NCBI RefSeq assembly: GCF_007097385.1
Contig: NZ_VJZS01000021.1
Span: forward strand, 1 to 64,000
Length of the DNA stretch: 64,000 nucleotides
Direction: 5' to 3'
DNA from: Flavobacterium sp. ZT3R18
GTDB taxonomy: Bacteria; Bacteroidota; Bacteroidia; Flavobacteriales; Flavobacteriaceae
This document shows, in pieces, positions 1-64,000 of this stretch (the first letter of the stretch is position 1; each line of letters starts with the position of its first letter). Both the position numbers and the translations under genes were made by a program. A model generated the notes under the pieces. That model saw only the letters and a program-made list of their open reading frames with translations. It did no database searches and was not told the origin of the DNA.

Positions 1-1
1 A

Positions 2-988
2 TTGCTGCCCGAAGGATTTATAGGATTTGCAAATTTATCACTTAGACTCCGAGTACTTGAGAAAGAGCTAAATCTTGAAAAAGGGGAGTTTTATTGGTTA
101 AATAACAATCGTAGTATTGTCAATCCGCTTTGGGATTTTCTTAAAGCACAAGAATTAGCCAATAATGATATGGAGGAAGCAAAAAGGTTTGCTGTAGAAA
201 TTATTGATCAAATGATACTTAATCCTGGTTTAAAAATAGACATAAGTTCTTCTTTCAAATCGCCTTACAATATTGATAGAACCGCAATTAATGCTTTAAC
301 ACCCGAAGGAGCAAAATTTAATTCGATTTATCTCTCTTTAACAAAATCACCCGAGTACCAAAAACTTTTTGTTGGTTTGTTTGGTAATAACAATCGATTC
401 AATGCGAAATTTGAAATTGCGGAGCATGTATATGAAGACAATGATCCCACAAAAAAAGAAGTAAATGCAACTACTAGCCAAGATCCAGTTACCAAAAATA
501 TCATTATAAAAATAAACAAGCAAATCTTGATAGCTGGAACAGGCAGAAGCCAAACCAATATTGAAAACGCCAAAACTATTTTGCACGAGTCTATTCATGC
601 CTATCTTTTTATAAAAGCAAACAATCCTACTGTGGGAATGGATATAGCAGGTATTCTCAATAAAATGTATCCCACCGCTAATGAACAGCATGATTTTATG
701 TACACCAAGATGATACCTACTATGCAAAAGGTGCTTGGAGAAATTAGAGATTTAGCAACAGTAACGACACCATTTGCAAGAAGTGAGGTAGAAAGTTTGA
801 CTATGCACCCAACTAGGACACCATTAACCTCTGCACCTTGGAGTTGGAATGAATATTATCGTTATCTTAGCCTTAAAGGATTAGATGAAACTAGTTGCTT
901 TAAAGAAGATTTTCCGAAAGATTCAAATATGTACGATTTTCTCCATGAATATAATAATCAAGGACACAGATATTTAAAAGAATTATGA
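2..988 (+). CDS. C-terminal part of a putative zinc-metallopeptidase toxin-like protein (5' truncated by window edge)
   Basis: The reading frame is open from the first bases, so the true start lies upstream and only about 328 C-terminal residues are visible. Residues 195-199 of the visible part read HESIH, a match to the HExxH zinc-binding motif of metallopeptidases, followed by a conserved-looking segment ending NEQHDFMY that may carry further active-site residues. No signal peptide or repeats are visible in this part. Such zincin domains are often found at the C-termini of large Rhs-type or secreted polymorphic toxins of Bacteroidota. That role is inferred here from the motif, the downstream secreted partner overlapping by 4 bp, and the broken duplicate of the same core just beyond it. 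The N-terminal part is needed to decide. Confidence 0.55.
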   Translation: MLPEGFIGFANLSLRLRVLEKELNLEKGEFYWLNNNRSIVNPLWDFLKAQELANNDMEEAKRFAVEIIDQMILNPGLKIDISSSFKSPYNIDRTAINALTPEGAKFNSIYLSLTKSPEYQKLFVGLFGNNNRFNAKFEIAEHVYEDNDPTKKEVNATTSQDPVTKNIIIKINKQILIAGTGRSQTNIENAKTILHESIHAYLFIKANNPTVGMDIAGILNKMYPTANEQHDFMYTKMIPTMQKVLGEIRDLATVTTPFARSEVESLTMHPTRTPLTSAPWSWNEYYRYLSLKGLDETSCFKEDFPKDSNMYDFLHEYNNQGHRYLKEL

Positions 989-1479
989 AAAAAAATGTAA
1001 AAATGTGGCTTCAATTTATTGTTTTATTAACAACTATCCATGTTTATGGACAAGAATTTGACATAGTTGAAAAATCAGACACAATATATGTACGCTATAC
1101 AGGTGGCCCAAATGAAAATAAATTTATATTTCCACCGGAAAAAAATGGGTATAATGATAGAGAATATAATTTTTCAATCAGAAATGGAACAACAATTAGA
1201 GAGAAAATTATTTTTTATCACTCTAAATATATACGTAGAAATGATATGGATTATAGAAAAATATCTGATAAAAAAGTTGTAAAGAAGGATTTTCTGAAGA
1301 AAAATAAAAATATAATAATAGGAATTGATTTTTTTTCAAAGTACGAAATTTGTAAAATACGCGATGGAATGATCAATAGAATTAGAGTAATTTATTTGAT
1401 AGATTTAACAGAAAAAAAAAGCAATACAATTACCATGTATGAAGTTACTCCTACAGATATTTGTCCTATGGGCGAATGA
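985..1479 (+). CDS. Small exported protein of unknown function, coupled to the upstream metallopeptidase gene
   Basis: This 164-residue protein begins with a hydrophobic signal-like segment (about residues 1-22, ending VYGQ) and has no further membrane segment, so it is probably periplasmic. Its start codon overlaps the stop of the preceding gene (ATGA), which implies translational coupling. The rest is lysine- and isoleucine-rich with no family I recognise. Because it sits directly behind a putative toxin-type peptidase and before a duplicated fragment of that peptidase, a role as a cognate immunity or partner protein is plausible, but this is inference from position only. Confidence 0.65.
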   Translation: MKKNVKMWLQFIVLLTTIHVYGQEFDIVEKSDTIYVRYTGGPNENKFIFPPEKNGYNDREYNFSIRNGTTIREKIIFYHSKYIRRNDMDYRKISDKKVVKKDFLKKNKNIIIGIDFFSKYEICKIRDGMINRIRVIYLIDLTEKKSNTITMYEVTPTDICPMGE

Positions 1480-1749
1480 TCTGCTGGAACCGTTTTGCAC
1501 GAATGTATTCATGTCTGTCTTTTTGTAAAACTTGCAAATCCTGACGTGGGGATGGATATTGTAAAAATATTAAATAACATGTATCCTACCGCTAATGAAC
1601 AGCATGATTTTATGTACCCCGCTGGTTTGAGCGTCTTTTCCGCTAGCGCGACGCCTCCGGCTCGTGCACACAAGCTGAGTATTTACAATTCCACAATCAA
1701 AGTCTTTGCGAGATGGAATTTTTATTCTAAAAAAAGCAATATGAAATGA
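1480..1749 (+). pseudogene. Truncated duplicate of the metallopeptidase core
   Basis: Directly after the stop of the small exported gene, in frame, the sequence up to about 1620 repeats the peptidase core found at about 567-703. It has HECIH in place of HESIH and the same segment GMDI...NMYPTANEQHDFMY. Homology then stops abruptly and the frame runs into an intergenic repeat until a stop at 1747-1749. No proper start codon precedes the homologous part (the first ATG is the one at 1576, and a TTG lies at 1495). It therefore looks like an orphan module or recombination remnant and not a working gene. Orphan toxin-domain fragments behind a toxin/immunity pair are typical of polymorphic toxin loci. 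Confidence 0.7.
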
Positions 1750-1905
1750 CGTTTTTTATCAGTTTTAAAAAAACGTCAATGGTAGGAACGAAGCAATCTC
1801 ACTATCAAAAGCAAACCCAACAAATCATTGGAACGGATATAGCAAGTGAGATTGCTTCGTTCCTCGCAAAGACTCAGCGAACGTATATAAAATCCCGATA
1901 ATTTA
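1617..1905. repeat. Mosaic intergenic repeat with a 19-bp inverted repeat
   Basis: The GC-richer stretch at 1620-1690 (CGCTAGCG core, GCTCGTGCACACAAGC) recurs in similar form at about 56873-56957. Two 19-bp perfect inverted arms beginning GGAACGAAGCAATCTCACT lie at 1785-1803 and 1845-1863. The motif CTCGCAAAGACTCAGCGAACG at 1864 is shared with 3907. These pieces are shuffled copies of one interspersed repeat family. The hairpin at 1748-1777 (10-bp stem starting GACGTTTTTT) may act as a terminator. Confidence 0.7.
1748..1777. terminator. Stem-loop with A/T-rich arms
   Basis: The 10-bp perfect arms GACGTTTTTT (1748-1757) and AAAAAACGTC (1768-1777) surround a 10-nt loop just after the peptidase remnant. 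The structure could end transcription of the toxin-like unit, but it lacks a clean downstream T-run, so the call is tentative. Confidence 0.4.
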
Positions 1906-1917
1906 ATACGAATTCAA

Positions 1918-2301
1918 ATGTTTAAATACTTATTATGCTGGATTCCGATGCTTTTACTTGCAGTGCTAAATGGAACTGCAAGAGATTTATGGTATAAGAA
2001 ATACATTAATGAATTAGCTGCGCATCAAATCTCTACATTTTCTTTAATTATACTCATTGGGCTTTATTGTTGTTTAGTTATAAAATGGTTTCCGCCAAAT
2101 TCTGAAAAACAGGCTTTATCCATTGGAATTGTTTGGACACTTTTAACTTTGGCATTTGAGTTTGGTTTTGGATTACTACGTGGGAATTCATGGAAACAAC
2201 TATTACATGCTTATAATTTTACGGAAGGGCAAATTTGGATTCTTATCCCAATTTGGGTTGCAATAGCACCCTATATTGTTTACAGACTTATGTCAAAATA
2301 A
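1918..2301 (+). CDS. Small integral membrane protein of unknown function
   Basis: The 127-residue protein has about four hydrophobic segments (near residues 1-18, 40-57, 66-87 and 106-123), joined by short polar loops including GNSWKQLLHAYNFTEGQIW. It looks like a conserved small inner-membrane protein, but I do not recognise a named family. It stands alone between repeat-rich intergenic stretches and points away from the next, convergent gene. Confidence 0.7.
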   Translation: MFKYLLCWIPMLLLAVLNGTARDLWYKKYINELAAHQISTFSLIILIGLYCCLVIKWFPPNSEKQALSIGIVWTLLTLAFEFGFGLLRGNSWKQLLHAYNFTEGQIWILIPIWVAIAPYIVYRLMSK

Positions 2302-2317
2302 CGAAATAAAACAACCC

Positions 2318-2366
2318 GATCGCGCGGATATCTCTTCTCAGTTAGATAGCGCGGATTTCAATCCAT
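2318..2366. repeat. GATCGCGCGGAT-type interspersed repeat
   Basis: The segment from GATCGCGCGGATATCTC to GATAGCGCGGATTTCAATCC resembles 3753-3790 (GATCGCGAGGATATGTC ... GATAGCGAAGATTT) and the flanks of an inserted element near 58310 and 58539 (GATAGCACGGATTTGCAATCC). It is one family of short intergenic repeats with at least three copies in the window. Confidence 0.6.
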
Positions 2367-2442
2367 AGGTTATAATTTTATAATACTGCTAAAAATAAAG
2401 AATTAGTAGTACGCAGCAAAGTTGTCTGTTTGGGTTAAGTAT

Positions 2443-3585
2443 TTACACTTTTCCGTAAACAGGTAGGATATAATTCCCGTTTAAAAAGGGTATTGGATCT
2501 ATTTGGCTTTGCAGGATAACCCCGTCATGAGGGGTTTCGAGCAGGAGCTGCGCTGCTTGTACTAAGGGTGCTGCCGTAGTGGTCTGAATGGCCCTCAATT
2601 GATGTTTTCCAACTTTTTGAGAAAAAATACGCTTTGCGATCTCCCGTCTGCGCAAAATTCCTGTCGCATCTTTACCCTCAACTGCAGCATACAAGACAAT
2701 TTGGTCATCCTCATTATGAGGTATTACAGCTTCCATTTTTTCCTGTAGGCTTTTAATGGTGTCAGGAGTATTTCCTAAAGTAGTAAGTTGTTCTTGTACC
2801 CAGGCATAATGCCCCGGGTGGCGCAAGGTTTTGTAATCGAGCGTACGTACTTTCCCCGATAAGGCATCAGGTAAATCAGCGGCACCACCAGAGGTAAGAT
2901 CCTCTTCATAAGCAATGCCATCAATAATAATAGTGGCTCTTTCCGACAGGGAAGGCAGAGTAGTTTTTTTTAGATCCCGCAGCACGATGGCGTCTTTTAG
3001 GTATTCGGTAGCTACACCTACGGGGCTCCAGGTAAATCCATAATAATGAGGAGCAACGGCATGATTGGTCAGGGCACCCACTTTAAGTTCCAACTTGTCC
3101 ACTTGATCGACTCCAAAATCATTACAAAACTGCTGAAAAAGCCCATTGGCGAGCAAGTCTATGTAACCAGGAGCCAGACCGGTCTGGAGCAGAAAACCGG
3201 TTTGAGCATTTTTAGCTAATGCCATTATTTCTTCGGTTTCTGCAACATATTCGGTGAGGTTCGCGTAATGCATCTGAAAATCTTTGGCGAACTGGGCCAT
3301 TTTTGGAGCTTGACTGCCTGGAAGGCAATCGAGGAGAATGTCAGCTTTCTGGAATATTGCTTTCATTTCAGGAGTAAGACCTTCCTCGGGAAGATGAAAG
3401 TCTTGAATGTCGCAGGGTTTCGTTGCACCTGCAGTGATCCATTTAGCTACTTTTTTGGCTTTATCGTGCGTTCTATTTCCAATAAAAAGACTAGGAGTCA
3501 CGTCGCTCCATTCAATCAATAACAAACCAACCGCTTCGGCAATTCCGCCGGCTCCGGCAATAATAATATTGTGATGCTTGTTCAT
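2443..3585 (-). CDS. Saccharopine dehydrogenase-like NAD(P)-dependent oxidoreductase
   Basis: This 380-residue protein starts with a Rossmann nucleotide-binding loop (IIIAGAGGIAEAVG, residues 7-19) and follows the layout of the saccharopine dehydrogenase family: an N-terminal NAD(P) domain, then a larger substrate domain containing GLAPGYIDLLANGL. In this family the enzyme acts on amino-acid carbonyls or related substrates in the cytoplasm. The exact substrate cannot be read from the sequence, and lysine metabolism is only one possibility. The gene is monocistronic on the reverse strand, and its GC content is visibly higher than that of its neighbours, which may indicate transfer. Confidence 0.85.
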   Translation of the reverse strand: MNKHHNIIIAGAGGIAEAVGLLLIEWSDVTPSLFIGNRTHDKAKKVAKWITAGATKPCDIQDFHLPEEGLTPEMKAIFQKADILLDCLPGSQAPKMAQFAKDFQMHYANLTEYVAETEEIMALAKNAQTGFLLQTGLAPGYIDLLANGLFQQFCNDFGVDQVDKLELKVGALTNHAVAPHYYGFTWSPVGVATEYLKDAIVLRDLKKTTLPSLSERATIIIDGIAYEEDLTSGGAADLPDALSGKVRTLDYKTLRHPGHYAWVQEQLTTLGNTPDTIKSLQEKMEAVIPHNEDDQIVLYAAVEGKDATGILRRREIAKRIFSQKVGKHQLRAIQTTTAAPLVQAAQLLLETPHDGVILQSQIDPIPFLNGNYILPVYGKV

Positions 3586-3752
3586 ATATTAAAGTTACTG
3601 CTTTTTCTTGATTTAGTATTTGAAATATGATTGTAATTTATTATTTTTCAGCGTATTACACTTTATAGCAACGACATTATAATAGTTTTTTTATTGTGTT
3701 GTATATTATAGATTTTCGTTTTTTACAATATTAAAACCAAGATCGCGAGGAT

Positions 3753-4062
3753 ATGTCTTTCAGTTCGATAGCGAAGATTTACTTCGTCTATTCGCTGTCG
3801 CTCGGCTGCAACCCGCTCTGTGAAGTCTCCCGCCTTCGCCACGCACGCTAAGCATGCAATACAAATCCAGAATCAAAGTCCCTGCGAGTTCCGATAATTA
3901 TCGGAACTCGCAAAGACTCAGCGAACGCACATAAAATCCCTAGCGCTGCGATTCCGAAAACTTTCGAAAACCGACTTCGCCACGCATGCTGAGCATGTAA
4001 TACAAATCCAGAATCAAAATCCCTGCGAGTTCCGATAATTATCGGAACGAAGCAATCTCACT
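3753..4062. repeat. Repeat-rich intergenic region with 73-bp direct repeats and palindromes
   Basis: The 522-bp gap 3586-4107 contains no gene that I can support. A 73-bp direct repeat (3834-3906 and 3975-4047, few mismatches) starts CTTCGCCACGCA and ends in a palindrome. The palindrome at 3885-3910 is 26 bp and perfect (core TTCCGATAATTATCGGAA); the second, at 4029-4048, is 20 bp. The end of the second unit continues into GAAGCAATCTCACTATC, the arm also seen at 1789-1806. The first 165 bp (3586-3750) are AT-rich with nothing recognisable. Confidence 0.75.
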
Positions 4063-4107
4063 ATCAATTAGTACAATTCGCACTTCCTTCTTTTTAAAAT
4101 ATAACAA

Positions 4108-5373
4108 CTAGAATTCGTTTATTTTTTTAGTTTTCCACTCTTGAAGATTGAACCAATTTTTAAAACTTTTTACAGACTTTGAATCCCAGCTATTGGTCAA
4201 TAAAACCACAAAACCTATAAAAATCAGTAATAAATATCCCTGTCCTAGTCCCATTTGTGTCTTCGCTTGAATAAAATAGGCTGTACCATAACTAAAAAAA
4301 GAGGTTAAAACAAAAGTTATTCCTCCTGTTAGTCCCCCAGCTGTATCTGCATATTGAGGGAATCTGCTTAAGCAATACGGGAAGTAAACACTAAAAGTAA
4401 AACCGGCGGCAACATGAATTAAAAAAGCAAAAATAGTTATTGTAAATAAATTGCTAAAAAAAGGAGTTGTAAGCATCATTATAAAAACCAAAACAAACTG
4501 TATGCAATTTGCTACCCTCAATTTTGATGAAAGCGGTTTATTCATTAGGCATTTAGCTACAAAACCACCTGTCATCCATGCAAAACCCAGCGATAAAGAG
4601 ATATATCCCGTTACAATTGCCGAGAAACCCAACTTATGTTCAAGAATAAAAGGCCCCGTTAAGCCATAAAACATCACTATGCCGTAGGACACCCCCAATA
4701 GGGTCAATCCCGATATGAAATCTTTTTTTATTAGCATTTCAGAATAGGTCTTTTTTATGGCATTAACCTGTATTTCTTTTCTGTTCTTCAGCGTTTCACC
4801 CGAAAACATAAATTCTAAAACAAGCATCAAAAACCCATAAGCTGCCAAAGCATAAAAATTAGAACGCCATCCGAAAGTATGCTCTAAATAACCTCCAATA
4901 AAAGGAGCAATAATAGGTGCCGTAGACCAAACAATGGTCATAATACTAAGATAATTTTTTTGTTTTTCTCCTTCGTAACTATCGACAAAAAAAGTACGTT
5001 TGGCAACAGCTATAAAAGCCACACAAATGCCATGTACAATACGCATAGCACAGATAAGCCAAATATCATTAGTTGTGGCTATTACCAAACTAGCGATAAC
5101 AAATAAAAATAATGCCAACAAAGATAAACGGTACCTGCCAAAGGCATCCAACAAACTGCCTACCACCATTTGAGCCAAACCATAGCTAATCAAAAAAAGC
5201 ATGAGTGTAAGTTGAATATTGGTTTCACTGGTGTGAAGTGCCATACCCATTTTTGGCATTGAAGGCAAGTAGATATCAGTAGTTAGTCCTGATAATGGTA
5301 TTAATGCAAAGGCCAAAATAGTGGCAATAAATTTATTTTTTTCTGGTAACTGTTTGATTTCTTTATTTTTCAT
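4108..5373 (-). CDS. Bcr/CflA-type drug-resistance MFS transporter
   Basis: The 421-residue protein has the 12-helix pattern of a major facilitator. The first helix carries PLSGLTTDIYLPSMP, the signature of the Bcr/CflA subfamily of proton-coupled drug exporters, and the loop between helices 2 and 3 reads GSLLDAFGRYR, a form of the MFS motif GxLaDrxGrr. It sits in the inner membrane and probably exports an amphiphilic small molecule; the substrate is unknown. Its start codon lies 10 bp beyond the stop of the upstream propeller gene (5384-6241), so the two form an operon. Confidence 0.88.
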   Translation of the reverse strand: MKNKEIKQLPEKNKFIATILAFALIPLSGLTTDIYLPSMPKMGMALHTSETNIQLTLMLFLISYGLAQMVVGSLLDAFGRYRLSLLALFLFVIASLVIATTNDIWLICAMRIVHGICVAFIAVAKRTFFVDSYEGEKQKNYLSIMTIVWSTAPIIAPFIGGYLEHTFGWRSNFYALAAYGFLMLVLEFMFSGETLKNRKEIQVNAIKKTYSEMLIKKDFISGLTLLGVSYGIVMFYGLTGPFILEHKLGFSAIVTGYISLSLGFAWMTGGFVAKCLMNKPLSSKLRVANCIQFVLVFIMMLTTPFFSNLFTITIFAFLIHVAAGFTFSVYFPYCLSRFPQYADTAGGLTGGITFVLTSFFSYGTAYFIQAKTQMGLGQGYLLLIFIGFVVLLTNSWDSKSVKSFKNWFNLQEWKTKKINEF

Positions 5374-5383
5374 TTATAATAAT

Positions 5384-6241
5384 CTATTTCTTAATAGTAT
5401 AGGCTACTATTTTACCTTCATTCATTTGGGGAACAAAAACAGTTTTCGATTTTGGGTCCAATTCAATATCTGCACTTCCTTTTGGTAAATCAGTTATTTC
5501 GATTGTTTCTTTAGTTAAAGCCGACCAGAATACTATTTTTCCAGCCAACCAATCACTCATCAAATAACCTCCGGTTGTTTTTACCAATCCATCTAAATTT
5601 CCAATTGGGGTACTCAATTCTTGGATTGATTTGTTAGAAAGGGATACTTTCATTAATTTACCAAGAATTTTGTCTCCCCAAGAAGCAAGATATAGCTCTT
5701 CATTATCGATTAACAAACCGTTGGGGAAATCTAATTTTTCGTCTTTTATCCATAAGACTACTTTACCGTCTGAAAGTTTGTAAATACCGCTAAGTCCAAA
5801 GGTATTGCTTGCATACACATTACCCTTTTTATCGATAGCAATGTCATTTAAAAAAGTGGCTCCTTCGGCGGTATATTCATGAATTATTTTACCTTTTTTA
5901 ATATCAATTTCTACTATTTTATCGATATCAGTAACGTATAATTTGCCTTTGTAAATCCCCATTCCTTTTGGAGCATTAAGTCCTGAAATCCAATCCTTGG
6001 CAATCATTTTTCCGTCCAAAGATACTCTTGAAATATAACCATTTCTATCTTTATCAGTTGCTGTTCCGTTCATACTCGAAACATATAAAACAGTATTTTC
6101 ATTGTCCAATATAATACATTCAGGAGCTTCAAACCCTGATAGTTCCCATTTTTGTTGCAAATAAAAAGGTTTCTTTGTCTGTGCAATAACAAAATTGTTT
6201 ACAGTAAAGAATAAGGCAAGTACTAATGCTAAATTTCTCAT
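5384..6241 (-). CDS. Exported SMP-30/NHL-type beta-propeller protein
   Basis: The 285-residue protein has a signal peptide (about residues 1-20, ending VIAQ). It then shows repeating beta-propeller segments such as ECIILDNENTVLYVSS, APKGMGIYKGKLYVTD, FLNDIAIDKKGNVYAS and FPNGLLIDNEELYLAS, typical of SMP-30/gluconolactonase-like or NHL proteins. It should be periplasmic or secreted, binding or hydrolysing a small molecule; catalytic metal ligands cannot be assigned with certainty. It is the first gene of a two-gene unit with the exporter at 4108-5373. Confidence 0.8.
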   Translation of the reverse strand: MRNLALVLALFFTVNNFVIAQTKKPFYLQQKWELSGFEAPECIILDNENTVLYVSSMNGTATDKDRNGYISRVSLDGKMIAKDWISGLNAPKGMGIYKGKLYVTDIDKIVEIDIKKGKIIHEYTAEGATFLNDIAIDKKGNVYASNTFGLSGIYKLSDGKVVLWIKDEKLDFPNGLLIDNEELYLASWGDKILGKLMKVSLSNKSIQELSTPIGNLDGLVKTTGGYLMSDWLAGKIVFWSALTKETIEITDLPKGSADIELDPKSKTVFVPQMNEGKIVAYTIKK

Positions 6242-6270
6242 TATTTTTATTATTTCTTAGGTAAATATTT

Positions 6271-6436
6271 TATGACTGTCCGCAACTAACACCAATAAGA
6301 TTATTACACGAATTATTAAATAAATGTAAAAACTTGAATGTATTTATTTGACACAGATTTCACAAATTTCCACAAATTAATTTGTGAAATCTGTGTCAAG
6401 AAAAATCAATCATGGTCTGCTTAACGGATAGTCATA
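6271..6436. mobile_element. Miniature inverted-repeat element, copy 1
   Basis: This 166-bp non-coding element begins TATGACTGTCCG and ends CGGATAGTCATA (terminal inverted repeats, one mismatch in 12). Inside, 21-bp perfect arms starting TTGACACAGATTTCACAAAT (6348-6368 and 6379-6399) flank a 10-nt loop. A second copy with the same ends and layout lies at 58697-58871. No transposase is present. It occupies most of the gap between the propeller gene and the aldo/keto reductase gene. Confidence 0.8.
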
Positions 6437-6481
6437 AAATATTTTTTAATATTTCGTTTTTTTTATCTTTCAAACCGATCT

Positions 6482-7483
6482 TTAATTATTAACCATCTTC
6501 ATGGATTCTTCATTATATCGCTCACCTGTATTAGGGTAGCGTGCAAGTAGTTCCTCAATAGCTTTCAAATCCGATACCGACAAGTCTATGTTTACAGCTC
6601 CTGCATTTTCTTCTAAATAGCTTCTTTTTTTAGTACCTGGTATTGGAATAATGTTATCTCCTTGTGCCAATACCCAAGCTAGAGCAAGCTGAGCAGCAGT
6701 AGCATTTTTATGAGTCGCTATTTCGGCAAACTCTTTTGCTAACATTTGATTATTTTTAAAATTTTCGCCACTATATCTAGGTAATATTTTACGAAAATCT
6801 GTTGTATCTAATTTACTAATATCCAATGTATTGGTCACAAGTCCTCGCGCTAATGGCGAATAAGGAACTAACGAAATACCCAGTTCTCTAACCGTGTTTA
6901 ATATCTCGCTTTCGACATCTCTGGATAATAAAGAATATTCACTTTGAAGGGCAGCAATAGGATGTATCGCATGTGCTTTACGTAATGATTCAGGCGATGC
7001 TTCACTCAAACCCAAATAACGAACCTTACCTTCTTTAACCAATTCGGCCATAGCACCAACTGTATCTTCAATAGGAATATTAGGATCAACGCGATGAGCG
7101 TAATAAAGATCTATTGTATCTATTTTTAGGCGTTTAAGACTTTGCTCCACTGCAATTTTCATCCATGCAGGAGACCCATCAAAGTAAGTACCTGTGGCGC
7201 TACTCGGTCCAGCTATATCATTTTTAAATCGGAAGCCAAACTTAGTGGCAATAAAAATTTTATCACGGTTAGGTACTAAAACTTTTGAAAGAAGTGACTC
7301 ATTTTCTCCGTTGCCGTACATATCAGCCGTATCCCAAAAGTTTACACCGAGATCCAGAGCTTTGTGTAGTGTTGCAATACTTTCTTGATTATCAGCTGGC
7401 CCGTAAGCGAAGCTCATACCCATACACCCCAATCCGATAGCCGATAATTTTTCTCCTGTTGTTCCAAGGTTTCTGTATTTCAT
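6482..7483 (-). CDS. Aldo/keto reductase
   Basis: From MKYRNLG the protein is 333 residues and has the (beta/alpha)8 aldo/keto reductase signatures: [12 protein letters not shown] near the start, [14 protein letters not shown] with the catalytic Asp and Tyr, the Lys in ATKFGF and the His in YYAHRVD, and the NADPH-binding end [15 protein letters not shown]. It reduces carbonyls with NADPH in the cytoplasm; the natural substrate is unknown. An upstream in-frame ATG at 7534 would add 17 residues encoded by the repeated block at 7481-7613. I reject it because homologues start at MKYR. The divergent-style neighbour at 7707-8615 encodes an AraC regulator that may control it. Confidence 0.9.
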
Positions 7484-7636
7484 ATGTAGATAATATTTGT
7501 TTTTCATAGGAATATGGTATCGCCAGATCTTCATTGCTGTTTATCTCATCGGTTAATATTTGTTTTGGTATTCGATGATTTTCAATTGCGACAGCTTTTG
7601 TCATGGCGATTTCATATGTAGATACTATTTGTTTTT
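7477..7636 (-). repeat. 130-bp start-codon-linked repeat block, copy 1
   Basis: Read on the minus strand, a 132-bp block runs from ATGAAATCGCC (7615) to the TACATATG that gives the aldo/keto reductase its start codon (7483). The same block, about 90 percent identical by eye, ends on the start codon of the PepSY gene at 20709. In this copy, 28-bp near-identical direct repeats (ATTTCATATGTAGATA plus N plus TATTTGTTTTT on the plus strand) lie at 7477-7504 and 7609-7636. The block contains a short frame starting MTKAVAIENHRIPKQIL that runs out of phase into the reductase gene. Confidence 0.75.
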
Positions 7637-7706
7637 TTTTGATGATACAAAGATACCCGCAACGAACGATACCAGTTTGCACTATTCAAACAGTTACTTA
7701 TAAAAT

Positions 7707-8615
7707 TCAAACAATAAAGCTTCGTGCTTCGCCCGGTGTAATACCTGTGTTCTTTTTAAAAAAATTATTAAAATAAGCAGGAGTTTCAAAACCAAGACTG
7801 TAAGCCACTTCGGCAATATTCCAATCTGTGTACTGTAGCAAAGCTTGGGCTTCTTGTGTTATTCTTGCCGCTATATGCGCTGTTGTTGTTTTACCAGTCG
7901 TTTCTTTTACAGCTCGATTAAGGTGGTTAGGGTGTATAGAAAGACTACGGGCATAATCATTTGCCATTTTCAATTTCAGTCCAGCTTCAGGGGTATCTAT
8001 CGGAAACTGCCTTTCTAATAGTTCTACAAACAGAGACGCAATACGAGAGGAGGCATTGGCTTGTTTTTCGAAACTTTCGGCTGGCTTCATTTTTATACCC
8101 TGATGAATAATTAAATGTAGGTAATTAAGTAACAGACTGTATTTGTGTGGGTAATCTGAAGCTATTTCAGCTTGCATTTTACAAAAAATAGCCGCTATTT
8201 CTTCTTGTTGCTGAGCATCCACAAAAAAAACAGGATTGCCTCCAATACTAAACAAAGTGGACTCTTGCAGAATACTTTTTCGTTCCGCAGTTTGTACAAA
8301 ATCCTCAGTAAACAAACAAAACCATCCCTCTTGCATTTCTGATTCGGCCTCCCAAGAATAGGGAACAATAGGATTCGAAAAAAGAAGTGCGGGGGTATCA
8401 ATCAAAATCCATTTATCAGCATAATGCAATTTACCCGTACCAATAATAAGCGAGATTTTATAGAAATCACGCCGACTGTATGGAGTCATCCTAGAACACG
8501 CATCTCTTTTGAAAACATTAAAATGACCTGTTTGAAAATTATTTTGCCCAAGGTCTAAAGATTCTAAACAAGTTTTACGATTGTAAAAATCCTGTATACT
8601 TTCTGATTGTTTCAT
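7707..8615 (-). CDS. AraC-family transcriptional regulator
   Basis: The 302-residue protein has an N-terminal cupin-like sensor part and a C-terminal AraC DNA-binding domain (about residues 205-300). That domain has two helix-turn-helix units: YARSLSIHPNHLNRAVKETTG, then WNIAEVAYSLGFETPAYFNNFFKKNTGITP, which matches the family signature. It probably activates the aldo/keto reductase gene that follows on the same strand (7483-6482), since AraC/reductase pairs of this kind are common in Bacteroidota; this is inferred from adjacency. Confidence 0.88.
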   Translation of the reverse strand: MKQSESIQDFYNRKTCLESLDLGQNNFQTGHFNVFKRDACSRMTPYSRRDFYKISLIIGTGKLHYADKWILIDTPALLFSNPIVPYSWEAESEMQEGWFCLFTEDFVQTAERKSILQESTLFSIGGNPVFFVDAQQQEEIAAIFCKMQAEIASDYPHKYSLLLNYLHLIIHQGIKMKPAESFEKQANASSRIASLFVELLERQFPIDTPEAGLKLKMANDYARSLSIHPNHLNRAVKETTGKTTTAHIAARITQEAQALLQYTDWNIAEVAYSLGFETPAYFNNFFKKNTGITPGEARSFIV

Positions 8616-8897
8616 TTTGTAAAATTATAAAAATCAAACTAAAATTCATTTGTATAATTACAAAGAACTAAAAATATAGTAGTGTCTTTAGATTTAGATA
8701 TAAACTTTAAGAATTTTAGAAAAGAGACTCAAGAGGCACAACCTGCTATACTTTCTGTAAAATCTCATCAATCATTTTAACGTATTTGTGACAACGTTTT
8801 TACTTCCTATAGCATCTTTTTAATTGTTTTGAATTCTTTGTTATAAACTTGTTTAAGAATTATATAAAGAACAGCAATCAATTTAAAAACAAAAAAA

Positions 8898-10049
8898 ATG
8901 GAAAACACAACAGAAATTGATATTCCACAAGTTGCGAATATCACAAAAAAACAACAAGTTATTGCGGTACTATCTACATTGTCTAATTGCAATCAGAACG
9001 GTTATGAAATTTCAGAAGCCGCTTTGCAAGAAAAAGCTACAACTAGAATAACAGCCGCGTTAAAAGATTCAACACTAACCAAATTTATTGGTAATTGGGA
9101 ACTGGTTTGGGGACCTTGTTTGAAGAATTCTATCATAAAAAAAACCTTAACCAATCCTAATCCTAAACATTTAGGTCAATATGTTACTGACAACACCATG
9201 TATGTTGCCAAATCTCAGGATCCAGAAGACCCTACCAAAACCTTGTATGTAGTAGCTGTGGCAGGCACTAATGCCATTTCAGGTTTTGGATGGAAGGATG
9301 AAGATGGACGAGTTTTAAAAATGATAGATTGGAAGGGTGTTCCAAATGCTAAAATCTCACAGGGTAGTTCAGATGGTTTGGATATTTTATTAAAAATGAA
9401 TGACAATAATAAAAGTCTATTACAATTTTTAAGCACCATAGATTTGAATAAAAATGTTGAAATAGCAACTTGTGGCCACAGTTTGGGTGGTGCATTGTCT
9501 CCGCTAGTGGCTTTGAAATTGGTTGAGATGAAAGAAACTAATAAATTTTTTAATCTTACCGTTTCTTGTTATCCTAGCGCTGGTCCTACCTCAGGAAATG
9601 CCGAATTGGCAAGATATGCCGAAGAAAAATTAGCGAACAACTACCATTCAGTCATCAACAATTACGACATTGTTCCTCATGCATGGAACGTAGGAGATTT
9701 AAAAAGAATACCAAAATTATATAGTTCAGCTGAATATGGAAACTTAAAATTATCACCTGTATTAACCAATGATATAGCAGCTATTTCTCTTCTTATAAAG
9801 TTAAAAAATTATACCCGAATAAATAATGGAAAAGAGTTTACATTTGATGGAAAACCAAAAACACCAAATGACCAACCATTAGACTCTGTAATAATACCAA
9901 TGATGTCTAAAATCAACCAGCCTTTTTTTCATCAAGCAGCTTATCAACATACAACAGTTTACAATCAGCCGAATGCTTTTAATTTCCCAGCAGATGTTAG
10001 TGCTAAATTGCAAGAATACATTCAACCAAAAACTGGTGTAATCCAATAA
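8898..10049 (+). CDS. Class 3 lipase-like alpha/beta hydrolase without signal peptide
   Basis: The 383-residue protein contains GHSLGGA with the nucleophile Ser195 in a fungal-lipase-like (Lipase_3) context. Asp257 in NNYDIVPHAW is the likely acid, and a C-terminal His (one of those in FFHQAAYQHTT, near residue 350) would complete the triad. The N-terminus (MENTTEIDIPQV) is polar, so there is no classical export signal; the protein is cytoplasmic or leaves by another route. The gene is monocistronic with a strong hairpin terminator 34 bp downstream. The substrate is unknown. Confidence 0.8.
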   Translation: MENTTEIDIPQVANITKKQQVIAVLSTLSNCNQNGYEISEAALQEKATTRITAALKDSTLTKFIGNWELVWGPCLKNSIIKKTLTNPNPKHLGQYVTDNTMYVAKSQDPEDPTKTLYVVAVAGTNAISGFGWKDEDGRVLKMIDWKGVPNAKISQGSSDGLDILLKMNDNNKSLLQFLSTIDLNKNVEIATCGHSLGGALSPLVALKLVEMKETNKFFNLTVSCYPSAGPTSGNAELARYAEEKLANNYHSVINNYDIVPHAWNVGDLKRIPKLYSSAEYGNLKLSPVLTNDIAAISLLIKLKNYTRINNGKEFTFDGKPKTPNDQPLDSVIIPMMSKINQPFFHQAAYQHTTVYNQPNAFNFPADVSAKLQEYIQPKTGVIQ

Positions 10050-10082
10050 AAAGTAGAGAATTCATTTCCATCTTAAAACAAA

Positions 10083-10125
10083 AAAACTACAAAATAACCG
10101 TTTTGTTACTTTGTAGTTTTTTTTT
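10083..10125 (+). terminator. Rho-independent terminator of the lipase gene
   Basis: The 11-bp perfect arms AAAACTACAAA (10083-10093) and TTTGTAGTTTT (10110-10120) are followed by a T-run to 10125. The remaining gap, 10126-10733, is AT-rich, has no supported gene, and shows no tRNA or repeat that I can recognise; the AT-to-GC texture changes slightly after 10430. Confidence 0.85.
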
Positions 10126-10733
10126 AACAATTTGATAACCATCCAATTATTAAACATATTCACAAAAAAAGTAGAAGTTTTTTATCCTAATTTTCAGTTT
10201 CAAGAAAAAAAAGCAACGTAATGAGACTTTTACGGAGCGGGAGTAAATCCACAAAAAAATCTTTGCAAATAATTTTAATTAAAATTAGACCCTCATTTAT
10301 TAAATAACTATCTTTATTGTCCTTAAACATTTTTTTTAACCATTAAGTGACTTACCCTTAGAAAAGATTCAGATTTTAAAATCAAGAATTAATTAAAATC
10401 ATTAAATTCAGAGCTGTATCATCCCCCCTGATAAGCTAAAGTGGCAACAATAAACCGAATATTTTTTACAAATTTCTGTACTATTAACACTCAGACTGAC
10501 AGGTATCTTTCCTAGGAGTCATTACTTTGAACTAGCGCAAAATTGGCAGTCAATCATTAACTGACAAGATTATTAAATCACTCACAGTAAATACGTTACA
10601 AACAAAACCCTTATGCCGTTTAGCCAAAATCAGCCCAATCCCCCACTCATACATTCTAACAAACAAGAAGTTAGCCTTCATTGCAAAACAACAAACCGAA
10701 GCAAAACATAATTCTGTAAAAATGTAAATAAAT

Positions 10734-12044
10734 ATGAAAACAGCAATAATTGGAGGAGGAGTTTCAGGCTTGTCCTTAGCTTTTTTTCTAAAAGCAAAGA
10801 ACATTGATTTTATTCTTTTTGAGAAGGAAAATCGTTTAGGTGGAAATGCATATACCCAAAAAGTTATTCATAACAATAAGGAAAAATGTGTAGATATGGC
10901 AGTAAATGATTTTAACCCAAGAACCTATAGCATCCTTTCAAACTTAATAGAGAAGACTAATTCCTCTACAGGTCAGGTAAAAGCGAATACTACCTTTTTT
11001 TCAGCAAGCAGTTTTCTATTCAAAGAAAGTGAATTAGAGGATGTAGAATTGTTAGAAAACATTAGTAAATTCAAGAAAGAAGCTGTTGAAGTTTTATTTA
11101 GAAAATCTTACAAATGGCATAGCGTAAAGGAATATTTTGAAGAAAAAGGATATTCTAGTAAATTTCTTAATCTATACCTCTATCCGCGGATTCAGGGTTT
11201 GTTTTTTTTTCCTCCTGATGGTTTAGAAAATCTTCCGGTATATTTTGTAATGCGTTTTTTTTCGATGCAATGTGGCTTCAAATACAATGAGATGCCTCTA
11301 TCAATTCGATACAATTTTAAAAATGGCTCAGGAAGCTGGATCGAAAATCTTTCTAAACATATTCCTACGCAAAAAATAATTAAGACCGAAATTCCGAAGA
11401 TTATAAAAACAAAAAAAGGATTTAAGATTTACTTTTCAGATAAAGAAGTGTTTGCTGATAAAATAATATTTGCTTGCCACGCAGACGACTTGTGCAAACG
11501 TTATTCTGAGATACTTACCGAGAAGCAACACCAAATACTTTCTAAAATTAAATATGCAAAGATGCTCTCTGTTGCACATTGCGACACTAAATATTTACCG
11601 GTTAATAAAACTCATTTTTCAGCATACAACTGCTTGGTAAAGGATGTTTCTGAAGTTGAAAACAACAATTACACGATTACCTATAATTGCAATGAACATC
11701 AAAATTTATCTAATGGTGGAATTAATAACGATGGCGAAGATGATTATTTTTTTGTAACAGTTAATCCTTTTCGAAAAATAGAAGACCAATTTATCCTAAA
11801 AGACACGAACGGATTGCCCTTAATAAAAGAATTTAGCCGAAACATTTGCAATTTTGATTTGTTACAATCCCAAAAAAGTCTCAAATTTCATCAAGGAAAA
11901 AATAACATTTATTTTGTTGGAGGTTACACAAACGGAATTGGGTTACATGAAAATTGCTTAAAACAAAGCAAAAAAATTGCTGAAATCATACAGAAATCCA
12001 TTGAAATAGAAAAGGAGAAATTCCATCTTACTGAGACTAAGTAA
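10734..12044 (+). CDS. FAD/NAD-binding amine-oxidase-like protein (COG2907 type)
   Basis: The 436-residue protein opens with a Rossmann FAD loop (MKTAIIGGGVSGLSLAFFL) and FEKENRLGGNAYT, the dinucleotide-binding signature of flavin amine oxidases. The later segments YTITYNCNEHQNL, FFVTVNPFRKIEDQ and the C-terminal FVGGYTNGIGLHENCL match the pattern of the COG2907 group, predicted flavoproteins often linked to fatty-acid modification. No cyclopropane synthase gene is beside it here, which is unusual for that group, so the reaction is unknown. It appears to be a single-gene unit. Confidence 0.78.
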   Translation: MKTAIIGGGVSGLSLAFFLKAKNIDFILFEKENRLGGNAYTQKVIHNNKEKCVDMAVNDFNPRTYSILSNLIEKTNSSTGQVKANTTFFSASSFLFKESELEDVELLENISKFKKEAVEVLFRKSYKWHSVKEYFEEKGYSSKFLNLYLYPRIQGLFFFPPDGLENLPVYFVMRFFSMQCGFKYNEMPLSIRYNFKNGSGSWIENLSKHIPTQKIIKTEIPKIIKTKKGFKIYFSDKEVFADKIIFACHADDLCKRYSEILTEKQHQILSKIKYAKMLSVAHCDTKYLPVNKTHFSAYNCLVKDVSEVENNNYTITYNCNEHQNLSNGGINNDGEDDYFFVTVNPFRKIEDQFILKDTNGLPLIKEFSRNICNFDLLQSQKSLKFHQGKNNIYFVGGYTNGIGLHENCLKQSKKIAEIIQKSIEIEKEKFHLTETK

Positions 12045-12268
12045 TTAATGTTCGAAAAAAAACCACCCGTATTCTTTTTCGCAAAACTCATGAAACAAAG
12101 GAAGTTATTCTAAAAAAAAGATACTAAATCAAATATACCCATCAACATTTTGAGCATTAATTTATATATTTGATGAAATAACAAACACTACGAAATAGCT
12201 ATAATCTAAGTAAACTCGGATGTATAAGCGATGGTTTGTTTTAGATTGACACAATTTAAAGATACCCA

Positions 12269-13108
12269 ATGAACATTCAGCATCTTCCTAATGATTTAAA
12301 TATTGACACCAAAAGTGAGGTGCAGATTTTTGATTATCAAGTGGCAAGTTCTTCTATCAAGAACAAGGTTATGTTGAATACCAATGTTTTTAGTTTTTTG
12401 CTTGAAGGAACAAAAGAACTCATTACACAAGACAAACCAACAATTATTAACAAAGACTCGTTTTTGTTAATTAAATCAGGAAATTGTTTAATGACCGAGA
12501 ATCTTTCAGAAACTAATGTATATCGGAGCGTATTATTTTTTTTTAATGATGCTATTCTGCTAAAGTTAATGCAAAAAAACAAACTGCCAAACACGATTAA
12601 TTCAAGTTCTAAACCGTATGAGATATTCCAATATGATGACTATATTCATCATTTTGTCAAGAGTTTAATTAAAATAAAAGAATATGATAATTCACTTCAA
12701 AATAGCTTATTGCAAACTAAATTTGAAGAAATATTAACTTATTTATTACACAGAAATGGTCCTGAATTTTTAAATAATATACTTCCCTACCAAGACAGTC
12801 AAAGCAGACATTTTACAGCAGTAGTTGAAAGTAATAAATTGAACAATTTGACCATTCAAGAACTTTCCTTTTTGTGCAATATGAGCATTTCTACTTTCAA
12901 GAGAAATTTTGAACAACACTATCAGACAAGCCCAATAAAATGGTTTCAAGAAAAAAGATTAGAGTATTCCGTTTACTTATTAAACATTAAAAAGAAACGT
13001 CCCATTGATATTTATTCTGAAATTGGATTTGAAAGTTTATCAAGTTTCACTCAAGCATTTAAAGTAAAATACAATACAACTCCAAAACAATTTCAACTAG
13101 AAAAATGA
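12269..13108 (+). CDS. AraC-family transcriptional regulator
   Basis: The 279-residue protein has an N-terminal sensor part of the kind seen in regulators that bind a small ligand or partner protein (residues 1-165). The C-terminal DNA-binding domain includes LTIQELSFLCNMSISTFKRNFEQHY and the second helix-turn-helix IDIYSEIGFESLSSFTQAFKVKYNTTPKQF. It lies 91 bp upstream of the YbhB-like gene on the same strand, so it may regulate that gene. Confidence 0.85.
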   Translation: MNIQHLPNDLNIDTKSEVQIFDYQVASSSIKNKVMLNTNVFSFLLEGTKELITQDKPTIINKDSFLLIKSGNCLMTENLSETNVYRSVLFFFNDAILLKLMQKNKLPNTINSSSKPYEIFQYDDYIHHFVKSLIKIKEYDNSLQNSLLQTKFEEILTYLLHRNGPEFLNNILPYQDSQSRHFTAVVESNKLNNLTIQELSFLCNMSISTFKRNFEQHYQTSPIKWFQEKRLEYSVYLLNIKKKRPIDIYSEIGFESLSSFTQAFKVKYNTTPKQFQLEK

Positions 13109-13164
13109 ACTTCTACAAACACTTTTAGAACTTTTTAGAGTACCCTAAAAGCTTTGTGCTAAAT

Positions 13165-13172
13165 TATCTTTG
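13165..13172 (+). promoter_or_regulatory. Probable -7 promoter element of the YbhB-like gene
   Basis: TATCTTTG matches the Bacteroidota -7 consensus TAnnTTTG and lies 28 bp before the start codon at 13200. No clear TTG -33 element is seen at the expected distance, so a regulator such as the adjacent AraC protein might be needed. Confidence 0.45.
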
Positions 13173-13199
13173 CAGTCTAAATTTTAAAATAATTAAAAA

Positions 13200-13757
13200 A
13201 TGAAAAAGATTAATGTAGCATTACTTTGTTTGTTATTTACAACAAGTACCATTTTTGCCCAAAAGACATTTACTTTAAGCAGCAAAGATTTGGGCGGACA
13301 AGCGACAAAAACTGAAGAATTTGGTGGTTTTGGTTGCACAGGCAAAAACCAATCGCCTCAATTATCTTGGGCAAATGCACCAGAAGGCACTAAAAGTTTT
13401 GCAATTACTATGTATGACCCAGATGCACCAACTGGCAGTGGATGGTGGCATTGGGTGGTATTTGACATTCCAAGTAGTAGCAATGAATTAGTTACAAATG
13501 CAGGCACTTTAACTTTGAATCTTGCGCCCAAAGGAGCGATACAAAGTGTTACAAATTATGGTGTTGCTGGCTATGGTGGACCATGTCCTCCTGAAAATCA
13601 CGGCTTACATCAATATATAATAACCGTTTACGCATTAAAAACAGATAAATTAGGATTAGACTCTACTGCAAATCCTGCAACTGTTGGTTATTACCTATGG
13701 ATGAATACTATTGCTAAAGCAAGTATTGTAACTTATTACCAAAGAGAGAAAAAATAA
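13200..13757 (+). CDS. Exported YbhB/YbcL-family (PEBP-like) protein
   Basis: The 185-residue protein has a signal peptide (residues 1-20, ending IFAQ). It then has the YbhB/YbcL fold signatures FGCTGKNQSPQLSWANAPEGTKSFAITMYDPDAPTGSG in pieces: SPQLSW, MYDPDAP, WWHWVVFDIP and the GPCPPENHGLHQY loop with the ligand-pocket histidine. These are bacterial homologues of the phosphatidylethanolamine-binding (Raf kinase inhibitor) proteins; their bacterial ligand is not established. The location is periplasmic. An AraC regulator precedes it. Confidence 0.9.
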   Translation: MKKINVALLCLLFTTSTIFAQKTFTLSSKDLGGQATKTEEFGGFGCTGKNQSPQLSWANAPEGTKSFAITMYDPDAPTGSGWWHWVVFDIPSSSNELVTNAGTLTLNLAPKGAIQSVTNYGVAGYGGPCPPENHGLHQYIITVYALKTDKLGLDSTANPATVGYYLWMNTIAKASIVTYYQREKK

Positions 13758-13789
13758 ATAGATTTAAAGCTAAATTTATTAAAACCAAT

Positions 13790-13822
13790 AGCCCTTTTGT
13801 TGAAAGACAGAAGGGCTTTGTC
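13790..13822 (+). terminator. Hairpin after the YbhB-like gene
   Basis: The arms AGCCCTTTTGT (13790-13800) and ACAGAAGGGCT (13807-13817) pair with one mismatch over 11 bp and are followed by a short T-rich stretch. It is a plausible weak terminator. Confidence 0.55.
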
Positions 13823-13932
13823 GATAAATAATACCTCATCCCACTTACCTAGCCCGTTCATAACTCTATAAAATTTCTCTTTAATACCAATTTCTAAATT
13901 CCTAATTTGCGGCCTCAAAATAGAAGGAGAAA

Positions 13933-16305
13933 ATGAAGGTCTGTATTGCCGAAAAACCAAGTGTAGCACGCGAAATCGCATCCGTTTTGGGAGCCAATAC
14001 CAAACACGACGGGTATTACGAAGGCAATGGCTACATCGTAACCTACACCTTTGGGCATTTATGCACTTTAAAAGAGCCAAACGATTACAAACCCTACTGG
14101 AAAAGTTGGGATTTGAATAACCTACCCATGCTTCCTGAAAAATTTGAAACCAAAGTGGTGCCAAATTCGGGTATTCAAAAGCAATTCAGAATCGTAAAAA
14201 GTCTATTTGACAAAGCCGAGTTGGTCATCAACTGCGGGGATGCTGGACAAGAAGGAGAACTCATTCAGCGCTGGGTCATGAATGAAGCCCAATATAAAGG
14301 TGAGGTACAACGTTTATGGATTTCATCCTTAACCACCGAAGCCATCAAAGAAGGTTTTGAAAACCTAAAACCATCCGCCAACTACGATAATTTATACTAT
14401 GCTGGTTTTTCTAGAGCCATTGGCGACTGGTTACTCGGTATGAATGCCACCCGTTTGTACACCGTAAAACATGGCGGGTACAAACAAGTATTGTCTATTG
14501 GTCGCGTGCAAACCCCTACACTGGCTATGGTGGTGGATCGATTCGCAGCTATTGAAAATTTCAAACCTCAACCCTATTGGGAATTGCAAACCTTATACAG
14601 AGAGACACTTTTCAGCTATGAAGAAGGACGCTTTTTGAAAAAGGAAGATGGCGAAATTTTGGCCTATAAAGTCAAAGAAAGTGATTTTGAAATTGTTTCT
14701 GTCGAAAAAAAGAACGGCAATGAGTTTGCACCCAAGCTGTTTGATTTAACCGGCTTACAAGTGTATTGCAATACAAAGTTTGGGTTCTCAGCAGATGAAA
14801 CCCTTAAAATTGTTCAGACTTTGTACGAACAAAAAGTAGTCACGTATCCGAGAGTTGATACCACGTTTTTACCAAACGATATCTATCCAAAAGTAGCCGG
14901 TATTCTTCAAAACTTAACCAATTATGCTTTATTAACGCAGCCACTTTTAGGAAAGAAAATTAAAAAATCTCCTAAAGTTTTCAATGATAAAAAAGTAACT
15001 GATCACCATGCGATTATTCCAACGGGAGTGCAATCTAATTTGCAATACAATCAGCAACAAGTGTATGATATTATTACACGCCGTTTTATTGCGGTATTTT
15101 ATGACGATTGTTTGGTAGCCAATACCACTGTGATTGGAAAAGCAGCCGATGTACTATTTAAAACTACTGGAAAAGAAATTTTGAAAAAAGGATTTCGAAT
15201 CGTTTTTGATGCTTCGACTGCGCTCAGCAACCATTCTTCGACTCAGACCAACGACCATTCTTCGACTCAGACCAACAACCATACTTCGACTACGATCAGC
15301 AACCGAGAAAAGGAAGCCGATATTTTACCGAGTTTTGTTGTAGGCGAAAAAGGCCCACACGAACCCACGTTTTTAGAAAAAGAAACCAAGCCACCCAATC
15401 AGTTTACGGAAGCAACTTTATTGCGCGCTATGGAAACCGCTGGTAAACAGGTAGATGATGAAGATTTACGCGAATTGATGAAAGAAAACGGTATAGGACG
15501 TCCATCAACGCGAGCCAATATTATTGAAACGCTGTTTAAACGTCAATACATCGTTCGAAACAAAAAACAAGTATTGCCTACGCCAACAGGCATTCAGCTG
15601 ATTGACACCATTCAAAATGAATTAATAAAGTCGGCAGAACTTACGGGTTCATGGGAAAAGCAGCTGAAAGATATTGAGAAAGGAACCTTTACCGCTGCTG
15701 CGTTTATTAACAATATGAAACGCATGGTAGAAGCCTTGGTGTATGAAGTACGAAGCGAAACTACTAGAGCCAATATTTCGCATGCAGGAAGCGTTCAAAA
15801 ACAAGTAGCTACCGTTGAGAAAAAGAAAGTAGCAGGAATTTTGGCTGAGGTCTGTCCGAAATGCAAAAAAACTACGCTTATAAAAGGAAAATCCGCTTAT
15901 GGATGTGGCGATTATAAAGTGGGTTGTACTTTTGTATTGCCCTATACTTTTTTGGAGAAAAAAATATCAGAGAACCAATACTTGCGATTGCTTCAAAAAG
16001 GATCTACCGTAAATTTAAAAGACTTTAAAACCGATGCTGGTTCTGTAGAAGGTTTGCTACGCTTTGATGAAAATTTTAAACTCAAATTAGAACCGAAGAA
16101 AATAGCTGTGAAAGCAATACCGGATGCATTAGACTGTCCGAAATGTCAAAAAGGAACAGTTCTAAAAGGAAAAACCGCTTATGGTTGTAGCGACTATAAA
16201 TCGGGTTGCGATTTTAAAGTAACTTTTGATGTGGTTAGAGAAAAACTAAAAGATCAAAAACCCACTAAAGAACTGGTTCATTCTATTTTGAAAGACAGTA
16301 TTTAA
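13933..16305 (+). CDS. topB: DNA topoisomerase III, type IA, with in-frame tandem repeat insertion
   Basis: The 790-residue enzyme relaxes and decatenates DNA by cutting one strand. It begins with the Toprim domain (MKVCIAEKPSVAREIASVLGA; CGDAGQEGELI carries the metal-binding acidic residues). The catalytic core has LSIGRVQTPTLAMV and the active-site Tyr305 in VVTYPRVDTTF. Two C-terminal four-cysteine zinc-ribbon repeats start CPKCKKTTLIKG (near 641) and CPKCQKGTVLKG (near 735). Residues about 427-458 are an alien Ser/Thr/Asn-rich stretch made by four 24-bp tandem repeats at 15212-15307. A good ribosome binding site (AGAAGGAGA) supports this start. Confidence 0.95.
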   Translation: MKVCIAEKPSVAREIASVLGANTKHDGYYEGNGYIVTYTFGHLCTLKEPNDYKPYWKSWDLNNLPMLPEKFETKVVPNSGIQKQFRIVKSLFDKAELVINCGDAGQEGELIQRWVMNEAQYKGEVQRLWISSLTTEAIKEGFENLKPSANYDNLYYAGFSRAIGDWLLGMNATRLYTVKHGGYKQVLSIGRVQTPTLAMVVDRFAAIENFKPQPYWELQTLYRETLFSYEEGRFLKKEDGEILAYKVKESDFEIVSVEKKNGNEFAPKLFDLTGLQVYCNTKFGFSADETLKIVQTLYEQKVVTYPRVDTTFLPNDIYPKVAGILQNLTNYALLTQPLLGKKIKKSPKVFNDKKVTDHHAIIPTGVQSNLQYNQQQVYDIITRRFIAVFYDDCLVANTTVIGKAADVLFKTTGKEILKKGFRIVFDASTALSNHSSTQTNDHSSTQTNNHTSTTISNREKEADILPSFVVGEKGPHEPTFLEKETKPPNQFTEATLLRAMETAGKQVDDEDLRELMKENGIGRPSTRANIIETLFKRQYIVRNKKQVLPTPTGIQLIDTIQNELIKSAELTGSWEKQLKDIEKGTFTAAAFINNMKRMVEALVYEVRSETTRANISHAGSVQKQVATVEKKKVAGILAEVCPKCKKTTLIKGKSAYGCGDYKVGCTFVLPYTFLEKKISENQYLRLLQKGSTVNLKDFKTDAGSVEGLLRFDENFKLKLEPKKIAVKAIPDALDCPKCQKGTVLKGKTAYGCSDYKSGCDFKVTFDVVREKLKDQKPTKELVHSILKDSI
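15212..15307 (+). repeat. Four 24-bp tandem repeats inside topB
   Basis: The units start at 15212, 15236, 15260 and 15284, each beginning CTTCGACT; the first reads CTTCGACTGCGCTCAGCAAC plus CATT. Being a multiple of three, they keep the frame open and encode an eight-residue motif (S-T-x-x-x-N-x-x). The first and last units resemble the intergenic repeat TTCGACAGGCTCAGCTACCG at 24062, so an interspersed repeat seems to have entered and expanded in a coding region. Confidence 0.85.
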
Positions 16306-16370
16306 GAACGATAGTTATTGAGCAAAGCTTTAAGTTAAGAATTTCTTGCTACGCTTTTTCTAAATCTAGA

Positions 16371-16436
16371 TCTCGCAAAGGCGCAAAGACGCAAAGTTTA
16401 GAACCGCTTTGTTTGCGTCTTCTCGCCTTTGCGAGA
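16371..16436. repeat. CGCAAAGGCGCAAAGACGC inverted repeat
   Basis: The left arm TCTCGCAAAGGCGCAAAGAC (from 16371) pairs with a right arm ending CTCGCCTTTGCGAGA (16422-16436), giving a long imperfect hairpin between topB and the lipoprotein gene. This is a repeat-family hairpin typical of flavobacterial intergenic DNA. It could also work as a terminator for topB. Confidence 0.65.
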
Positions 16437-16576
16437 AATAAAAACTTAGTGACATTGAACTATCGGGAGTGGCGAAAAATTATAAAAACGTTTACTCTGA
16501 TTCCGAAACTAAAAAAGGACACTATTCTATTTTTTTATAATTTAGCGTTTCAAAATAACACCAAATATTTACACCA

Positions 16577-17056
16577 ATGTTTCAAAAAACAACTCTCATA
16601 CTGCTTTTGTTAGCAATTGTTTCCTGTAAAAACTCCGAAACTAACGAAAAAGAAAAAATAAAAAAAATCAATTGGCTACTCGGGAAATGGGAGAATAAAA
16701 CAGATGGAGGCATCCTTTCTGAGAATTGGAAACGCCTTAACGATAGCACTTTTCAAGCTGAATCCTTTTTTATCAAAGACAAAGACACTTTGCATTTTGA
16801 ATCCATAACATTGCAGCAAAATGGAGAAGAATTATTCTATAACGCCACTGTAAAAGGGCAAAACGATGACAAATCTGTTTCTTTTAATTTGACTTCTGAA
16901 ACGGAGAAAAAATTGGTTTTTGAAAATCCTAAACACGATTATCCTCAAAAAATCACTTATTCTCTAATTAACAAAGACAGTTTGGTAGCCGAAATCTCAG
17001 GAATCCAACTCGGAAAACCAAGTTCCGAAAAATTCGGAATGAAGAAATCTGAATGA
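16577..17056 (+). CDS. DUF6265-like lipoprotein
   Basis: The 159-residue protein has a lipoprotein signal with lipobox LAIVSC (Cys17), so it should be anchored to a membrane facing the periplasm or surface. The mature part (INWLLGKWENKT ... SENWKRLNDSTFQAESF ... FENPKHDYPQKITYSL) has the look of the DUF6265 small beta-barrel domain, whose function is not known. It stands alone between topB and the first TonB receptor and is followed by a very strong hairpin at 17101-17147. Confidence 0.75.
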   Translation: MFQKTTLILLLLAIVSCKNSETNEKEKIKKINWLLGKWENKTDGGILSENWKRLNDSTFQAESFFIKDKDTLHFESITLQQNGEELFYNATVKGQNDDKSVSFNLTSETEKKLVFENPKHDYPQKITYSLINKDSLVAEISGIQLGKPSSEKFGMKKSE

Positions 17057-17068
17057 AAAACGTAGCTC

Positions 17069-17100
17069 TTCAGTCAGTTTTCAGTCGCAGTTTTCAGTTC
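17069..17100. repeat. TCAGTTTTCAGTC-type repeat, short copy
   Basis: This stretch (CAGTCAGTTTTCAGTCGCAG, continuing TTTTCAGTTC) is the same 13-bp-based repeat found at 28133-28190 and, inverted, as a 16-unit array at 28293-28500. Confidence 0.6.
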
Positions 17101-17150
17101 AAAAAGTGGATCAATTTTAAAATACTTTTAAAATTGATCCACTTTTTTTA
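17101..17150 (+). terminator. Strong hairpin terminator after the DUF6265 lipoprotein gene
   Basis: The 22-bp perfect arms begin AAAAAGTGGATCAATTTTAA (17101-17122) and pair with 17126-17147 across a 3-nt loop, ending in a T-run. The symmetry would allow termination on either strand. Confidence 0.85.
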
Positions 17151-17265
17151 TATTTTAAAAAAAACTGAATTACAATGTCAGCGCCTAACTCTGAAAATAC
17201 GCCTAAAAACAAAAAAACAAACTCATAATAAATACTAAAAAACTTACTTTAAAACCTTTCAAAGC

Positions 17266-17295
17266 AACCTTGCTCATCATCAGCAAGGTTTTTTT
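17266..17295 (+). terminator. Second hairpin with T-run before the first TonB receptor gene
   Basis: The arms AACCTTGCT (17266-17274) and AGCAAGGTT (17282-17290) are followed by TTTTT. This insulates the iron island from the upstream gene. The region 17151-17265 shows nothing recognisable. Confidence 0.8.
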
Positions 17296-17338
17296 ATGCC
17301 TTAAAATATTAAAAATCATTCCTTTAAAATTTTTATTT

Positions 17339-17413
17339 GTAATTAATCTAAATAAGGATAGTTAAACAAAGTTTAATCTTTACTTTTGTGTTATTCTTAT
17401 TTATTCTAAATAA
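17339..17413 (+). promoter_or_regulatory. Promoter and palindromic operators of the first TonB receptor operon
   Basis: TACTTTTG (17381-17388) fits the -7 consensus TAnnTTTG. A perfect 7-3-7 palindrome TTATTTA-TTC-TAAATAA lies at 17397-17413, just downstream and over the expected start of transcription. A weaker copy (GTAATTA-ATC-TAAATAA) lies at 17339-17355. The same box follows the promoters of the other iron-island units, so I infer a shared repressor, most likely a Fur-type iron regulator. The regulator itself is not in the window. Confidence 0.6.
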
Positions 17414-17446
17414 CAACAACGACATTAAAATCTTTAAACATTATAC

Positions 17447-19816
17447 ATGAAATATTTGAATCTACGTTTACCCTACTTTTCAATACTTGCATTTCTATTT
17501 ATACTTTTCACAGCAACCTCTTTTGCCCAAGATACAGGAGGCATAAAAGGAACAGTTCAAACCAGTGACAACAAACCTGCAGAGGGTGTTTCTGTGACTC
17601 TAAAAGGATTAAACAAGACAACCATTGCTGATAATAATGGTGTATTTACAATTAAAAACGTAGCCGACGGGAGCTTCACTCTAGTTGTAACTTTAGTTGG
17701 TTATAATGATGTAGTGCAAAACGTAACAGTAACAGCTGGCGAAACAGCAACGGTAAACATCAACCTCTCCTTATCGAATAACGAATTGAATCAAGTGGTG
17801 GTTTTAAGTAATAAAAGTGCTTTCAAAACCAACCGTGTTTCGTCTTCCCTTCGATTGCAATCCCCTATTATCGAAATTCCACAAAACATTCAAATCGTAA
17901 CAGGAAAACTAATTCAAGACCAACAAATTAATAATATGCTTGAAGGTGTTACCCGTAACGTGAGTGGGGCTACACGTGTAGAGCATTGGGATAATTATGC
18001 TAATATTACCATGAGAGGTAGCCAAGTTGCTGCTTTTAGAAATGGTATGAACGTGAGTACCTCTTGGGGTCCATTGACGGAAGACATGAGTATGGTAGAA
18101 CGCATAGAATTTGTAAAAGGTCCTGCTGGTTTTATGCTAGCCAACGGAAATCCTAGTGGTTTTTATAATGTGGTTACAAAAAAACCAAGTGGAAGAAACA
18201 AAGGAGAGGCAAGTTTGTCTTTGGGTAGTTTTGGTATGTATAGAGGCACAGTTGATTTTGATGGTAAATTGACTAAAAACGGAAAACTTTTGTACCGTTT
18301 CAATGCAATGGGAGAAAAGAAAGATAGTTACCGTGATTTTGACTTTAATGACCGTTATACTTTTGCACCTGTATTAAAATATTTAGTTACAGACAAAACT
18401 TCAGTAACGCTAGAATATACACAACAATTTTCTAAAGTAAATGCAATTGGTAGTAACTACGTTTATGCCAAAAATGGTTACGAAGAGCTATCTAGAAGTT
18501 TTACTACATCAGAGAAAGAATTAGACCCTACAAGAATGCTAGAAAGAAATCTTCTGGGTATTGTAGAACACAAAATAAATGACAAATGGAAACTTACTGC
18601 CCAAGGTTCTTATTTGAATTATAAGCAAGAAGGAATGTCATTATGGCCAAGCGGTTTTGATGATACAAACGCTGCAATCCTTAAAAGAGCTGGTAATAAC
18701 TGGGATATTTTAGGAAAAATATATGTAGGACAAGCTTATGTAAATGGACAATTTCAAACAGGAGTTGTTCCGCATAAAATATTATCAGGAATAGACATGA
18801 GTGATAAGACCTATTATCATGACTGGTCACAATCTTTTGTTTTGCCCGATTTGGATATTTATAATCCAGTGCATGGTATTCCTGCATCGCCTACTTTTGA
18901 CAGAAGTAAAGACATCAAAGACAGAGGTGTAAAATATCAAAATAATTATAAAGGTTTTTATGCACAGGACGAATTAGGATTCCTTGATAATTCTCTGCGC
19001 TTAACATTGGCAGGAAGATACACTATTCTAAAAGCTGGAGATGTATATTCTGGTAGTTCAAAAAATGAAAAATTCACTCCGCGTATTGGATTGAGTTATT
19101 CTATTAACAAAAACACAACTGCTTATTTTGTACGAGATGAATCTTTTACAGAAAATTACGGAAGCGATTGGCTAGGAAAAAGTTTTAGTCCTCAAACTGG
19201 AACGAACCTAGAGTTAGGTTTCAAAAGAGACTGGATGAACGGAAAATGGAATTCTACGATTGCTGCCTATCAAATTACCACAAACAATGTTCTTACCTTA
19301 GATGCTGAACATTCTACACCAGCTAAACAATTTAGCAGAGAAAGTGGTCAACAAAAGGTAAAAGGTTTTGAAGTTGACATTAGAGGAGAAATCTTCAAAA
19401 ACTTTGATGTTGTTGCCAACTATGCTTTTACAGAAGGAAAAACAACAAAAGATACTGACCCAAACATGGTTGGAAATCAAATTGCAGGAACTACAAGACA
19501 TATCCTAAATACTTGGTTAAACTACAAAGTAGATAATGGATTACTGAACGGATTTGGTGTTTCATTAGGATATCAATATCAGATAAAAAGAGCTCCTTGG
19601 TACATTTCGCCAGATAACACTGGTACACTACCTGATTATTTCCGTGTAGATGGCGGTTTGTCTTATCAAATAAAAAAAGTATCAGTAAATCTTATAGTTA
19701 ATAATATTCTCAACAAATATTTGTATTCTGGAGGATATTACAGCTATTCAAAAATGTACTACTGGCAAGCAGAAGCAGGAACCAACCTACGCCTATCTGT
19801 TGCCTACAAATTCTAG
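17447..19816 (+). CDS. TonB-dependent siderophore receptor with carboxypeptidase-regulatory-like N-domain
   Basis: The 789-residue outer-membrane protein has a signal peptide (to about residue 27, TSFAQ). A beta-sandwich CarboxypepD_reg-like domain follows (about 32-115: GGIKGTVQTSDNKPAEGVSV, then DGSFTLVVTLVGY). The plug domain (IVTGKLIQDQQINNMLEGVTRNVSGA; MVERIEFVKGPAG) and a 22-strand barrel end in the aromatic terminus LSVAYKF. The plug is of the siderophore receptor type (FhuE/ferrichrome-like). It starts an operon with two small membrane proteins and a PepSY protein, and iron control is suggested by the palindrome 34 bp upstream. Confidence 0.92.
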   Translation: MKYLNLRLPYFSILAFLFILFTATSFAQDTGGIKGTVQTSDNKPAEGVSVTLKGLNKTTIADNNGVFTIKNVADGSFTLVVTLVGYNDVVQNVTVTAGETATVNINLSLSNNELNQVVVLSNKSAFKTNRVSSSLRLQSPIIEIPQNIQIVTGKLIQDQQINNMLEGVTRNVSGATRVEHWDNYANITMRGSQVAAFRNGMNVSTSWGPLTEDMSMVERIEFVKGPAGFMLANGNPSGFYNVVTKKPSGRNKGEASLSLGSFGMYRGTVDFDGKLTKNGKLLYRFNAMGEKKDSYRDFDFNDRYTFAPVLKYLVTDKTSVTLEYTQQFSKVNAIGSNYVYAKNGYEELSRSFTTSEKELDPTRMLERNLLGIVEHKINDKWKLTAQGSYLNYKQEGMSLWPSGFDDTNAAILKRAGNNWDILGKIYVGQAYVNGQFQTGVVPHKILSGIDMSDKTYYHDWSQSFVLPDLDIYNPVHGIPASPTFDRSKDIKDRGVKYQNNYKGFYAQDELGFLDNSLRLTLAGRYTILKAGDVYSGSSKNEKFTPRIGLSYSINKNTTAYFVRDESFTENYGSDWLGKSFSPQTGTNLELGFKRDWMNGKWNSTIAAYQITTNNVLTLDAEHSTPAKQFSRESGQQKVKGFEVDIRGEIFKNFDVVANYAFTEGKTTKDTDPNMVGNQIAGTTRHILNTWLNYKVDNGLLNGFGVSLGYQYQIKRAPWYISPDNTGTLPDYFRVDGGLSYQIKKVSVNLIVNNILNKYLYSGGYYSYSKMYYWQAEAGTNLRLSVAYKF

Positions 19817-19849
19817 ATCATGGTAAGTTGTTAGGTTTTGTTTAGTTGT

Positions 19850-19875
19850 AACTCCTCATTTCGGTGGGGAGTTTT
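19850..19875 (+). terminator. Hairpin between the receptor and the following small genes
   Basis: The arms AACTCCTC (19850-19857) and GGGGAGTT (19866-19873) pair with one weak position and are followed by Ts. It may attenuate expression so that the receptor is made in excess over the inner-membrane proteins. Confidence 0.6.
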
Positions 19876-19925
19876 TAAATCTTTTAAATCAAGCCAAAAC
19901 AAATACATTCAATAAAAACTATATT

Positions 19926-20267
19926 ATGATAACAATTTCAAGTACCCTTCTTTTTTTAGCATTCTACACTTTATATTACAGCTCCCAACGAGTTCCGCTG
20001 TCGTATAATCTTGGTTTTGAAAAATGGATGCAAAATAAACCAAATCCAACTAAAACAATTGGACTCTCATTATTACTACTGGCTTATTTTTCGTGGATAT
20101 ACACTACTGCTTTAGGAGCTGGAACGCTGCTTTTTTTTATAGCATTGATGACAATTGGCAGTTTGACCGTTATCTTAAAACCTTTAAAAATAATACCTCC
20201 CGAAACTATTATCGCTCTTTTTACGATAATGGGGATTTTAGAAATGTACTACTCTTTATTATTTTAG
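19926..20267 (+). CDS. Small inner-membrane protein of the iron-uptake operon (DUF3325-like)
   Basis: The 113-residue protein has about four hydrophobic segments (near residues 3-17, 45-62, 65-82 and 92-112) and a cytoplasmic-looking loop FEKWMQNKPNPTKT. Together with the next gene and the PepSY gene it matches a common arrangement in which a siderophore receptor is followed by DUF3325- and DUF3649-type small membrane proteins and a PepSY protein. The family assignment is from size, topology and context only. Confidence 0.6.
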   Translation: MITISSTLLFLAFYTLYYSSQRVPLSYNLGFEKWMQNKPNPTKTIGLSLLLLAYFSWIYTTALGAGTLLFFIALMTIGSLTVILKPLKIIPPETIIALFTIMGILEMYYSLLF

Positions 20268-20276
20268 CCTCAAAAT

Positions 20277-20567
20277 ATGCCAGCAAATCCTAAACATCTA
20301 ACCCAATCCAAGCCACAACGTTTTCTAAAAATAACAGCTGCAATACTGGGCGGATACCTCGTTGCGGTAAGCTTTCATTTGGCTCTTGCTACTTGGTTTG
20401 ACCGTGCTACTATAATTATATCAATGACTTTTACGGGTTTTATCCTTTGGGTAGCCTTGATGGTTATTGCTTTTTTGGCAAAAAATGGTTGGAAAATCTG
20501 GGCTGTTTACCTACTTCTTACTTTATCTTTTTCCCTTACTATTTTTCTAGGTCAATCCTATAATTAG
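20277..20567 (+). CDS. Small inner-membrane protein of the iron-uptake operon (DUF3649-like)
   Basis: The 96-residue protein has three hydrophobic helices (about residues 18-37, 42-66, 71-90) and a pattern, RFLKITAAILGGYLVAVSF ... AKNGWKIWAVYLL, that resembles the DUF3649 proteins encoded beside PepSY iron-uptake genes in proteobacteria. It starts 10 bp after the previous gene and is surely co-transcribed. It is probably a partner of the PepSY protein; its biochemical role is unknown. Confidence 0.65.
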   Translation: MPANPKHLTQSKPQRFLKITAAILGGYLVAVSFHLALATWFDRATIIISMTFTGFILWVALMVIAFLAKNGWKIWAVYLLLTLSFSLTIFLGQSYN

Positions 20568-20578
20568 ACGTTAATTTT

Positions 20579-20711
20579 ATGAAATCGCCATGACAAAACT
20601 TGTCGCAATTGAAAATCATCGAATACAAAAACAGATATTAACCGATGAGATAAACACCAATGAAGATCTAGCGATACCATATTCCAGCAAAAACAATATT
20701 AACTACATATG
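20579..20711 (+). repeat. 130-bp start-codon-linked repeat block, copy 2
   Basis: The block runs from ATGAAATCGCC (20579) to TACATATG, whose ATG (20709-20711) is the start codon of the PepSY gene. It is the counterpart of 7483-7615 (minus strand), with scattered substitutions and a 2-bp length difference. A short frame inside it reads MTKLVAIENHRIQKQILTD and ends at a TGA that overlaps the PepSY start codon (ATGA). Confidence 0.75.
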
Positions 20712-22256
20712 AATAACAGGAACTATAACATCTATTTTCACACCCATACTGTTAGCGGTATTGTAATAAGCGTGGTACTTTTTGTCATTTTCTTTGCTGG
20801 ATCTTTCTCTTTTTTCAAAGATGAAATCAGCAGTTGGGAACGAAATGAATCTTTTGCAAGTACGAAAAAAATTTCACTCAATATTGACAGCGCTTTAAAC
20901 TCCATTGCTAAGAAACACAACTTGCACGGACGCAACGTTTCTATTTCGCAATCCAGTGCCGAAAGAAGGGTCAGTGTATCTCTCGAAGAATCAAAAGATA
21001 AATTGGCTACTAAAAAAGACAAGGAAAGTCAGTTTTTTTATTTAGATACAAAAACCTTCAAAACAGCGACCTATGATGAATCCTATTCGCTGGGAGAATT
21101 CTTGTATCGCCTCCATTTTTTAGCTCAAATCCCTTATCCTGTTGGGTATTATCTATCTGGATTTGTGGCTTTATTTTTTTTATTTGCTATAGTAACCGGT
21201 GTTTTATTGCATTGGCAAAAAATAGTATCCAACTTTTATCTCTTTAGACCCAAAGAAAAACTCAAAACCATGTGGACTGATGCGCATACTTCATTGGGTA
21301 TTTTGGGGTTGCCTTTTCAATTTGTATATGCGGTTACAGGAGCCTTTTTTATGATTAAATTGCTAATTGTAGCACCCGTTGTGGTCGCTTTGTACAAAGG
21401 AGATCAGGATAAATTATACAAAGAATTAGAATACAGCACTACTCCTTATGAGTATAAAAACACAACCCTAAAACCACCTTATCACATTGACAAACTGGTG
21501 GCCGAAGCTAAAAATAAATGGAACGATTTTGATATTACCGAAGTTGAAATTCAAAATTATGGCGATGCCAATATGCATCTTATCGTTGAAGGACAATTAG
21601 CCGATAATCAAAAATTTACTGGAATAGGTAAATTGGTTTACAAAGTAGCTACTAGAAAAATTATTTCGCAAAAAGATCCTTATGCACAAACTACTTATTT
21701 GGATGGTGTAAAAAACGTGCTATACCGAATCCATTTTGGTAATTACGGCGGTTATGCTTTAAAACTAATTAGTTTTGCTATGGGAATAATTACTTGTTTT
21801 GTGATCATTTCTGGCGTTATGATTTGGTTGGTTGCCAGAGACAAAAAGAATATGCCTGAAAACAAAAGACGTTTCAATCGCAGAGTGGTTCGGATCTATA
21901 TAGCCATAAGTTTAAGTATGTACCCCATAACGGCTTTGACTTTTATAGCCTGTAAACTATTTTATCCGCTCAATCAATCTGGCATTTACACGGTTTATTT
22001 TGTGGGTTGGCTGCTCTTGACCGTATTTTTTATTCTGAAAAGGAACGATGCTTTTACCAATAAATACTGCTTATTGTCTGGTAGTATTTTAGGTTTTTTG
22101 GTTCCAATTACCAACGGAATAGTTACAGGAAATTGGTTTTGGAATTCTTTTACTCACAATAAATTTCAGCTGTTTTTTGTAGATATTTTTTGGATTCTCT
22201 TGGCGTCCATTTCACTTTATGCGGGATTGAAACAAAAAAATAGTACCGCAAAGTAA
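20709..22256 (+). CDS. PepSY-associated transmembrane protein (PiuB-like iron-uptake reductase)
   Basis: The 515-residue inner-membrane protein has the PepSY_TM layout. Helix 1 follows a His-rich start (NIYFHTHTVSGIVISVVLF). Helices near 130-170 (LYRLHFLAQIPYPVGYYL), 195-235 (DAHTSLGILGLPFQFVY) and 345-375 (VLYRIHFGNYGGYALKL) carry conserved histidines that probably bind haem, and about four extra C-terminal helices follow. Such proteins are thought to move electrons across the membrane to reduce ferric siderophores in the periplasm. Its start codon is supplied by the upstream repeat block. Confidence 0.85.
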   Translation: MNNRNYNIYFHTHTVSGIVISVVLFVIFFAGSFSFFKDEISSWERNESFASTKKISLNIDSALNSIAKKHNLHGRNVSISQSSAERRVSVSLEESKDKLATKKDKESQFFYLDTKTFKTATYDESYSLGEFLYRLHFLAQIPYPVGYYLSGFVALFFLFAIVTGVLLHWQKIVSNFYLFRPKEKLKTMWTDAHTSLGILGLPFQFVYAVTGAFFMIKLLIVAPVVVALYKGDQDKLYKELEYSTTPYEYKNTTLKPPYHIDKLVAEAKNKWNDFDITEVEIQNYGDANMHLIVEGQLADNQKFTGIGKLVYKVATRKIISQKDPYAQTTYLDGVKNVLYRIHFGNYGGYALKLISFAMGIITCFVIISGVMIWLVARDKKNMPENKRRFNRRVVRIYIAISLSMYPITALTFIACKLFYPLNQSGIYTVYFVGWLLLTVFFILKRNDAFTNKYCLLSGSILGFLVPITNGIVTGNWFWNSFTHNKFQLFFVDIFWILLASISLYAGLKQKNSTAK

Positions 22257-22408
22257 CGAACGCCTCAAAGAAAAGTATGATTTTGAGTTAAACCATTCCG
22301 CATATTATAAATCTAAACAGCTTTATTCTAAAATAAACAGCATTAAAATTCATTCACAAATAGTAAAAATCTGAATCATAAAAACATCTCTTTAAAAGTT
22401 AATAATAA

Positions 22409-22463
22409 TTGCTATTATCTTATTTATTTTTACATTTGCACTATTTTTATTTATTCTAAATAA
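22409..22463 (+). promoter_or_regulatory. Promoter and palindromic operator of the ankyrin/DUF2271/ApbE operon
   Basis: TTG (22409-22411), a 19-bp spacer and TACATTTG (22431-22438) form a good Bacteroidota promoter. The perfect palindrome TTATTTATTCTAAATAA lies at 22447-22463, 8 bp after the -7 element, the same spacing as at 17397. This marks the start of a second iron-controlled unit. Confidence 0.65.
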
Positions 22464-22539
22464 TTCTGAATTAAGAAGCCCTTAAAAATTTAAAAAAGCT
22501 CTAAACGGACCATAATACAACCTTTATATAAAATCCTTT

Positions 22540-24060
22540 ATGAAAAAGAATCTTTTTATTTCTTTTGCCCTAGTCGCCACTTTATTGGTTAATGCGCAGC
22601 AAAAAAACACACTTTTGGAGCAGTCTTTTTGGAAAACAGCCCCAGATGTAGCTGCGGTTCAAGTTGAAATTGCAAAAGGAAACAGCCCCTCAGCATCGAC
22701 CGCAAATGCTTTTGATCCCGTTGTTTTGGCAATTAATAATGAAGCACCCGCAGCAACGATAAAATTTTTATTAGAGCAACCCGGAAATGAAGTGAATAAA
22801 TCGACTCACGACAACCGTATTTATTTACACTGGGCTGCTGGAAAAGGGAATCTAGAAATCGTAGAATACCTTATAGCCAAAGGGTCGGATGTTAATCTAG
22901 AAGACAGTCACAGTACATTTCCTGTTACAGCTGCGGCAAGTAACGGTGTAAGCAATACAGCAGTGTATGAAGCCTTTTTTAAAGCGGGAGTCGATCCTAA
23001 GAAAAAATACAAAGACGGGACAAACCTGCTGCTTATGGCGATACCTTTCGATAAAAACTTAACAATTTCTAATTATTTTGCAACAAAGGGATTATCACTA
23101 AAAGATGTCGATTCCGATGGAAATACCGCTTTTAATTATGCTGCAAGAACGGGAAATATACCTTTCTTAAAAACGCTATTAGAAAAAGGAGTAAAATACA
23201 CTGACAATGCGCTTATCATTGCCGCACAAGGTACTCGCAAAGAGCCAAATACTCTTGAAACCTACAAATACTTGGTTGAAGATTTAAAATTAAAACCAAC
23301 TGTAACTAGCAAAGAAGGGCAAACGGTGCTTCATTTCCTTGCAACCAAACCCAATCAAACAGCCATTATTAACTACTTTTTAGCCAAAGGAGTAGAGCTA
23401 AACAAAGCCGATAACGAAGGAAATACTCCATTGATGGTTGCTGCTTCGGTTAGAGAAACCAACGGAGCATTAGAACAATTTTTACCTGTTGTAAAAAACA
23501 GCAATGTACTAAACGCAAAAGGAGAATCAGCCCTAACAATGGCAGTAAAATCAGGAACACCAACTGCTGTAGAACTTCTTTTGAACAAAGGTGCCGATGT
23601 TAAAATTACCAATAAGGACGGAAATAATTTAGGTTTCTATTTAATAGAATCGTACCGTCCACAAATGATGGGAATGGCACGACCAGCAGAAGGTGTAAAT
23701 CCTCAAAAACAAGATCCTTTTGCCGTAAAAACAAAATTACTTCAAGACAGTGGATTAAATTTAGCTACTCCTCAAAAAGATGGAAACACGCTATATCATT
23801 TGGCTATAGCCAAAAATGATTTAGCTTTGCTGAAAAAAATAGCCGATTTAAACATCGATATCAACCTTAAAAACAAAGATGGTTTAACCGCTTTGCACAA
23901 AGCAGCCATGATTTCTAAAGATGATACTATCTTAAAATACCTAGTATCAATTGGGGCAAAAAAAGAAATCACAACCGAGTTTGACGAAAGTGCTTATGCC
24001 TTGGCAAAAGAGAATGAAACTTTAACAAAAAACAACGTATCTATAGAATTCCTAAAATAG
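22540..24060 (+). CDS. Exported ankyrin-repeat protein
   Basis: The 506-residue protein has a signal peptide (to about residue 19, LVNAQ). At least eight ankyrin repeats follow, for example RIYLHWAAGKGNLEIVEYLI, NTAFNYAARTGNIPFLKTLL, TVLHFLATKPN, SALTMAVKSGTPTAVELLL and TALHKAAMISKDDTILKYLV. It should be a periplasmic protein-binding scaffold. It heads the unit with the DUF2271, PepSY-flavodoxin and ApbE genes. I infer that it holds or protects a partner in this redox system. Its stop codon is immediately followed by the 30-bp tandem repeat. Confidence 0.88.
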   Translation: MKKNLFISFALVATLLVNAQQKNTLLEQSFWKTAPDVAAVQVEIAKGNSPSASTANAFDPVVLAINNEAPAATIKFLLEQPGNEVNKSTHDNRIYLHWAAGKGNLEIVEYLIAKGSDVNLEDSHSTFPVTAAASNGVSNTAVYEAFFKAGVDPKKKYKDGTNLLLMAIPFDKNLTISNYFATKGLSLKDVDSDGNTAFNYAARTGNIPFLKTLLEKGVKYTDNALIIAAQGTRKEPNTLETYKYLVEDLKLKPTVTSKEGQTVLHFLATKPNQTAIINYFLAKGVELNKADNEGNTPLMVAASVRETNGALEQFLPVVKNSNVLNAKGESALTMAVKSGTPTAVELLLNKGADVKITNKDGNNLGFYLIESYRPQMMGMARPAEGVNPQKQDPFAVKTKLLQDSGLNLATPQKDGNTLYHLAIAKNDLALLKKIADLNIDINLKNKDGLTALHKAAMISKDDTILKYLVSIGAKKEITTEFDESAYALAKENETLTKNNVSIEFLK

Positions 24061-24061
24061 C

Positions 24062-24181
24062 TTCGACAGGCTCAGCTACCGAGGGAATGATTTCGACAGG
24101 CTCAGCTACCGAGGGAATGATTTCGACAGGCTCAACTAACGAGTCGATGCATTCTACAGGCTCAGCTACCATTCGACAGTT
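24062..24181 (+). repeat. Four 30-bp tandem repeats between two genes of the operon
   Basis: The units start at 24062, 24092, 24122 and 24152; the first reads TTCGACAGGCTCAGCTACCG plus AGGGAATGAT. Units 1 and 2 are identical and units 3 and 4 have diverged. They begin one base after the ankyrin stop codon and end 28 bp before the DUF2271 start. The frame running through them into DUF2271 is an artefact of the 30-bp period. Confidence 0.85.
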
Positions 24182-24209
24182 TCCTAATAATTACAAAATA
24201 ATTACATAC

Positions 24210-24692
24210 ATGAATTCAATACTAAAAATAGCTCTTGCAAGCGCATTCATCTGCCTACTCTCATTACAAACAACAGCACAAACCAGCAAATACAAATGCA
24301 TGCTCCAAATGTCCAACTACATGGGCGAAGGGGCATATATTGTGGTTTCGCTTGTAAATGCCAAAGGTGAATACGACAAAACACTTTACGTAATGGGCGA
24401 CGACAAAAAATGGTACAAAACCCTGAAAGAATGGCATAAATTTTATTCTAAAAAGCCTACGGACATCAGTGCAAAAACAGGAGCTTCGGTAACTGGTGGC
24501 GACCGTAGCATCACTACCTTAGAAATTGAAGATTCTAAAATTAACAAAGGCTACAAATTGCGCTTTGAAACAGCTGTTGAAGACAATAAATATTACACAG
24601 CCGATTTAGAAATACCCCTCACAACCGAAGGAATTGCTAACAAAGTAGAAGGTAAAAGTTATATTCGCTACGTAAGATTAAGCAAAATCTAA
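24210..24692 (+). CDS. DUF2271-family periplasmic protein, candidate FMN carrier
   Basis: From the ATG at 24210 the protein is 160 residues with a clear signal peptide (to about residue 23, QTTAQ). The order of segments (exported start, MSNYMGEGAYIVV, then TGASVTGGDRSITTL, then YTADLEIPLT) fits DUF2271. Residues 90-93, TGAS, match the end of the [ST]GA[TS] motif to which ApbE attaches FMN. However, the acidic residue expected three positions before the Thr is replaced by Ser87, with Asp85 two places earlier. Flavinylation is inferred from this motif and from the apbE gene two genes downstream. Confidence 0.75.
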   Translation: MNSILKIALASAFICLLSLQTTAQTSKYKCMLQMSNYMGEGAYIVVSLVNAKGEYDKTLYVMGDDKKWYKTLKEWHKFYSKKPTDISAKTGASVTGGDRSITTLEIEDSKINKGYKLRFETAVEDNKYYTADLEIPLTTEGIANKVEGKSYIRYVRLSKI

Positions 24693-24705
24693 ATATTGAA
24701 AGTAC

Positions 24706-24810
24706 AAAGACTGATTCCACAGATTATCACAGATTATAGTTAAATTTCATAGGTTTTATAGCCTAGAATGACAAAAAAAAATCTGTGTAAATTTGTGGAA
24801 TCTGTGTTAA
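24706..24810. repeat. GATTCCACAGATTATCACAG inverted repeat
   Basis: The segment from ACTGATTCCACAGATT to AAATTTGTGGAATCTGTG forms imperfect arms about 25 bp long around a 50-bp centre, related to the interior of the elements at 6271, 33426 and 58697. It separates the DUF2271 gene from the PepSY-flavodoxin gene. No terminal TATGAC ends were found here. Confidence 0.6.
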
Positions 24811-24852
24811 CAATTTTAAGCACACCAATAATTTTTAAAATAAATTACAGCA

Positions 24853-27051
24853 ATGACTCTTTCTTTTTGGCGTTACACACACTTGGCTTTGGCAGTGTTT
24901 TCAGCTGCATTTTTAGCAGTAGCATCCGTAACAGGTATCCTACTTGCATTAGATGCTATTCAGGAAAAAACGCCATCCTACCGAGTAGAAAATTTCGAAA
25001 AAATAACCCTAGGAGAATCCTTGCCCATATTACGCAAAGCCTATCCTGAAATAACCGAATTAAGTGTTGACCACAATCAGTTTGTAACCCTGAAAGCCAT
25101 TGACCTAGAAGACAATGATGTCAATGCTTACATTGACCCTAGAACTGCAAAAATAATAGGTACGCCCCTAAAAAAAAGTGAACTTATACAATGGGTTACA
25201 GCGTTTCATCGTTCTTTATTTCTTCACGAAACGGGGCGTTTTTTTGTTGGCATTATAGCCTTATTATTAGTGTTCATCTCTATTTCGGGTTTTGCGTTGG
25301 TTCTTAACAGGCAAAGGGGCTTGCGCAATTTCTTTTCTAAAGTCATCAAAGACTATTTTGCTCAATATTACCACGTAGTATTGGGTAGATTGGCCTTAAT
25401 TCCCATTCTGATTATTGCACTTTCGGGAACTTATTTATCATTAGAAAGGTTTAACTTTTTCATAGAAAAAACAGATTCACAAGAAAAAACCGAAGTTGTG
25501 GCAACCACACCTATTTCAAAAAAAGGAGCAGATTCATCTTTCTTAAAAAACACACTACTGGCTGATGTTCAAAAAATTGAATTCCCTTTTTCGGATGATC
25601 CCGAAGAATTTTACATCATTAAATTAAAAGACCGAGAAATAGAAGTCAATCAAATTACAGGTGCTGTGGTAAGCGAAGTTCTTTTTCCGACGACAACAGC
25701 ACTAACTAATTTGAGCCTTGATTTGCATACTGGTAGAGCAAGTATCATTTGGGCTGTACTACTGGCGTTTGCGTGTCTAAACATACTTTTTTTTATTTAC
25801 TCTGGTTTTGCAATGACATTCAAACGAAGATCAAGTCGCATTAAAAACAAATACAAACCCGAAGAAAGTAAATTCATTTTACTGGTTGGATCAGAGAATG
25901 GAAGTTCGCTCAGATTTGCCAATGCTATCCACAAGCAATTGCTCGCCCACGGAGAAAAAGCACATCTCACGGAATTAAATAATTATGTAGTTTTTCCAAA
26001 AGCTGAACATCTCATTATTTTTACCTCAACCCACGGATTGGGAGATCCACCACATAATGCAAGTAAATTTATATCACTTGTTAACAAAACCGAACAACAG
26101 CAAAAAATCAATGTTTCGGTGGTAGGCTTTGGATCGAAAGCCTATCCTGATTTTTGTGGTTTTGCCCGTGAAATTGATGTTGTATTGACAAAACAAAATT
26201 GGACGGAACGCTTTTTGGAATTACAAACCGTAAATGATAAATCAGCCGAAGAATTTGTAGGTTGGGTAAAATTATGGAGTGCCAAAATAGGAATTCCCCT
26301 TTCGGCTACTCCATCGCTATACAATCATGTTCCAAAAGGCTTGCAAAAAATAATGGTACTGGATAAGACCGCCATTTCGGATAAAGAACATACTTTTTTA
26401 CTCACGCTGCGGGCTAGTATGAGAACCACGTTTAATTCGGGCGACCTTTTGGCAATTTATCCCGCAAACGACACTAGAGAACGCCTATACTCTATAGGAA
26501 ATCACAAGGGCAACATACAATTAGTGGTAAAACTGCACCCTTCTGGTTTAGGTTCAGGCTATTTATATAATGTTGAAGTTGGTTCAGTTATAAAAGCGCG
26601 AATCATCCAGAATGCCACTTTTCATTTTCCGAAAAAAGCAGCCAACGTAGCCTTAATTTCCAACGGAACCGGTATCGCTCCTTTTCTTGGAATGATCGAG
26701 CAAAATAAGAAAAAGACATCGATTCATTTGTATTGCGGCTTCCGAAACGCAACCGAAACTGTTTTAGGATATAAAAAATTCGCAGCAGCTAGTATCCAAA
26801 GACAGCAGCTACAAAGTTTTCATTTGGCTTTATCACGCGAAGCCGAACATTATCATGTGATGGATCTTATCAAACGAGATGCTGAATTTTTTACTGATTT
26901 ACTGATCCAAGGAGGAGTTGTAATGATTTGCGGTTCACTTGCTATGCAAAAGGATGTAGAATCTGTCCTTGATATGCTCTGCCTTAGCAGAACCGTTATG
27001 GGCATTGCAGATTATAAAGCCAATGGACAAGTGTTTACGGATTGTTATTAA
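24853..27051 (+). CDS. PepSY membrane domain fused to flavodoxin and FAD/NADPH reductase
   Basis: The 732-residue fusion has an N-terminal PepSY_TM part (about 1-325). Its histidines sit in RYTHLALAVF, FHRSLFLHETGR, YYHVVLGRLAL and LDLHTGRASI. A flavodoxin domain follows (about 336-485: FILLVGSENGSSLRFANAI; FTSTHGLGDPP), then a cytochrome-P450-reductase-like FAD/NADPH module (RERLYSIGNHKG; ISNGTGIAPFLGM; HLYCGFRN). This is a one-protein path from NADPH through FAD and FMN to haem and across the membrane. With DUF2271 before it and apbE after it, it probably feeds extracytoplasmic flavin or ferric iron. Confidence 0.88.
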   Translation: MTLSFWRYTHLALAVFSAAFLAVASVTGILLALDAIQEKTPSYRVENFEKITLGESLPILRKAYPEITELSVDHNQFVTLKAIDLEDNDVNAYIDPRTAKIIGTPLKKSELIQWVTAFHRSLFLHETGRFFVGIIALLLVFISISGFALVLNRQRGLRNFFSKVIKDYFAQYYHVVLGRLALIPILIIALSGTYLSLERFNFFIEKTDSQEKTEVVATTPISKKGADSSFLKNTLLADVQKIEFPFSDDPEEFYIIKLKDREIEVNQITGAVVSEVLFPTTTALTNLSLDLHTGRASIIWAVLLAFACLNILFFIYSGFAMTFKRRSSRIKNKYKPEESKFILLVGSENGSSLRFANAIHKQLLAHGEKAHLTELNNYVVFPKAEHLIIFTSTHGLGDPPHNASKFISLVNKTEQQQKINVSVVGFGSKAYPDFCGFAREIDVVLTKQNWTERFLELQTVNDKSAEEFVGWVKLWSAKIGIPLSATPSLYNHVPKGLQKIMVLDKTAISDKEHTFLLTLRASMRTTFNSGDLLAIYPANDTRERLYSIGNHKGNIQLVVKLHPSGLGSGYLYNVEVGSVIKARIIQNATFHFPKKAANVALISNGTGIAPFLGMIEQNKKKTSIHLYCGFRNATETVLGYKKFAAASIQRQQLQSFHLALSREAEHYHVMDLIKRDAEFFTDLLIQGGVVMICGSLAMQKDVESVLDMLCLSRTVMGIADYKANGQVFTDCY

Positions 27052-27129
27052 TGTAAAAATCACTTGAATTATGTTATTTTGTCATTTCTCCTTCGTCAAA
27101 ATGACACACTGATACTTTTAAATTCTAAT

Positions 27130-28131
27130 ATGATAACCAAACACCAATTTCTATTTCTTTTTTTAATTCTTTGCAACTTAACAAGCAATGGACAAACACT
27201 TCGAAAAAGAACCACCCTACTTATGGGAGGTCGATTTGACATTACTATTGTCGCCAAAGATTCGCTGGCAGCAGAACAAAACATAGATGCCATTATTGCC
27301 GAAATCACAAGAATCGAAAATTTAATATCCGACTGGAAATCGGACTCGCAGGTGTCCGAAGTGAACCAAAACGCAGGTATTCGTCCTGTGAAAGTGGATA
27401 GAGAAGTTTTTGAGTTGACTCAAAGAGCGATTCAGTTTTCTGAAGTAACGAATGGCGGTTTTGACATCAGCTTTGCGGCAATGGATAGAATCTGGAAGTT
27501 TGATGGGTCAATGACAGCCATGCCTTCGGCGGAAGCCATCAAAAAATCGGTTGAAAAAGTGGGCTATAAAAATATAATTTTAGACAGTGTTCAATCTACC
27601 ATTTTTCTTAAACAAAAAGGAATGAAAATTGGATTTGGAGCTTTAGGCGAAGGATATGCAACCGATAAATGCCGGGATATGATGTTAGCCAAAGGGATCA
27701 AAGCTGGAATTATAAACGGATCAGGAGATATGAGCACTTGGGGAAAACAACCTAACGGAAAAGCTTGGAACATTGGTATTACCAATCCCTTTCATCCTGA
27801 TACACTTTTGGCGGTTGTTCCATTACAACAAGATGCTGTAACCACCTCTGGAAGCTATGAAAAATTTGTTGTTTTTGATGGCAAACGTTATTCGCATATT
27901 ATCAATCCAGCAACAGGTTATCCCGTAACAGGATTATGCAGTGTGACGGTTTTTGGATCTAATGCGGAGACTGCAAACGGCTTGAGTACCTCCTTAATGG
28001 TATTAGGCAAAACTGCAGGACTACTTTTGCTCGACAAATACCCTGATTATAGTTGCATCATGATTACGGACAATGGAAAAGTAGTAAAATCTAAAAACTT
28101 CCGAATTAAAAAGTTTAAAGCTAGTTTTTAG
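27130..28131 (+). CDS. apbE: FAD:protein FMN transferase (ApbE)
   Basis: From MITKHQF the protein is 333 residues, with a signal peptide ending near TSNGQ (about residue 22). It then has the ApbE signatures LLMGGRFDITIVAKD, ISDWKSDSQVSEVN, IGFGALGEGYATDKC and YSHIINPATGYPV (metal and FAD site). It transfers FMN from FAD to a Thr/Ser of exported proteins. An upstream TTG at 27064 would add 22 residues before the signal peptide and is unlikely. The gene lies 79 bp after the PepSY-flavodoxin gene and closes the operon. Confidence 0.9.
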   Translation: MITKHQFLFLFLILCNLTSNGQTLRKRTTLLMGGRFDITIVAKDSLAAEQNIDAIIAEITRIENLISDWKSDSQVSEVNQNAGIRPVKVDREVFELTQRAIQFSEVTNGGFDISFAAMDRIWKFDGSMTAMPSAEAIKKSVEKVGYKNIILDSVQSTIFLKQKGMKIGFGALGEGYATDKCRDMMLAKGIKAGIINGSGDMSTWGKQPNGKAWNIGITNPFHPDTLLAVVPLQQDAVTTSGSYEKFVVFDGKRYSHIINPATGYPVTGLCSVTVFGSNAETANGLSTSLMVLGKTAGLLLLDKYPDYSCIMITDNGKVVKSKNFRIKKFKASF

Positions 28132-28132
28132 T

Positions 28133-28190
28133 TTTCAGTCGCAGTACTCAGTATTCAGTCTCAGTTTTCAGTCTCAGTTTTCAGCATTTT
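28133..28190 (+). repeat. TCAGTCTCAGTTTTCAGTC-type repeat, short forward copy
   Basis: About four 13-bp units of the form TCAGTTTTCAGTC follow directly after the apbE stop codon, in the opposite orientation to the array at 28293-28500. The transcript could therefore fold into a long hairpin. Confidence 0.7.
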
Positions 28191-28292
28191 GTGGTAACAT
28201 TGTGATTCTTTTTTCGTGAAATTTAAAACAAAAAAGCTTTTTTATACATCTTCCCAAAAACAAAACTATTCGTGTTAAAAATAAAATACTGC

Positions 28293-28500
28293 GACTGAAA
28301 ACTGAGACTGAAAACTGAGACTGAAAACTGAGACTGAAAACTGAGACTGAAAACTGAGACTGAATACCGAGACTGAAAACTGCGACTGAAAACTGCGACT
28401 GAATACCGAGACTGAATACCGAGACTGAATACCGAGACTGAAAACTGAGACTGAATACTGAGACTGAATACTGAGACTGAAAACCGAGACTGAATACTGA
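28293..28500 (-). repeat. Array of sixteen 13-bp tandem repeats
   Basis: From 28293 to 28500 the unit GACTGAAAACTGA (variants GACTGAATACCGA and GACTGAATACTGA) repeats 16 times, exactly 208 bp. The array ends 6 bp before the stop codon of the AraC gene. It fills the gap between the convergent apbE and AraC genes. Confidence 0.9.
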
Positions 28501-28506
28501 AAAACC

Positions 28507-29502
28507 TCAACTCTCCTTTTTCAACTTACTAGGTAAATACCCAAAAGTCTTTTTGAAAGCCACTGTAAAATGTTGGGGGTTTTTATAACCCAACTCTTCC
28601 GAAACGGTACTAATAGAACAATCTTTTTCTACTATCAATTGTTTAGCATAATCCATTCGAACTTGAGTTAAACAATTGAAAACAGTGGTATTGAACACCA
28701 TTTTGAAATACTTTTTTAGCTTAAAAGTGTTCAAACCTATCTGTCCAGCAATGCTTGCAAGACTATGCTTTTCTTTAAATTGTGTTCTTAAAATATGCTC
28801 TGCTTCTAAAATTTTAGAATAATCATAACTACTCAAATTCGTATGCAACTGAAGATTCTTTTCTTCATTAATGATAGCGAATAAGTACGAAAGCATTTCT
28901 ACAACTTTAGATTCTAAAAAAGCTTTTTTTATAACACCCGAATAATTACAGCACTTAATATCTTCGATTATCTCATACAATTTTGGGGAAATAACTTTGC
29001 TAGTATCCCACATTTTATAGGCTTTTTTACCGTCAATTGCTTCAGACAATTGAGGAATCGCAATTGCAAAATTATGATGAAATAATTGTTGCAAATAATT
29101 TTCTGTAAAAGTAATTTCCAACGTTTTCCTTCTTTGGGTACGATAGTTTAAAGTTCCTTTTATAATTGGCAAGTAAAACAAATTGTAATGGCCTTGCGGA
29201 ATATAAATTCCTATTTCATTCGGGTCATCAGGACAATATTCATTATCCCCTTCAATCTCAAAATGCATTTTTATAAACGAAAAATCGTGTTCAACTTCAA
29301 TTGAATAAGAATCCTGTTCGATAGTCAAATCTCTAAGAACTAAATGAATCCCATTCAGTGCATAATCGGTAACAATACCTTTAATTCCTTTGTAATCACA
29401 ATCTGTTTTTTCTTCAAACAAACATTCCTTATTAAACTGAATCGGATCATCCACAACTACAAGATTGTTCTTAAAAACCTTGCTTTTCATTACTGTTCTC
29501 AT
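28507..29502 (-). CDS. AraC-family regulator of PchR type
   Basis: The 331-residue protein (or 327 from the second Met, MKSKVF) ends in an AraC DNA-binding domain: HSLASIAGQIGLNTFKLKKYFK, then CSISTVSEELGYKNPQHFTVAFKKTFGYLP. The N-terminal part includes GHYNLFYLPIIKGTLNYRTQ and RKTLEITFTENYL, the pattern of PchR-like regulators that sense a siderophore or its iron complex. It is transcribed away from the adjacent siderophore receptor at 29613, whose expression it probably controls. The two starts are about 110 bp apart, so they share a control region. Confidence 0.85.
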   Translation of the reverse strand: MRTVMKSKVFKNNLVVVDDPIQFNKECLFEEKTDCDYKGIKGIVTDYALNGIHLVLRDLTIEQDSYSIEVEHDFSFIKMHFEIEGDNEYCPDDPNEIGIYIPQGHYNLFYLPIIKGTLNYRTQRRKTLEITFTENYLQQLFHHNFAIAIPQLSEAIDGKKAYKMWDTSKVISPKLYEIIEDIKCCNYSGVIKKAFLESKVVEMLSYLFAIINEEKNLQLHTNLSSYDYSKILEAEHILRTQFKEKHSLASIAGQIGLNTFKLKKYFKMVFNTTVFNCLTQVRMDYAKQLIVEKDCSISTVSEELGYKNPQHFTVAFKKTFGYLPSKLKKES

Positions 29503-29538
29503 AAAATCCTTTTGGCGTTTATTTTAATACCGATTGCG

Positions 29539-29605
29539 TTGGTACATCGCTTTAAAATACTGGTACTTTTGCGTAAAAATAGTAATTTTTAATCAATCTA
29601 AATAA
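29539..29605 (+). promoter_or_regulatory. Promoter and operator-like box of the second TonB receptor gene
   Basis: TTG at 29539-29541, a 22-bp spacer and TACTTTTG at 29564-29571 make a promoter. The box TTAATCA-ATC-TAAATAA (29589-29605) keeps the right half of the palindrome perfectly and 5 of 7 positions on the left. It ends 7 bp before the ATG. Being half-degenerate, it may be a weaker site, with the divergent PchR-like protein as a second input. Confidence 0.5.
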
Positions 29606-29612
29606 GAATAAC

Positions 29613-31991
29613 ATGACTTTCAATTCTCAAAAAGTAAAAAATATTTTTACTTTAACCATGAAAATGGCTTTTATATTTTACATTTTAATTGCTACAAATG
29701 CTTTTGCACAGCAAACTCAAGGAACAATAAAAGGTATTGTAACGACATCCGACGATCAGGCTGGTAGCTCGGTAACCGTTTTGATTTCGTTACTCAATAA
29801 ATCAACAATTACAAAAGAGGATGGTTCTTTTATATTCAATGCTGTACCCACAGGCACTTACGAATTACAGATAGAACTAAACGGATATGAACCTATAAAA
29901 AAACAAGTTATAGTATCGCAAAATAAAACGACAGAAGTTGCTGTACAATTACAATCTTCATTAAAACAATTAAATGAAGTTGTAGTCGTTTCGGCAGCTA
30001 AGAAATTTGCTGAAAAGAAAAGCGAATATGTTTCAAGACTGCCTATTAGTAATCTTGAAAACCCACAAGTATACACTGTTGTACCCAAAGAGCTGTTGCA
30101 GGAACAAATAGTTGTTGATTTTAGAAGTGCCTTAAACTCGGCTCCTGGTTTAAACAACGTAACTCAAAGTGTGGGTTCTGGAGGTGTTGGCTTAAGTTTA
30201 AGAATGCGTGGTTTTAGTGGTTCATCAGCAGCAGGATCTATTCGTAACGGAATGAACACTAACTGGGTAACGATGAGTGACCCTGTAAACTTAGAAAGTA
30301 TCGAAGTAATCAAAGGACCATCTGGGACGTTGTTTGGTTCTGCATTGACTACTTACGGAGGCCTTATTAACAGAGTGACAAAAAAACCATTCGAAACCAC
30401 CAAAGGAGAAGTGAGCTATTCTACTGGCAGTTGGGCTCTAAGCCGTACTACTATTGATTACAATACTCCTCTTAACGAAGATAAAACAATACTTTTTAGA
30501 GTAAATGCAGCTTTAGACAATCAAAAAACCTGGCAAGATTATGGAAAAAGCAGCACCTTTGTAGTTGCCCCTTCGTTTACCTATAAAGTAAGCGACAAAT
30601 TAACGTTAGACTTCGATTTAGAATTATATAAGGGAAGCCGTAACTCGATTTCTATCGGTTTAGGAAACCCTGGCCCAACAGCGGCCAAAAGTCTTAATGA
30701 TTTGAATTTTGATTTCAAAAAATCATATTCAACAGATGATTTACAATCTGAGGCTAAAAATACTAATGTTTACGCAAGAGCTACTTACCAATTATCAGAT
30801 CAATGGGTGTCGCAAACTAATTTCTCTAATGCTTTTACAGACAACAAAGCCAACTATTTGTTTTTACTAATCAATACCGATGCAAATTTACAAAGAAGAC
30901 TATACAACATTAATAGTGTTTTCAAAACAACTCAACTCCAGCAAAATTTCATTGGTAATTTTAAAACAGGAAGTATTAAACACCGATTATTGCTAGGGCT
31001 TGATTATACTTACATCAGTACTAATGACAACAGATGGTTAATTAACTCCTATGATGTTGTAACAATTAACGGGACAACACCATTCATCAATATGGAAAAA
31101 TACAAATCATTAATTGCTGCAATGCCTGCGCCAACGGTAACCAACAATAGAGATTTAAGAACAACTAGTGCCTACGCATCGGATGTCGTAAATTTTACCA
31201 ATAAATTAATTGGAATGGCAAGTGTTCGATTTGATCACTACGAAAATAAAATTGCCAATTACAATCAAAATGCAGTTTCGCCGAAATTCGGTTTAATTTA
31301 TCAAGTTGTAAAAGATAAAGTTTCGATTTTCGGAAATTACATGAACAGTTTCTCAAATGTTGCTCCAGGCACTACTGCAGCTAATCCGGCTGAAGTAACC
31401 GAATTTAAACCTGAACAAGCCAATCAGTTAGAAGGGGGTGTAAAAGTAGAATTGTTAGGCGGAAAACTGAACGGGACTTTGAGTTATTATGACATTGAAG
31501 TAAAAGACAAATTGCGTACCGATCCAACAAACAATATGTATTCTATTCAAGATGCCACACAAAGAAGTAAAGGTTTTGAAGCTGATTTGATTGCAAATCC
31601 ATTTAGAGGATTCCATATTATAGTAGGATATGGGTACAATGACAGCGAATATACCAAAGCAAATGCAACGACTCAAGGCAAAAGACCTTATTCTACTCCA
31701 GCCAATGTAGCCAATCTTTGGATGAGCTATAAAATATTAGACGGAAAAGCCAAAGGAATTGGTTTTGGTTTTGGAGGAAACACACAAAGTGACAGCTTCC
31801 TGAATGATGCCAATTCGTTTACTGCAAACGGATATACCGTAATGGATGCGACAGTGTTTTACGAAAAACAAAAAATTAGATTGGGTTTAAAACTAAACAA
31901 TATTACTAATACAGAATATTGGTCAGCCGATTATTGGGCAAACATGATGCCAACAAGACAATTGGTAGCCAATCTTACCTTCAAATTTTAA
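29613..31991 (+). CDS. TonB-dependent siderophore receptor
   Basis: The 792-residue outer-membrane protein has a signal peptide (to about residue 33, NAFAQ). A CarboxypepD_reg-like domain (QGTIKGIVTTSDD ... GTYELQIELNGYEPI), the plug (VVPKELLQEQIVVDFRSALNSAPG; ESIEVIKGPSGTLFG) and a barrel ending RQLVANLTFKF follow. It should import a ferric siderophore, here next to an esterase gene (32266) that fits an ester-type siderophore. It is divergent from the PchR-like regulator gene. Confidence 0.92.
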   Translation: MTFNSQKVKNIFTLTMKMAFIFYILIATNAFAQQTQGTIKGIVTTSDDQAGSSVTVLISLLNKSTITKEDGSFIFNAVPTGTYELQIELNGYEPIKKQVIVSQNKTTEVAVQLQSSLKQLNEVVVVSAAKKFAEKKSEYVSRLPISNLENPQVYTVVPKELLQEQIVVDFRSALNSAPGLNNVTQSVGSGGVGLSLRMRGFSGSSAAGSIRNGMNTNWVTMSDPVNLESIEVIKGPSGTLFGSALTTYGGLINRVTKKPFETTKGEVSYSTGSWALSRTTIDYNTPLNEDKTILFRVNAALDNQKTWQDYGKSSTFVVAPSFTYKVSDKLTLDFDLELYKGSRNSISIGLGNPGPTAAKSLNDLNFDFKKSYSTDDLQSEAKNTNVYARATYQLSDQWVSQTNFSNAFTDNKANYLFLLINTDANLQRRLYNINSVFKTTQLQQNFIGNFKTGSIKHRLLLGLDYTYISTNDNRWLINSYDVVTINGTTPFINMEKYKSLIAAMPAPTVTNNRDLRTTSAYASDVVNFTNKLIGMASVRFDHYENKIANYNQNAVSPKFGLIYQVVKDKVSIFGNYMNSFSNVAPGTTAANPAEVTEFKPEQANQLEGGVKVELLGGKLNGTLSYYDIEVKDKLRTDPTNNMYSIQDATQRSKGFEADLIANPFRGFHIIVGYGYNDSEYTKANATTQGKRPYSTPANVANLWMSYKILDGKAKGIGFGFGGNTQSDSFLNDANSFTANGYTVMDATVFYEKQKIRLGLKLNNITNTEYWSADYWANMMPTRQLVANLTFKF

Positions 31992-32009
31992 ACTTTTTAG
32001 TTAGTTAGT

Positions 32010-32056
32010 AACCGAGTTGTCAACTCTTAATAAGGTTGATAACTTGGTTTTTTTTT
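32010..32056 (+). terminator. Terminator of the second TonB receptor gene
   Basis: The arms AACCGAGTTGTCAAC (32010-32024) and GTTGATAACTTGGTT (32035-32049) pair over 15 bp with two G-T pairs, then a T-run. The rest of the gap to 32265 shows no gene. Confidence 0.8.
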
Positions 32057-32265
32057 GACCGTTTTGCATTAAGCAAATGTTTTAAAATAAACCGCATAAA
32101 ATGTATCAAGTCTTGAAATTGATTATGGTATCAGAAACATTCACATTGGTTTTTAGGAGGGTAGAATCAGAAAGACAATTACCTTATTGACGGGACTAAT
32201 TCGTCTGTTTCTATCTGTTACCTATTTTGCAATTTGATCCGGACGTAATAATATAATTAATTAAA

Positions 32266-33378
32266 ATGAAAAAAACATTCCTCCTTCTATTTGTCCTATT
32301 TTATTTAACCCCTTCTTTTTCACAGGACAGTATAACCATTGGCACTAAACACCATATTTACTCGAAAGTGTTGAATGAAGAACGCTCTTTTTGGGTTTAT
32401 CTTCCGCCCGACTACAACAATACAAAATTTGCTCCTGCAAAATATCCTGTCGTTTATTTATTGGATGCCGAAAACAATTTTCATTCTTTTACGGGACTAC
32501 AGCAATCTTTAGCAAGAGGACCTTATGCTATGACTCCACAAATGATTGTGATAGGCATTACCAATACCAATCGAACTAGAGATTTAACCCCAACAGCAGC
32601 CAATGAACCAGCTTTTTATGACAAAAGCAAAAACTCTTTTCCGCAAAGTGGTGGCAATAAAAATTTTATATCCTTTTTAGAATCCGAATTGCGTCCCTAT
32701 ATCGATTCTCATTACAGAACATCTGGTTATAATGTATTGAATGGGCATTCTTTTGGTGGGTTAACTGCCGTGAATATTTTACTTAATCATACTCAATTAT
32801 TTAATGCCTACAACATTATAGATCCAAGTCTTTGGTGGGATAATGAAATAATGATTAAGAAAGCCGATTCCATCTTCAATAAAAAAGATTTTGAGAATCG
32901 CAGTATTTATGTGGCTATGGCTAATAAAACAAACATTCTGCAAGACACCACTACCGATATGGCAAGGGGAATTAGAAAGTTCGAAAAATTATTAGTTTCT
33001 AAACAACCAAAAAATATTCGTTGGGCTTTTAAATATTATGAAAATGAAGACCATGGAACCGTACCCATTCCAGCAGAATATGATGGTCTACGATTTATTT
33101 TCAAAGACCATTTGGTACAAGTAAAAGAAGCGGTACATGACCCATCACTTGTAGAAAAGCAATATGCAAAACTTTCGAAACAAACTGGTTTTACTTTTCT
33201 TCCAACAGAAAGTTTCTTAGATTGGATGGGAAATTATTGTCTAGAAAGAGACCAACTCGATAGTGCCCTTACTTTTTTTCAAATGGCAGAAACGGCATAT
33301 CCCAGTAGCAGTAATGTGCATTTAAGCTTAGGCAAAACGTACGAAAAAAAAGCTGCTAAAAATAAAGCTAAACTTTAA
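32266..33378 (+). CDS. Exported esterase of the siderophore-esterase (Fes/IroE-like) type
   Basis: The 370-residue protein has a signal peptide (to about residue 20, PSFSQ) and an alpha/beta hydrolase of the esterase-D/IroE type. YPVVYLLDAENNFHSF is the typical early strand, GHSFGG carries nucleophile Ser162, IDPSLWWDN follows, and His263 in NEDHGTVP is the likely catalytic His. The C-terminal 40 residues (SALTFFQMAETAYPSSSNVHLSLGKTYEKK) form a single TPR-like hairpin that stops abruptly at KNKAKL. It may hydrolyse an ester siderophore in the periplasm after uptake by the adjacent receptor. Confidence 0.82.
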   Translation: MKKTFLLLFVLFYLTPSFSQDSITIGTKHHIYSKVLNEERSFWVYLPPDYNNTKFAPAKYPVVYLLDAENNFHSFTGLQQSLARGPYAMTPQMIVIGITNTNRTRDLTPTAANEPAFYDKSKNSFPQSGGNKNFISFLESELRPYIDSHYRTSGYNVLNGHSFGGLTAVNILLNHTQLFNAYNIIDPSLWWDNEIMIKKADSIFNKKDFENRSIYVAMANKTNILQDTTTDMARGIRKFEKLLVSKQPKNIRWAFKYYENEDHGTVPIPAEYDGLRFIFKDHLVQVKEAVHDPSLVEKQYAKLSKQTGFTFLPTESFLDWMGNYCLERDQLDSALTFFQMAETAYPSSSNVHLSLGKTYEKKAAKNKAKL

Positions 33379-33425
33379 ATCCTTAAAAGCCCACCAAGGA
33401 GAAATAGAAACAAAATTAAATAAGC

Positions 33426-33568
33426 TTGTCCGTAATCATACCTAACAAAAAAAAACTGACACAGATTCCACAGATTAGCACAGATTTTCAATATAACAGA
33501 GTATTCAATTTGTGAAAATTTGTGGAATCTGTGTCAAAAAAACATCCTTTAGGTATCAATACGGACAA
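33426..33568. mobile_element. Miniature inverted-repeat element with 20-bp terminal repeats
   Basis: The left end TTGTCCGTAATCATACCTAA (33426-33445) and right end TTAGGTATCAATACGGACAA (33549-33568) are inverted repeats with two mismatches. Inside, the perfect 16-bp arms TGACACAGATTCCACA (33457-33472) and its complement (33521-33536) match the interior of the 6271 and 58697 elements. The interior is therefore shared, while the outer ends differ apart from the TGTCCG core. It lies just behind the esterase gene. Confidence 0.75.
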
Positions 33569-33619
33569 TCACAAAATTAAATATACTTGAAAGGCAAATT
33601 ATCGGCAAGCGTCAGTTAG

Positions 33620-33766
33620 TATCAAATAGCCATAACAGACGGATTATTATTCTACGACCAACCTAAGAACCTCTTAAAAGCAGACAGTATTATGGTGCTT
33701 ACGGACAACCTCAAAAACCATTATCCTATTTGTTTATGTGAATTTCAAACCTTAATTTTTTTACAT
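33620..33766 (+). other. Unassigned open stretch without a start codon
   Basis: In the gap 33379-33831, a 49-codon frame (YQIAITDGLLFYDQPKNLL, later SIMVLTDNLKNHYPICLCEF) is open between two stops but has no credible start. It might be the tail of a decayed gene. I recognise no family and the evidence is weak. Confidence 0.25.
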
Positions 33767-33781
33767 TAATTACTACAAACA

Positions 33782-33820
33782 AACCCCACAACTAGAAATA
33801 CAGTTGCGGGGTTAGTTTTA
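33782..33820 (+). terminator. Hairpin just upstream of the PepSY gene
   Basis: The arms AACCCCACAACT (33782-33793) and AGTTGCGGGGTT (33802-33813) pair with one mismatch and are followed by a T-rich run. The hairpin ends 19 bp before the PepSY start codon, so it probably ends upstream transcription; a promoter for the PepSY gene must be very close or read through. Confidence 0.75.
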
Positions 33821-33831
33821 TTTATTTTTAT

Positions 33832-35007
33832 ATGAAGAACAAACAAACCAGTCAACCCGAAAAAAGAAGCAAACAAAAAAACAAATGGAGCAAGCTCAAC
33901 AGCTGGTTGCATTTATGGCTAGGACTCAGCTCCGGAATAATTGTATTCATTGTATCACTTACTGGAGTGTTATTTATTTTTTGCGACGACATTATTGATG
34001 GCCTTGCCTACGATTCATTGTATGTTCAAGAAGTAAAACAACAAAAACTTAGTCCGGAAGAAATCCTAAAAGCATTCAAACAAGAACGTCCCGATAGAAA
34101 AGCATCCTATTTTGTTACCTATAGGGACCCGAAAAGAACCCTAAAAATAGCCTCTTCGACCAAAGACAGAGATTTACAATTTTCTTGGGTAGATCCTTAT
34201 ACTGGTAAAGTATTAAGTTCGAGTCGTGCTTATGATTTTTTTTATATCATCGCACACATTCATAGTGGCGAAATGCCCTTCGGGAAAACTGGGCGTCTAA
34301 TTGTAGAAATTGCGGTTTGGATATTTTTAATAGAATTGGTAACGGGACTTATTTTATGGTGGCCCAAGAAATGGACTAAAACGACACGCCAGCAAAGTTT
34401 TACTATAAAGACAAAAGCAAGTTTCAAGAGATTGAATTACGATTTGCATAACGTTCCCGGATTTTATATCCTGCTTCCAGCTTTACTGATTACCATAACG
34501 GGATTAATCGTTGTCAATACACCATTAAATAATGCTACTCAAAAAGTATTAGGAGGAACACCAGACGCCTATTCTACCATGCGAGACATTAAACCAGAAT
34601 ACGATGGTAATAAAAAATTTGCGCCATTACCCCCTGTCCTCGATCAGCTTTTTGCAACAGACCCATCCTTTCAGCAAGTACGAATGTCAATTGCTTCCAA
34701 AGACAGTATAACAAGTTATTATGCAATTGCAGCGGAAGAAATAGGATTAAAAGGCATACAAAACGGCAGAATATTTACCATAAACCGATACACCGGAAAA
34801 GAAATAAAATTACCTGAATCTTTAACAAAAGGCCTAAAAATAGATGACATGACCATGAATCTACACATTGGATTTTGGGCGGGTTGGTATGGGAAATTTT
34901 TCAATTTCATAGTTGGGATTGTCTGCACAGCGTTACCCGTTACTGGTTTTATGATATGGTGGGGAAGATTCAAGAGAAAAAAAACCGCAAAAAATACTAC
35001 ATTCTAA
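33832..35007 (+). CDS. PepSY-associated transmembrane protein
   Basis: The 391-residue inner-membrane protein has four main helices and the PepSY_TM layout. The conserved histidines are in LNSWLHLWLGLSSG (helix 1), YIIAHIHSGEMPFG, RLNYDLHNVPGFYI and MNLHIGFWAGWYGK, and PepSY-like periplasmic segments (YTGKVLSSS; RYTGKEIKL) lie between them. It is a likely haem-binding electron carrier for ferric-siderophore reduction. It lies 188 bp upstream of the third TonB receptor gene, which has its own promoter. Confidence 0.87.
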   Translation: MKNKQTSQPEKRSKQKNKWSKLNSWLHLWLGLSSGIIVFIVSLTGVLFIFCDDIIDGLAYDSLYVQEVKQQKLSPEEILKAFKQERPDRKASYFVTYRDPKRTLKIASSTKDRDLQFSWVDPYTGKVLSSSRAYDFFYIIAHIHSGEMPFGKTGRLIVEIAVWIFLIELVTGLILWWPKKWTKTTRQQSFTIKTKASFKRLNYDLHNVPGFYILLPALLITITGLIVVNTPLNNATQKVLGGTPDAYSTMRDIKPEYDGNKKFAPLPPVLDQLFATDPSFQQVRMSIASKDSITSYYAIAAEEIGLKGIQNGRIFTINRYTGKEIKLPESLTKGLKIDDMTMNLHIGFWAGWYGKFFNFIVGIVCTALPVTGFMIWWGRFKRKKTAKNTTF

Positions 35008-35112
35008 AAACAAAACACTCTTTATAATCTAAAATCCTACACTAAAAAGCAATGTCTTTTTTTGGAAACGACTGCAAATCAAGACTATTAAAATTCATTT
35101 AATATATTATTA

Positions 35113-35190
35113 ATATTTAGTCTAAATAAGTTTGCTGAATCGAGAATCAGGTTTTACCTTTGCAACGTTATTTTTAATTATTCCAAATAA
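35113..35190 (+). promoter_or_regulatory. Promoter flanked by two operator-like palindromes, third TonB receptor gene
   Basis: TTG (35132-35134), a 20-bp spacer and TACCTTTG (35155-35162) form a good promoter. One box, ATATTTA-GTC-TAAATAA (35113-35129), lies just upstream of -33, and another, TTAATTA-TTC-CAAATAA (35174-35190), covers the transcription start. Each matches the consensus TTATTTA-N3-TAAATAA at 13 of 14 or 12 of 14 arm positions. Confidence 0.6.
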
Positions 35191-35195
35191 ACGAC

Positions 35196-37610
35196 ATGAA
35201 ATATATTTTACTCCCCTCAATTTTTTCTCTATTTTGTTTCAGCTTACAAGCACAAGAAACAGCTAGTGTTGCACATAATCCAAATGATAAGGAAATATAT
35301 TATTTCTCATCAGACAGTATAAAAACAGCAAACGACACCGTAAAGAAAAGAAGAGGTGAAGTCTTAAAAGAAGTTGTTATAACCGCAAACAAACAGCCAA
35401 AACCAGTAACAGCCTTACGTTCTGGATTAAAACCAATGGACACGCCACAAAGTGTACAAGTAATTGATGCCGAAATTATCGAGCAACAACAAGCTATCCG
35501 TTTGAGTGAAGTGCTAAAAAATGCCAATGGTGTGTATGTAGGTTCAGCTCGTGGTGGTGCTCAAGAATCTTTTTTCTCAAGAGGATATGACATGTCTGCC
35601 AACAATATGTTTAAAAATGGTTTCCGCTATAATGCAGGATCCATTCCTGATGTTGCTTCTTTAGACAAAGTAGAATTCCTAAAAGGAGGTTCAGCCTTAT
35701 TATACGGAAATGTAGCGCCTGGAGGGATATTAAACTTGGTCACCAAAACACCTTCTTTCAAAAGCGGTGGAGAAATATCCATGCAAATGGGAAGCAATGC
35801 TTTCTACAAACCGTCAATTGATTTTTACGGTCCTTTAAATAAATTTATAGCTTATAGAATTTCAGGTTCTTACGAAAACGCAGAAAGTTTTAGAGATGTA
35901 GTAAAAAGTGAACGTATCTACATCAATCCCTCTTTCCTTTTTAACGTAAGCGATAAAACACAAATTACAGTACAAGGAGATTATTTGGACTCCGATTGGA
36001 CTCCTGATTTTGGAACAGGAATAATTGGAAAAGATATTTTAGATATTCCACGTAACACTTATTTTGGGGCTCTTTGGTCAACAGGAAATACAAAATCTTC
36101 TAGTGCTTCGCTATTATTAAATCATGATTTCAATAAAAACTGGAAACTTAATTTCAATAGTTCTTTTCAAAAATATGATAGAACTCAAAAATCAACTGCT
36201 CAATTATCTAATTTAAGCGATCCTATAATCTACCCAGTTTCTGGCTACTGGAATAGAGGATTAGTTCAAAATAAAAACTTAGAACAAATACTTGGAGACC
36301 AATTAAGTTTACAAGGAACTTTTAACACAGGAAGCATCAAGCACCAAGTATTTACTGGTGTAGATTGGGAAAATTCATTTGCAACTGCTTACACTTATGC
36401 TTTTAACGAAAAAGCTGTAAAAGAAAGACTTTTTGACGGAACATATAAAATTAACCCTAGTCTTTATGACACTGTCAATCTTAATAATTTTGATCCAACT
36501 ACACAAAGAAACGATATACCTAATGCTAGAGTTACTACAATAGCAAATACAGACACGAATCGTTTTGGGGTTTATGCTCAGGATTTAATTTCGATTACAG
36601 ATCAAATTAAAGTTTTAGCGGGTATTCGTTGGTCTTGGCAAGAAAGTGAAGTTTCAACATATAAAGAGAAATACGACGCTGTTAAGGCAACTCAAACTAT
36701 AACTCCTGAAAATGCAACAGCTGATGTAACTCCAAAACGTTTAGATAACGCATTTTCTCCAAAAGTTGGATTAATTTTTCAACCAACGAAAGACATGTCG
36801 TTATTTGCAAGTTATTCTAGCTCTTTTACACCAAATACTGGGCTGACAGTTGACGGTGATGCACTAGAAGCTTCTATCATAGATCAATATGAAGCAGGTA
36901 TCAAAAAAGACTTTTGGAAAGGAATTTTGAGTACTAACGTTACTGTTTATCAAATTACAAACAGTAATTTAGCACAAACCGCTCCATTTTTGGCAGACGG
37001 GGTTACTGCTAATACAAATTCACAAATAAGAGTATTAAGCGGAGAAACAAAAAGTAAAGGAGTAGAAATTGATGTTACCGCTAGACCGCTAGAAGGCTTG
37101 AGTATCAATGCAGGTTACAGTTATAATGATATGCGTTACACAAATACATCTGGTAAAGAGGGAAGTTTTGTCGAGGGGGATCGTGTAGCAAGAACTCCAA
37201 AAAACACAGCGAATTTAAGCTTTTTCTATACCCTGCCAACAGGAATTCTAAAAGGGTTATCAGTAGGAGCCATTGGTAATTATGTTGGTGACCGTATTGG
37301 TGGTTGGAATAATTTATACTATTATGAGACCCTTTTTAATCCAAGTACAGGTCTGCCATTTATTGATACAACAGATCCAAAAAAACCAAAGCCTCTAAAA
37401 TCAACTACTCTTACTGTTCAAGATAGAGAAGTTCCTTTAGCAGGATATGTTACTATTGATGCTTCTATAGGTTATACTTGGAAACAATTCTCAATCTTAT
37501 GTAGACTATCAAACATTACCAATGAGTTAAATTATACCGTACACGAAAATTACAGTGTAAACCCAATTGCGCCACGTCAGGTAATGACAAGCTTAAAATA
37601 TAAATTCTAA
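35196..37610 (+). CDS. TonB-dependent siderophore receptor without N-terminal regulatory domain
   Basis: The 804-residue outer-membrane protein has a signal peptide (to about residue 20, SLQAQ). It goes after a short linker straight into the plug (EVVITANKQPKPV; TPQSVQVIDAEIIEQQQAIRL; LDKVEFLKGGSALLYG) and a barrel ending QVMTSLKYKF. Unlike the other two receptors here it lacks the CarboxypepD_reg-like domain. It is probably specific for a different ferric siderophore. Two operator-like palindromes flank its promoter. Confidence 0.92.
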   Translation: MKYILLPSIFSLFCFSLQAQETASVAHNPNDKEIYYFSSDSIKTANDTVKKRRGEVLKEVVITANKQPKPVTALRSGLKPMDTPQSVQVIDAEIIEQQQAIRLSEVLKNANGVYVGSARGGAQESFFSRGYDMSANNMFKNGFRYNAGSIPDVASLDKVEFLKGGSALLYGNVAPGGILNLVTKTPSFKSGGEISMQMGSNAFYKPSIDFYGPLNKFIAYRISGSYENAESFRDVVKSERIYINPSFLFNVSDKTQITVQGDYLDSDWTPDFGTGIIGKDILDIPRNTYFGALWSTGNTKSSSASLLLNHDFNKNWKLNFNSSFQKYDRTQKSTAQLSNLSDPIIYPVSGYWNRGLVQNKNLEQILGDQLSLQGTFNTGSIKHQVFTGVDWENSFATAYTYAFNEKAVKERLFDGTYKINPSLYDTVNLNNFDPTTQRNDIPNARVTTIANTDTNRFGVYAQDLISITDQIKVLAGIRWSWQESEVSTYKEKYDAVKATQTITPENATADVTPKRLDNAFSPKVGLIFQPTKDMSLFASYSSSFTPNTGLTVDGDALEASIIDQYEAGIKKDFWKGILSTNVTVYQITNSNLAQTAPFLADGVTANTNSQIRVLSGETKSKGVEIDVTARPLEGLSINAGYSYNDMRYTNTSGKEGSFVEGDRVARTPKNTANLSFFYTLPTGILKGLSVGAIGNYVGDRIGGWNNLYYYETLFNPSTGLPFIDTTDPKKPKPLKSTTLTVQDREVPLAGYVTIDASIGYTWKQFSILCRLSNITNELNYTVHENYSVNPIAPRQVMTSLKYKF

Positions 37611-37670
37611 AAACCTTAATTTGGTTTTATTTTATACCAAAAATTTTCTGCAATTTCATTTGCAATAAAG

Positions 37671-37712
37671 CAACAAACCTCGTTTAGAAATAGACGGGGT
37701 TTGTTGTTTAAA
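37671..37712 (+). terminator. Terminator at the end of the iron island
   Basis: The arms CAACAAACCTCGTTTA (37671-37686) and TAGACGGGGTTTGTTG (37691-37706) pair over 16 bp with G-T pairs, followed by Ts. Confidence 0.75.
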
Positions 37713-37840
37713 AAAACATCGACATTGCAAGTATATTAAAAAAAATAATGGCTTACAATTACGCATTTATTTTTTAACAGACTTTATATTAGAATATTAA
37801 CACTAAAAACGTTACCTTAGATTCAACCAAATCTAAACCT

Positions 37841-40800
37841 ATGTGGAAATCTTTATCAATTAAATCGCAATTGATTTTAGTCTTACTATTCCCAATCCTC
37901 GGGTTAATTTATATGACTGTTTCAAATATTAATTCCTCTTTAGACAATTATGCAGCTATAGATTCCAGTTCAGAGAATATAAAGAATATATCCGTCCTCT
38001 CCAGAGGTATATTCGAAATTAGTGTCGAGAGGGGATTTTATAATTATTCCTATTATGACACTTCAAAAAAAGACAGGTTTAGTCTAGAAAAACAATTGAC
38101 CAATGAATGGTTTTTAAGAACTCATATTAAGGATACTGTAATCTCTAAAAATCTTAAATCATTACAGAATTCCGTATTAATTCTTCAATCCAATATTGAA
38201 TTTGGAAGAGAAACACCAAAAACTGCATATATAAAATATACTCAATTTAATGATGTTTTAAACAATTTAATCGAAAGAGAAATTATTAATTGTAAGTCTT
38301 CTGAGTTAACCAAATTAGCCAACAATTATTACAATTATGTTATATTAAAAGAGGCAGCCTTATTAAAAAGAGAGATTATTTTACAAAGATTGATAGATGA
38401 TAAAAACAATGACGAACTAGACAATTCACTATTAAAATTATTCTATGAAGCAAAAGATTATGAAAAAGCGGTTGATTTTAAATTGATTAATTTCGCTTTT
38501 AATACTTTAAACAAAGACTTGATTGAATTTAAGAAATCAAGTAGTTTATCCTCTTTTAATGCTGATTCTAATTTGATTTTTGAAAAGAAATTAGAAATGT
38601 CCCCTGATCTATGGTGGACAAAATCATCTGCTATAATTCCAAAATTTACTGAATTAGAAAAAAACAATTTGGCATTTATTCTTGATTATGCCAATAAAGA
38701 AAAACAAGCGGCATTAAGATCAATTGTAACTCTATTTTCGCTTTTGTCCTTATTTTTAATAGGGACATTTATTCTTATTTACAAACTAATTAAGAATCTA
38801 TCTACTTCGCTCAATGCAATAACTGAATCGATAAAAAAAATATCTCTCGGAGAGATTATTAAAAAACCTACTTTTTCCGGAAATGCCGAATTTATAGCCA
38901 TAAGTCATTCTTTTAATGAATTATTAATAGCCATAAACGAGCAAATCGATTTAGCATTAAAAATAAGTTCTGGGAATTTTGGTTCAGAAATTAGCTTAAG
39001 AAGCCAAAACGACTTACTAAACATCTCAATGAACGCCATGTCATTAGAACTCAATAAATTTCATAACGAATCTGCAAAAAACAGTTTAATCGAAAAAAAA
39101 ATAATTGAAATCAATAAAATAATTATAGAATCAAAAGACTTGAATGAGTTTGGAACAAATATTTGCCAAACTCTCGTGAAACAAACCCAAGGTTGCCAAG
39201 CTAATTTTTACATTAGTAAGAGTATTAAAAACACAAATCAATTGCAGAAGATTGGCGGATATGCTGACGATAAAAACACACCTAGTGTAATAGCAATGGG
39301 AGAAGGACTAGTTGGAGAAGTTGCAAAAACAAATCAACAAAATTGCCTGAATGATTTACACAATCAATATTCCCATATAACATCTTCACTTGGTGAATAC
39401 CCATATTATAATGTTTTAATAACACCAATATCTTATAAAGAGGAAGTAATTGGGGTAGTCGAAATTGGATCGTTAGAAAATTTTAATGACAACCACAAAA
39501 AATTATTGATCGCCATATCTGATTCTATTGGAAGCGCAATAAAAGTTTTCATACGTAATGAAGAGTTGAAAATATTTTCTGAGGAAATAAACGACAAAAA
39601 CAACATTCTTCAAGTGCAAGAAGAAGAACTCCGATTAAGCAATGAGGTTTTGAGCAGACAAACTATGCTCTTAAAATTATCCGAAGAAGAATTTAGACAT
39701 CAAGCAGCCGAACTAAAACAAACGAACGCTTTTTTAGAAGAAAAAGGACAGGAACTTGAATATAAAAATAATGAAGTGGGATTGAAAAATGAGGAATTGG
39801 TTATTGCACAAGAGGAGCTAAATACTAAAGCAGAGGAAATTGCACAAGCCAGTAAATATAAGTCGGAGTTTCTAGCAAATATGTCCCATGAATTGAGAAC
39901 ACCATTAAACAGTATATTAATTCTTTCTGATCTTTTAAAAGACAATACTGCCGGTAATTTATCGGAGGCACAAATTGAAAATCTTTCGGTTATTAATTCT
40001 TCTGGAAAAGATTTATTGAATTTGATTACTGACATCTTGGACATTTCTAAAATTGAAGCTGGTAAAGTTGAGGTGTACCCCGAAAAATCCATTGTCGAAA
40101 GAGTTTTTTCAGACATGGATGGATTATTTAGAGCTCAAATGCTGAAAAAAAATGTTGAATTTACGGCCCTTATTTCTGATGATTGCCCTAGAGAACTTCA
40201 TACCGATATTGGAAAATTAGAACAGATTCTTAAAAACTTCCTGTCTAATGCACTAAAATTCACCCCCGGAAACGGAAAGGTTACTTTGCTTTTTTCTTCA
40301 AGTAATGGGAAAAACGGTTTTACATCGCCTATATTATCAAAGTTAAATTCAAATGAAATCCTCACTATCCATATAGAAGATAACGGCATAGGCATATCCG
40401 AAGAAAACAAAAAGAAATTATTCCAGACTTTCCAACAGGCAGACAGTTCCACCAGCAGAAAATATGGCGGGACAGGTTTAGGACTCTGCATTTCAAAAGA
40501 ATTAGCTATACTCTTAGGAGGAGAAGTAGATTTTCAGAGTGAATTAAATAAAGGAAGTGTTTTTAGTCTTTATATTCCAGCTACATTTCAAGCAACCAAT
40601 TCAAAAGAAAAAAATCAACCAAGCCTAGAGGAAAAGCCACAACCTTCAGATGTCACTTTAGATTTAACAGAAAATTTAAATGACGACAGAAGTTTCGTAA
40701 CCATTGATGACAAAACAATATTAATTATCGAGGACGATGCATCATTTGCCGAAATACTCTTGCAAGTGGCACATGACAATGGATTCAAAGCAATTGTTGC

Positions 40801-41881
40801 CTATCAAGGAGAAACAGGATATCAATATGCGAAAAAATACAACCCAAAAGCAATTATTCTGGATATGAAATTACCCGGAATTGATGGATGGACTGTTTTA
40901 AAATGGATAAAAGAGGATAAAGAACTGCAACATATTCCGGTGCATGTAATGTCAGGCATGAATAGAGAAAAATTGGCCAAAGAAATGGGTGCATTTGATT
41001 TTTTAATCAAACCAATAACGATCGAAAAGCTAAAAAAAGCTTTTGAATCTATTGACATTCAAATCAATAAAATCTTTAAAAAAGTATTGATTGTAGAAGA
41101 TGATGTAAAGCTTAATTATTCTATCAAAGAATTAGTTCATAATTGCGATAGAAATGTCATTTGCATCCAGGCCTATACTTTCAATGAAGCAGAAAATATT
41201 TTAAAAAATGATGATATCGATTGTGCTATTATGGACATAGGATTACCCGATTCACAAAATATTGATACCATATCGGCTCTTAGAAAAACATCAAAGAACA
41301 GTGATATTAATATAATTGTAAATACTGGAAAATCACTTACCGAGGATGACGAACTAGAACTTCAAAATAGTGCCGATAAAGTGGTCATTAAAACGAATAA
41401 TGTTACCGAAAGATTAAAAGATGAAATAATACTCTTTTTAGATATGGTGCAGACCACAGATAAAAAAGAACACAAACTCGATCATAATTTATTGGGAGGA
41501 GAAGTGCTTAAAGACAAAAATATTTTAATTGTTGATGATGACATTAGAAACATATATGCCTTATCGAGTGCCTTATCCATAAAAGGAGCATCCATTTTGA
41601 CAGCTTTTAACGGAATTGAAGCCCTAGAAATACTTCATAATAATTCTACTATCGATATTGTTCTAATGGATATTATGATGCCGGAAATGGACGGCTATGA
41701 AGCAACCCGAAAAATTAGAGAAAATCCAAAATGGAAAAACCTCCCTATTATAGCATTGACCGCAAAAGCAATGAAAAGCGACAGAGAAGATATCTTAAAC
41801 GCAGGAGCTTCTGATTATCAATCTAAACCAATCGACATCCAACAGCTTATTTCATTAATTAGTATCTGGATTTACAAATAG
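37841..41881 (+). CDS. Giant hybrid sensor histidine kinase with three receiver domains
   Basis: The 1346-residue protein has an N-terminal membrane helix (8-28), a periplasmic sensor region of about 260 residues resembling the nitrate/nitrite (NIT) type, a second helix near 297-317 and a HAMP linker. A GAF domain (about 440-570), a long coiled coil (about 590-670) and HisKA with His683 (SHELRTPLNS) follow. HATPase_c carries NFLSNALKFTP and GGTGLGL. Three receivers have phosphoacceptors Asp1008, Asp1132 and Asp1277. It heads an operon with cheR 0 bp downstream, then cheB and a receiver-kinase. Confidence 0.92.
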   Translation: MWKSLSIKSQLILVLLFPILGLIYMTVSNINSSLDNYAAIDSSSENIKNISVLSRGIFEISVERGFYNYSYYDTSKKDRFSLEKQLTNEWFLRTHIKDTVISKNLKSLQNSVLILQSNIEFGRETPKTAYIKYTQFNDVLNNLIEREIINCKSSELTKLANNYYNYVILKEAALLKREIILQRLIDDKNNDELDNSLLKLFYEAKDYEKAVDFKLINFAFNTLNKDLIEFKKSSSLSSFNADSNLIFEKKLEMSPDLWWTKSSAIIPKFTELEKNNLAFILDYANKEKQAALRSIVTLFSLLSLFLIGTFILIYKLIKNLSTSLNAITESIKKISLGEIIKKPTFSGNAEFIAISHSFNELLIAINEQIDLALKISSGNFGSEISLRSQNDLLNISMNAMSLELNKFHNESAKNSLIEKKIIEINKIIIESKDLNEFGTNICQTLVKQTQGCQANFYISKSIKNTNQLQKIGGYADDKNTPSVIAMGEGLVGEVAKTNQQNCLNDLHNQYSHITSSLGEYPYYNVLITPISYKEEVIGVVEIGSLENFNDNHKKLLIAISDSIGSAIKVFIRNEELKIFSEEINDKNNILQVQEEELRLSNEVLSRQTMLLKLSEEEFRHQAAELKQTNAFLEEKGQELEYKNNEVGLKNEELVIAQEELNTKAEEIAQASKYKSEFLANMSHELRTPLNSILILSDLLKDNTAGNLSEAQIENLSVINSSGKDLLNLITDILDISKIEAGKVEVYPEKSIVERVFSDMDGLFRAQMLKKNVEFTALISDDCPRELHTDIGKLEQILKNFLSNALKFTPGNGKVTLLFSSSNGKNGFTSPILSKLNSNEILTIHIEDNGIGISEENKKKLFQTFQQADSSTSRKYGGTGLGLCISKELAILLGGEVDFQSELNKGSVFSLYIPATFQATNSKEKNQPSLEEKPQPSDVTLDLTENLNDDRSFVTIDDKTILIIEDDASFAEILLQVAHDNGFKAIVAYQGETGYQYAKKYNPKAIILDMKLPGIDGWTVLKWIKEDKELQHIPVHVMSGMNREKLAKEMGAFDFLIKPITIEKLKKAFESIDIQINKIFKKVLIVEDDVKLNYSIKELVHNCDRNVICIQAYTFNEAENILKNDDIDCAIMDIGLPDSQNIDTISALRKTSKNSDINIIVNTGKSLTEDDELELQNSADKVVIKTNNVTERLKDEIILFLDMVQTTDKKEHKLDHNLLGGEVLKDKNILIVDDDIRNIYALSSALSIKGASILTAFNGIEALEILHNNSTIDIVLMDIMMPEMDGYEATRKIRENPKWKNLPIIALTAKAMKSDREDILNAGASDYQSKPIDIQQLISLISIWIYK

Positions 41882-42694
41882 ATGATAGAATTTAACGATC
41901 TCAAAGAAATTGTTTTTCTGGTAGAAAAGCAATACGGATACGATTTCTCAGACTACTCTAGAGCTTCAATGCTTAGACGTATCAATCGATTTATGGAGAT
42001 TTCAAATATAGGATCAATTGTTGATTTAAAATATGAATTAATAAACAATTCAGGGAATTTCAATACGTTTTTGAATGAAATCGTGGTCAATGTCAGTGAA
42101 TTTTTTAGAGATCCCAGTTTTTTTAAATCTTTAATAACCAATGTCTTTCCCTATTTAGAAAGTTATCCAAAAATAAACATTTGGAGTGCTGGATGTTCTT
42201 TTGGAGAAGAAACGTATTCACTTGCCATTCTTTTAAAAGAACTCGATTTACTGCATAAATCCAGATTATATGCCACGGATATCAGTTCTAACGCCATTGA
42301 AAAATCAAAAAAAGGAATTTATTCAAATAAGAGTTTTAAGGAATACTCCAACAATTATTTTTCTTGCGGTGGAAAAGAATCACTAAATGAGTATTTTATT
42401 TCTGATGGAAAAAAATCAATTATAAATTCAGATTTAAAAAAAGAAATCTTATTTACTCGTCATAATTTAGTTGCCGATGGAGTTTTTAAAGAGTGCCAAC
42501 TTATTTTATGTCGAAATGTGCTAATCTATTTTAATGAAGATTTACAGGATAAAGTATTAAATCTATTTTATAATAGTTTACCAATACATGGTTTTTTGGC
42601 TTTAGGCAATAAAGAATCTTTACGATTTAGCAGCGTTTTTGATAAATTTAAAGAAATTGATAGCACGGAAAAAATTTATCAAAAAATAAAATAA
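41882..42694 (+). CDS. CheR-type protein-glutamate methyltransferase
   Basis: The 270-residue protein has the CheR layout: an alpha-helical N-domain (YDFSDYSRASMLRRINRFM), then an SAM-binding domain with NIWSAGCSFGEETYSLAILL (motif I) and CQLILCRNVLIYFNEDLQDKVL. CheR methylates glutamates of chemoreceptors, but no receptor is encoded in the window. It starts directly after the kinase stop codon. The target may be the hybrid kinase itself or an unlinked receptor, which is inference. Confidence 0.9.
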   Translation: MIEFNDLKEIVFLVEKQYGYDFSDYSRASMLRRINRFMEISNIGSIVDLKYELINNSGNFNTFLNEIVVNVSEFFRDPSFFKSLITNVFPYLESYPKINIWSAGCSFGEETYSLAILLKELDLLHKSRLYATDISSNAIEKSKKGIYSNKSFKEYSNNYFSCGGKESLNEYFISDGKKSIINSDLKKEILFTRHNLVADGVFKECQLILCRNVLIYFNEDLQDKVLNLFYNSLPIHGFLALGNKESLRFSSVFDKFKEIDSTEKIYQKIK

Positions 42695-42730
42695 TACCGA
42701 TTATGTATTCAATATAGTCCAATAATCCCG

Positions 42731-42748
42731 TCCCGATAATTATCGGGA
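42731..42748. repeat. TCCCGATAATTATCGGGA palindrome
   Basis: This 18-bp perfect palindrome lies between cheR and cheB. Related copies are at 54370-54387 (TCCCGATAGCTATCGGGA), 3885-3910 and 4029-4048. Confidence 0.75.
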
Positions 42749-42827
42749 GCTATCGGAAGAACTTTTTTTATACTATATCCGCATTATACCAACATTTTTT
42801 TGAGATTAATTAATAAAATGGCATACT

Positions 42828-43391
42828 ATGGAAATGATTATTATTGGCGGTTCTGCGGGTTCTTTTAGTATCATCTTATCTATTCTCAAAGGGTTGGATA
42901 AAAAGATACAAACACCGATTGTAGTTATTTTACATAGATTAAAAAATGCAGACTCCTCTCTCGAAAAACACTTGCAATTACACTCCCACTATAAAGTCAA
43001 AGAAGCGGAGGATAAAGAAGTAGTAAAAAAAGGTTTTCTATATACAGTACCCGCTAATTATCACTTGCTTTTAGAAGAAAACAGGCGCTTTTCATTAGAT
43101 ACATCAGAATTAATAAATTACAGCAGACCCTCAATTGATGTCACCTTCGAATCATTTTCGACTGTTTTGAAAGAGAAATGCAGCGGAATATTACTCTCCG
43201 GATCCAATCATGATGGCGCAAGAGGACTAAAATTAATTGCCGAAAACGGAGGAAAAAGTATCGTTCAAGATTGCAATGAAGCCGAATTTGATGTAATGCC
43301 AAAAGCAGCAATTCAAATTTATGAGCACCACAAAGTGTTAACATTAAATAATATAATCAAAAACTTAAATAAAGAAAGCTATGGCCATTGA
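42828..43391 (+). CDS. CheB-type methylesterase, catalytic domain only
   Basis: The 187-residue protein is a stand-alone CheB_methylest domain with the triad Ser9 (GGSAGS), His36 (VVILHRLKN) and Asp129 (LLSGSNHDGARG). It lacks the N-terminal receiver domain of chemotaxis CheB, so it is probably controlled by protein contact or not by phosphorylation at all. It removes methyl groups added by CheR or deamidates glutamines. Its last 11 bases overlap the next gene. Confidence 0.9.
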   Translation: MEMIIIGGSAGSFSIILSILKGLDKKIQTPIVVILHRLKNADSSLEKHLQLHSHYKVKEAEDKEVVKKGFLYTVPANYHLLLEENRRFSLDTSELINYSRPSIDVTFESFSTVLKEKCSGILLSGSNHDGARGLKLIAENGGKSIVQDCNEAEFDVMPKAAIQIYEHHKVLTLNNIIKNLNKESYGH

Positions 43392-44478
43392 GAAACATAC
43401 CCTATTACTTGTAGACGACTTGCCGCAAAATTTAATAGCTCTAAAAAGTATTTTAGAACATCCCGATAGAAAAATAATTACCTGTTTATCTGGGATGGAA
43501 GCCTTGCAAATTTTATTAAAAGAAAAAATTTCCTTGATTCTTGTCGATGTCCAAATGCCAGAGATGGATGGATATGAATTTGTAGAAATAGTGAAGAATC
43601 ATCCCGATACGGTCTTTATCCCAACCATTTTTGTAACAGCAATAAGCGATGAACCAAAATATCTGAATAAAGCGTATGACTTAGGGGCAATTGATTTTTT
43701 ATTCAAGCCGCTAATTACTGAGGTAACCCGCAAAAAAGTGGATTCTTTTTTACGAATTTGGGATTACGACCAAGAGTTGAAATTATTAAACAATAAACTT
43801 CATGAAAAAAACGCAGAATTAGAGCAATTTGGCAACATTTTAGCACATGATTTAAAAACTCCTTTAGGAAACATCAAAAGTTTGTTGGAAATAATTGAAG
43901 AAGATCACTTTTTGAATCTCAAAGGAGAATCTGCCGAAATGTTTGAGATGGTTAAAACCTCTACCTCTATTATGTCTAATCTGATAGAAGATTTGCTTCA
44001 TTACACCAAGTGTGTCCAAGATAATGAAGGAAAGGAAAATGTAAATTTATTGGCTGTTGTCGAGAAGGTAATTAAGCTCATAAACCCATTGGGTAATATT
44101 CAAATTGAAAAAGTAAATTTGGATAAAACCATCTTATTTCAGCCTCCTGCCATTCATCAAATAATAGCCAATTTATTATCGAATGCTATAAAGTTTAATG
44201 ATAAAGAAATTACAAAAATTATAATTGAGTTTAATACCGCAGAACGCTCTTTATCTATTAAGGACAATGGTCCAGGTATCGATGAAAAACACCATAAAAA
44301 GGTATTCGAAATGTTTCAGACCTTAGGCAATAAACCCAGAGGCGAGAGCAGTACGGGAATCGGTTTGGGCTTAGTCAAAAAACTAATCGAACGTAATGAT
44401 GTGAATATCAGCATAAACAACATTCCGAACTCTGGTAGTGAATTTTTGATAACCGATCTGATTGTTGAAGATTGCTGA
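43381..44478 (+). CDS. Receiver domain fused to a histidine kinase
   Basis: The 365-residue soluble protein has an N-terminal receiver (Asp56 in LILVDVQMPEMDGYEF, Lys near 110 in FLFKP). A short coiled coil and a HisKA box with His156 (ILAHDLKTPLGNIKS) follow, then HATPase_c (NLLSNAIKFNDKE; GESSTGIGLGLVKK). It could receive phosphate from the hybrid kinase and pass it on, or have its kinase activity gated by its receiver. The start overlaps cheB by 11 bp, so the two are translationally coupled. No DNA-binding output domain is encoded in the cluster. Confidence 0.9.
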   Translation: MAIEKHTLLLVDDLPQNLIALKSILEHPDRKIITCLSGMEALQILLKEKISLILVDVQMPEMDGYEFVEIVKNHPDTVFIPTIFVTAISDEPKYLNKAYDLGAIDFLFKPLITEVTRKKVDSFLRIWDYDQELKLLNNKLHEKNAELEQFGNILAHDLKTPLGNIKSLLEIIEEDHFLNLKGESAEMFEMVKTSTSIMSNLIEDLLHYTKCVQDNEGKENVNLLAVVEKVIKLINPLGNIQIEKVNLDKTILFQPPAIHQIIANLLSNAIKFNDKEITKIIIEFNTAERSLSIKDNGPGIDEKHHKKVFEMFQTLGNKPRGESSTGIGLGLVKKLIERNDVNISINNIPNSGSEFLITDLIVEDC

Positions 44479-44510
44479 TTGGAATAGTTTCCTAGGAAAA
44501 TAAAAAAAAA

Positions 44511-44540
44511 CCTCTCAATTATTTTGAGAGGCGATTTTAA
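44511..44540 (+). terminator. Terminator of the sensory operon
   Basis: The arms CCTCTCAA (44511-44518) and TTGAGAGG (44524-44531) follow 33 bp after the last stop codon, and a T-rich stretch comes next. Confidence 0.7.
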
Positions 44541-44600
44541 ATTTTAAAAAAAGGCTAAAACCTATTTCAAGCCAGATAAACTTTACTTGGTTCCCAAAAC

Positions 44601-44633
44601 AAACCCGACAGGTTTTCAAAACCTGTCGGGTTT
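44601..44633. repeat. AAACCCGACAGGTTTT perfect hairpin
   Basis: The 16-bp perfect arms (44601-44616 and 44618-44633) have a single-base loop. It is a repeat-family hairpin and possible second terminator. The rest of the gap 44634-44920 shows no gene I can support. Confidence 0.8.
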
Positions 44634-44943
44634 AATATTAAAAAAAAACTATTTCAAACTCACTAAGCTATACTTCCTCATTAAATTAAAAACCAGAGAG
44701 CCTCATTTACCTAGAGCCTCTATCGTTCTAGATGATATCCTTGGGTCTATCTTATTTGTAAAAACAGGTACATTTAACCTATTAATGTGTTTTGGGTATA
44801 GTCACATCGAAAACTTTCTCATTATTTTAATAGTAACATTTCCCCCTCTCTAGTCTTATTTATAACTAAAAATAAATCCATTTTAAATTAGATTTACATT
44901 ATGGGGCTTTTATTAAATACTACCATTTGCGAGGTGTTTTTAT

Positions 44944-44951
44944 TATATTTG
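44944..44951 (+). promoter_or_regulatory. Probable -7 promoter element of the lipoprotein gene
   Basis: TATATTTG matches TAnnTTTG and lies 48 bp before the start codon at 45000. A TTTG at 44926 is closer than the usual -33 spacing, so the promoter call is moderate. Confidence 0.4.
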
Positions 44952-44999
44952 CAGAATCTAAAATTGACAAAAAAAATCTTTTCTTAAAAAACCATTTAA

Positions 45000-45866
45000 A
45001 TGAATAAACTAACGACCATAATTGGAGTATTATTATTAATCTTTACCTCTTGTTCAGAAAATGAAACAAAAGAACCAACTGAAGAACCGACTGAAGAACC
45101 AGCTAAAGAACCAACTAAAGAAAACAGTAAACTATTAATCAAAACAATACAAGAAATTAGTCTTTCAAGTGGTTTGTCAACTACATTTACTTATGATGGA
45201 TTTAAAATCAAAGAAGCCTCAACAATTGGTATTAATGTCGGTCAATATAAAATTACCTATACTTATACCGGAGATTTAATTACTCAGGAAGATGGTTATA
45301 TAAATGATATACTATACGTTAGCAACGAATATACTTATGAAAACAATAAGTTAAAAACTGCTATCTTTAAAAACACAAATAGCGGTACGATTTTTCCGCC
45401 TATGAATGAAACCAAGTTAGTATATAATTACTTGCCTGAAAACATTGTCGAAATTAATAGTTACACCTTTATCAATAATTGGCAACAAAGTCAGTTTACA
45501 CCGAAAGTAAAAGTATATTTTAGTGGCGACAACATTATAAAAAGGGAAAACATAAACCCAGATGGCAAGGTTACTTCTGTAGTTGATTATAAATATGACA
45601 ACACTCCTAATATATATTTAAATATAATTGGGTTTAACAAGTTGTTTTTTAAAAATGATTTTACAAATAATTTTAATCGCCATTTTTTTATTCAAGGCAT
45701 TAGCAATGCGAATAATTTGATACATTTCAAAAATACAATAAATGGAATTGTTGCTGAAGCTGAGCGTTATGGTTACAATACTAATTTAGATGGCTATCCT
45801 AAAGAAAAACTCAGTTATTATGACAGCAACCGATATCTTGTCGAAAAAATGTATACTTATTATTAA
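45000..45866 (+). CDS. Lipoprotein of unknown function with acidic Pro/Glu/Lys linker
   Basis: The 288-residue protein has a lipoprotein signal with lipobox FTSC (Cys18). A low-complexity tether made of repeats of EPTEEPTEEPAKEPTKE (residues 24-41) follows, then a beta-rich domain with repeating segments such as TFTYDGFKIKEAS, YTYTGDLITQEDGY, EYTYENNKLKT and VDYKYDNTPN. Strand repeats of this kind are common in Bacteroidota surface lipoproteins; the function is unknown. It stands alone with its own promoter and a shared terminator. Confidence 0.8.
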   Translation: MNKLTTIIGVLLLIFTSCSENETKEPTEEPTEEPAKEPTKENSKLLIKTIQEISLSSGLSTTFTYDGFKIKEASTIGINVGQYKITYTYTGDLITQEDGYINDILYVSNEYTYENNKLKTAIFKNTNSGTIFPPMNETKLVYNYLPENIVEINSYTFINNWQQSQFTPKVKVYFSGDNIIKRENINPDGKVTSVVDYKYDNTPNIYLNIIGFNKLFFKNDFTNNFNRHFFIQGISNANNLIHFKNTINGIVAEAERYGYNTNLDGYPKEKLSYYDSNRYLVEKMYTYY

Positions 45867-45889
45867 TTTTTATGATACTATAAAATTAA

Positions 45890-45926
45890 AAAATCCCATC
45901 TCAAAATAGTACTGAGATGGGATTTT
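45890..45926. terminator. Bidirectional terminator between the lipoprotein gene and valS
   Basis: The 14-bp perfect arms AAAATCCCATCTCA (45890-45903) and TGAGATGGGATTTT (45913-45926) sit between two convergent genes, with A- and T-rich flanks on both sides. Confidence 0.85.
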
Positions 45927-45948
45927 AAATTTCAGAAAAGTCTAGCTC

Positions 45949-48582
45949 TTACTTCAAACTCACTAAACTCTGCTCAATCGTTACAATTTTAGAAAGTGCA
46001 TCGGCTTCTTTTTGTCGTTCGTTTGCCAAAACTTTTTCTGGCGCACCAGCTACAAATTTCTCGTTTGCCAATTTGTTTTGAACCGATTTTAAGAACCCTT
46101 GCGTATATACCAACTCAGCAGTTAGCTTTGCAATTTCAGCTTCCACATCAATATTTCCTGTGATTGGAATAAAATATTCATTCGATTTTACTCTAAAGGA
46201 TAACGCTCCATCTACTTTGTCCGAAACGTATTCTAATGAAGTGATGTTTCCTAATTTGGCTACAACCGAATCAAAATAAGTCGAAACTTTATCATGGTTC
46301 ACCACTTTCAATTCAATCGTATCTTTAAACGGAATATTCTTGTCCTTACGAATCGTTCTAATTCCCGAAATCACCTCAATCGTACTTTCAAAATCGGCAA
46401 TTAATTGTGCGTTGAAAGGTTTCATTTCTGGCCAAGTAGAAACAATCAATGCTTCCTCAGTAGTTCTTTCAGCCAATATTTGCCAAATTTCCTCTGTCAA
46501 AAATGGCATAAAAGGATGCAATAATTTCATATTGTTTTCTAACATTTCTATCGCTTTCGCAAAAGTTACGCTGTCAATGGGCTGTTGATACGCCGGTTTG
46601 ATCATCTCGAGAAACCAAGAACAGAAATCGTCCCAAACCAATTTGTAAATCCCCATTAAAGCATCGGAGATTCTGTATTTTTCAAAATTATCTTCAATTT
46701 CCAAAAGTGTTTGTTGCAATTTAGCTTCATACCATTCAATAGCCACTTTAGAAGACTCCGGCTGTGGAATAGCATCCGATACCTCCCATCCTTTGATCAA
46801 TTTGAAGGCATTCCATATTTTATTCGAAAATGCTTTTCCTTGATTGCACAATTCTTCGTCAAACATAATGTCATTTCCCGCAGACGCACTCAAAAGCAAT
46901 CCTACACGAACTCCATCGGCACCAAATTTTTCAATTAATTCTAATGGCTCTGGTGAATTTCCCAAAGATTTAGACATTTTACGACGTTGTTTATCACGAA
47001 CCAATCCGGTTAAATACACATTCGTAAAAGGTTTTTTACCTGTATATTCGTAACCTGCTATAATCATTCTCGCCACCCAGAAAAACAAAATATCCGGACC
47101 CGTTACTAAATCATTGGTTGGATAATAGTATTTAAAATCTTCACTTTCTGGATCCATAATTCCCCCAAAAACCGACATTGGCCACAGCCAAGAAGAAAAC
47201 CAAGTATCTAGAGCATCTACATCTTGACGAAGATCAGAAGTCAAAAGTGAAGGATTAGAAGTTTTAGCTTGAGCTAATTTTAATGCTTCGTCTATATTTT
47301 CAGCAACCACGAAATCTTCTTTTCCGTCTCCGTAGAAATAAGCTGGAATTTGTTGTCCCCACCACAATTGACGAGAAATATTCCAATCACGAATATTATT
47401 TAACCAATGTGCATACGTATTATTAAAACGAGCGGGATGTAATTTCACATCGCCATCAACCAATACGGATTGTATCGCTGGTTTTACTAAATCTTCCATT
47501 TTCAAGAACCATTGGTCAGACAAACGGGGTTCAATCACCGCTTTCGTTCTTTCAGAAGTTCCTACTTTATTAAGGTGTGTTTCAGTTTTTGCCAAAGCAC
47601 CGCTATTTTCTAATTCTTGAGTAATCTCAGCACGAGCCACAAAACGGTCTTTACCTTGATAATGCAATCCGAAACTATTTAGCGTTGCATCTTCATTAAA
47701 AATATCAATAATTTCAAGATTGTGCTTCTCCCCTAGCGTTTTATCATTCATGTCGTGGGCTGGAGTTACTTTAAGACAACCAGTTCCAAACTCAACATCT
47801 ACATATTCGTCTTCGATAATCGGAATCACTCTTCCGCAAATAGGCACAATCGCTTTTTTCCCTTTCAAATGAGCAAAACGCTCATCGTTTGGATTGATAC
47901 AAATTGCAGTATCTCCAAAAATAGTTTCCGGACGCGTAGTGGCTACAGTCAAGAAATCTTCGCTTCCTTCGATTTTATATTTTAGGAAATACAATTTTCC
48001 TTGTTGTTCTTCATAAATTACTTCTTCGTCAGACAAAGTCGTTTTGGCTTCAGGATCCCAGTTTACCATTCGGTAACCTCTATAAATCAAACCTTTGTTA
48101 TATAAATCCACAAAAGATCGAATTACAGATGCCGACATATCTGGGTCCATCGTAAACTTGGTACGTTCCCAATCACAAGAACAACCCAATTGTTTCAATT
48201 GATCGAGAATAACTCCACCATATTTATCCGTCCATTCCCAAGCGTGTTTTAGAAACTCTTCACGCGCTAAGTCATTTTTATTGATTCCTTCGGCTTTCAA
48301 TTTGGCTACTACTTTAGCCTCAGTGGCTATAGATGCGTGATCCGTACCCGGTACCCAACAAGCGTTGAAACCTTTCAAACGTGCTCTTCGAATCAAAACA
48401 TCTTGAATCGTATTGTTAAGCATGTGCCCCATGTGCAAGACTCCAGTCACATTGGGAGGAGGAATTACAATGGAATAAGGCGTTCTATGATCTGGCTCCG
48501 AATGAAAATAATTATTTTTCATCCAATAGTCATACCATTTATTCTCGATAGTTTTAGCGTCAAATTGTGCGGGAATTGTCAT
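45949..48582 (-). CDS. valS: Valyl-tRNA synthetase
   Basis: The 877-residue class I synthetase attaches valine to tRNA-Val. It shows PPPNVTGVLHMGHML (HIGH box HMGH, residues 50-53), the editing domain (TVATTRPETIFGDTAICI), KMSKS near residue 533 (RRKMSKSLGNS), an anticodon-binding domain and a C-terminal coiled coil (about 800-877, IEAEIAKLTAEL-like) that grips the tRNA. The length is normal for the family. It appears monocistronic. Confidence 0.97.
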   Translation of the reverse strand: MTIPAQFDAKTIENKWYDYWMKNNYFHSEPDHRTPYSIVIPPPNVTGVLHMGHMLNNTIQDVLIRRARLKGFNACWVPGTDHASIATEAKVVAKLKAEGINKNDLAREEFLKHAWEWTDKYGGVILDQLKQLGCSCDWERTKFTMDPDMSASVIRSFVDLYNKGLIYRGYRMVNWDPEAKTTLSDEEVIYEEQQGKLYFLKYKIEGSEDFLTVATTRPETIFGDTAICINPNDERFAHLKGKKAIVPICGRVIPIIEDEYVDVEFGTGCLKVTPAHDMNDKTLGEKHNLEIIDIFNEDATLNSFGLHYQGKDRFVARAEITQELENSGALAKTETHLNKVGTSERTKAVIEPRLSDQWFLKMEDLVKPAIQSVLVDGDVKLHPARFNNTYAHWLNNIRDWNISRQLWWGQQIPAYFYGDGKEDFVVAENIDEALKLAQAKTSNPSLLTSDLRQDVDALDTWFSSWLWPMSVFGGIMDPESEDFKYYYPTNDLVTGPDILFFWVARMIIAGYEYTGKKPFTNVYLTGLVRDKQRRKMSKSLGNSPEPLELIEKFGADGVRVGLLLSASAGNDIMFDEELCNQGKAFSNKIWNAFKLIKGWEVSDAIPQPESSKVAIEWYEAKLQQTLLEIEDNFEKYRISDALMGIYKLVWDDFCSWFLEMIKPAYQQPIDSVTFAKAIEMLENNMKLLHPFMPFLTEEIWQILAERTTEEALIVSTWPEMKPFNAQLIADFESTIEVISGIRTIRKDKNIPFKDTIELKVVNHDKVSTYFDSVVAKLGNITSLEYVSDKVDGALSFRVKSNEYFIPITGNIDVEAEIAKLTAELVYTQGFLKSVQNKLANEKFVAGAPEKVLANERQKEADALSKIVTIEQSLVSLK

Positions 48583-48742
48583 AAAAAAGTAACTGTTAAA
48601 ACCAAAATTGTACTTTGGTTTGATTTTTGCTATTCATATAAAGGACAAAAGTAAATAATTAAGCACAGTATAAAAAGAGAAATAAAAAATTGTGCATTAA
48701 TTAAAAGATACTACTTTTACTATCCTACTAAAAAACAAGAAA

Positions 48743-49132
48743 ATGAAAAAAATTGCAACTTTAATCGTAATGCTGTTTGCTAGCAGTATTGGCTTTGCTC
48801 AAAGTGGCTCAAAAATTGAATTTAATCAAGCCGAGAACACTATAGATTACGGAAAAATATACAAACAAAGTGACAATGGGATTCGGGAATTTACATTTAC
48901 CAATACCGGAAACGCTCCATTGACCATTATCGCGATTCAATCTACAGCCAGTTGTACGATAACTTACAAACCGAGTCAACCTATTTTACCCGGAAAATCA
49001 GATAGAATTGAAATAAAATACAATATGGTTCCTGGTCCCATACGAAAAACTATAACTGTAGAAACGAATGCAGTAAACTATGAAGAAGGGCGAGTGCCAT
49101 TAAAAATTAAGGGAGAAGTAATTTCTAACTAA
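48743..49132 (+). CDS. Exported DUF1573 protein
   Basis: The 129-residue protein has a signal peptide (to about residue 19, GFAQ). A single DUF1573 immunoglobulin-like domain follows, with the usual pattern: TIDYGKIYKQSDNGIREFTFTNTG in pieces (DYGKI, REFTFTNTGNAPL), then SCTITYKPSQPILPGKSDRIEIKYN. The domain is periplasmic and its exact role is unknown. It stands alone, convergent with the protease-like gene. Confidence 0.9.
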   Translation: MKKIATLIVMLFASSIGFAQSGSKIEFNQAENTIDYGKIYKQSDNGIREFTFTNTGNAPLTIIAIQSTASCTITYKPSQPILPGKSDRIEIKYNMVPGPIRKTITVETNAVNYEEGRVPLKIKGEVISN

Positions 49133-49143
49133 AAATAAATTCT

Positions 49144-49183
49144 AAAAAGCCGCTAATTGATAAATTCAAAATAGTGGCTTTTT
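49144..49183. terminator. Bidirectional terminator between convergent genes
   Basis: The arms AAAAAGCCGCTA (49144-49155) and TAGTGGCTTTTT (49172-49183) pair with one G-T pair, ending on the first base of the stop codon of the reverse-strand gene. Confidence 0.75.
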
Positions 49184-50514
49184 TATAAAACATCCAATAG
49201 TTGAAACCTAAACTTCATTACTTGACTATTTCTTTCTATTTCTAAATCAATCCATTTCTCCTCTTCGGATCTAAACATATCATTTATTCTTTGCAAAGAA
49301 TAACTATAAACAGCAGATTTATTAATCGATATAATAACATCTCCGACTTTTAAACCACAAAGGTCTGCAGGAGAATTTTTCCTAACATTCGCAATCTCGT
49401 AAATAGGTTTTAAATTGAATTTATATTTAAAGTTGTTCGTGACTTTTTCGCCTCTCGCATCAAAAGTATCGCCTCTAGAAATAGGAATTGTTTCTAATTT
49501 TACCGTTTCCTGCACCCATTGCAACCCATGATGCTGTATCTCTATCCCACTTTTATTGTACGTGAAAGGCTCATTAAAATCGGAATTTTTTCTTAAATAC
49601 AACTTTTCATTTTTATAATCAAAAACAACCAAAAATCGTTTTAAAAGTCCACCTCCTATCGATCCAAGTCGATTTTCAACCATGCGAACACTTTTTATGG
49701 AACTAGCGTCTGGAAAAGCAACAATAGGATTACTAAATGAAAATTTATCAAATGAAAATTCAGAAACCCTTGCTCTTTTCCCTTCGATGTCCCCGCTAAA
49801 ACCTTTTCCTAAAAAATCTTCAAAATTTCTAGAAGGAACTTTTATATCATCTGATAAATCTTGAAAAAGCCAAATAGAATCGCTATTTCCGTTATCAATT
49901 AACAACTTTATTGATACATTTTTTTGATCTATCAACACATTTCCCAACAAATAAGGCTTGTGCTTTTCAACAGTAATAGAGACTTCCTCATATCTTTTGC
50001 GTAATTTATTACTATTTACTTCATTATTCTTAGAAACCGTCAGCTTCTTTTTCGCATAGTTAATACTCACTAAATTATCCTTAAAAAAATGGTAACCGAT
50101 AATCCCATTCACAGGGATTCCTATTTGAGACGACAAATTAAAACTCTCATCAAGAATAACATAAATAAGCTGATTCATAGATTTCAAACCGTCAATTTCA
50201 AGAATATTATTGGTTGTTTTTAGTCCTTCTATAGATTCTTTGCTTCCCAAACCTCTTAAATTTATTTTCTCGGAATTATAAAATTTGACTTCTGGATTAT
50301 CTTCTAAACTAAAAAGAATAATTTCCTCAACACCAGTATCGAGCAAAAAATTCAGTTCTACTCCATTGACTTTTATAGGAATAAAAACCAAATTATTAAT
50401 TACTTTAATAGAGACACTTACTTTATCTACATTTTTATCAAATACAAACTCATCCTGTGCAAAAACAGGCGTAATTATTATTAAAAACAGTACTATGTGT
50501 CCGATTTTTTTCAT
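49183..50514 (-). CDS. Exported retropepsin-like aspartyl protease with PDZ domain
   Basis: The 443-residue protein has a signal peptide (to about residue 19, PVFAQ). A first pepsin-like half contains VNGVELNFLLDTGVEE (catalytic Asp in LLDTG), and a second has KLLIDNGNSDSIW, which has DNG in place of DTG. A C-terminal PDZ domain (about 365-443) reads IANVRKNSPADLCGLKVGDVIISIN. Exported aspartyl-protease/PDZ proteins are common in Bacteroidota. Whether the protein is catalytic is uncertain because the second half-site is altered. Confidence 0.82.
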   Translation of the reverse strand: MKKIGHIVLFLIIITPVFAQDEFVFDKNVDKVSVSIKVINNLVFIPIKVNGVELNFLLDTGVEEIILFSLEDNPEVKFYNSEKINLRGLGSKESIEGLKTTNNILEIDGLKSMNQLIYVILDESFNLSSQIGIPVNGIIGYHFFKDNLVSINYAKKKLTVSKNNEVNSNKLRKRYEEVSITVEKHKPYLLGNVLIDQKNVSIKLLIDNGNSDSIWLFQDLSDDIKVPSRNFEDFLGKGFSGDIEGKRARVSEFSFDKFSFSNPIVAFPDASSIKSVRMVENRLGSIGGGLLKRFLVVFDYKNEKLYLRKNSDFNEPFTYNKSGIEIQHHGLQWVQETVKLETIPISRGDTFDARGEKVTNNFKYKFNLKPIYEIANVRKNSPADLCGLKVGDVIISINKSAVYSYSLQRINDMFRSEEEKWIDLEIERNSQVMKFRFQLLDVL

Positions 50515-50582
50515 ATAAATTCGTTTCTATAAATTTAATCATTTATGCAATAAAAACAACAAAATAGGCATGATGTTTACAG

Positions 50583-50590
50583 TAAATTTG
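50583..50590 (+). promoter_or_regulatory. Probable -7 promoter element of the aminotransferase gene
   Basis: TAAATTTG fits TAnnTTTG and lies 38 bp before the start codon at 50628. A clear TTG -33 box is not visible. Confidence 0.4.
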
Positions 50591-50627
50591 GAAAATAAAT
50601 TGCAAATTTGCATTTCAATTTAAAAAT

Positions 50628-51845
50628 ATGCCAAAAATATCACATAAAGGTGCGTTAATGCCTGAATCTCCGATTCGTAAGCTTACCCCTTTTTCGGAAT
50701 CGGCTAAGAAAAAAGGCCTTAAAGTGTACCATTTAAATATTGGTCAACCCGATATAAGAACACCAGAAGTCGCCATAAATGCCGTTAAAAACATTCAACT
50801 CGACATCTTAGAATACAGTCATTCAGCCGGTTTTGAAAGCTATAGAACTAAACTTTCCCAATATTATAAACATCAAAATGTTGATGTAAATATTGAAGAC
50901 ATCATCATAACTACCGGTGGATCTGAAGCCTTGCTTTTTGCCTTAGGAACCACTATGGATCAAGGCGACGAACTGATTGTTCACGAACCTTTTTATGCCA
51001 ATTACAATGCTTTTTCGATTGCTTCTGGCGTTACTGTAGTTCCTGTAATTTCAACCATAGAAACAGGTTTTGCATTACCTAGTATAGACGCTTTTGAAAA
51101 AATGATTACCCCAAAAACAAAAGCAATTCTGATTTGCAATCCCGGAAATCCTACGGGATATATGTATTCTCAAGAGGAAATTATGCGATTGGCCGCTTTG
51201 GTCAAAAAACATGATTTATTTTTGATCTCAGACGAAGTATATCGTGAATTTGCTTATGACGGAGACGTACATTATTCCGTGATGAACATCAAAGGAATAG
51301 AAGAGCATGCCATTATGATTGATTCGGTTTCTAAACGTTTCAGCATGTGTGGTGCTAGGATAGGATGTATGGTTTCTAAAAACAAGGAAGTTATGTCAAC
51401 TGCAATGAAATTTGCACAATCCCGATTAAGTCCTCCTACGATTGAACAAATTGCAAGCGAAGCGGCTCTTGACACTCCAAAAAGTTATTTTGACGAAGTT
51501 ATTACCGAGTACAAAGAAAGACGAGACACTTTAATTCGGGAACTACATAAAATCGAAGGCGTAATTGTAACGAAACCCAAAGGTGCTTTTTATTGCATTG
51601 TACAACTTCCTATTGACAATGCCGATGATTTTGCCCAATGGTTGTTAGAAAAATACGAATTGAACGGCGAAACAGTTATGGTAGCACCAGCAGCAGGATT
51701 TTACTCTACTCCAGGAGTAGGACTCAACCAAGTTCGAATTGCTTATGTATTAAAAAAAGAAGACTTGATTAGTGCAGTTCATATCTTAAAAGAAGGACTG
51801 CGTCTGTATAATTCAAATAAAAAAAACACTTTATTTTGCACCTAA
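50628..51845 (+). CDS. Class I pyridoxal-phosphate aminotransferase
   Basis: The 405-residue enzyme has the class I/II aminotransferase motifs: GQPDIRTP at the start, TTGGSEALLFAL, ICNPGNPTGYMYSQEE, DEVYREFAYDG and SVSKRFSMCGARIG with the PLP-binding Lys in the SxSK context, plus the C-terminal VRIAYVL with the substrate-carboxylate Arg. It probably transfers amino groups between aspartate- or aromatic-type amino acids and 2-oxoglutarate; specificity cannot be set from sequence alone. It is cytoplasmic, with its own terminator downstream. Confidence 0.9.
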   Translation: MPKISHKGALMPESPIRKLTPFSESAKKKGLKVYHLNIGQPDIRTPEVAINAVKNIQLDILEYSHSAGFESYRTKLSQYYKHQNVDVNIEDIIITTGGSEALLFALGTTMDQGDELIVHEPFYANYNAFSIASGVTVVPVISTIETGFALPSIDAFEKMITPKTKAILICNPGNPTGYMYSQEEIMRLAALVKKHDLFLISDEVYREFAYDGDVHYSVMNIKGIEEHAIMIDSVSKRFSMCGARIGCMVSKNKEVMSTAMKFAQSRLSPPTIEQIASEAALDTPKSYFDEVITEYKERRDTLIRELHKIEGVIVTKPKGAFYCIVQLPIDNADDFAQWLLEKYELNGETVMVAPAAGFYSTPGVGLNQVRIAYVLKKEDLISAVHILKEGLRLYNSNKKNTLFCT

Positions 51846-51882
51846 AAAATAATTAGCGCATCTTTATACATTAGAAAAACAA

Positions 51883-51921
51883 AAAAAGGCAATACCACTA
51901 AAAATGATATTGCCTTTTTAC
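51883..51921 (+). terminator. Terminator of the aminotransferase gene
   Basis: The arms AAAAAGGCAATA (51883-51894) and TATTGCCTTTTT (51908-51919) pair perfectly over 12 bp and end in Ts. Confidence 0.85.
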
Positions 51922-52054
51922 TTTTTATATAAATACAAACAATCCGAAGATAAATTTTAGATATAATTAAAAGCAGAAACGATAGAAAATGTTTGCTTTT
52001 TATTAATTATCTTTACCCCTTAAAAATAGACACCCATAAAAATAGTAGCTTTTA

Positions 52055-52726
52055 ATGATAAATAACGAAGAATTTCAAGACGAAATAGGAGACAATCATA
52101 TCAGTACAAATGCTAAAAATCCAGTAAGAGAGGATGCTTTTAGTATTACAGATGAAGAAAAAATTGAAAAAATAAAAAAAGACGTCGAAAATATTCTACT
52201 AACCCTTGGAATGGATTTGACAGACGATAGCATGAAAGGAACGCCCAATCGTGTGGCTAAAATGTTTGTAAAAGAATTATTTGGCGGATTGAATCCTGAC
52301 AAAAAACCAAAAGCCTCCACTTTTGAGAATAATTACAAATACGGAGAAATGTTAGTTGAAAAAAACATTACACTCTACTCTACCTGCGAACACCATTTAT
52401 TACCTATCATCGGAAGAGCACATGTTGCTTATATTTCGAGCGGAAGAGTTATTGGTCTTTCAAAAATGAACCGTATCGTAGATCATTATGCCAAAAGACC
52501 TCAAGTACAAGAGCGCTTAACGATGCAAATCGTTCAAGAGCTTCAACAAGCTTTAGGCACCGAAGACGTAGCTTGTGTAATTGATGCCAAACACCTTTGC
52601 GTGAATTCTAGAGGAATCAAAGATATCGAAAGCAGTACTGTAACTTCTGAATTTGGCGGAAAATTCAAAGACGCTCAAACTAAAAGAGAGTTTTTAGACT
52701 ACATTAAATTAGATACTCAATTTTAA
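52055..52726 (+). CDS. folE: GTP cyclohydrolase I
   Basis: The 223-residue enzyme converts GTP to dihydroneopterin triphosphate, the first step of folate and pterin synthesis. It has an acidic N-terminal extension of about 45 residues. The core segments are MKGTPNRVAKMFV, the zinc- and GTP-site segment YSTCEHHLLPIIGRAHVAY, GLSKMNRIVDHYAKRPQVQERL and the zinc Cys in DAKHLCVNSRGI. The length is typical. A near-consensus -7 element (TATCTTTA) lies upstream near 52007. Confidence 0.96.
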   Translation: MINNEEFQDEIGDNHISTNAKNPVREDAFSITDEEKIEKIKKDVENILLTLGMDLTDDSMKGTPNRVAKMFVKELFGGLNPDKKPKASTFENNYKYGEMLVEKNITLYSTCEHHLLPIIGRAHVAYISSGRVIGLSKMNRIVDHYAKRPQVQERLTMQIVQELQQALGTEDVACVIDAKHLCVNSRGIKDIESSTVTSEFGGKFKDAQTKREFLDYIKLDTQF

Positions 52727-52869
52727 TTTGACTTAAAACGTCAATTTTAAAACATTTTACCATTAAGAAGTTAAGCAACAGTACGACTTAAAATTCTTAA
52801 TTCCTTAGTGGTTATTTTTTATATAAAATTTACAATTACCTAATTGTCACATTACCTAATCTCACAAAA

Positions 52870-54345
52870 ATGCCATTATACAAGACACAAACCTTAAAAA
52901 TATACAATTCTCTTTCGGGAGAAAAAGAAACATTTACGCCTATTAACGAAGGAAATGTGGGGATGTATGTATGTGGACCAACGGTTTACAGCAATGTACA
53001 TCTAGGAAACGTGAGAACTTTTATGTCTTTTGATGTAATTTTTAGATACTTATTGCATTTAGACTATAAAGTGCGTTATGTTCGAAATATTACGGATGTA
53101 GGTCATATTGTGGACGATGTGGATGAAGGGGAAGATAAAATTGCCAAAAAAGCCCGTTTAGAGCAACTGGAACCTATGGAAGTAGTACAACGCTATACCG
53201 TAGATTTTCATGATATTCTGAATGCTTTCAACTTTTTGCCACCAAGTATCGAACCTACTGCAACAGGACATATTATTGAGCAAATTGAAATCATAAAAAC
53301 CATCATTGATAAGGGAATTGGTTACGAAGCCAATGGATCGGTTTATTTTGACGTGGTAAAATTCAACGAAACCAATCATTATGGAGTATTAAGCGGTCGC
53401 AATATCGAAGACATGTTGACCAATACCCGCGATCTTGACGGACAATCGGACAAAAGGAATCCACAGGATTTTGCGCTTTGGAAAAAAGCCGAGCCACAAC
53501 ACATCATGCGTTGGCCTTCGCCTTGGAGCGATGGCTTTCCGGGTTGGCACCTAGAATGTACCGCGATGAGCACTAAATATTTGGGTAATCATTTTGATAT
53601 TCACGGAGGTGGAATGGATCTAAAATTCCCGCATCATGAATGTGAAATTGCACAAAACGAAGCTTGTACTGGACACACTCCGGTAAATTACTGGATGCAT
53701 GCCAATATGCTGACTTTGAATGGTAAAAAAATGGCAAAATCTACCGGAAATAATATTTTACCGGGAGAGATTTTGACGGGAGACAATGCTTTTTTAAGCA
53801 AAGCTTTCTCGGCATCGGTAGCACGATTTTTCATGTTACAAGCGCATTACAGAAGCATTCTTGATTTCTCTGATGAAGCTATTGTAGCTGCCGAAAAAGG
53901 ATACAAAAGACTAATGGAAGCGATGGAATCTCTAAAAGGGATTTCTGAAAGCTCAACCAGTTCCATAGATATTTCCAGTTGGAAACAATTGTGTTATGAT
54001 GCTATGAATGACGATTTCAATACGCCAATTCTTATCGCACAATTATTTGAAGGAGTTCGTTTTGTCAACTTATTAAAAGACGAGAAAGAAACTTTAAACA
54101 CAACCGACTTACAATTGTTTACAAAAACAATGCAGGCTTTTGTATTTGATGTTTTGGGATTGGAAGAAGAAAAAACAAACGGTAATACGGATAAATTAGA
54201 AGGCGTGGTTCATATGCTTATCGGCATGCGTAAACAAGCCAGAGACAATAAAGATTTTGCATTGTCGGATCAAATTCGGGATCAATTGATTGCTTTGGGT
54301 ATTCAATTGAAAGACGGAAAAGAAGGGACTACATTTAGTATATAA
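52870..54345 (+). CDS. cysS: Cysteinyl-tRNA synthetase
   Basis: The 491-residue class I synthetase has the zinc Cys and HIGH-like box [20 protein letters not shown] (HLGN), [25 protein letters not shown], the zinc-binding HHECEIAQ, and the KMSKS form KKMAKSTGN near residue 290. It charges tRNA-Cys. The length is normal. It is followed by a palindrome at 54370-54387 that may end the transcript. Confidence 0.97.
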
Positions 54346-54369
54346 AAAGATTGCTGAATTTTGATTAAC

Positions 54370-54387
54370 TCCCGATAGCTATCGGGA
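54370..54387. repeat. TCCCGATAGCTATCGGGA palindrome
   Basis: This 18-bp perfect palindrome sits between cysS and yidD, related to the one at 42731. Just downstream, 54418-54458 carries the direct repeat AATCGTTAATCTTA twice. Confidence 0.75.
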
Positions 54388-54465
54388 TTGATTTCTGATT
54401 TCACAGCAACCGAAATCAAAAATCGTTAATCTTAAATCGTTAATCTTAAATCAAAATTTAAAGCC

Positions 54466-54708
54466 ATGAAATTCCTAACAACTCCTTTCATCCTACTCGT
54501 TCGGTTTTATCAGGGAGCAATCTCCCCTTTTACCCCTGCAGCTTGCCGGTTTGAGCCCACTTGCTCTAGCTATATGATTCAGGCGTTACAAACTCATGGA
54601 TTGTTTTATGGAGGCTATTTAGGGATAAAAAGGATTTTGAGCTGTCATCCTTGGGGCGGGAAAGGCTATGATCCTATTCCGGAGAAAAAATGCAGTCACA
54701 ATCACTAA
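54466..54708 (+). CDS. yidD: Membrane protein insertion efficiency factor YidD
   Basis: The 80-residue protein has the family's hallmark segments: [32 protein letters not shown] and [23 protein letters not shown]. It is a small amphipathic protein at the inner membrane that assists YidC-dependent insertion. It usually lies beside rnpA/yidC; here it is between cysS and lgt, an arrangement found in flavobacteria. The His-Asn-His tail is unremarkable. Confidence 0.95.
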
Positions 54709-54784
54709 AAAAGAAAATTTCTTACCTTTTAGTTAACACAATTAGTCAAATCAAAATAGTATTTTCACAAAAAATAAAATATAA

Positions 54785-55711
54785 ATGACACACGCTTTAA
54801 ACATTGTTTGGAATCCCTCTGAAGGTATTGATTTAGGTTTTTTCATTATTCGCTTTTACAGTTTGATGTTCGTAATTGCTTTTGGATTGGGTTGGTACAT
54901 TATGAAAAATATTTTTGAAAGAGAAAATGTTTCCATCGACAAATTAGACTCTTTGTTTGTTTGGACCGTAGTAGCGACCCTAGTTGGTGCCCGTTTAGGA
55001 CATGTTTTCTTTTACGATTGGGAATACTACCGCAACAATCTAGCCGAAATCATTTTACCTTTCCGTTTCAATCCTAAATTTGAATTCACAGGGTATCAAG
55101 GATTAGCGAGTCATGGAGCAGCTATTTCAATCATCGTTGCGATGTATTTTTTTAGCAAAAATGCACTTCAAAAACCGCTATTATGGATACTGGATCGAGT
55201 AGTTATTCCGGTTGCCAGTGGTGCTATTTTTGTACGATTGGGTAATTTTTTCAATTCCGAAATTGTAGGTAAAGAAACCACCTCTTCGTTTGGAATACGT
55301 TTTATGAGAGATCAATTTACACCAAGAGAAGCGGTCAATGCAACTCAACTTGCAACACCAAAAGAGGCCTATAATGCTATTGCAACCAACCCTCAATATG
55401 CCAATTTACTGGAACAAGTTCCTGCCAAACATCCTGCGCAATTGTACGAAGCTGTTTGTTACATTTTTGTTTTTGCCGTATTGTTTTTCCTGTATTGGAA
55501 AACAGAAGCACGCAAAAAATCGGGTTATCTATTTGGTTTATTTTTAGTGCTGCTGTTCTCGGTACGTATGGTTGTAGAATCCGTGAAAGAAAGCCAAGGC
55601 GGCTTTGAAAATGCATTAGGTTTATTATCTACCGGACAGTGGTTGAGTATTCCTTTTATATTTATTGGATTTTATTTTGTCTTTACTGCGAAGAATGCGA
55701 GTGTAAATTAA
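54785..55711 (+). CDS. lgt: Prolipoprotein diacylglyceryl transferase
   Basis: The 308-residue inner-membrane enzyme attaches diacylglycerol to the lipobox Cys of prolipoproteins. It has about seven helices and the signature VRLGNFFNSEIVGK (conserved Arg, Asn and Glu). GARLGHVFFYDWEYY, YQGLASHGAA and HPAQLYEAVCY are also diagnostic. A loop of about 40 residues (REAVNATQLATPKEAYNAIA) is longer than in proteobacterial enzymes. Its substrates in this window include the lipoproteins at 16577 and 45000. Confidence 0.96.
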   Translation: MTHALNIVWNPSEGIDLGFFIIRFYSLMFVIAFGLGWYIMKNIFERENVSIDKLDSLFVWTVVATLVGARLGHVFFYDWEYYRNNLAEIILPFRFNPKFEFTGYQGLASHGAAISIIVAMYFFSKNALQKPLLWILDRVVIPVASGAIFVRLGNFFNSEIVGKETTSSFGIRFMRDQFTPREAVNATQLATPKEAYNAIATNPQYANLLEQVPAKHPAQLYEAVCYIFVFAVLFFLYWKTEARKKSGYLFGLFLVLLFSVRMVVESVKESQGGFENALGLLSTGQWLSIPFIFIGFYFVFTAKNASVN

Positions 55712-55742
55712 GTTAAGTTCATTACAATATAAAAATAGCTCG

Positions 55743-55893
55743 CTCTTCGAAGTCCACATAAATTTGTCGGTATGAGCTTCGCAAATGTCCCAAGCTCACG
55801 AAGTGTATATAACGTTGTCGTGCGGGCTAAGCAAATATCTCATGCTCTTCTAAGTCTACGTAAATTTGCCGTATGGGTTTCGCAAATGTCTCT
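55743..55893. repeat. Degenerate tandem repeat with 50-bp period
   Basis: Three units of about 50 bp are aligned by the landmark GCAAATGTC/GCAAATATC at 55781, 55831 and 55882, with CTCTTCGAAGTC (55743) and CTCTTCTAAGTC (55845) at the unit starts. The unit sequences differ at many positions. No gene is supported in 55712-56019. Confidence 0.6.
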
Positions 55894-56019
55894 GACTTTG
55901 CGTTTTTTTTAAAAGTTCTTGAAAACGGTAAATATGATAAAAGTCTCCCGACTTTTTCCGTGATGTTTTTTATAGGAGTAGCCCGTGTCCACAAAAACAA
56001 TAAAGCAGTAAAAACAAAA

Positions 56020-56046
56020 AAGCAACTCGTAAATGAGTTGCTTATG
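56020..56046. terminator. Hairpin at the end of the toxin-antitoxin operon
   Basis: The 9-bp perfect arms AAGCAACTC (56020-56028) and GAGTTGCTT (56035-56043) lie 16 bp beyond the toxin stop codon. On the minus strand the structure is followed by T-rich sequence. Confidence 0.75.
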
Positions 56047-56059
56047 TTTTTTCATAAAA

Positions 56060-56359
56060 TTATCTATTCGAATAATCTTTAGGGTTTTTGTAAGCGTGAA
56101 TGATCGCTAAAACAACGATTTGTTTTTTGGAATCATCAACAATGTAATGAATGTGATATGGAAATTGTTTTAAAAGAACAGTTCTGACATTCTTGTATTT
56201 TATCTGAAAAGCGAGAGGGAAATCGGCAATATATTTTTTAGCTTCTTCCACTCGGTCTAAAAATACTGTGGCAAGTTCGGGATTTATGCTTATGTAGTAA
56301 TCAACAACGTCCTCAATATCAAAAGTTACGGCGGGTTTGTTTACAAAAGCATAACTCAT
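56060..56359 (-). CDS. RelE/ParE-superfamily toxin
   Basis: The 99-residue protein has the RelE/ParE toxin pattern: FDIEDVVDYYISINPELATVFLDRVEEAKKYIADFP, in pieces, then the core RTVLLKQFPYHIHYIVDD and the C-terminal IVVLAIIHAYKNP. ParE-type members poison gyrase and RelE-type members cut mRNA on the ribosome; the group here cannot be fixed. Its start overlaps the antitoxin stop by 4 bp. Confidence 0.9.
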   Translation of the reverse strand: MSYAFVNKPAVTFDIEDVVDYYISINPELATVFLDRVEEAKKYIADFPLAFQIKYKNVRTVLLKQFPYHIHYIVDDSKKQIVVLAIIHAYKNPKDYSNR

Positions 56360-56598
56360 ATTCCTTTTCTGATATTGGCAATTGTGGTGTCAAAATCAAC
56401 CACATCATTAGGATTTTTGTAGTAATCGTCTAAACGCTCGTCAAGAATATCTTTTTGCCATGAGGCAAGTTCTGTACCGTTTTGAATCTCTTCATTTTGC
56501 AAATCGGTATATTTCCCCTTCAATGTTTGCCAATCCTCAATAGGGATAAAAACTCCGGTTGTATTGCCTCTGTTATCGTGTATAAATTGTAGTGTCAT
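56356..56598 (-). CDS. Cognate antitoxin of the RelE/ParE-type toxin
   Basis: The 80-residue protein has a short N-terminal beta-type DNA-binding stretch (MTLQFIHDNRGNTTGVFIPIEDWQTL) like Phd/PrlF-style antitoxins of Bacteroidota. A helical C-terminal part (SWQKDILDERLDDYYKNPND) that would wrap the toxin follows. The order is antitoxin first and toxin second, with an ATGA overlap, as expected for a type II pair that represses its own promoter. Confidence 0.85.
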   Translation of the reverse strand: MTLQFIHDNRGNTTGVFIPIEDWQTLKGKYTDLQNEEIQNGTELASWQKDILDERLDDYYKNPNDVVDFDTTIANIRKGI

Positions 56599-56604
56599 GG
56601 CTTT

Positions 56605-56715
56605 TTAGGTAATTAATTGTTGTAAATTATCTTTCATTCTTTTGTTAGAAATGAAAATGTCAATCATTTTGAGTAATGCTTGTTGCTCGTCAGGGGTATA
56701 TGATATACTATTAAT
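56605..56715 (-). pseudogene. Remnant of a small gene upstream of the antitoxin
   Basis: On the minus strand the frame reads INSISYTPDEQQALLKMIDI then FISNKRMKDNLQQLIT and stops at 56605, 6 bp before the antitoxin start. The frame is closed by a stop at 56716-56718, so at most 37 residues remain, with possible starts only at internal Met codons. The composition looks like real protein, so it may be the C-terminus of a decayed gene that once belonged to this operon. Confidence 0.4.
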
Positions 56716-56872
56716 TTATTGTTTGCATAGTTTCTGTGCTATTTTATTTAACCATAAAAAAAATTAAATACTAGACAAAAGTACAAAATATTGTCATTTG
56801 TTTTACTTAAATTAAAGTTCAGAAATTAATCCATACAATAATCACTAAAAAAAACTCACTTGTTCTGATAGA

Positions 56873-56957
56873 TTCCCCCAGCTGGCTTGAGCATTAAGTA
56901 ACACAGGCGCTAGCGCTATGCGTCCCGCTCGTGTACACAAGCCGAGTATTTTAGAAT
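56873..56957. repeat. Second copy of the GCTAGCG/GTACACAAGC intergenic repeat
   Basis: The stretch from CCCCCAGCTGGCTTGAGC to GTGTACACAAGCCGAGTATT resembles 1620-1690 (CCCGCTGGTTTGAGCG ... GTGCACACAAGCTGAGTATT). The remaining sequence 56958-57275 is AT-rich with no supported gene. Confidence 0.6.
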
Positions 56958-57275
56958 TGTATGCGTTTCAATATTTATAAAAAAAAACACAAAGTAGCAA
57001 ATCTGTTATTTTGTGGTTTTTCTTTTTCTATGTTTAAGTTAGAAACATTTTTATTTTGTAAATAAAACGCGTCTTACTATAAAACTTTTAAAAGAAAAGT
57101 CTGGATATTTTACACGGCAGAAGTCTTTTATCTATATTTAAATGGAGTAATTTTAGCCTAATAAACAAATACTAACCTATTCCTTATAAAAAATAAATCA
57201 CATCTCAAATGATTCACATCATATTTCATAAAAACAAATGAGCGTAATTTCGTATCTCACTTTAAACATTAAATT

Positions 57276-58046
57276 ATGAAAGTTAAAATAAGCGTATTAG
57301 TCTTTACATTGCTTGTTTCTATAACAGCAAACTGTCAAAATATTAGTCTGGGATCAGCCATTAATCAAGCTGGAAGACAACGCATGTTAACCCAACGTAT
57401 GGCTAAAGATTACATGATGATTGGCGCTGGAGTTAAGATTGATAATGCCAGTAAAGAAATTGACGAGTCAATTTCAATATTTGAGGAGCAATACAATACT
57501 TTAATCGGTTATGCTCCAAATAAAGAAGTAAAGGATGCTTTAAAAATGGTTAACACCATATGGGTTAAATTCCGTATAGATGTAGCAACTGTTCCAGATG
57601 TTAATAATGCTTCTCAAATTATAATGGATGCAACAATGTTAATGAATGCCTGCGATAATGTAGTTGAAAAAATTCAAGAATATGGAAATGTAAAAAACAC
57701 AAAATTGACTAACGTATCAGGTAAACAACGAATGATTTCTCAAAGAATAGGGATGCTTTACACAGCTTACTATTGGAAAGTTCCATACCATGACTTAACC
57801 GATATTTTTGATGCAACAGTAATTGATTATGAAGAAAATTTAAAATTTCTAATTAAAGAATCGGAGAACTATCCTGAAATTACGGAAACCCTTACTAAGA
57901 TCAAATCGACTTGGTCTTTTTCTAAAACGGGATTTGACTTAAAAAGCAACAAACTAATGCCATCTGTAATTTATGTGACTACAAATACAATGACCAACGA
58001 TTTTAACAAAACTACCAGTCAATATGAAAAATTGATAGGGAAATAA
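57276..58046 (+). CDS. Exported protein with two PilJ-type (nitrate P-box-like) domains
   Basis: The 256-residue protein has a signal peptide (to about residue 20). Two copies of the type IV pili chemotaxis-transducer N-domain follow, each opening with a P-box-like motif: AGRQRMLTQRMAKDYMM (33-48) and SGKQRMISQRIGMLY (148-162). These motifs line the ligand site of nitrate sensors such as NarX. Unlike PilJ it has no membrane anchor, HAMP or signalling domain, so it would be a soluble periplasmic ligand-binding protein. It stands alone with its own terminator. Confidence 0.85.
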   Translation: MKVKISVLVFTLLVSITANCQNISLGSAINQAGRQRMLTQRMAKDYMMIGAGVKIDNASKEIDESISIFEEQYNTLIGYAPNKEVKDALKMVNTIWVKFRIDVATVPDVNNASQIIMDATMLMNACDNVVEKIQEYGNVKNTKLTNVSGKQRMISQRIGMLYTAYYWKVPYHDLTDIFDATVIDYEENLKFLIKESENYPEITETLTKIKSTWSFSKTGFDLKSNKLMPSVIYVTTNTMTNDFNKTTSQYEKLIGK

Positions 58047-58121
58047 ATTTCTATAATAATTACAGTTAATCTTAAAATAAATACTCCGTATCAAATTCAT
58101 AATCAATTGTATTTGAAACCA

Positions 58122-58160
58122 AAAAGACGTCTAATTCCATTTGAACTAGACGTCTTTTAT
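58122..58160 (+). terminator. Terminator of the PilJ-domain gene
   Basis: The 12-bp perfect arms AAAAGACGTCTA (58122-58133) and TAGACGTCTTTT (58147-58158) lie 75 bp after the stop codon. Confidence 0.85.
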
Positions 58161-58309
58161 CATTTATTGAATTCCATTTTTTTATTAGTTTTCCTAAACA
58201 TTATTTTCTGGTGTAGCGTCCATAAAAATTCCTATCTCAAGTGTCACTGTTTGAATTTTCACGACTGAATACCAGACGTTCTAGATATGTCCTAAATTTT
58301 CTCGTGTAC

Positions 58310-58546
58310 GATAGCGCGCAATGTCATTAAGTTAAGCTTTTTTTATGAGTGTTTTTAATATTTGAGAGCTACTAGAGTTCTCATATTATGTGATTCCTCC
58401 TTCGTCGGAATGACAAAACAGTGTGGTTTAGATATGCAATATCACGCAAGTTTGTCATTCCGACGAAGGAGGAATCTCCGTAAGTAGCTCGACAATCCTA
58501 GTGAAATCTGCACTTTTCCCTTAACTTAATGACATTGCGATAGCAC
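58310..58546. mobile_element. Miniature inverted-repeat element with target duplication, nested in another repeat
   Basis: The 19-bp perfect terminal inverted repeats GCAATGTCATTAAGTTAAG lie at 58318-58336 and (complement) 58520-58538. Immediately outside are the direct repeats GATAGCGC (58310-58317) and GATAGCAC (58539-58546), consistent with an 8-bp target duplication. Inside are 26-bp perfect arms starting GATTCCTCCTTCGTCGGAAT (58392-58417 and 58451-58476). The right flank continues as GATAGCACGGATTTGCAATC, the family at 2318, so it inserted into an older repeat. No transposase is encoded. Confidence 0.75.
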
Positions 58547-58696
58547 GGATTTGCAATCCGTGCCCACACAGTATCACAAGTAATACAAATAACAAAAGCA
58601 ACTCATAAACTGGCTTGCTTTTGTTGTTAATAATAATCTTTCAAGAAATAAATAAAATATTTTTGTCCCATGCTTTACAAAACAAACATAAAAAAA

Positions 58697-58871
58697 TATG
58701 ACTGTCCGCAACTAATACCAATAAGATTACTACACGAATTGTTCAATAAATGTAAAAACTTGAATGTATTTATTTGACACAGATTTCACAAATTTTCACA
58801 GATTAATCTGTGAAAATTTGTGAAATCTGTGTCAAGAAAATCAATCATGGTCTACTTAACGGATTGTCATA
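58697..58871. mobile_element. Miniature inverted-repeat element, copy 2
   Basis: This 175-bp element with ends TATGACTGTCCG and CGGATTGTCATA (10 of 12 paired) is collinear with 6271-6436. Its centre is a perfect 62-bp palindrome (58774-58835, left half beginning TTGACACAGATTTCACAAAT). It lies immediately before the secDF terminator. Confidence 0.8.
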
Positions 58872-58874
58872 TAT

Positions 58875-58910
58875 AAAAAAAGGATTCAACTTTCGTTGAA
58901 TCCTTTTTTT
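58875..58910. terminator. Terminator of secDF
   Basis: The 16-bp perfect arms AAAAAAAGGATTCAAC (58875-58890) and GTTGAATCCTTTTTTT (58895-58910) lie 19 bp beyond the secDF stop codon. Confidence 0.9.
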
Positions 58911-58928
58911 TAAAGATTAAGCTATAAA

Positions 58929-61898
58929 CTAAGCTTCTTGATGTTGTATTTCAACATTAACCTTATCTTCTTTAGAAATTGTGTCAACCAATACTGGTGT
59001 AGCAATAAACAATGAAGAGTAAGTACCTACAACAATACCAATAAGCATTGCGAATATAAATCCTCTAATAGATTCTCCACCAAAAATAAACATGATTAAC
59101 AATACTCCAATCATCGTCAATGACGTATTGATCGTTCTTGACATTGTAGAGTTAATCGATTTATTTACAATTTCTCCAAAACTACCTTTTATTTTACCAT
59201 CCAAGAATTCACGAACCCTGTCAAATACAATTACGGTATCATTCATTGAGTATCCAATAACGGTAAGAATCGCAGCAATAAAATGTTGGTCGATTTCCAT
59301 ACCAAAAGGCATAAACTTCCAACATAATGAATAAATACCCAATACGAAGATAACATCATGCGCCACAGCAGCAATCGCTCCCAAACCATATTGCCATTTT
59401 CTGAAACTGATAAGCAAGTATAAAAACACAATTGCCATTGCTCCAAGAACAGCCCAGTACGCATTGGTTTTAATATCCTCGGCTACTGTTGGTCCAACTT
59501 TTGAAGCTTGTAAAACTCCTAATTTTTTTCCATCATAGGCATTTATAAATTTATCATAAGTCAAGCCTGCAGAATAATTTTGCTTCAAGCTTTCAAATAA
59601 CATTTTATTTACTTCTTCATCAGCAGCACTTCCAGTCTCTTGAATTTTATATTTAGTTGTAATTTTTAATTGATTTTCACTTCCAAATATTTTTACCTCC
59701 GCACTACCAAAAACTTTAGTCAATTCGTCTTTAACAACTTCAGCTTGCATTGGTTTTTCAAAACGTACTTGAAAAGTTCTTCCTCCTACAAAATCTACAC
59801 CTTGATCAAAACCATTAGTGAAAATAGAAACCAAACTCACTACAGTTACAACTGCAGAGAAAACGTATGTCCATTTTTTGATTCTTAAGAAATCAAAGTG
59901 GAAGTTAGTAAAGAAATTTTTAGAAAAATTAGTTACAAATGACAAACTGTTTTTAAATGCAATATTTCTATCGATAAAAATTCTAGCAATAAAGATAGAA
60001 GTAAACAATGAAGTTACAATACCGATTAATAATGTAGTTGCGAATCCTTTGATTGGTCCTGAACCGAAGATAAACAACACTCCCCCAATTAAGATATGCG
60101 TAACGTTTGCATCAACAATAGAACGCATTGCCCCTTTCCAACTATAAGAAACTTTTACAGCTTCATCGAGTGACAAACCTGCACGCAATTCTTCTTTAGC
60201 TCTTTCGTAGATAATGATATTCGCATCAACCGCTGTACCCATTGTTAAAACGATACCAGCAATACCCGGCAAAGTAAGCACAGCACCTAAGCTTGCCAAA
60301 ATACCAAACATAAATAATAAATTCACACCCAATGCAATATTTGCATACCATCCTGCTTTACCATAGTAAACCAACATCCATAACGACACTAAAAGCAATC
60401 CTATAATAGCAGATGTAGTACCATTATCAATAGCTTCTTGACCCAAGGATGGCCCTACCACTTCTGATTGAACTATTTCTGCAGCTGCAGGTAATTTACC
60501 AGCTCTTAATACGTTTGCTAAATCTTTAGTTTCTGTAACATCAAATGAACCTGAAATTTCAGATCTACCACCTGCAATAGGTCCACTAGAAACCCCAGGA
60601 GCAGAATATACAATATCATCAAGAACAATAGCTATATTACTTTTTTGAGTATAAGCTCTTCCAGTTAATTCTTCCCATTGTTTTGCACCTTGGTTGTTCA
60701 TTTGCATAGAAACAGCAGGTTTACCCATTTGATCAAAAGTATCACTAGCATCTGTTACAACACCACCACCCATTGAAGCAACATTATCTCTGTTTCCTTT
60801 CAATGCGTATAATTCTACTACTTCAACCTCTTTTTCTTTGGCATCTTTAATAGTAGTTGGTTTTCCCCATACAAATTTTGCATAACGTTGATCACCTGCC
60901 AATAAAACTCTAATGTCAGCTCTTTTAAAATAAGAGTTTACAACTGCAGTATCTTTTGGAGAAAAAAGACCTAAAACTGGTCCACCACCTTGAGCAACAA
61001 TTTTATCGAATAAAGGATTGTTTCCTTTTTTTGTAGCAGCAGTATCTTTAGCATCAGTCAATAAAGCACTCAATGAATCTTTTACAACTTTTTTAGTTTC
61101 AACTTTAGTAATCTCCGTTTTTTTCAATGACTCATTGGCAGCCATCATGAAATTACCAATTTCCTCAATTTTATACGTTTCCCAAAACTCTAATTGAGCA
61201 GTACTTTGCAATAATTTCTTGATTCTATCTACCTCTTTAGCCCCTGGCAATTCAACAAGAATTCTTCCAGTTTCTCCAATTTTTTGGATATTAGGTTGTG
61301 TTACACCAAATTTATCGATACGTTTTCTTAATACTCCAAAAGCACTTTCAACAGATTCATCAACTTTTCTTTTGATTACTTTCTGAACTTGAGCATCTGT
61401 CATTTGAAAAGTAACACCACCTTCACCTTGCAAACTTCTGTTAGCAAAGATATCTGGAGAAGCTAATTTTACAGTTCCATTAGAATTGGCTTCAAAAGCA
61501 TCAAAGAATGCATCTAAATACGTTTGGTTTCCTTTTTGATTTACAGTAGCATCAGCTAAAGATTTATTAAAAACAGGATTTTTTGAATGATTAGATAATC
61601 CTTTCAAAATGTCTTTAACAGAAATTTGAAGAATCACATTGATTCCACCTTCTAAGTCAAGACCTTTATTGATTTGTTTGTCTTTTACTTCATTGAATGT
61701 AAAATCAGTAAAACCTAAGTTAAAAACTTTTTCTTTACCAATAGAATCCAAATATTTTACTTCTTTATCTGGGTTACCACCAGCAAAAGTTTTTGCATCA
61801 CTTTTTATTTTGCTTGAGACAAAAGTGAAAGAAAGTTGGTAAATGCTCACCAACGCAAATAGAATTGCGAAAAATTTAATCAGTCCTTTATTCTGCAT
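58929..61898 (-). CDS. secDF: Fused protein translocase subunits SecD-SecF
   Basis: The 989-residue inner-membrane protein joins SecD (about 1-650) and SecF (about 660-989). It uses the proton gradient to pull secreted proteins out of the SecYEG channel. The N-terminal helix, the large periplasmic domain (NKGLDLEGGINVILQI; RILVELPGAKEVDRIKKLL) and the SecD helix-4 motif GTAVDANIIIYERAKEELRAG are present. SecF follows with VDFVGGRTFQVRF and YSMNDTVIVFDRVRE. The fusion is usual for Bacteroidota. It has its own terminator. Confidence 0.97.
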   Translation of the reverse strand: MQNKGLIKFFAILFALVSIYQLSFTFVSSKIKSDAKTFAGGNPDKEVKYLDSIGKEKVFNLGFTDFTFNEVKDKQINKGLDLEGGINVILQISVKDILKGLSNHSKNPVFNKSLADATVNQKGNQTYLDAFFDAFEANSNGTVKLASPDIFANRSLQGEGGVTFQMTDAQVQKVIKRKVDESVESAFGVLRKRIDKFGVTQPNIQKIGETGRILVELPGAKEVDRIKKLLQSTAQLEFWETYKIEEIGNFMMAANESLKKTEITKVETKKVVKDSLSALLTDAKDTAATKKGNNPLFDKIVAQGGGPVLGLFSPKDTAVVNSYFKRADIRVLLAGDQRYAKFVWGKPTTIKDAKEKEVEVVELYALKGNRDNVASMGGGVVTDASDTFDQMGKPAVSMQMNNQGAKQWEELTGRAYTQKSNIAIVLDDIVYSAPGVSSGPIAGGRSEISGSFDVTETKDLANVLRAGKLPAAAEIVQSEVVGPSLGQEAIDNGTTSAIIGLLLVSLWMLVYYGKAGWYANIALGVNLLFMFGILASLGAVLTLPGIAGIVLTMGTAVDANIIIYERAKEELRAGLSLDEAVKVSYSWKGAMRSIVDANVTHILIGGVLFIFGSGPIKGFATTLLIGIVTSLFTSIFIARIFIDRNIAFKNSLSFVTNFSKNFFTNFHFDFLRIKKWTYVFSAVVTVVSLVSIFTNGFDQGVDFVGGRTFQVRFEKPMQAEVVKDELTKVFGSAEVKIFGSENQLKITTKYKIQETGSAADEEVNKMLFESLKQNYSAGLTYDKFINAYDGKKLGVLQASKVGPTVAEDIKTNAYWAVLGAMAIVFLYLLISFRKWQYGLGAIAAVAHDVIFVLGIYSLCWKFMPFGMEIDQHFIAAILTVIGYSMNDTVIVFDRVREFLDGKIKGSFGEIVNKSINSTMSRTINTSLTMIGVLLIMFIFGGESIRGFIFAMLIGIVVGTYSSLFIATPVLVDTISKEDKVNVEIQHQEA

Positions 61899-62073
61899 TA
61901 TTACTAAAAATTAATTATTTTTATTTATTTATTTTTGTTTTAAACCCTATAAAATAAGCCATTACGTCGATTTTTGAAAACAAAAAAGAACTCCACGATT
62001 TATGTCATTTTTTTTAAACCGAGCAAATATATAATTAACGCTAAGATTAACCAATTTTTTATTGATTAATATC

Positions 62074-62110
62074 AAAAAAAAGACTGCAATATTGCAGCCT
62101 TCTTTTTTAT
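62074..62110. terminator. Terminator of mdh
   Basis: The 14-bp palindrome CTGCAATATTGCAG (62084-62097), extended by A-rich left and T-rich right flanks, forms a hairpin 11 to 47 bp beyond the mdh stop codon. Confidence 0.75.
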
Positions 62111-62120
62111 ACGCCAATTA

Positions 62121-63056
62121 TTATGCTAATACCGATTTCAAATCAGCATTCATATTTCTAACAGCCTCAGCACTTTTTGCAAAAGCAGCTTTTTCAGCAT
62201 CATTTAATTCAATCTCAACAATTTCTTCAACTCCGTTTTTACCTATAATACAAGGTACCCCGATACAAATATCATTTTGTCCGTACTCCCCTTCCACAAA
62301 AACAGAACAAGCAATCATTTTCTTTTGGTCATTCAAAATACTATCTACCAAATAAGCAACAGAAGCTCCTGGAGCATACCAAGCAGATGTTCCCAAAAGA
62401 CCTGTAAGTGTAGCACCACCAACCATAGTTGAAGCAGCTACTTTCTCTAATTCTTCTTGAGATAAAAATTGAGAAACTGGAATACCATTATAAGAAGCCA
62501 AACGGGTTAACGGAATCATTGTGGTATCACCATGACCTCCAATAACCATTGCCGAAATATCGTTAGACGGTTTATCTAAAGCTTTAGACAAATAATATCT
62601 AAAACGAGAGCTATCAAGAGCTCCACCCATTCCTATAATTCTGTTTTTTGGCAAACCTGTTGATTTCAAAGCCAAATAAGTCATAGTGTCCATTGGATTA
62701 GAAACCACAACAACAATACAATTTGGCGAATGCACTAATACATTCTCTACAACTGTTTTTACAATTCCTGCATTGATTCCAATTAATTCTTCTCTGGTCA
62801 TACCTGGTTTTCTAGGAATCCCAGAGGTAATCACAACAACATCACTATTTGCTGTTTTAGAATAATCATTCGTAACACCTGAAACATTTGTATTAAAACC
62901 AGTGTTCGTAGCACATTGCATAATATCCATTGCTTTACCTTCGGCAAAACCCTCTTTAATATCCAATAACACTACTTCACTTGCAATTCCTCTATAAGAA
63001 ATTGAATCTGCACAAGATGCTCCCACATTTCCTGCCCCTACAATGGTAACTTTCAT
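62121..63056 (-). CDS. mdh: Malate dehydrogenase
   Basis: The 311-residue enzyme oxidises malate to oxaloacetate with NAD in the citric acid cycle. It has the Rossmann loop VGAGNVGASCAD, the NAD-selective Asp in VVLLDIKEG, the substrate loop GIPRKPGMTREEL with its arginines (Arg and Arg are typical of malate rather than lactate specificity), and the catalytic His in IGGHGDTTMIPL. This is the LDH-like type of bacterial mdh. It lies between secDF and gyrB in the same orientation, with separate terminators. Confidence 0.96.
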   Translation of the reverse strand: MKVTIVGAGNVGASCADSISYRGIASEVVLLDIKEGFAEGKAMDIMQCATNTGFNTNVSGVTNDYSKTANSDVVVITSGIPRKPGMTREELIGINAGIVKTVVENVLVHSPNCIVVVVSNPMDTMTYLALKSTGLPKNRIIGMGGALDSSRFRYYLSKALDKPSNDISAMVIGGHGDTTMIPLTRLASYNGIPVSQFLSQEELEKVAASTMVGGATLTGLLGTSAWYAPGASVAYLVDSILNDQKKMIACSVFVEGEYGQNDICIGVPCIIGKNGVEEIVEIELNDAEKAAFAKSAEAVRNMNADLKSVLA

Positions 63057-63112
63057 TTTTATATGGTTTTTTTGTTAATTAGTAATAAAAAAAAGTACAG
63101 TCCCTTAAAACA

Positions 63113-64000
<888 letters not shown>

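Follow-up and report, generated by a model that had tools for sequence, protein, structure and literature searches.

An exported ankyrin-repeat protein encoded with a putative flavin-based ferri-siderophore reductase in Flavobacterium sp. ZT3R18

Four genes on the plus strand of Flavobacterium sp. ZT3R18 (22540-28131) encode an ankyrin-repeat protein, a DUF2271 protein, a PepSY_TM reductase and an ApbE protein, as judged from open reading frames and Pfam. We consider it fairly probable that these genes encode a ferri-siderophore reductase that is repressed by iron, based on flavin and of the PepSY-like flavinylation type, and that they represent a Bacteroidota variant to which an ankyrin subunit has been added. 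The core of PepSY, DUF2271 and ApbE is already known and the new part of the system is the exported ankyrin protein. This reading rests on observed features, namely the gene content, the domains, the invariant histidines, the flavinylation motif, the co-occurrence and order of the genes, the operator and the siderophore context. All positions refer to the window, that is, the whole stretch of 64,000 nucleotides analysed (positions 1-64,000, forward strand, of NZ_VJZS01000021.1, assembly GCF_007097385.1).

The first gene (22540..24060, +) encodes a 506-residue exported protein with a long ankyrin solenoid (Pfam Ank_2, 7.8e-44) and the second (24210..24692, +) an exported DUF2271 protein of 160 residues (PF10029, 1.4e-37), the predicted FMN carrier. 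The third (24853..27051, +) encodes a PepSY_TM cytochrome fused to a flavodoxin-FAD-NAD(P)H reductase, 732 residues long, and the fourth (27130..28131, +) an exported ApbE, FAD:protein FMN transferase, of 333 residues (PF02424, 1.4e-80). The signal peptides of the ankyrin, DUF2271 and ApbE proteins were judged by eye from the sequence. The ORF finder gave longer starts, 24087 for DUF2271 and a TTG at 27064 for ApbE, which are probably incorrect; what the start at 24087 would add to DUF2271 is mostly translated tandem repeat. In the reductase, PF03929 (PepSY_TM, 7.5e-35) is joined by PF00258 (Flavodoxin_1), PF00970 (FAD_binding_6) and PF00175 (NAD_binding_1), the cytosolic half being cytochrome P450 reductase-like. 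H10, H119, H174 and H292 of the PepSY_TM part were invariant in 149/149 relatives and are candidate haem ligands. These assignments agree with the original prediction, which had described a four-gene unit with a putative NADPH-to-haem transmembrane chain, an FMN-attaching enzyme, a small exported protein with a TGAS motif and an exported ankyrin protein. A second ApbE gene lies elsewhere in the genome, and neither Rfam nor tRNA scanning gave a match in the window.

The TGAS motif occupies residues 90-93 of the DUF2271 protein, and the [ST]GA[ST] acceptor motif was kept in 77 of 78 relatives; it was lost (VGET) only in a copy without adjacent ankyrin or reductase (L078). The structural model of this protein is of middling confidence (pLDDT 76.4), lowest in the acceptor loop 87-96. 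It had no Foldseek match at E 0.001; the best match on a second look (Z 8.2) was to C2-like beta sandwiches, which we took as a common arrangement, and a sequence search of the PDB returned nothing useful. Méheust 2021 (PMC8238504) presents PepSY, DUF2271 and ApbE together as an iron-reduction system, connects PepSY-like flavinylation systems with Fur regulation and with VIT1 and TonB genes, and shows that ApbE flavinylates another DUF2271 protein at [ST]GA[ST]. The block resembles the systems described there in PepSY_TM (with a NAD-binding domain in a subset), DUF2271 and ApbE: PF03929, PF10029 and PF02424 lie in consecutive genes, with a TGAS carrier and conserved PepSY_TM histidines. It differs in the accessory protein, the frequent secreted partner there being DUF4198, whereas here an exported ankyrin protein is encoded upstream of DUF2271; the word ankyrin is absent from the main text of that paper. 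DUF4198 was itself considered as a fourth partner, following the Proteobacterial pattern, and was ruled out by its absence from the ZT3R18 genome. In the genus, DUF4198 and the block occurred together in 14/61 genomes, lying apart, and one more genome had DUF4198 without the block.

Electrons would pass from cytosolic NAD(P)H to FAD, to the flavodoxin-type FMN and on to a pair of b-haems within the PepSY_TM part. We infer that the DUF2271 protein carries FMN attached by ApbE to the TGAS threonine, which would accept electrons from the b-haems; the flavinylated protein would then reduce ferric siderophores imported via the TonB receptors encoded nearby. For the ankyrin solenoid the most likely partner is the DUF2271 carrier, alone or together with the periplasmic face of the cytochrome, and the carrier would thereby be loaded or docked. 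FoxB and HiuB, as portrayed in PMC12424826 and PMC11334425, are PepSY-type membrane proteins with two His-ligated haem sites, and the protein here has four invariant histidines; in contrast to them, the present system has an additional cytosolic flavodoxin-FAD-NAD(P)H half and a separate flavin carrier. The relation to FoxB is one of PepSY_TM family membership by Pfam, and a phmmer search of the membrane half against the solved structures of the PDB gave no match at E 10.

The gene association between ankyrin and DUF2271 is strong. Among 249 genomes of the genus, 81 had both ankyrin and a high-scoring DUF2271, none had DUF2271 only, one had ankyrin only and 167 had neither; in the sole ankyrin-only genome the locus is cut by the contig end. 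The ankyrin gene was directly upstream of 82/82 high-scoring DUF2271 genes of the genus, including both copies of one genome (G497), and the reductase (E 1e-60) was found in the same 82 genomes as ankyrin. In three genomes of the genus the proteins above the DUF2271 cut-off were divergent (29-36 bits), and ankyrin was absent. When the loci of 78 DUF2271 genes were examined, ankyrin was upstream of 76, the reductase downstream of 76, and ApbE downstream on the same strand of 64. The flanking genes vary while the ankyrin-DUF2271-reductase trio stays intact, ApbE being displaced more often. The reverse scan, starting from ankyrin, found DUF2271 next in 79 of the best 80 loci, and the remaining one ends at a contig edge; Flavobacterium pectinovorum and Pedobacter arcticus A12 are among the carriers of the block. 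A draw across the phylum placed ankyrin at 19/23 DUF2271 loci (7/11 outside the genus). One copy (L103) has ankyrin and DUF2271 and lacks a local reductase. Conservation of gene order had been named beforehand as a check on the four-gene unit, and the order proved to be kept far beyond chance. These are raw genome counts uncorrected for kinship, and co-inheritance alone correlates trees; the counts therefore speak to gene association rather than to physical contact. Proteobacterial plasmid loci that share the long reductase and DUF2271 had an annotated ankyrin in 0/10 cases, so the ankyrin protein is dispensable for the chemistry as such.

The AlphaFold2 model of the ankyrin protein is well defined (pLDDT 87.7, pTM 0.79). 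All 50 matches listed in the fold search were ankyrin-repeat proteins or designed repeats, with no hint of a partner among them. Effector models of NCBIfam matched only far below their cut-offs, and a secreted effector was rejected. W31, D59, R93 and Y95 were invariant across 16 divergent orthologues. R93 and Y95 cluster within one repeat with the near-invariant H90, D91 and W98, at positions that we take to be the normally variable, ligand-contacting sites of the repeat. We regard the chances as about even that the ankyrin protein is an obligate subunit of a Bacteroidota flavinylation-based ferri-siderophore reductase and, as such, the first ankyrin to take part in extracytosolic electron transfer; it would fill the slot of the small PepSY or hypothetical proteins upstream of Proteobacterial DUF2271 and use the conserved site around H90-W98 to bring the flavinylated carrier to the cytochrome or the siderophore. 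The original prediction had held that the role of ankyrin in such a system was undescribed; our search of open-licence papers found no account of it and no paper treating ankyrin and DUF2271 together.

The same cluster would also suit a small-ligand binder that does not dock DUF2271 but holds, in the periplasm, either the ferri-siderophore or the haem destined for the PepSY cytochrome; we judge this unlikely. The siderophore gene context, the conservation of several histidines (H90 in 75/77, H265 in 77/77, H420 in 76/77 and H453 in 74/77) and a haem-binding role proposed within a review on ankyrin-catalase proteins are in keeping with it. However, H265, H420 and H453 presumably occupy the usual structural position of the repeat, the protein has no Cys, and a metal-binding Met loop at 376-379 was ruled out by its lack of conservation. 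Moreover, the ankyrin gene keeps with DUF2271 while the receptor, the XusB-type lipoprotein and ApbE vary, and a fixed partner therefore fits better than a variable ligand.

The consensus of Bacteroidota promoters is TTG/TAnnTTTG, and a predicted promoter of this type was read from the sequence at 22409..22438 (+), with TTG at 22409-22411, a 19-bp spacer and TACATTTG at 22431-22438. By a loose criterion, 103/134 ankyrin upstream regions had a TAnnTTTG box with a related half-site behind it. Just behind the promoter-like stretch lies an operator-like palindrome, TTATTTA-TTC-TAAATAA (22447..22463). The exact 17-mer has two copies in the whole genome, this one and another (17397..17413) before the TonB receptor gene at 17447. 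Allowing one mismatch, it was found upstream of the ankyrin gene in 76/134 distinct regions, against none in ten shuffle rounds and 0/132 regions before the reductase gene. An alternative operator pattern, TTTAGAATNATTCTAAA, has 3 mismatches at this site and was set aside as a worse fit than TTATTTATTCTAAATAA. With up to one mismatch the ZT3R18 genome holds eight sites, one within a coding region; besides this block and the receptor at 17447, near-exact sites lie by imelysin, DUF4856 (two sites), ferritin and a further TonB receptor. A literature search for a published Fur consensus in this bacterial group found no paper. The iron-type operator of the original prediction takes the form of a putative site common to iron genes of the same genome, and the palindrome is probably bound by an iron-responsive repressor. 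An AraC-family gene (28507..29502, -; PF12833, 9.1e-19) is a possible local regulator.

The block is flanked in the window by two TonB-dependent siderophore receptors above the TIGR01783 cut-off (17447..19816, +, 6.1e-74; 29613..31991, +, 8.2e-79), and a second PepSY_TM protein of 515 residues is encoded at 20709..22256 (+; PF03929, 1.3e-57). XusB- or XusC-type genes were directly upstream in 19/76 related loci. In 10/76 the block came directly after genes for a TonB receptor relative and a lipoprotein of the DUF4374 (XusB) type, in 8/76 after a receptor-PepSY pair, and at one locus (L128) a XusB-like gene and a PepSY gene stand in a row before it. The upstream lipoproteins were recognised by their family profile, which matched DUF4374/XusB structures at 1.5e-26, single-sequence Pfam and phmmer searches giving nothing; tblastn with three XusB-like proteins (E 0.01) found no such gene in the window. 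XusABC, as outlined in PMC13142918, comprises a TonB receptor, a DUF4374 lipoprotein and a PepSY inner-membrane reductase, and the receptor-lipoprotein pairs before some related blocks recall it; unlike XusC, the reductase here has a fused NAD(P)H-flavin half, and its gene lies with those of ankyrin, DUF2271 and ApbE.

A substrate of the chain other than ferric siderophores, such as free ferric iron, the iron of haem, copper or an oxidant in the envelope, seems to us unlikely. The genes next to the Proteobacterial relatives encode two-component systems, heavy-metal P-type ATPases, RND exporters or VIT1 transporters, and the metal served by the module may therefore differ from case to case; many copies in the genus have no recognised receptor gene beside them. 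Nevertheless, the flanking siderophore receptors, the Xus-type genes upstream of related blocks and the sharing of the operator-like site with receptor, imelysin, DUF4856 and ferritin loci argue for the ferri-siderophore substrate that we infer.

The ankyrin protein could instead shield or stabilise a redox partner against oxidants, outside electron transfer, a role reported for AnkB towards catalase. According to a review, catalase has ankyrin-type interaction partners that promote its activity, and a part in H2O2 entry or in haem binding has been proposed for them. In the AnkB-KatB and Cj1386-KatA pairs of other bacteria, as summarised in PMC10294975, an exported or associated ankyrin is paired with a redox protein, as here, but the partner here is a flavinylation-type carrier with a cytochrome, not a catalase. 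Pfam scanning of the neighbours in the window revealed no catalase, and the operator lies near iron genes (a peroxide regulator is also possible); we hold this protective role to be improbable. Finally, co-inheritance of blocks is common, the distance matrices of the four proteins correlate for all six gene pairs (r 0.86-0.93) with no single partner standing out in the mirror-tree comparison, and the ankyrin gene is broken in one genome (G525, L084), though its reductase gene is broken too, but a mere passenger is very hard to reconcile with the unbroken pairing in the genus, the persistence of the trio amid differing flanks and more often displaced ApbE, and the closeness of the ankyrin and DUF2271 genes (separated by a median of 54 nt in 154 pairs, with a 4-nt overlap in two of these).

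The docked-carrier reading bears on how periplasmic flavin carriers dock between a membrane cytochrome and their substrates, and on exported bacterial ankyrins, which to our knowledge are poorly understood. The one-to-one association in the genus extends to further families of the phylum; it supplies a named pair of partners, a conserved candidate binding site and an iron-type operator, and both questions thereby become testable. The picture of siderophore scavenging in Bacteroidota drawn from XusABC would gain a second, NAD(P)H-driven type of reductase, encoded directly behind Xus-like genes.

The four-gene unit originally predicted was found as described: the genes at 22540-28131 all lie on one strand. 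They encode an ankyrin protein (22540-24060, + strand) and a DUF2271 protein (24210-24692, +), each with a signal peptide judged by visual inspection, a PepSY_TM protein of 732 residues (24853-27051, +) that carries a cytosolic flavodoxin-FAD-NAD(P)H reductase half akin to cytochrome P450 reductase, and ApbE (27130-28131, +). This block and the surrounding genes form an iron-uptake island of ~20 kb. TonB-dependent siderophore receptors that exceed the TIGR01783 cut-off are located at 17447-19816 and 29613-31991, a further TonB receptor at 35196-37610, second and third PepSY_TM proteins at 20709-22256 and 33832-35007, and an AraC regulator at 28507-29502. The esterase-family protein (PF00756) at 32266-33378, which adjoins a siderophore receptor, is possibly a siderophore esterase. 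A large hybrid histidine kinase gene, followed by CheR and CheB genes, is located at 37841-43391. Two tandem repeats were also seen. One, of 30 bp and 3.6 copies (24062-24170), lies within the ankyrin-DUF2271 gap and makes the open frame of DUF2271 longer; perfect matches to its core, TTCGACAGGCTCAG, occur at 16 places in the genome, 9 of them on contig C14. The other, of 13 bp and 16.4 copies (28288-28500), lies between apbE and the AraC gene.

The association of ankyrin with DUF2271 was evaluated in 249 Flavobacterium genomes, counting DUF2271 above 100 bits and the ankyrin orthologue at E 1e-20. There were 82 such DUF2271 genes spread over 81 genomes and an ankyrin orthologue in 82 genomes; 81 genomes had both, none DUF2271 only, one ankyrin only and 167 neither (Fisher p 9e-66, without correction for kinship). 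The ankyrin gene was upstream and on the same strand in 82/82 cases, the copy of genome G525 being broken; in this block (L084) the reductase gene is broken as well. The sole ankyrin-only genome, G325, has two tandem ankyrin genes reaching the contig end. The reductase (E 1e-60) was found in exactly the 82 ankyrin-bearing genomes. Against the association, seven DUF2271 matches below 100 bits were left out of the count, and three genomes among them lack ankyrin although their DUF2271 proteins, larger and divergent, score above the Pfam cut-off (29-36 bits).

Among 296 genomes drawn from Bacteroidota, 22 (23 loci) passed the DUF2271 cut-off, and 13 others had weak matches only; 12 of the 23 loci belong to Flavobacterium, from genomes of which 7 also figure among the 249. 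Ankyrin was upstream of DUF2271 in 19 loci (12/12 in the genus, 7/11 outside), the remaining four being L073, L075, L078 and L079. L073 (7958-10923) and L075 (9155-11291) carry an ApbE-DUF2271 fusion beside a short PepSY_TM_like_2 protein, which is a second, ankyrin-free version in Bacteroidota; VIT1 also adjoins the fusion in L073. In L079 the contig begins directly before DUF2271. An ankyrin-alignment scan of named genomes gave 548 relatives, and in 79 of the best 80 of these, the ones examined, DUF2271 was next to ankyrin; the remaining locus, L186, is at a contig edge and arranged as in G325. Carriers of the block include Flavobacterium, Pedobacter, Adhaeribacter, Chryseosolibacter, Terrimonas and a Spirosoma plasmid. 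The gene order, whose conservation had been proposed as a check, was examined in the window plus 80 loci, a set which shares species with the 80 ankyrin loci. BLAST located the DUF2271 gene in 78/81 (not in L073, L075 and L116), with ankyrin upstream in 76 and the reductase downstream in 76, and the order is thus conserved. ApbE was downstream on the same strand in 64, nearby on the other strand in 4 and not in view in 10, some of which sit at contig ends; ankyrin is therefore more firmly linked to DUF2271 than ApbE is. Measured on 154 pairs of the two sets, the ankyrin-DUF2271 gap was 54 nt at the median, with 61 gaps of 30 nt or less and two overlaps of 4 nt.

For comparison with Proteobacteria, 72,556 plasmid records were searched with the DUF2271 protein (tblastn); 97 matched, and 12 of them were examined: one Spirosoma, one unannotated and ten annotated Proteobacterial loci, two of which (Marinobacter and Klebsiella) share a nearly identical gene set. 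No ankyrin was found within 5-6 kb of DUF2271 in the ten Proteobacterial loci, for which the gene annotation of the plasmids is incomplete. Directly upstream, 8/10 list a gene for a small protein, either PepSY or hypothetical, and Shinella lists a cytochrome b; in Paracoccus no gene is listed ahead of the two-component genes. With the ankyrin protein as query (E 1e-10), the whole plasmid collection gave only the Spirosoma orthologue and weak Thermus and Calothrix matches. DUF4198 is a frequent partner of such systems in the literature. DUF4198 was not found in the present genome; it occurs in 15/61 genomes of the genus, 14 of which also have the block, and in these the two lie apart.

The original prediction placed the unit under an iron-type operator, and the sequence supports this with an operator-like palindrome common to the block, to the siderophore receptor at 17447 and, at one mismatch, to sites by imelysin and ferritin genes. 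Upstream of the ankyrin gene there is a promoter-like TTG-N19-TACATTTG and, directly behind it, the palindrome TTATTTATTCTAAATAA (22447-22463). Among 134 ankyrin upstream regions from both sets, distinct over their last 120 bases, this 17-mer occurred with at most one mismatch in 76, and a TAnnTTTG box followed by a related half-site, a loose criterion, in 103. At the same stringency there were no matches in ten rounds of dinucleotide shuffles of the upstream regions, nor in 132 regions before the reductase or 121 before ApbE, and there were 12 in 21 regions before relatives of two receptors of the window. The exact 17-mer has two sites in the genome, 22447-22463 and 17397-17413, the latter before the receptor at 17447; this second copy and weaker ones (29589-29605, 35113-35129 and 35174-35190) precede three TonB receptor genes in the window. 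Six more sites in the genome have one mismatch. One is by an imelysin gene, one is flanked by a ferritin gene and a small frame, one lies between divergent genes for a TonB receptor and an unknown protein, one is inside a coding region, and the last two share the interval between thioredoxin-like and DUF4856 genes. Imelysin, ferritin and TonB receptor genes are the usual company of a Fur site. A literature search for a published operator consensus found none. The last two sites separate the DUF4856 gene from the divergent thioredoxin-like gene and a second ApbE gene (contig C10, 57200-58816; L231, L232 and L242).

In 19/76 related loci the gene directly upstream of the block is of XusB or XusC type. 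In 10/76 loci a lipoprotein gene (422-460 aa) is directly upstream of ankyrin and follows a TonB receptor gene related to that of L061. Single lipoprotein sequences gave no match, but a profile built from the ten, with an eleventh from L068, matched DUF4374 structures, that is, XusB (1.5e-26). Nine other loci have a PepSY_TM protein of 373-382 aa upstream of ankyrin (Pfam-tested in five), directly preceded by a receptor in eight and by an XusB-like gene in the ninth, L128, where XusB-like, PepSY_TM, ankyrin, DUF2271, reductase and ApbE genes follow in succession (11024-13500, upstream end approximate). In L116 and L186, both cut by a contig end, a tandem pair of ankyrin genes comes after an XusB-like gene. 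No XusB-like gene was found in the window. The block thus occupies, or comes after, the position of XusC in Bacteroides (PMC13142918).

H10, H119, H174 and H292 of the PepSY_TM membrane part are invariant in 149/149 relatives, the pattern expected for two predicted bis-His haems. The [ST]GA[ST] acceptor motif is present in 77/78 DUF2271 proteins, the exception being L078 (9785-10276), with VGET. Contig-end cases aside, this is the only locus of the set without adjoining ankyrin or reductase, a natural control; its genome (G182) also carries an ankyrin-DUF2271-reductase locus, L070. From the domains and from published work on the same core (PMC8238504, PMC11334425, PMC12004947, PMC7190382), electrons would pass from NAD(P)H through FAD, FMN, two haems and the FMN of DUF2271 to the ferric siderophore. 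In this work, insertions in a Caulobacter PepSY-DUF2271-DUF4198 locus reduce fitness in EDTA, and iron limitation raises DUF2271 and DUF4198 genes in Alteromonas.

The AlphaFold2 model of the ankyrin protein is a long ankyrin solenoid (pLDDT 87.7). In 16 orthologues, with identity down to 40%, four residues do not vary (W31, D59, R93 and Y95) and three hardly do (H90, D91 and W98). R93, Y95 and W98 all belong to a single repeat, in its finger and inner helix, at positions commonly variable among ankyrin proteins and used for partner binding, and this region is a candidate binding site. The main rival to docking of the flavin carrier is that the ankyrin protein binds a ligand or haem instead; it has neither Cys nor a conserved Met cluster, and its several conserved His are mainly at the usual structural position. 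The role of ankyrin had been called undescribed, and in the open-licence literature we found no report that combines ankyrin with DUF2271, with PepSY and TonB-dependent siderophore uptake, or with TonB and periplasmic iron in Flavobacterium, nor, among the papers listed and judged by titles and counts, one that joins a bacterial ankyrin to a PepSY-DUF2271-ApbE system. One further match, on Rickettsia, was unrelated. The ankyrin protein accompanies all high-scoring DUF2271 genes in the genus draw and occurs at 0/10 Proteobacterial loci; it is the novel element of the system, and docking of the flavin carrier DUF2271 is its most economical role.
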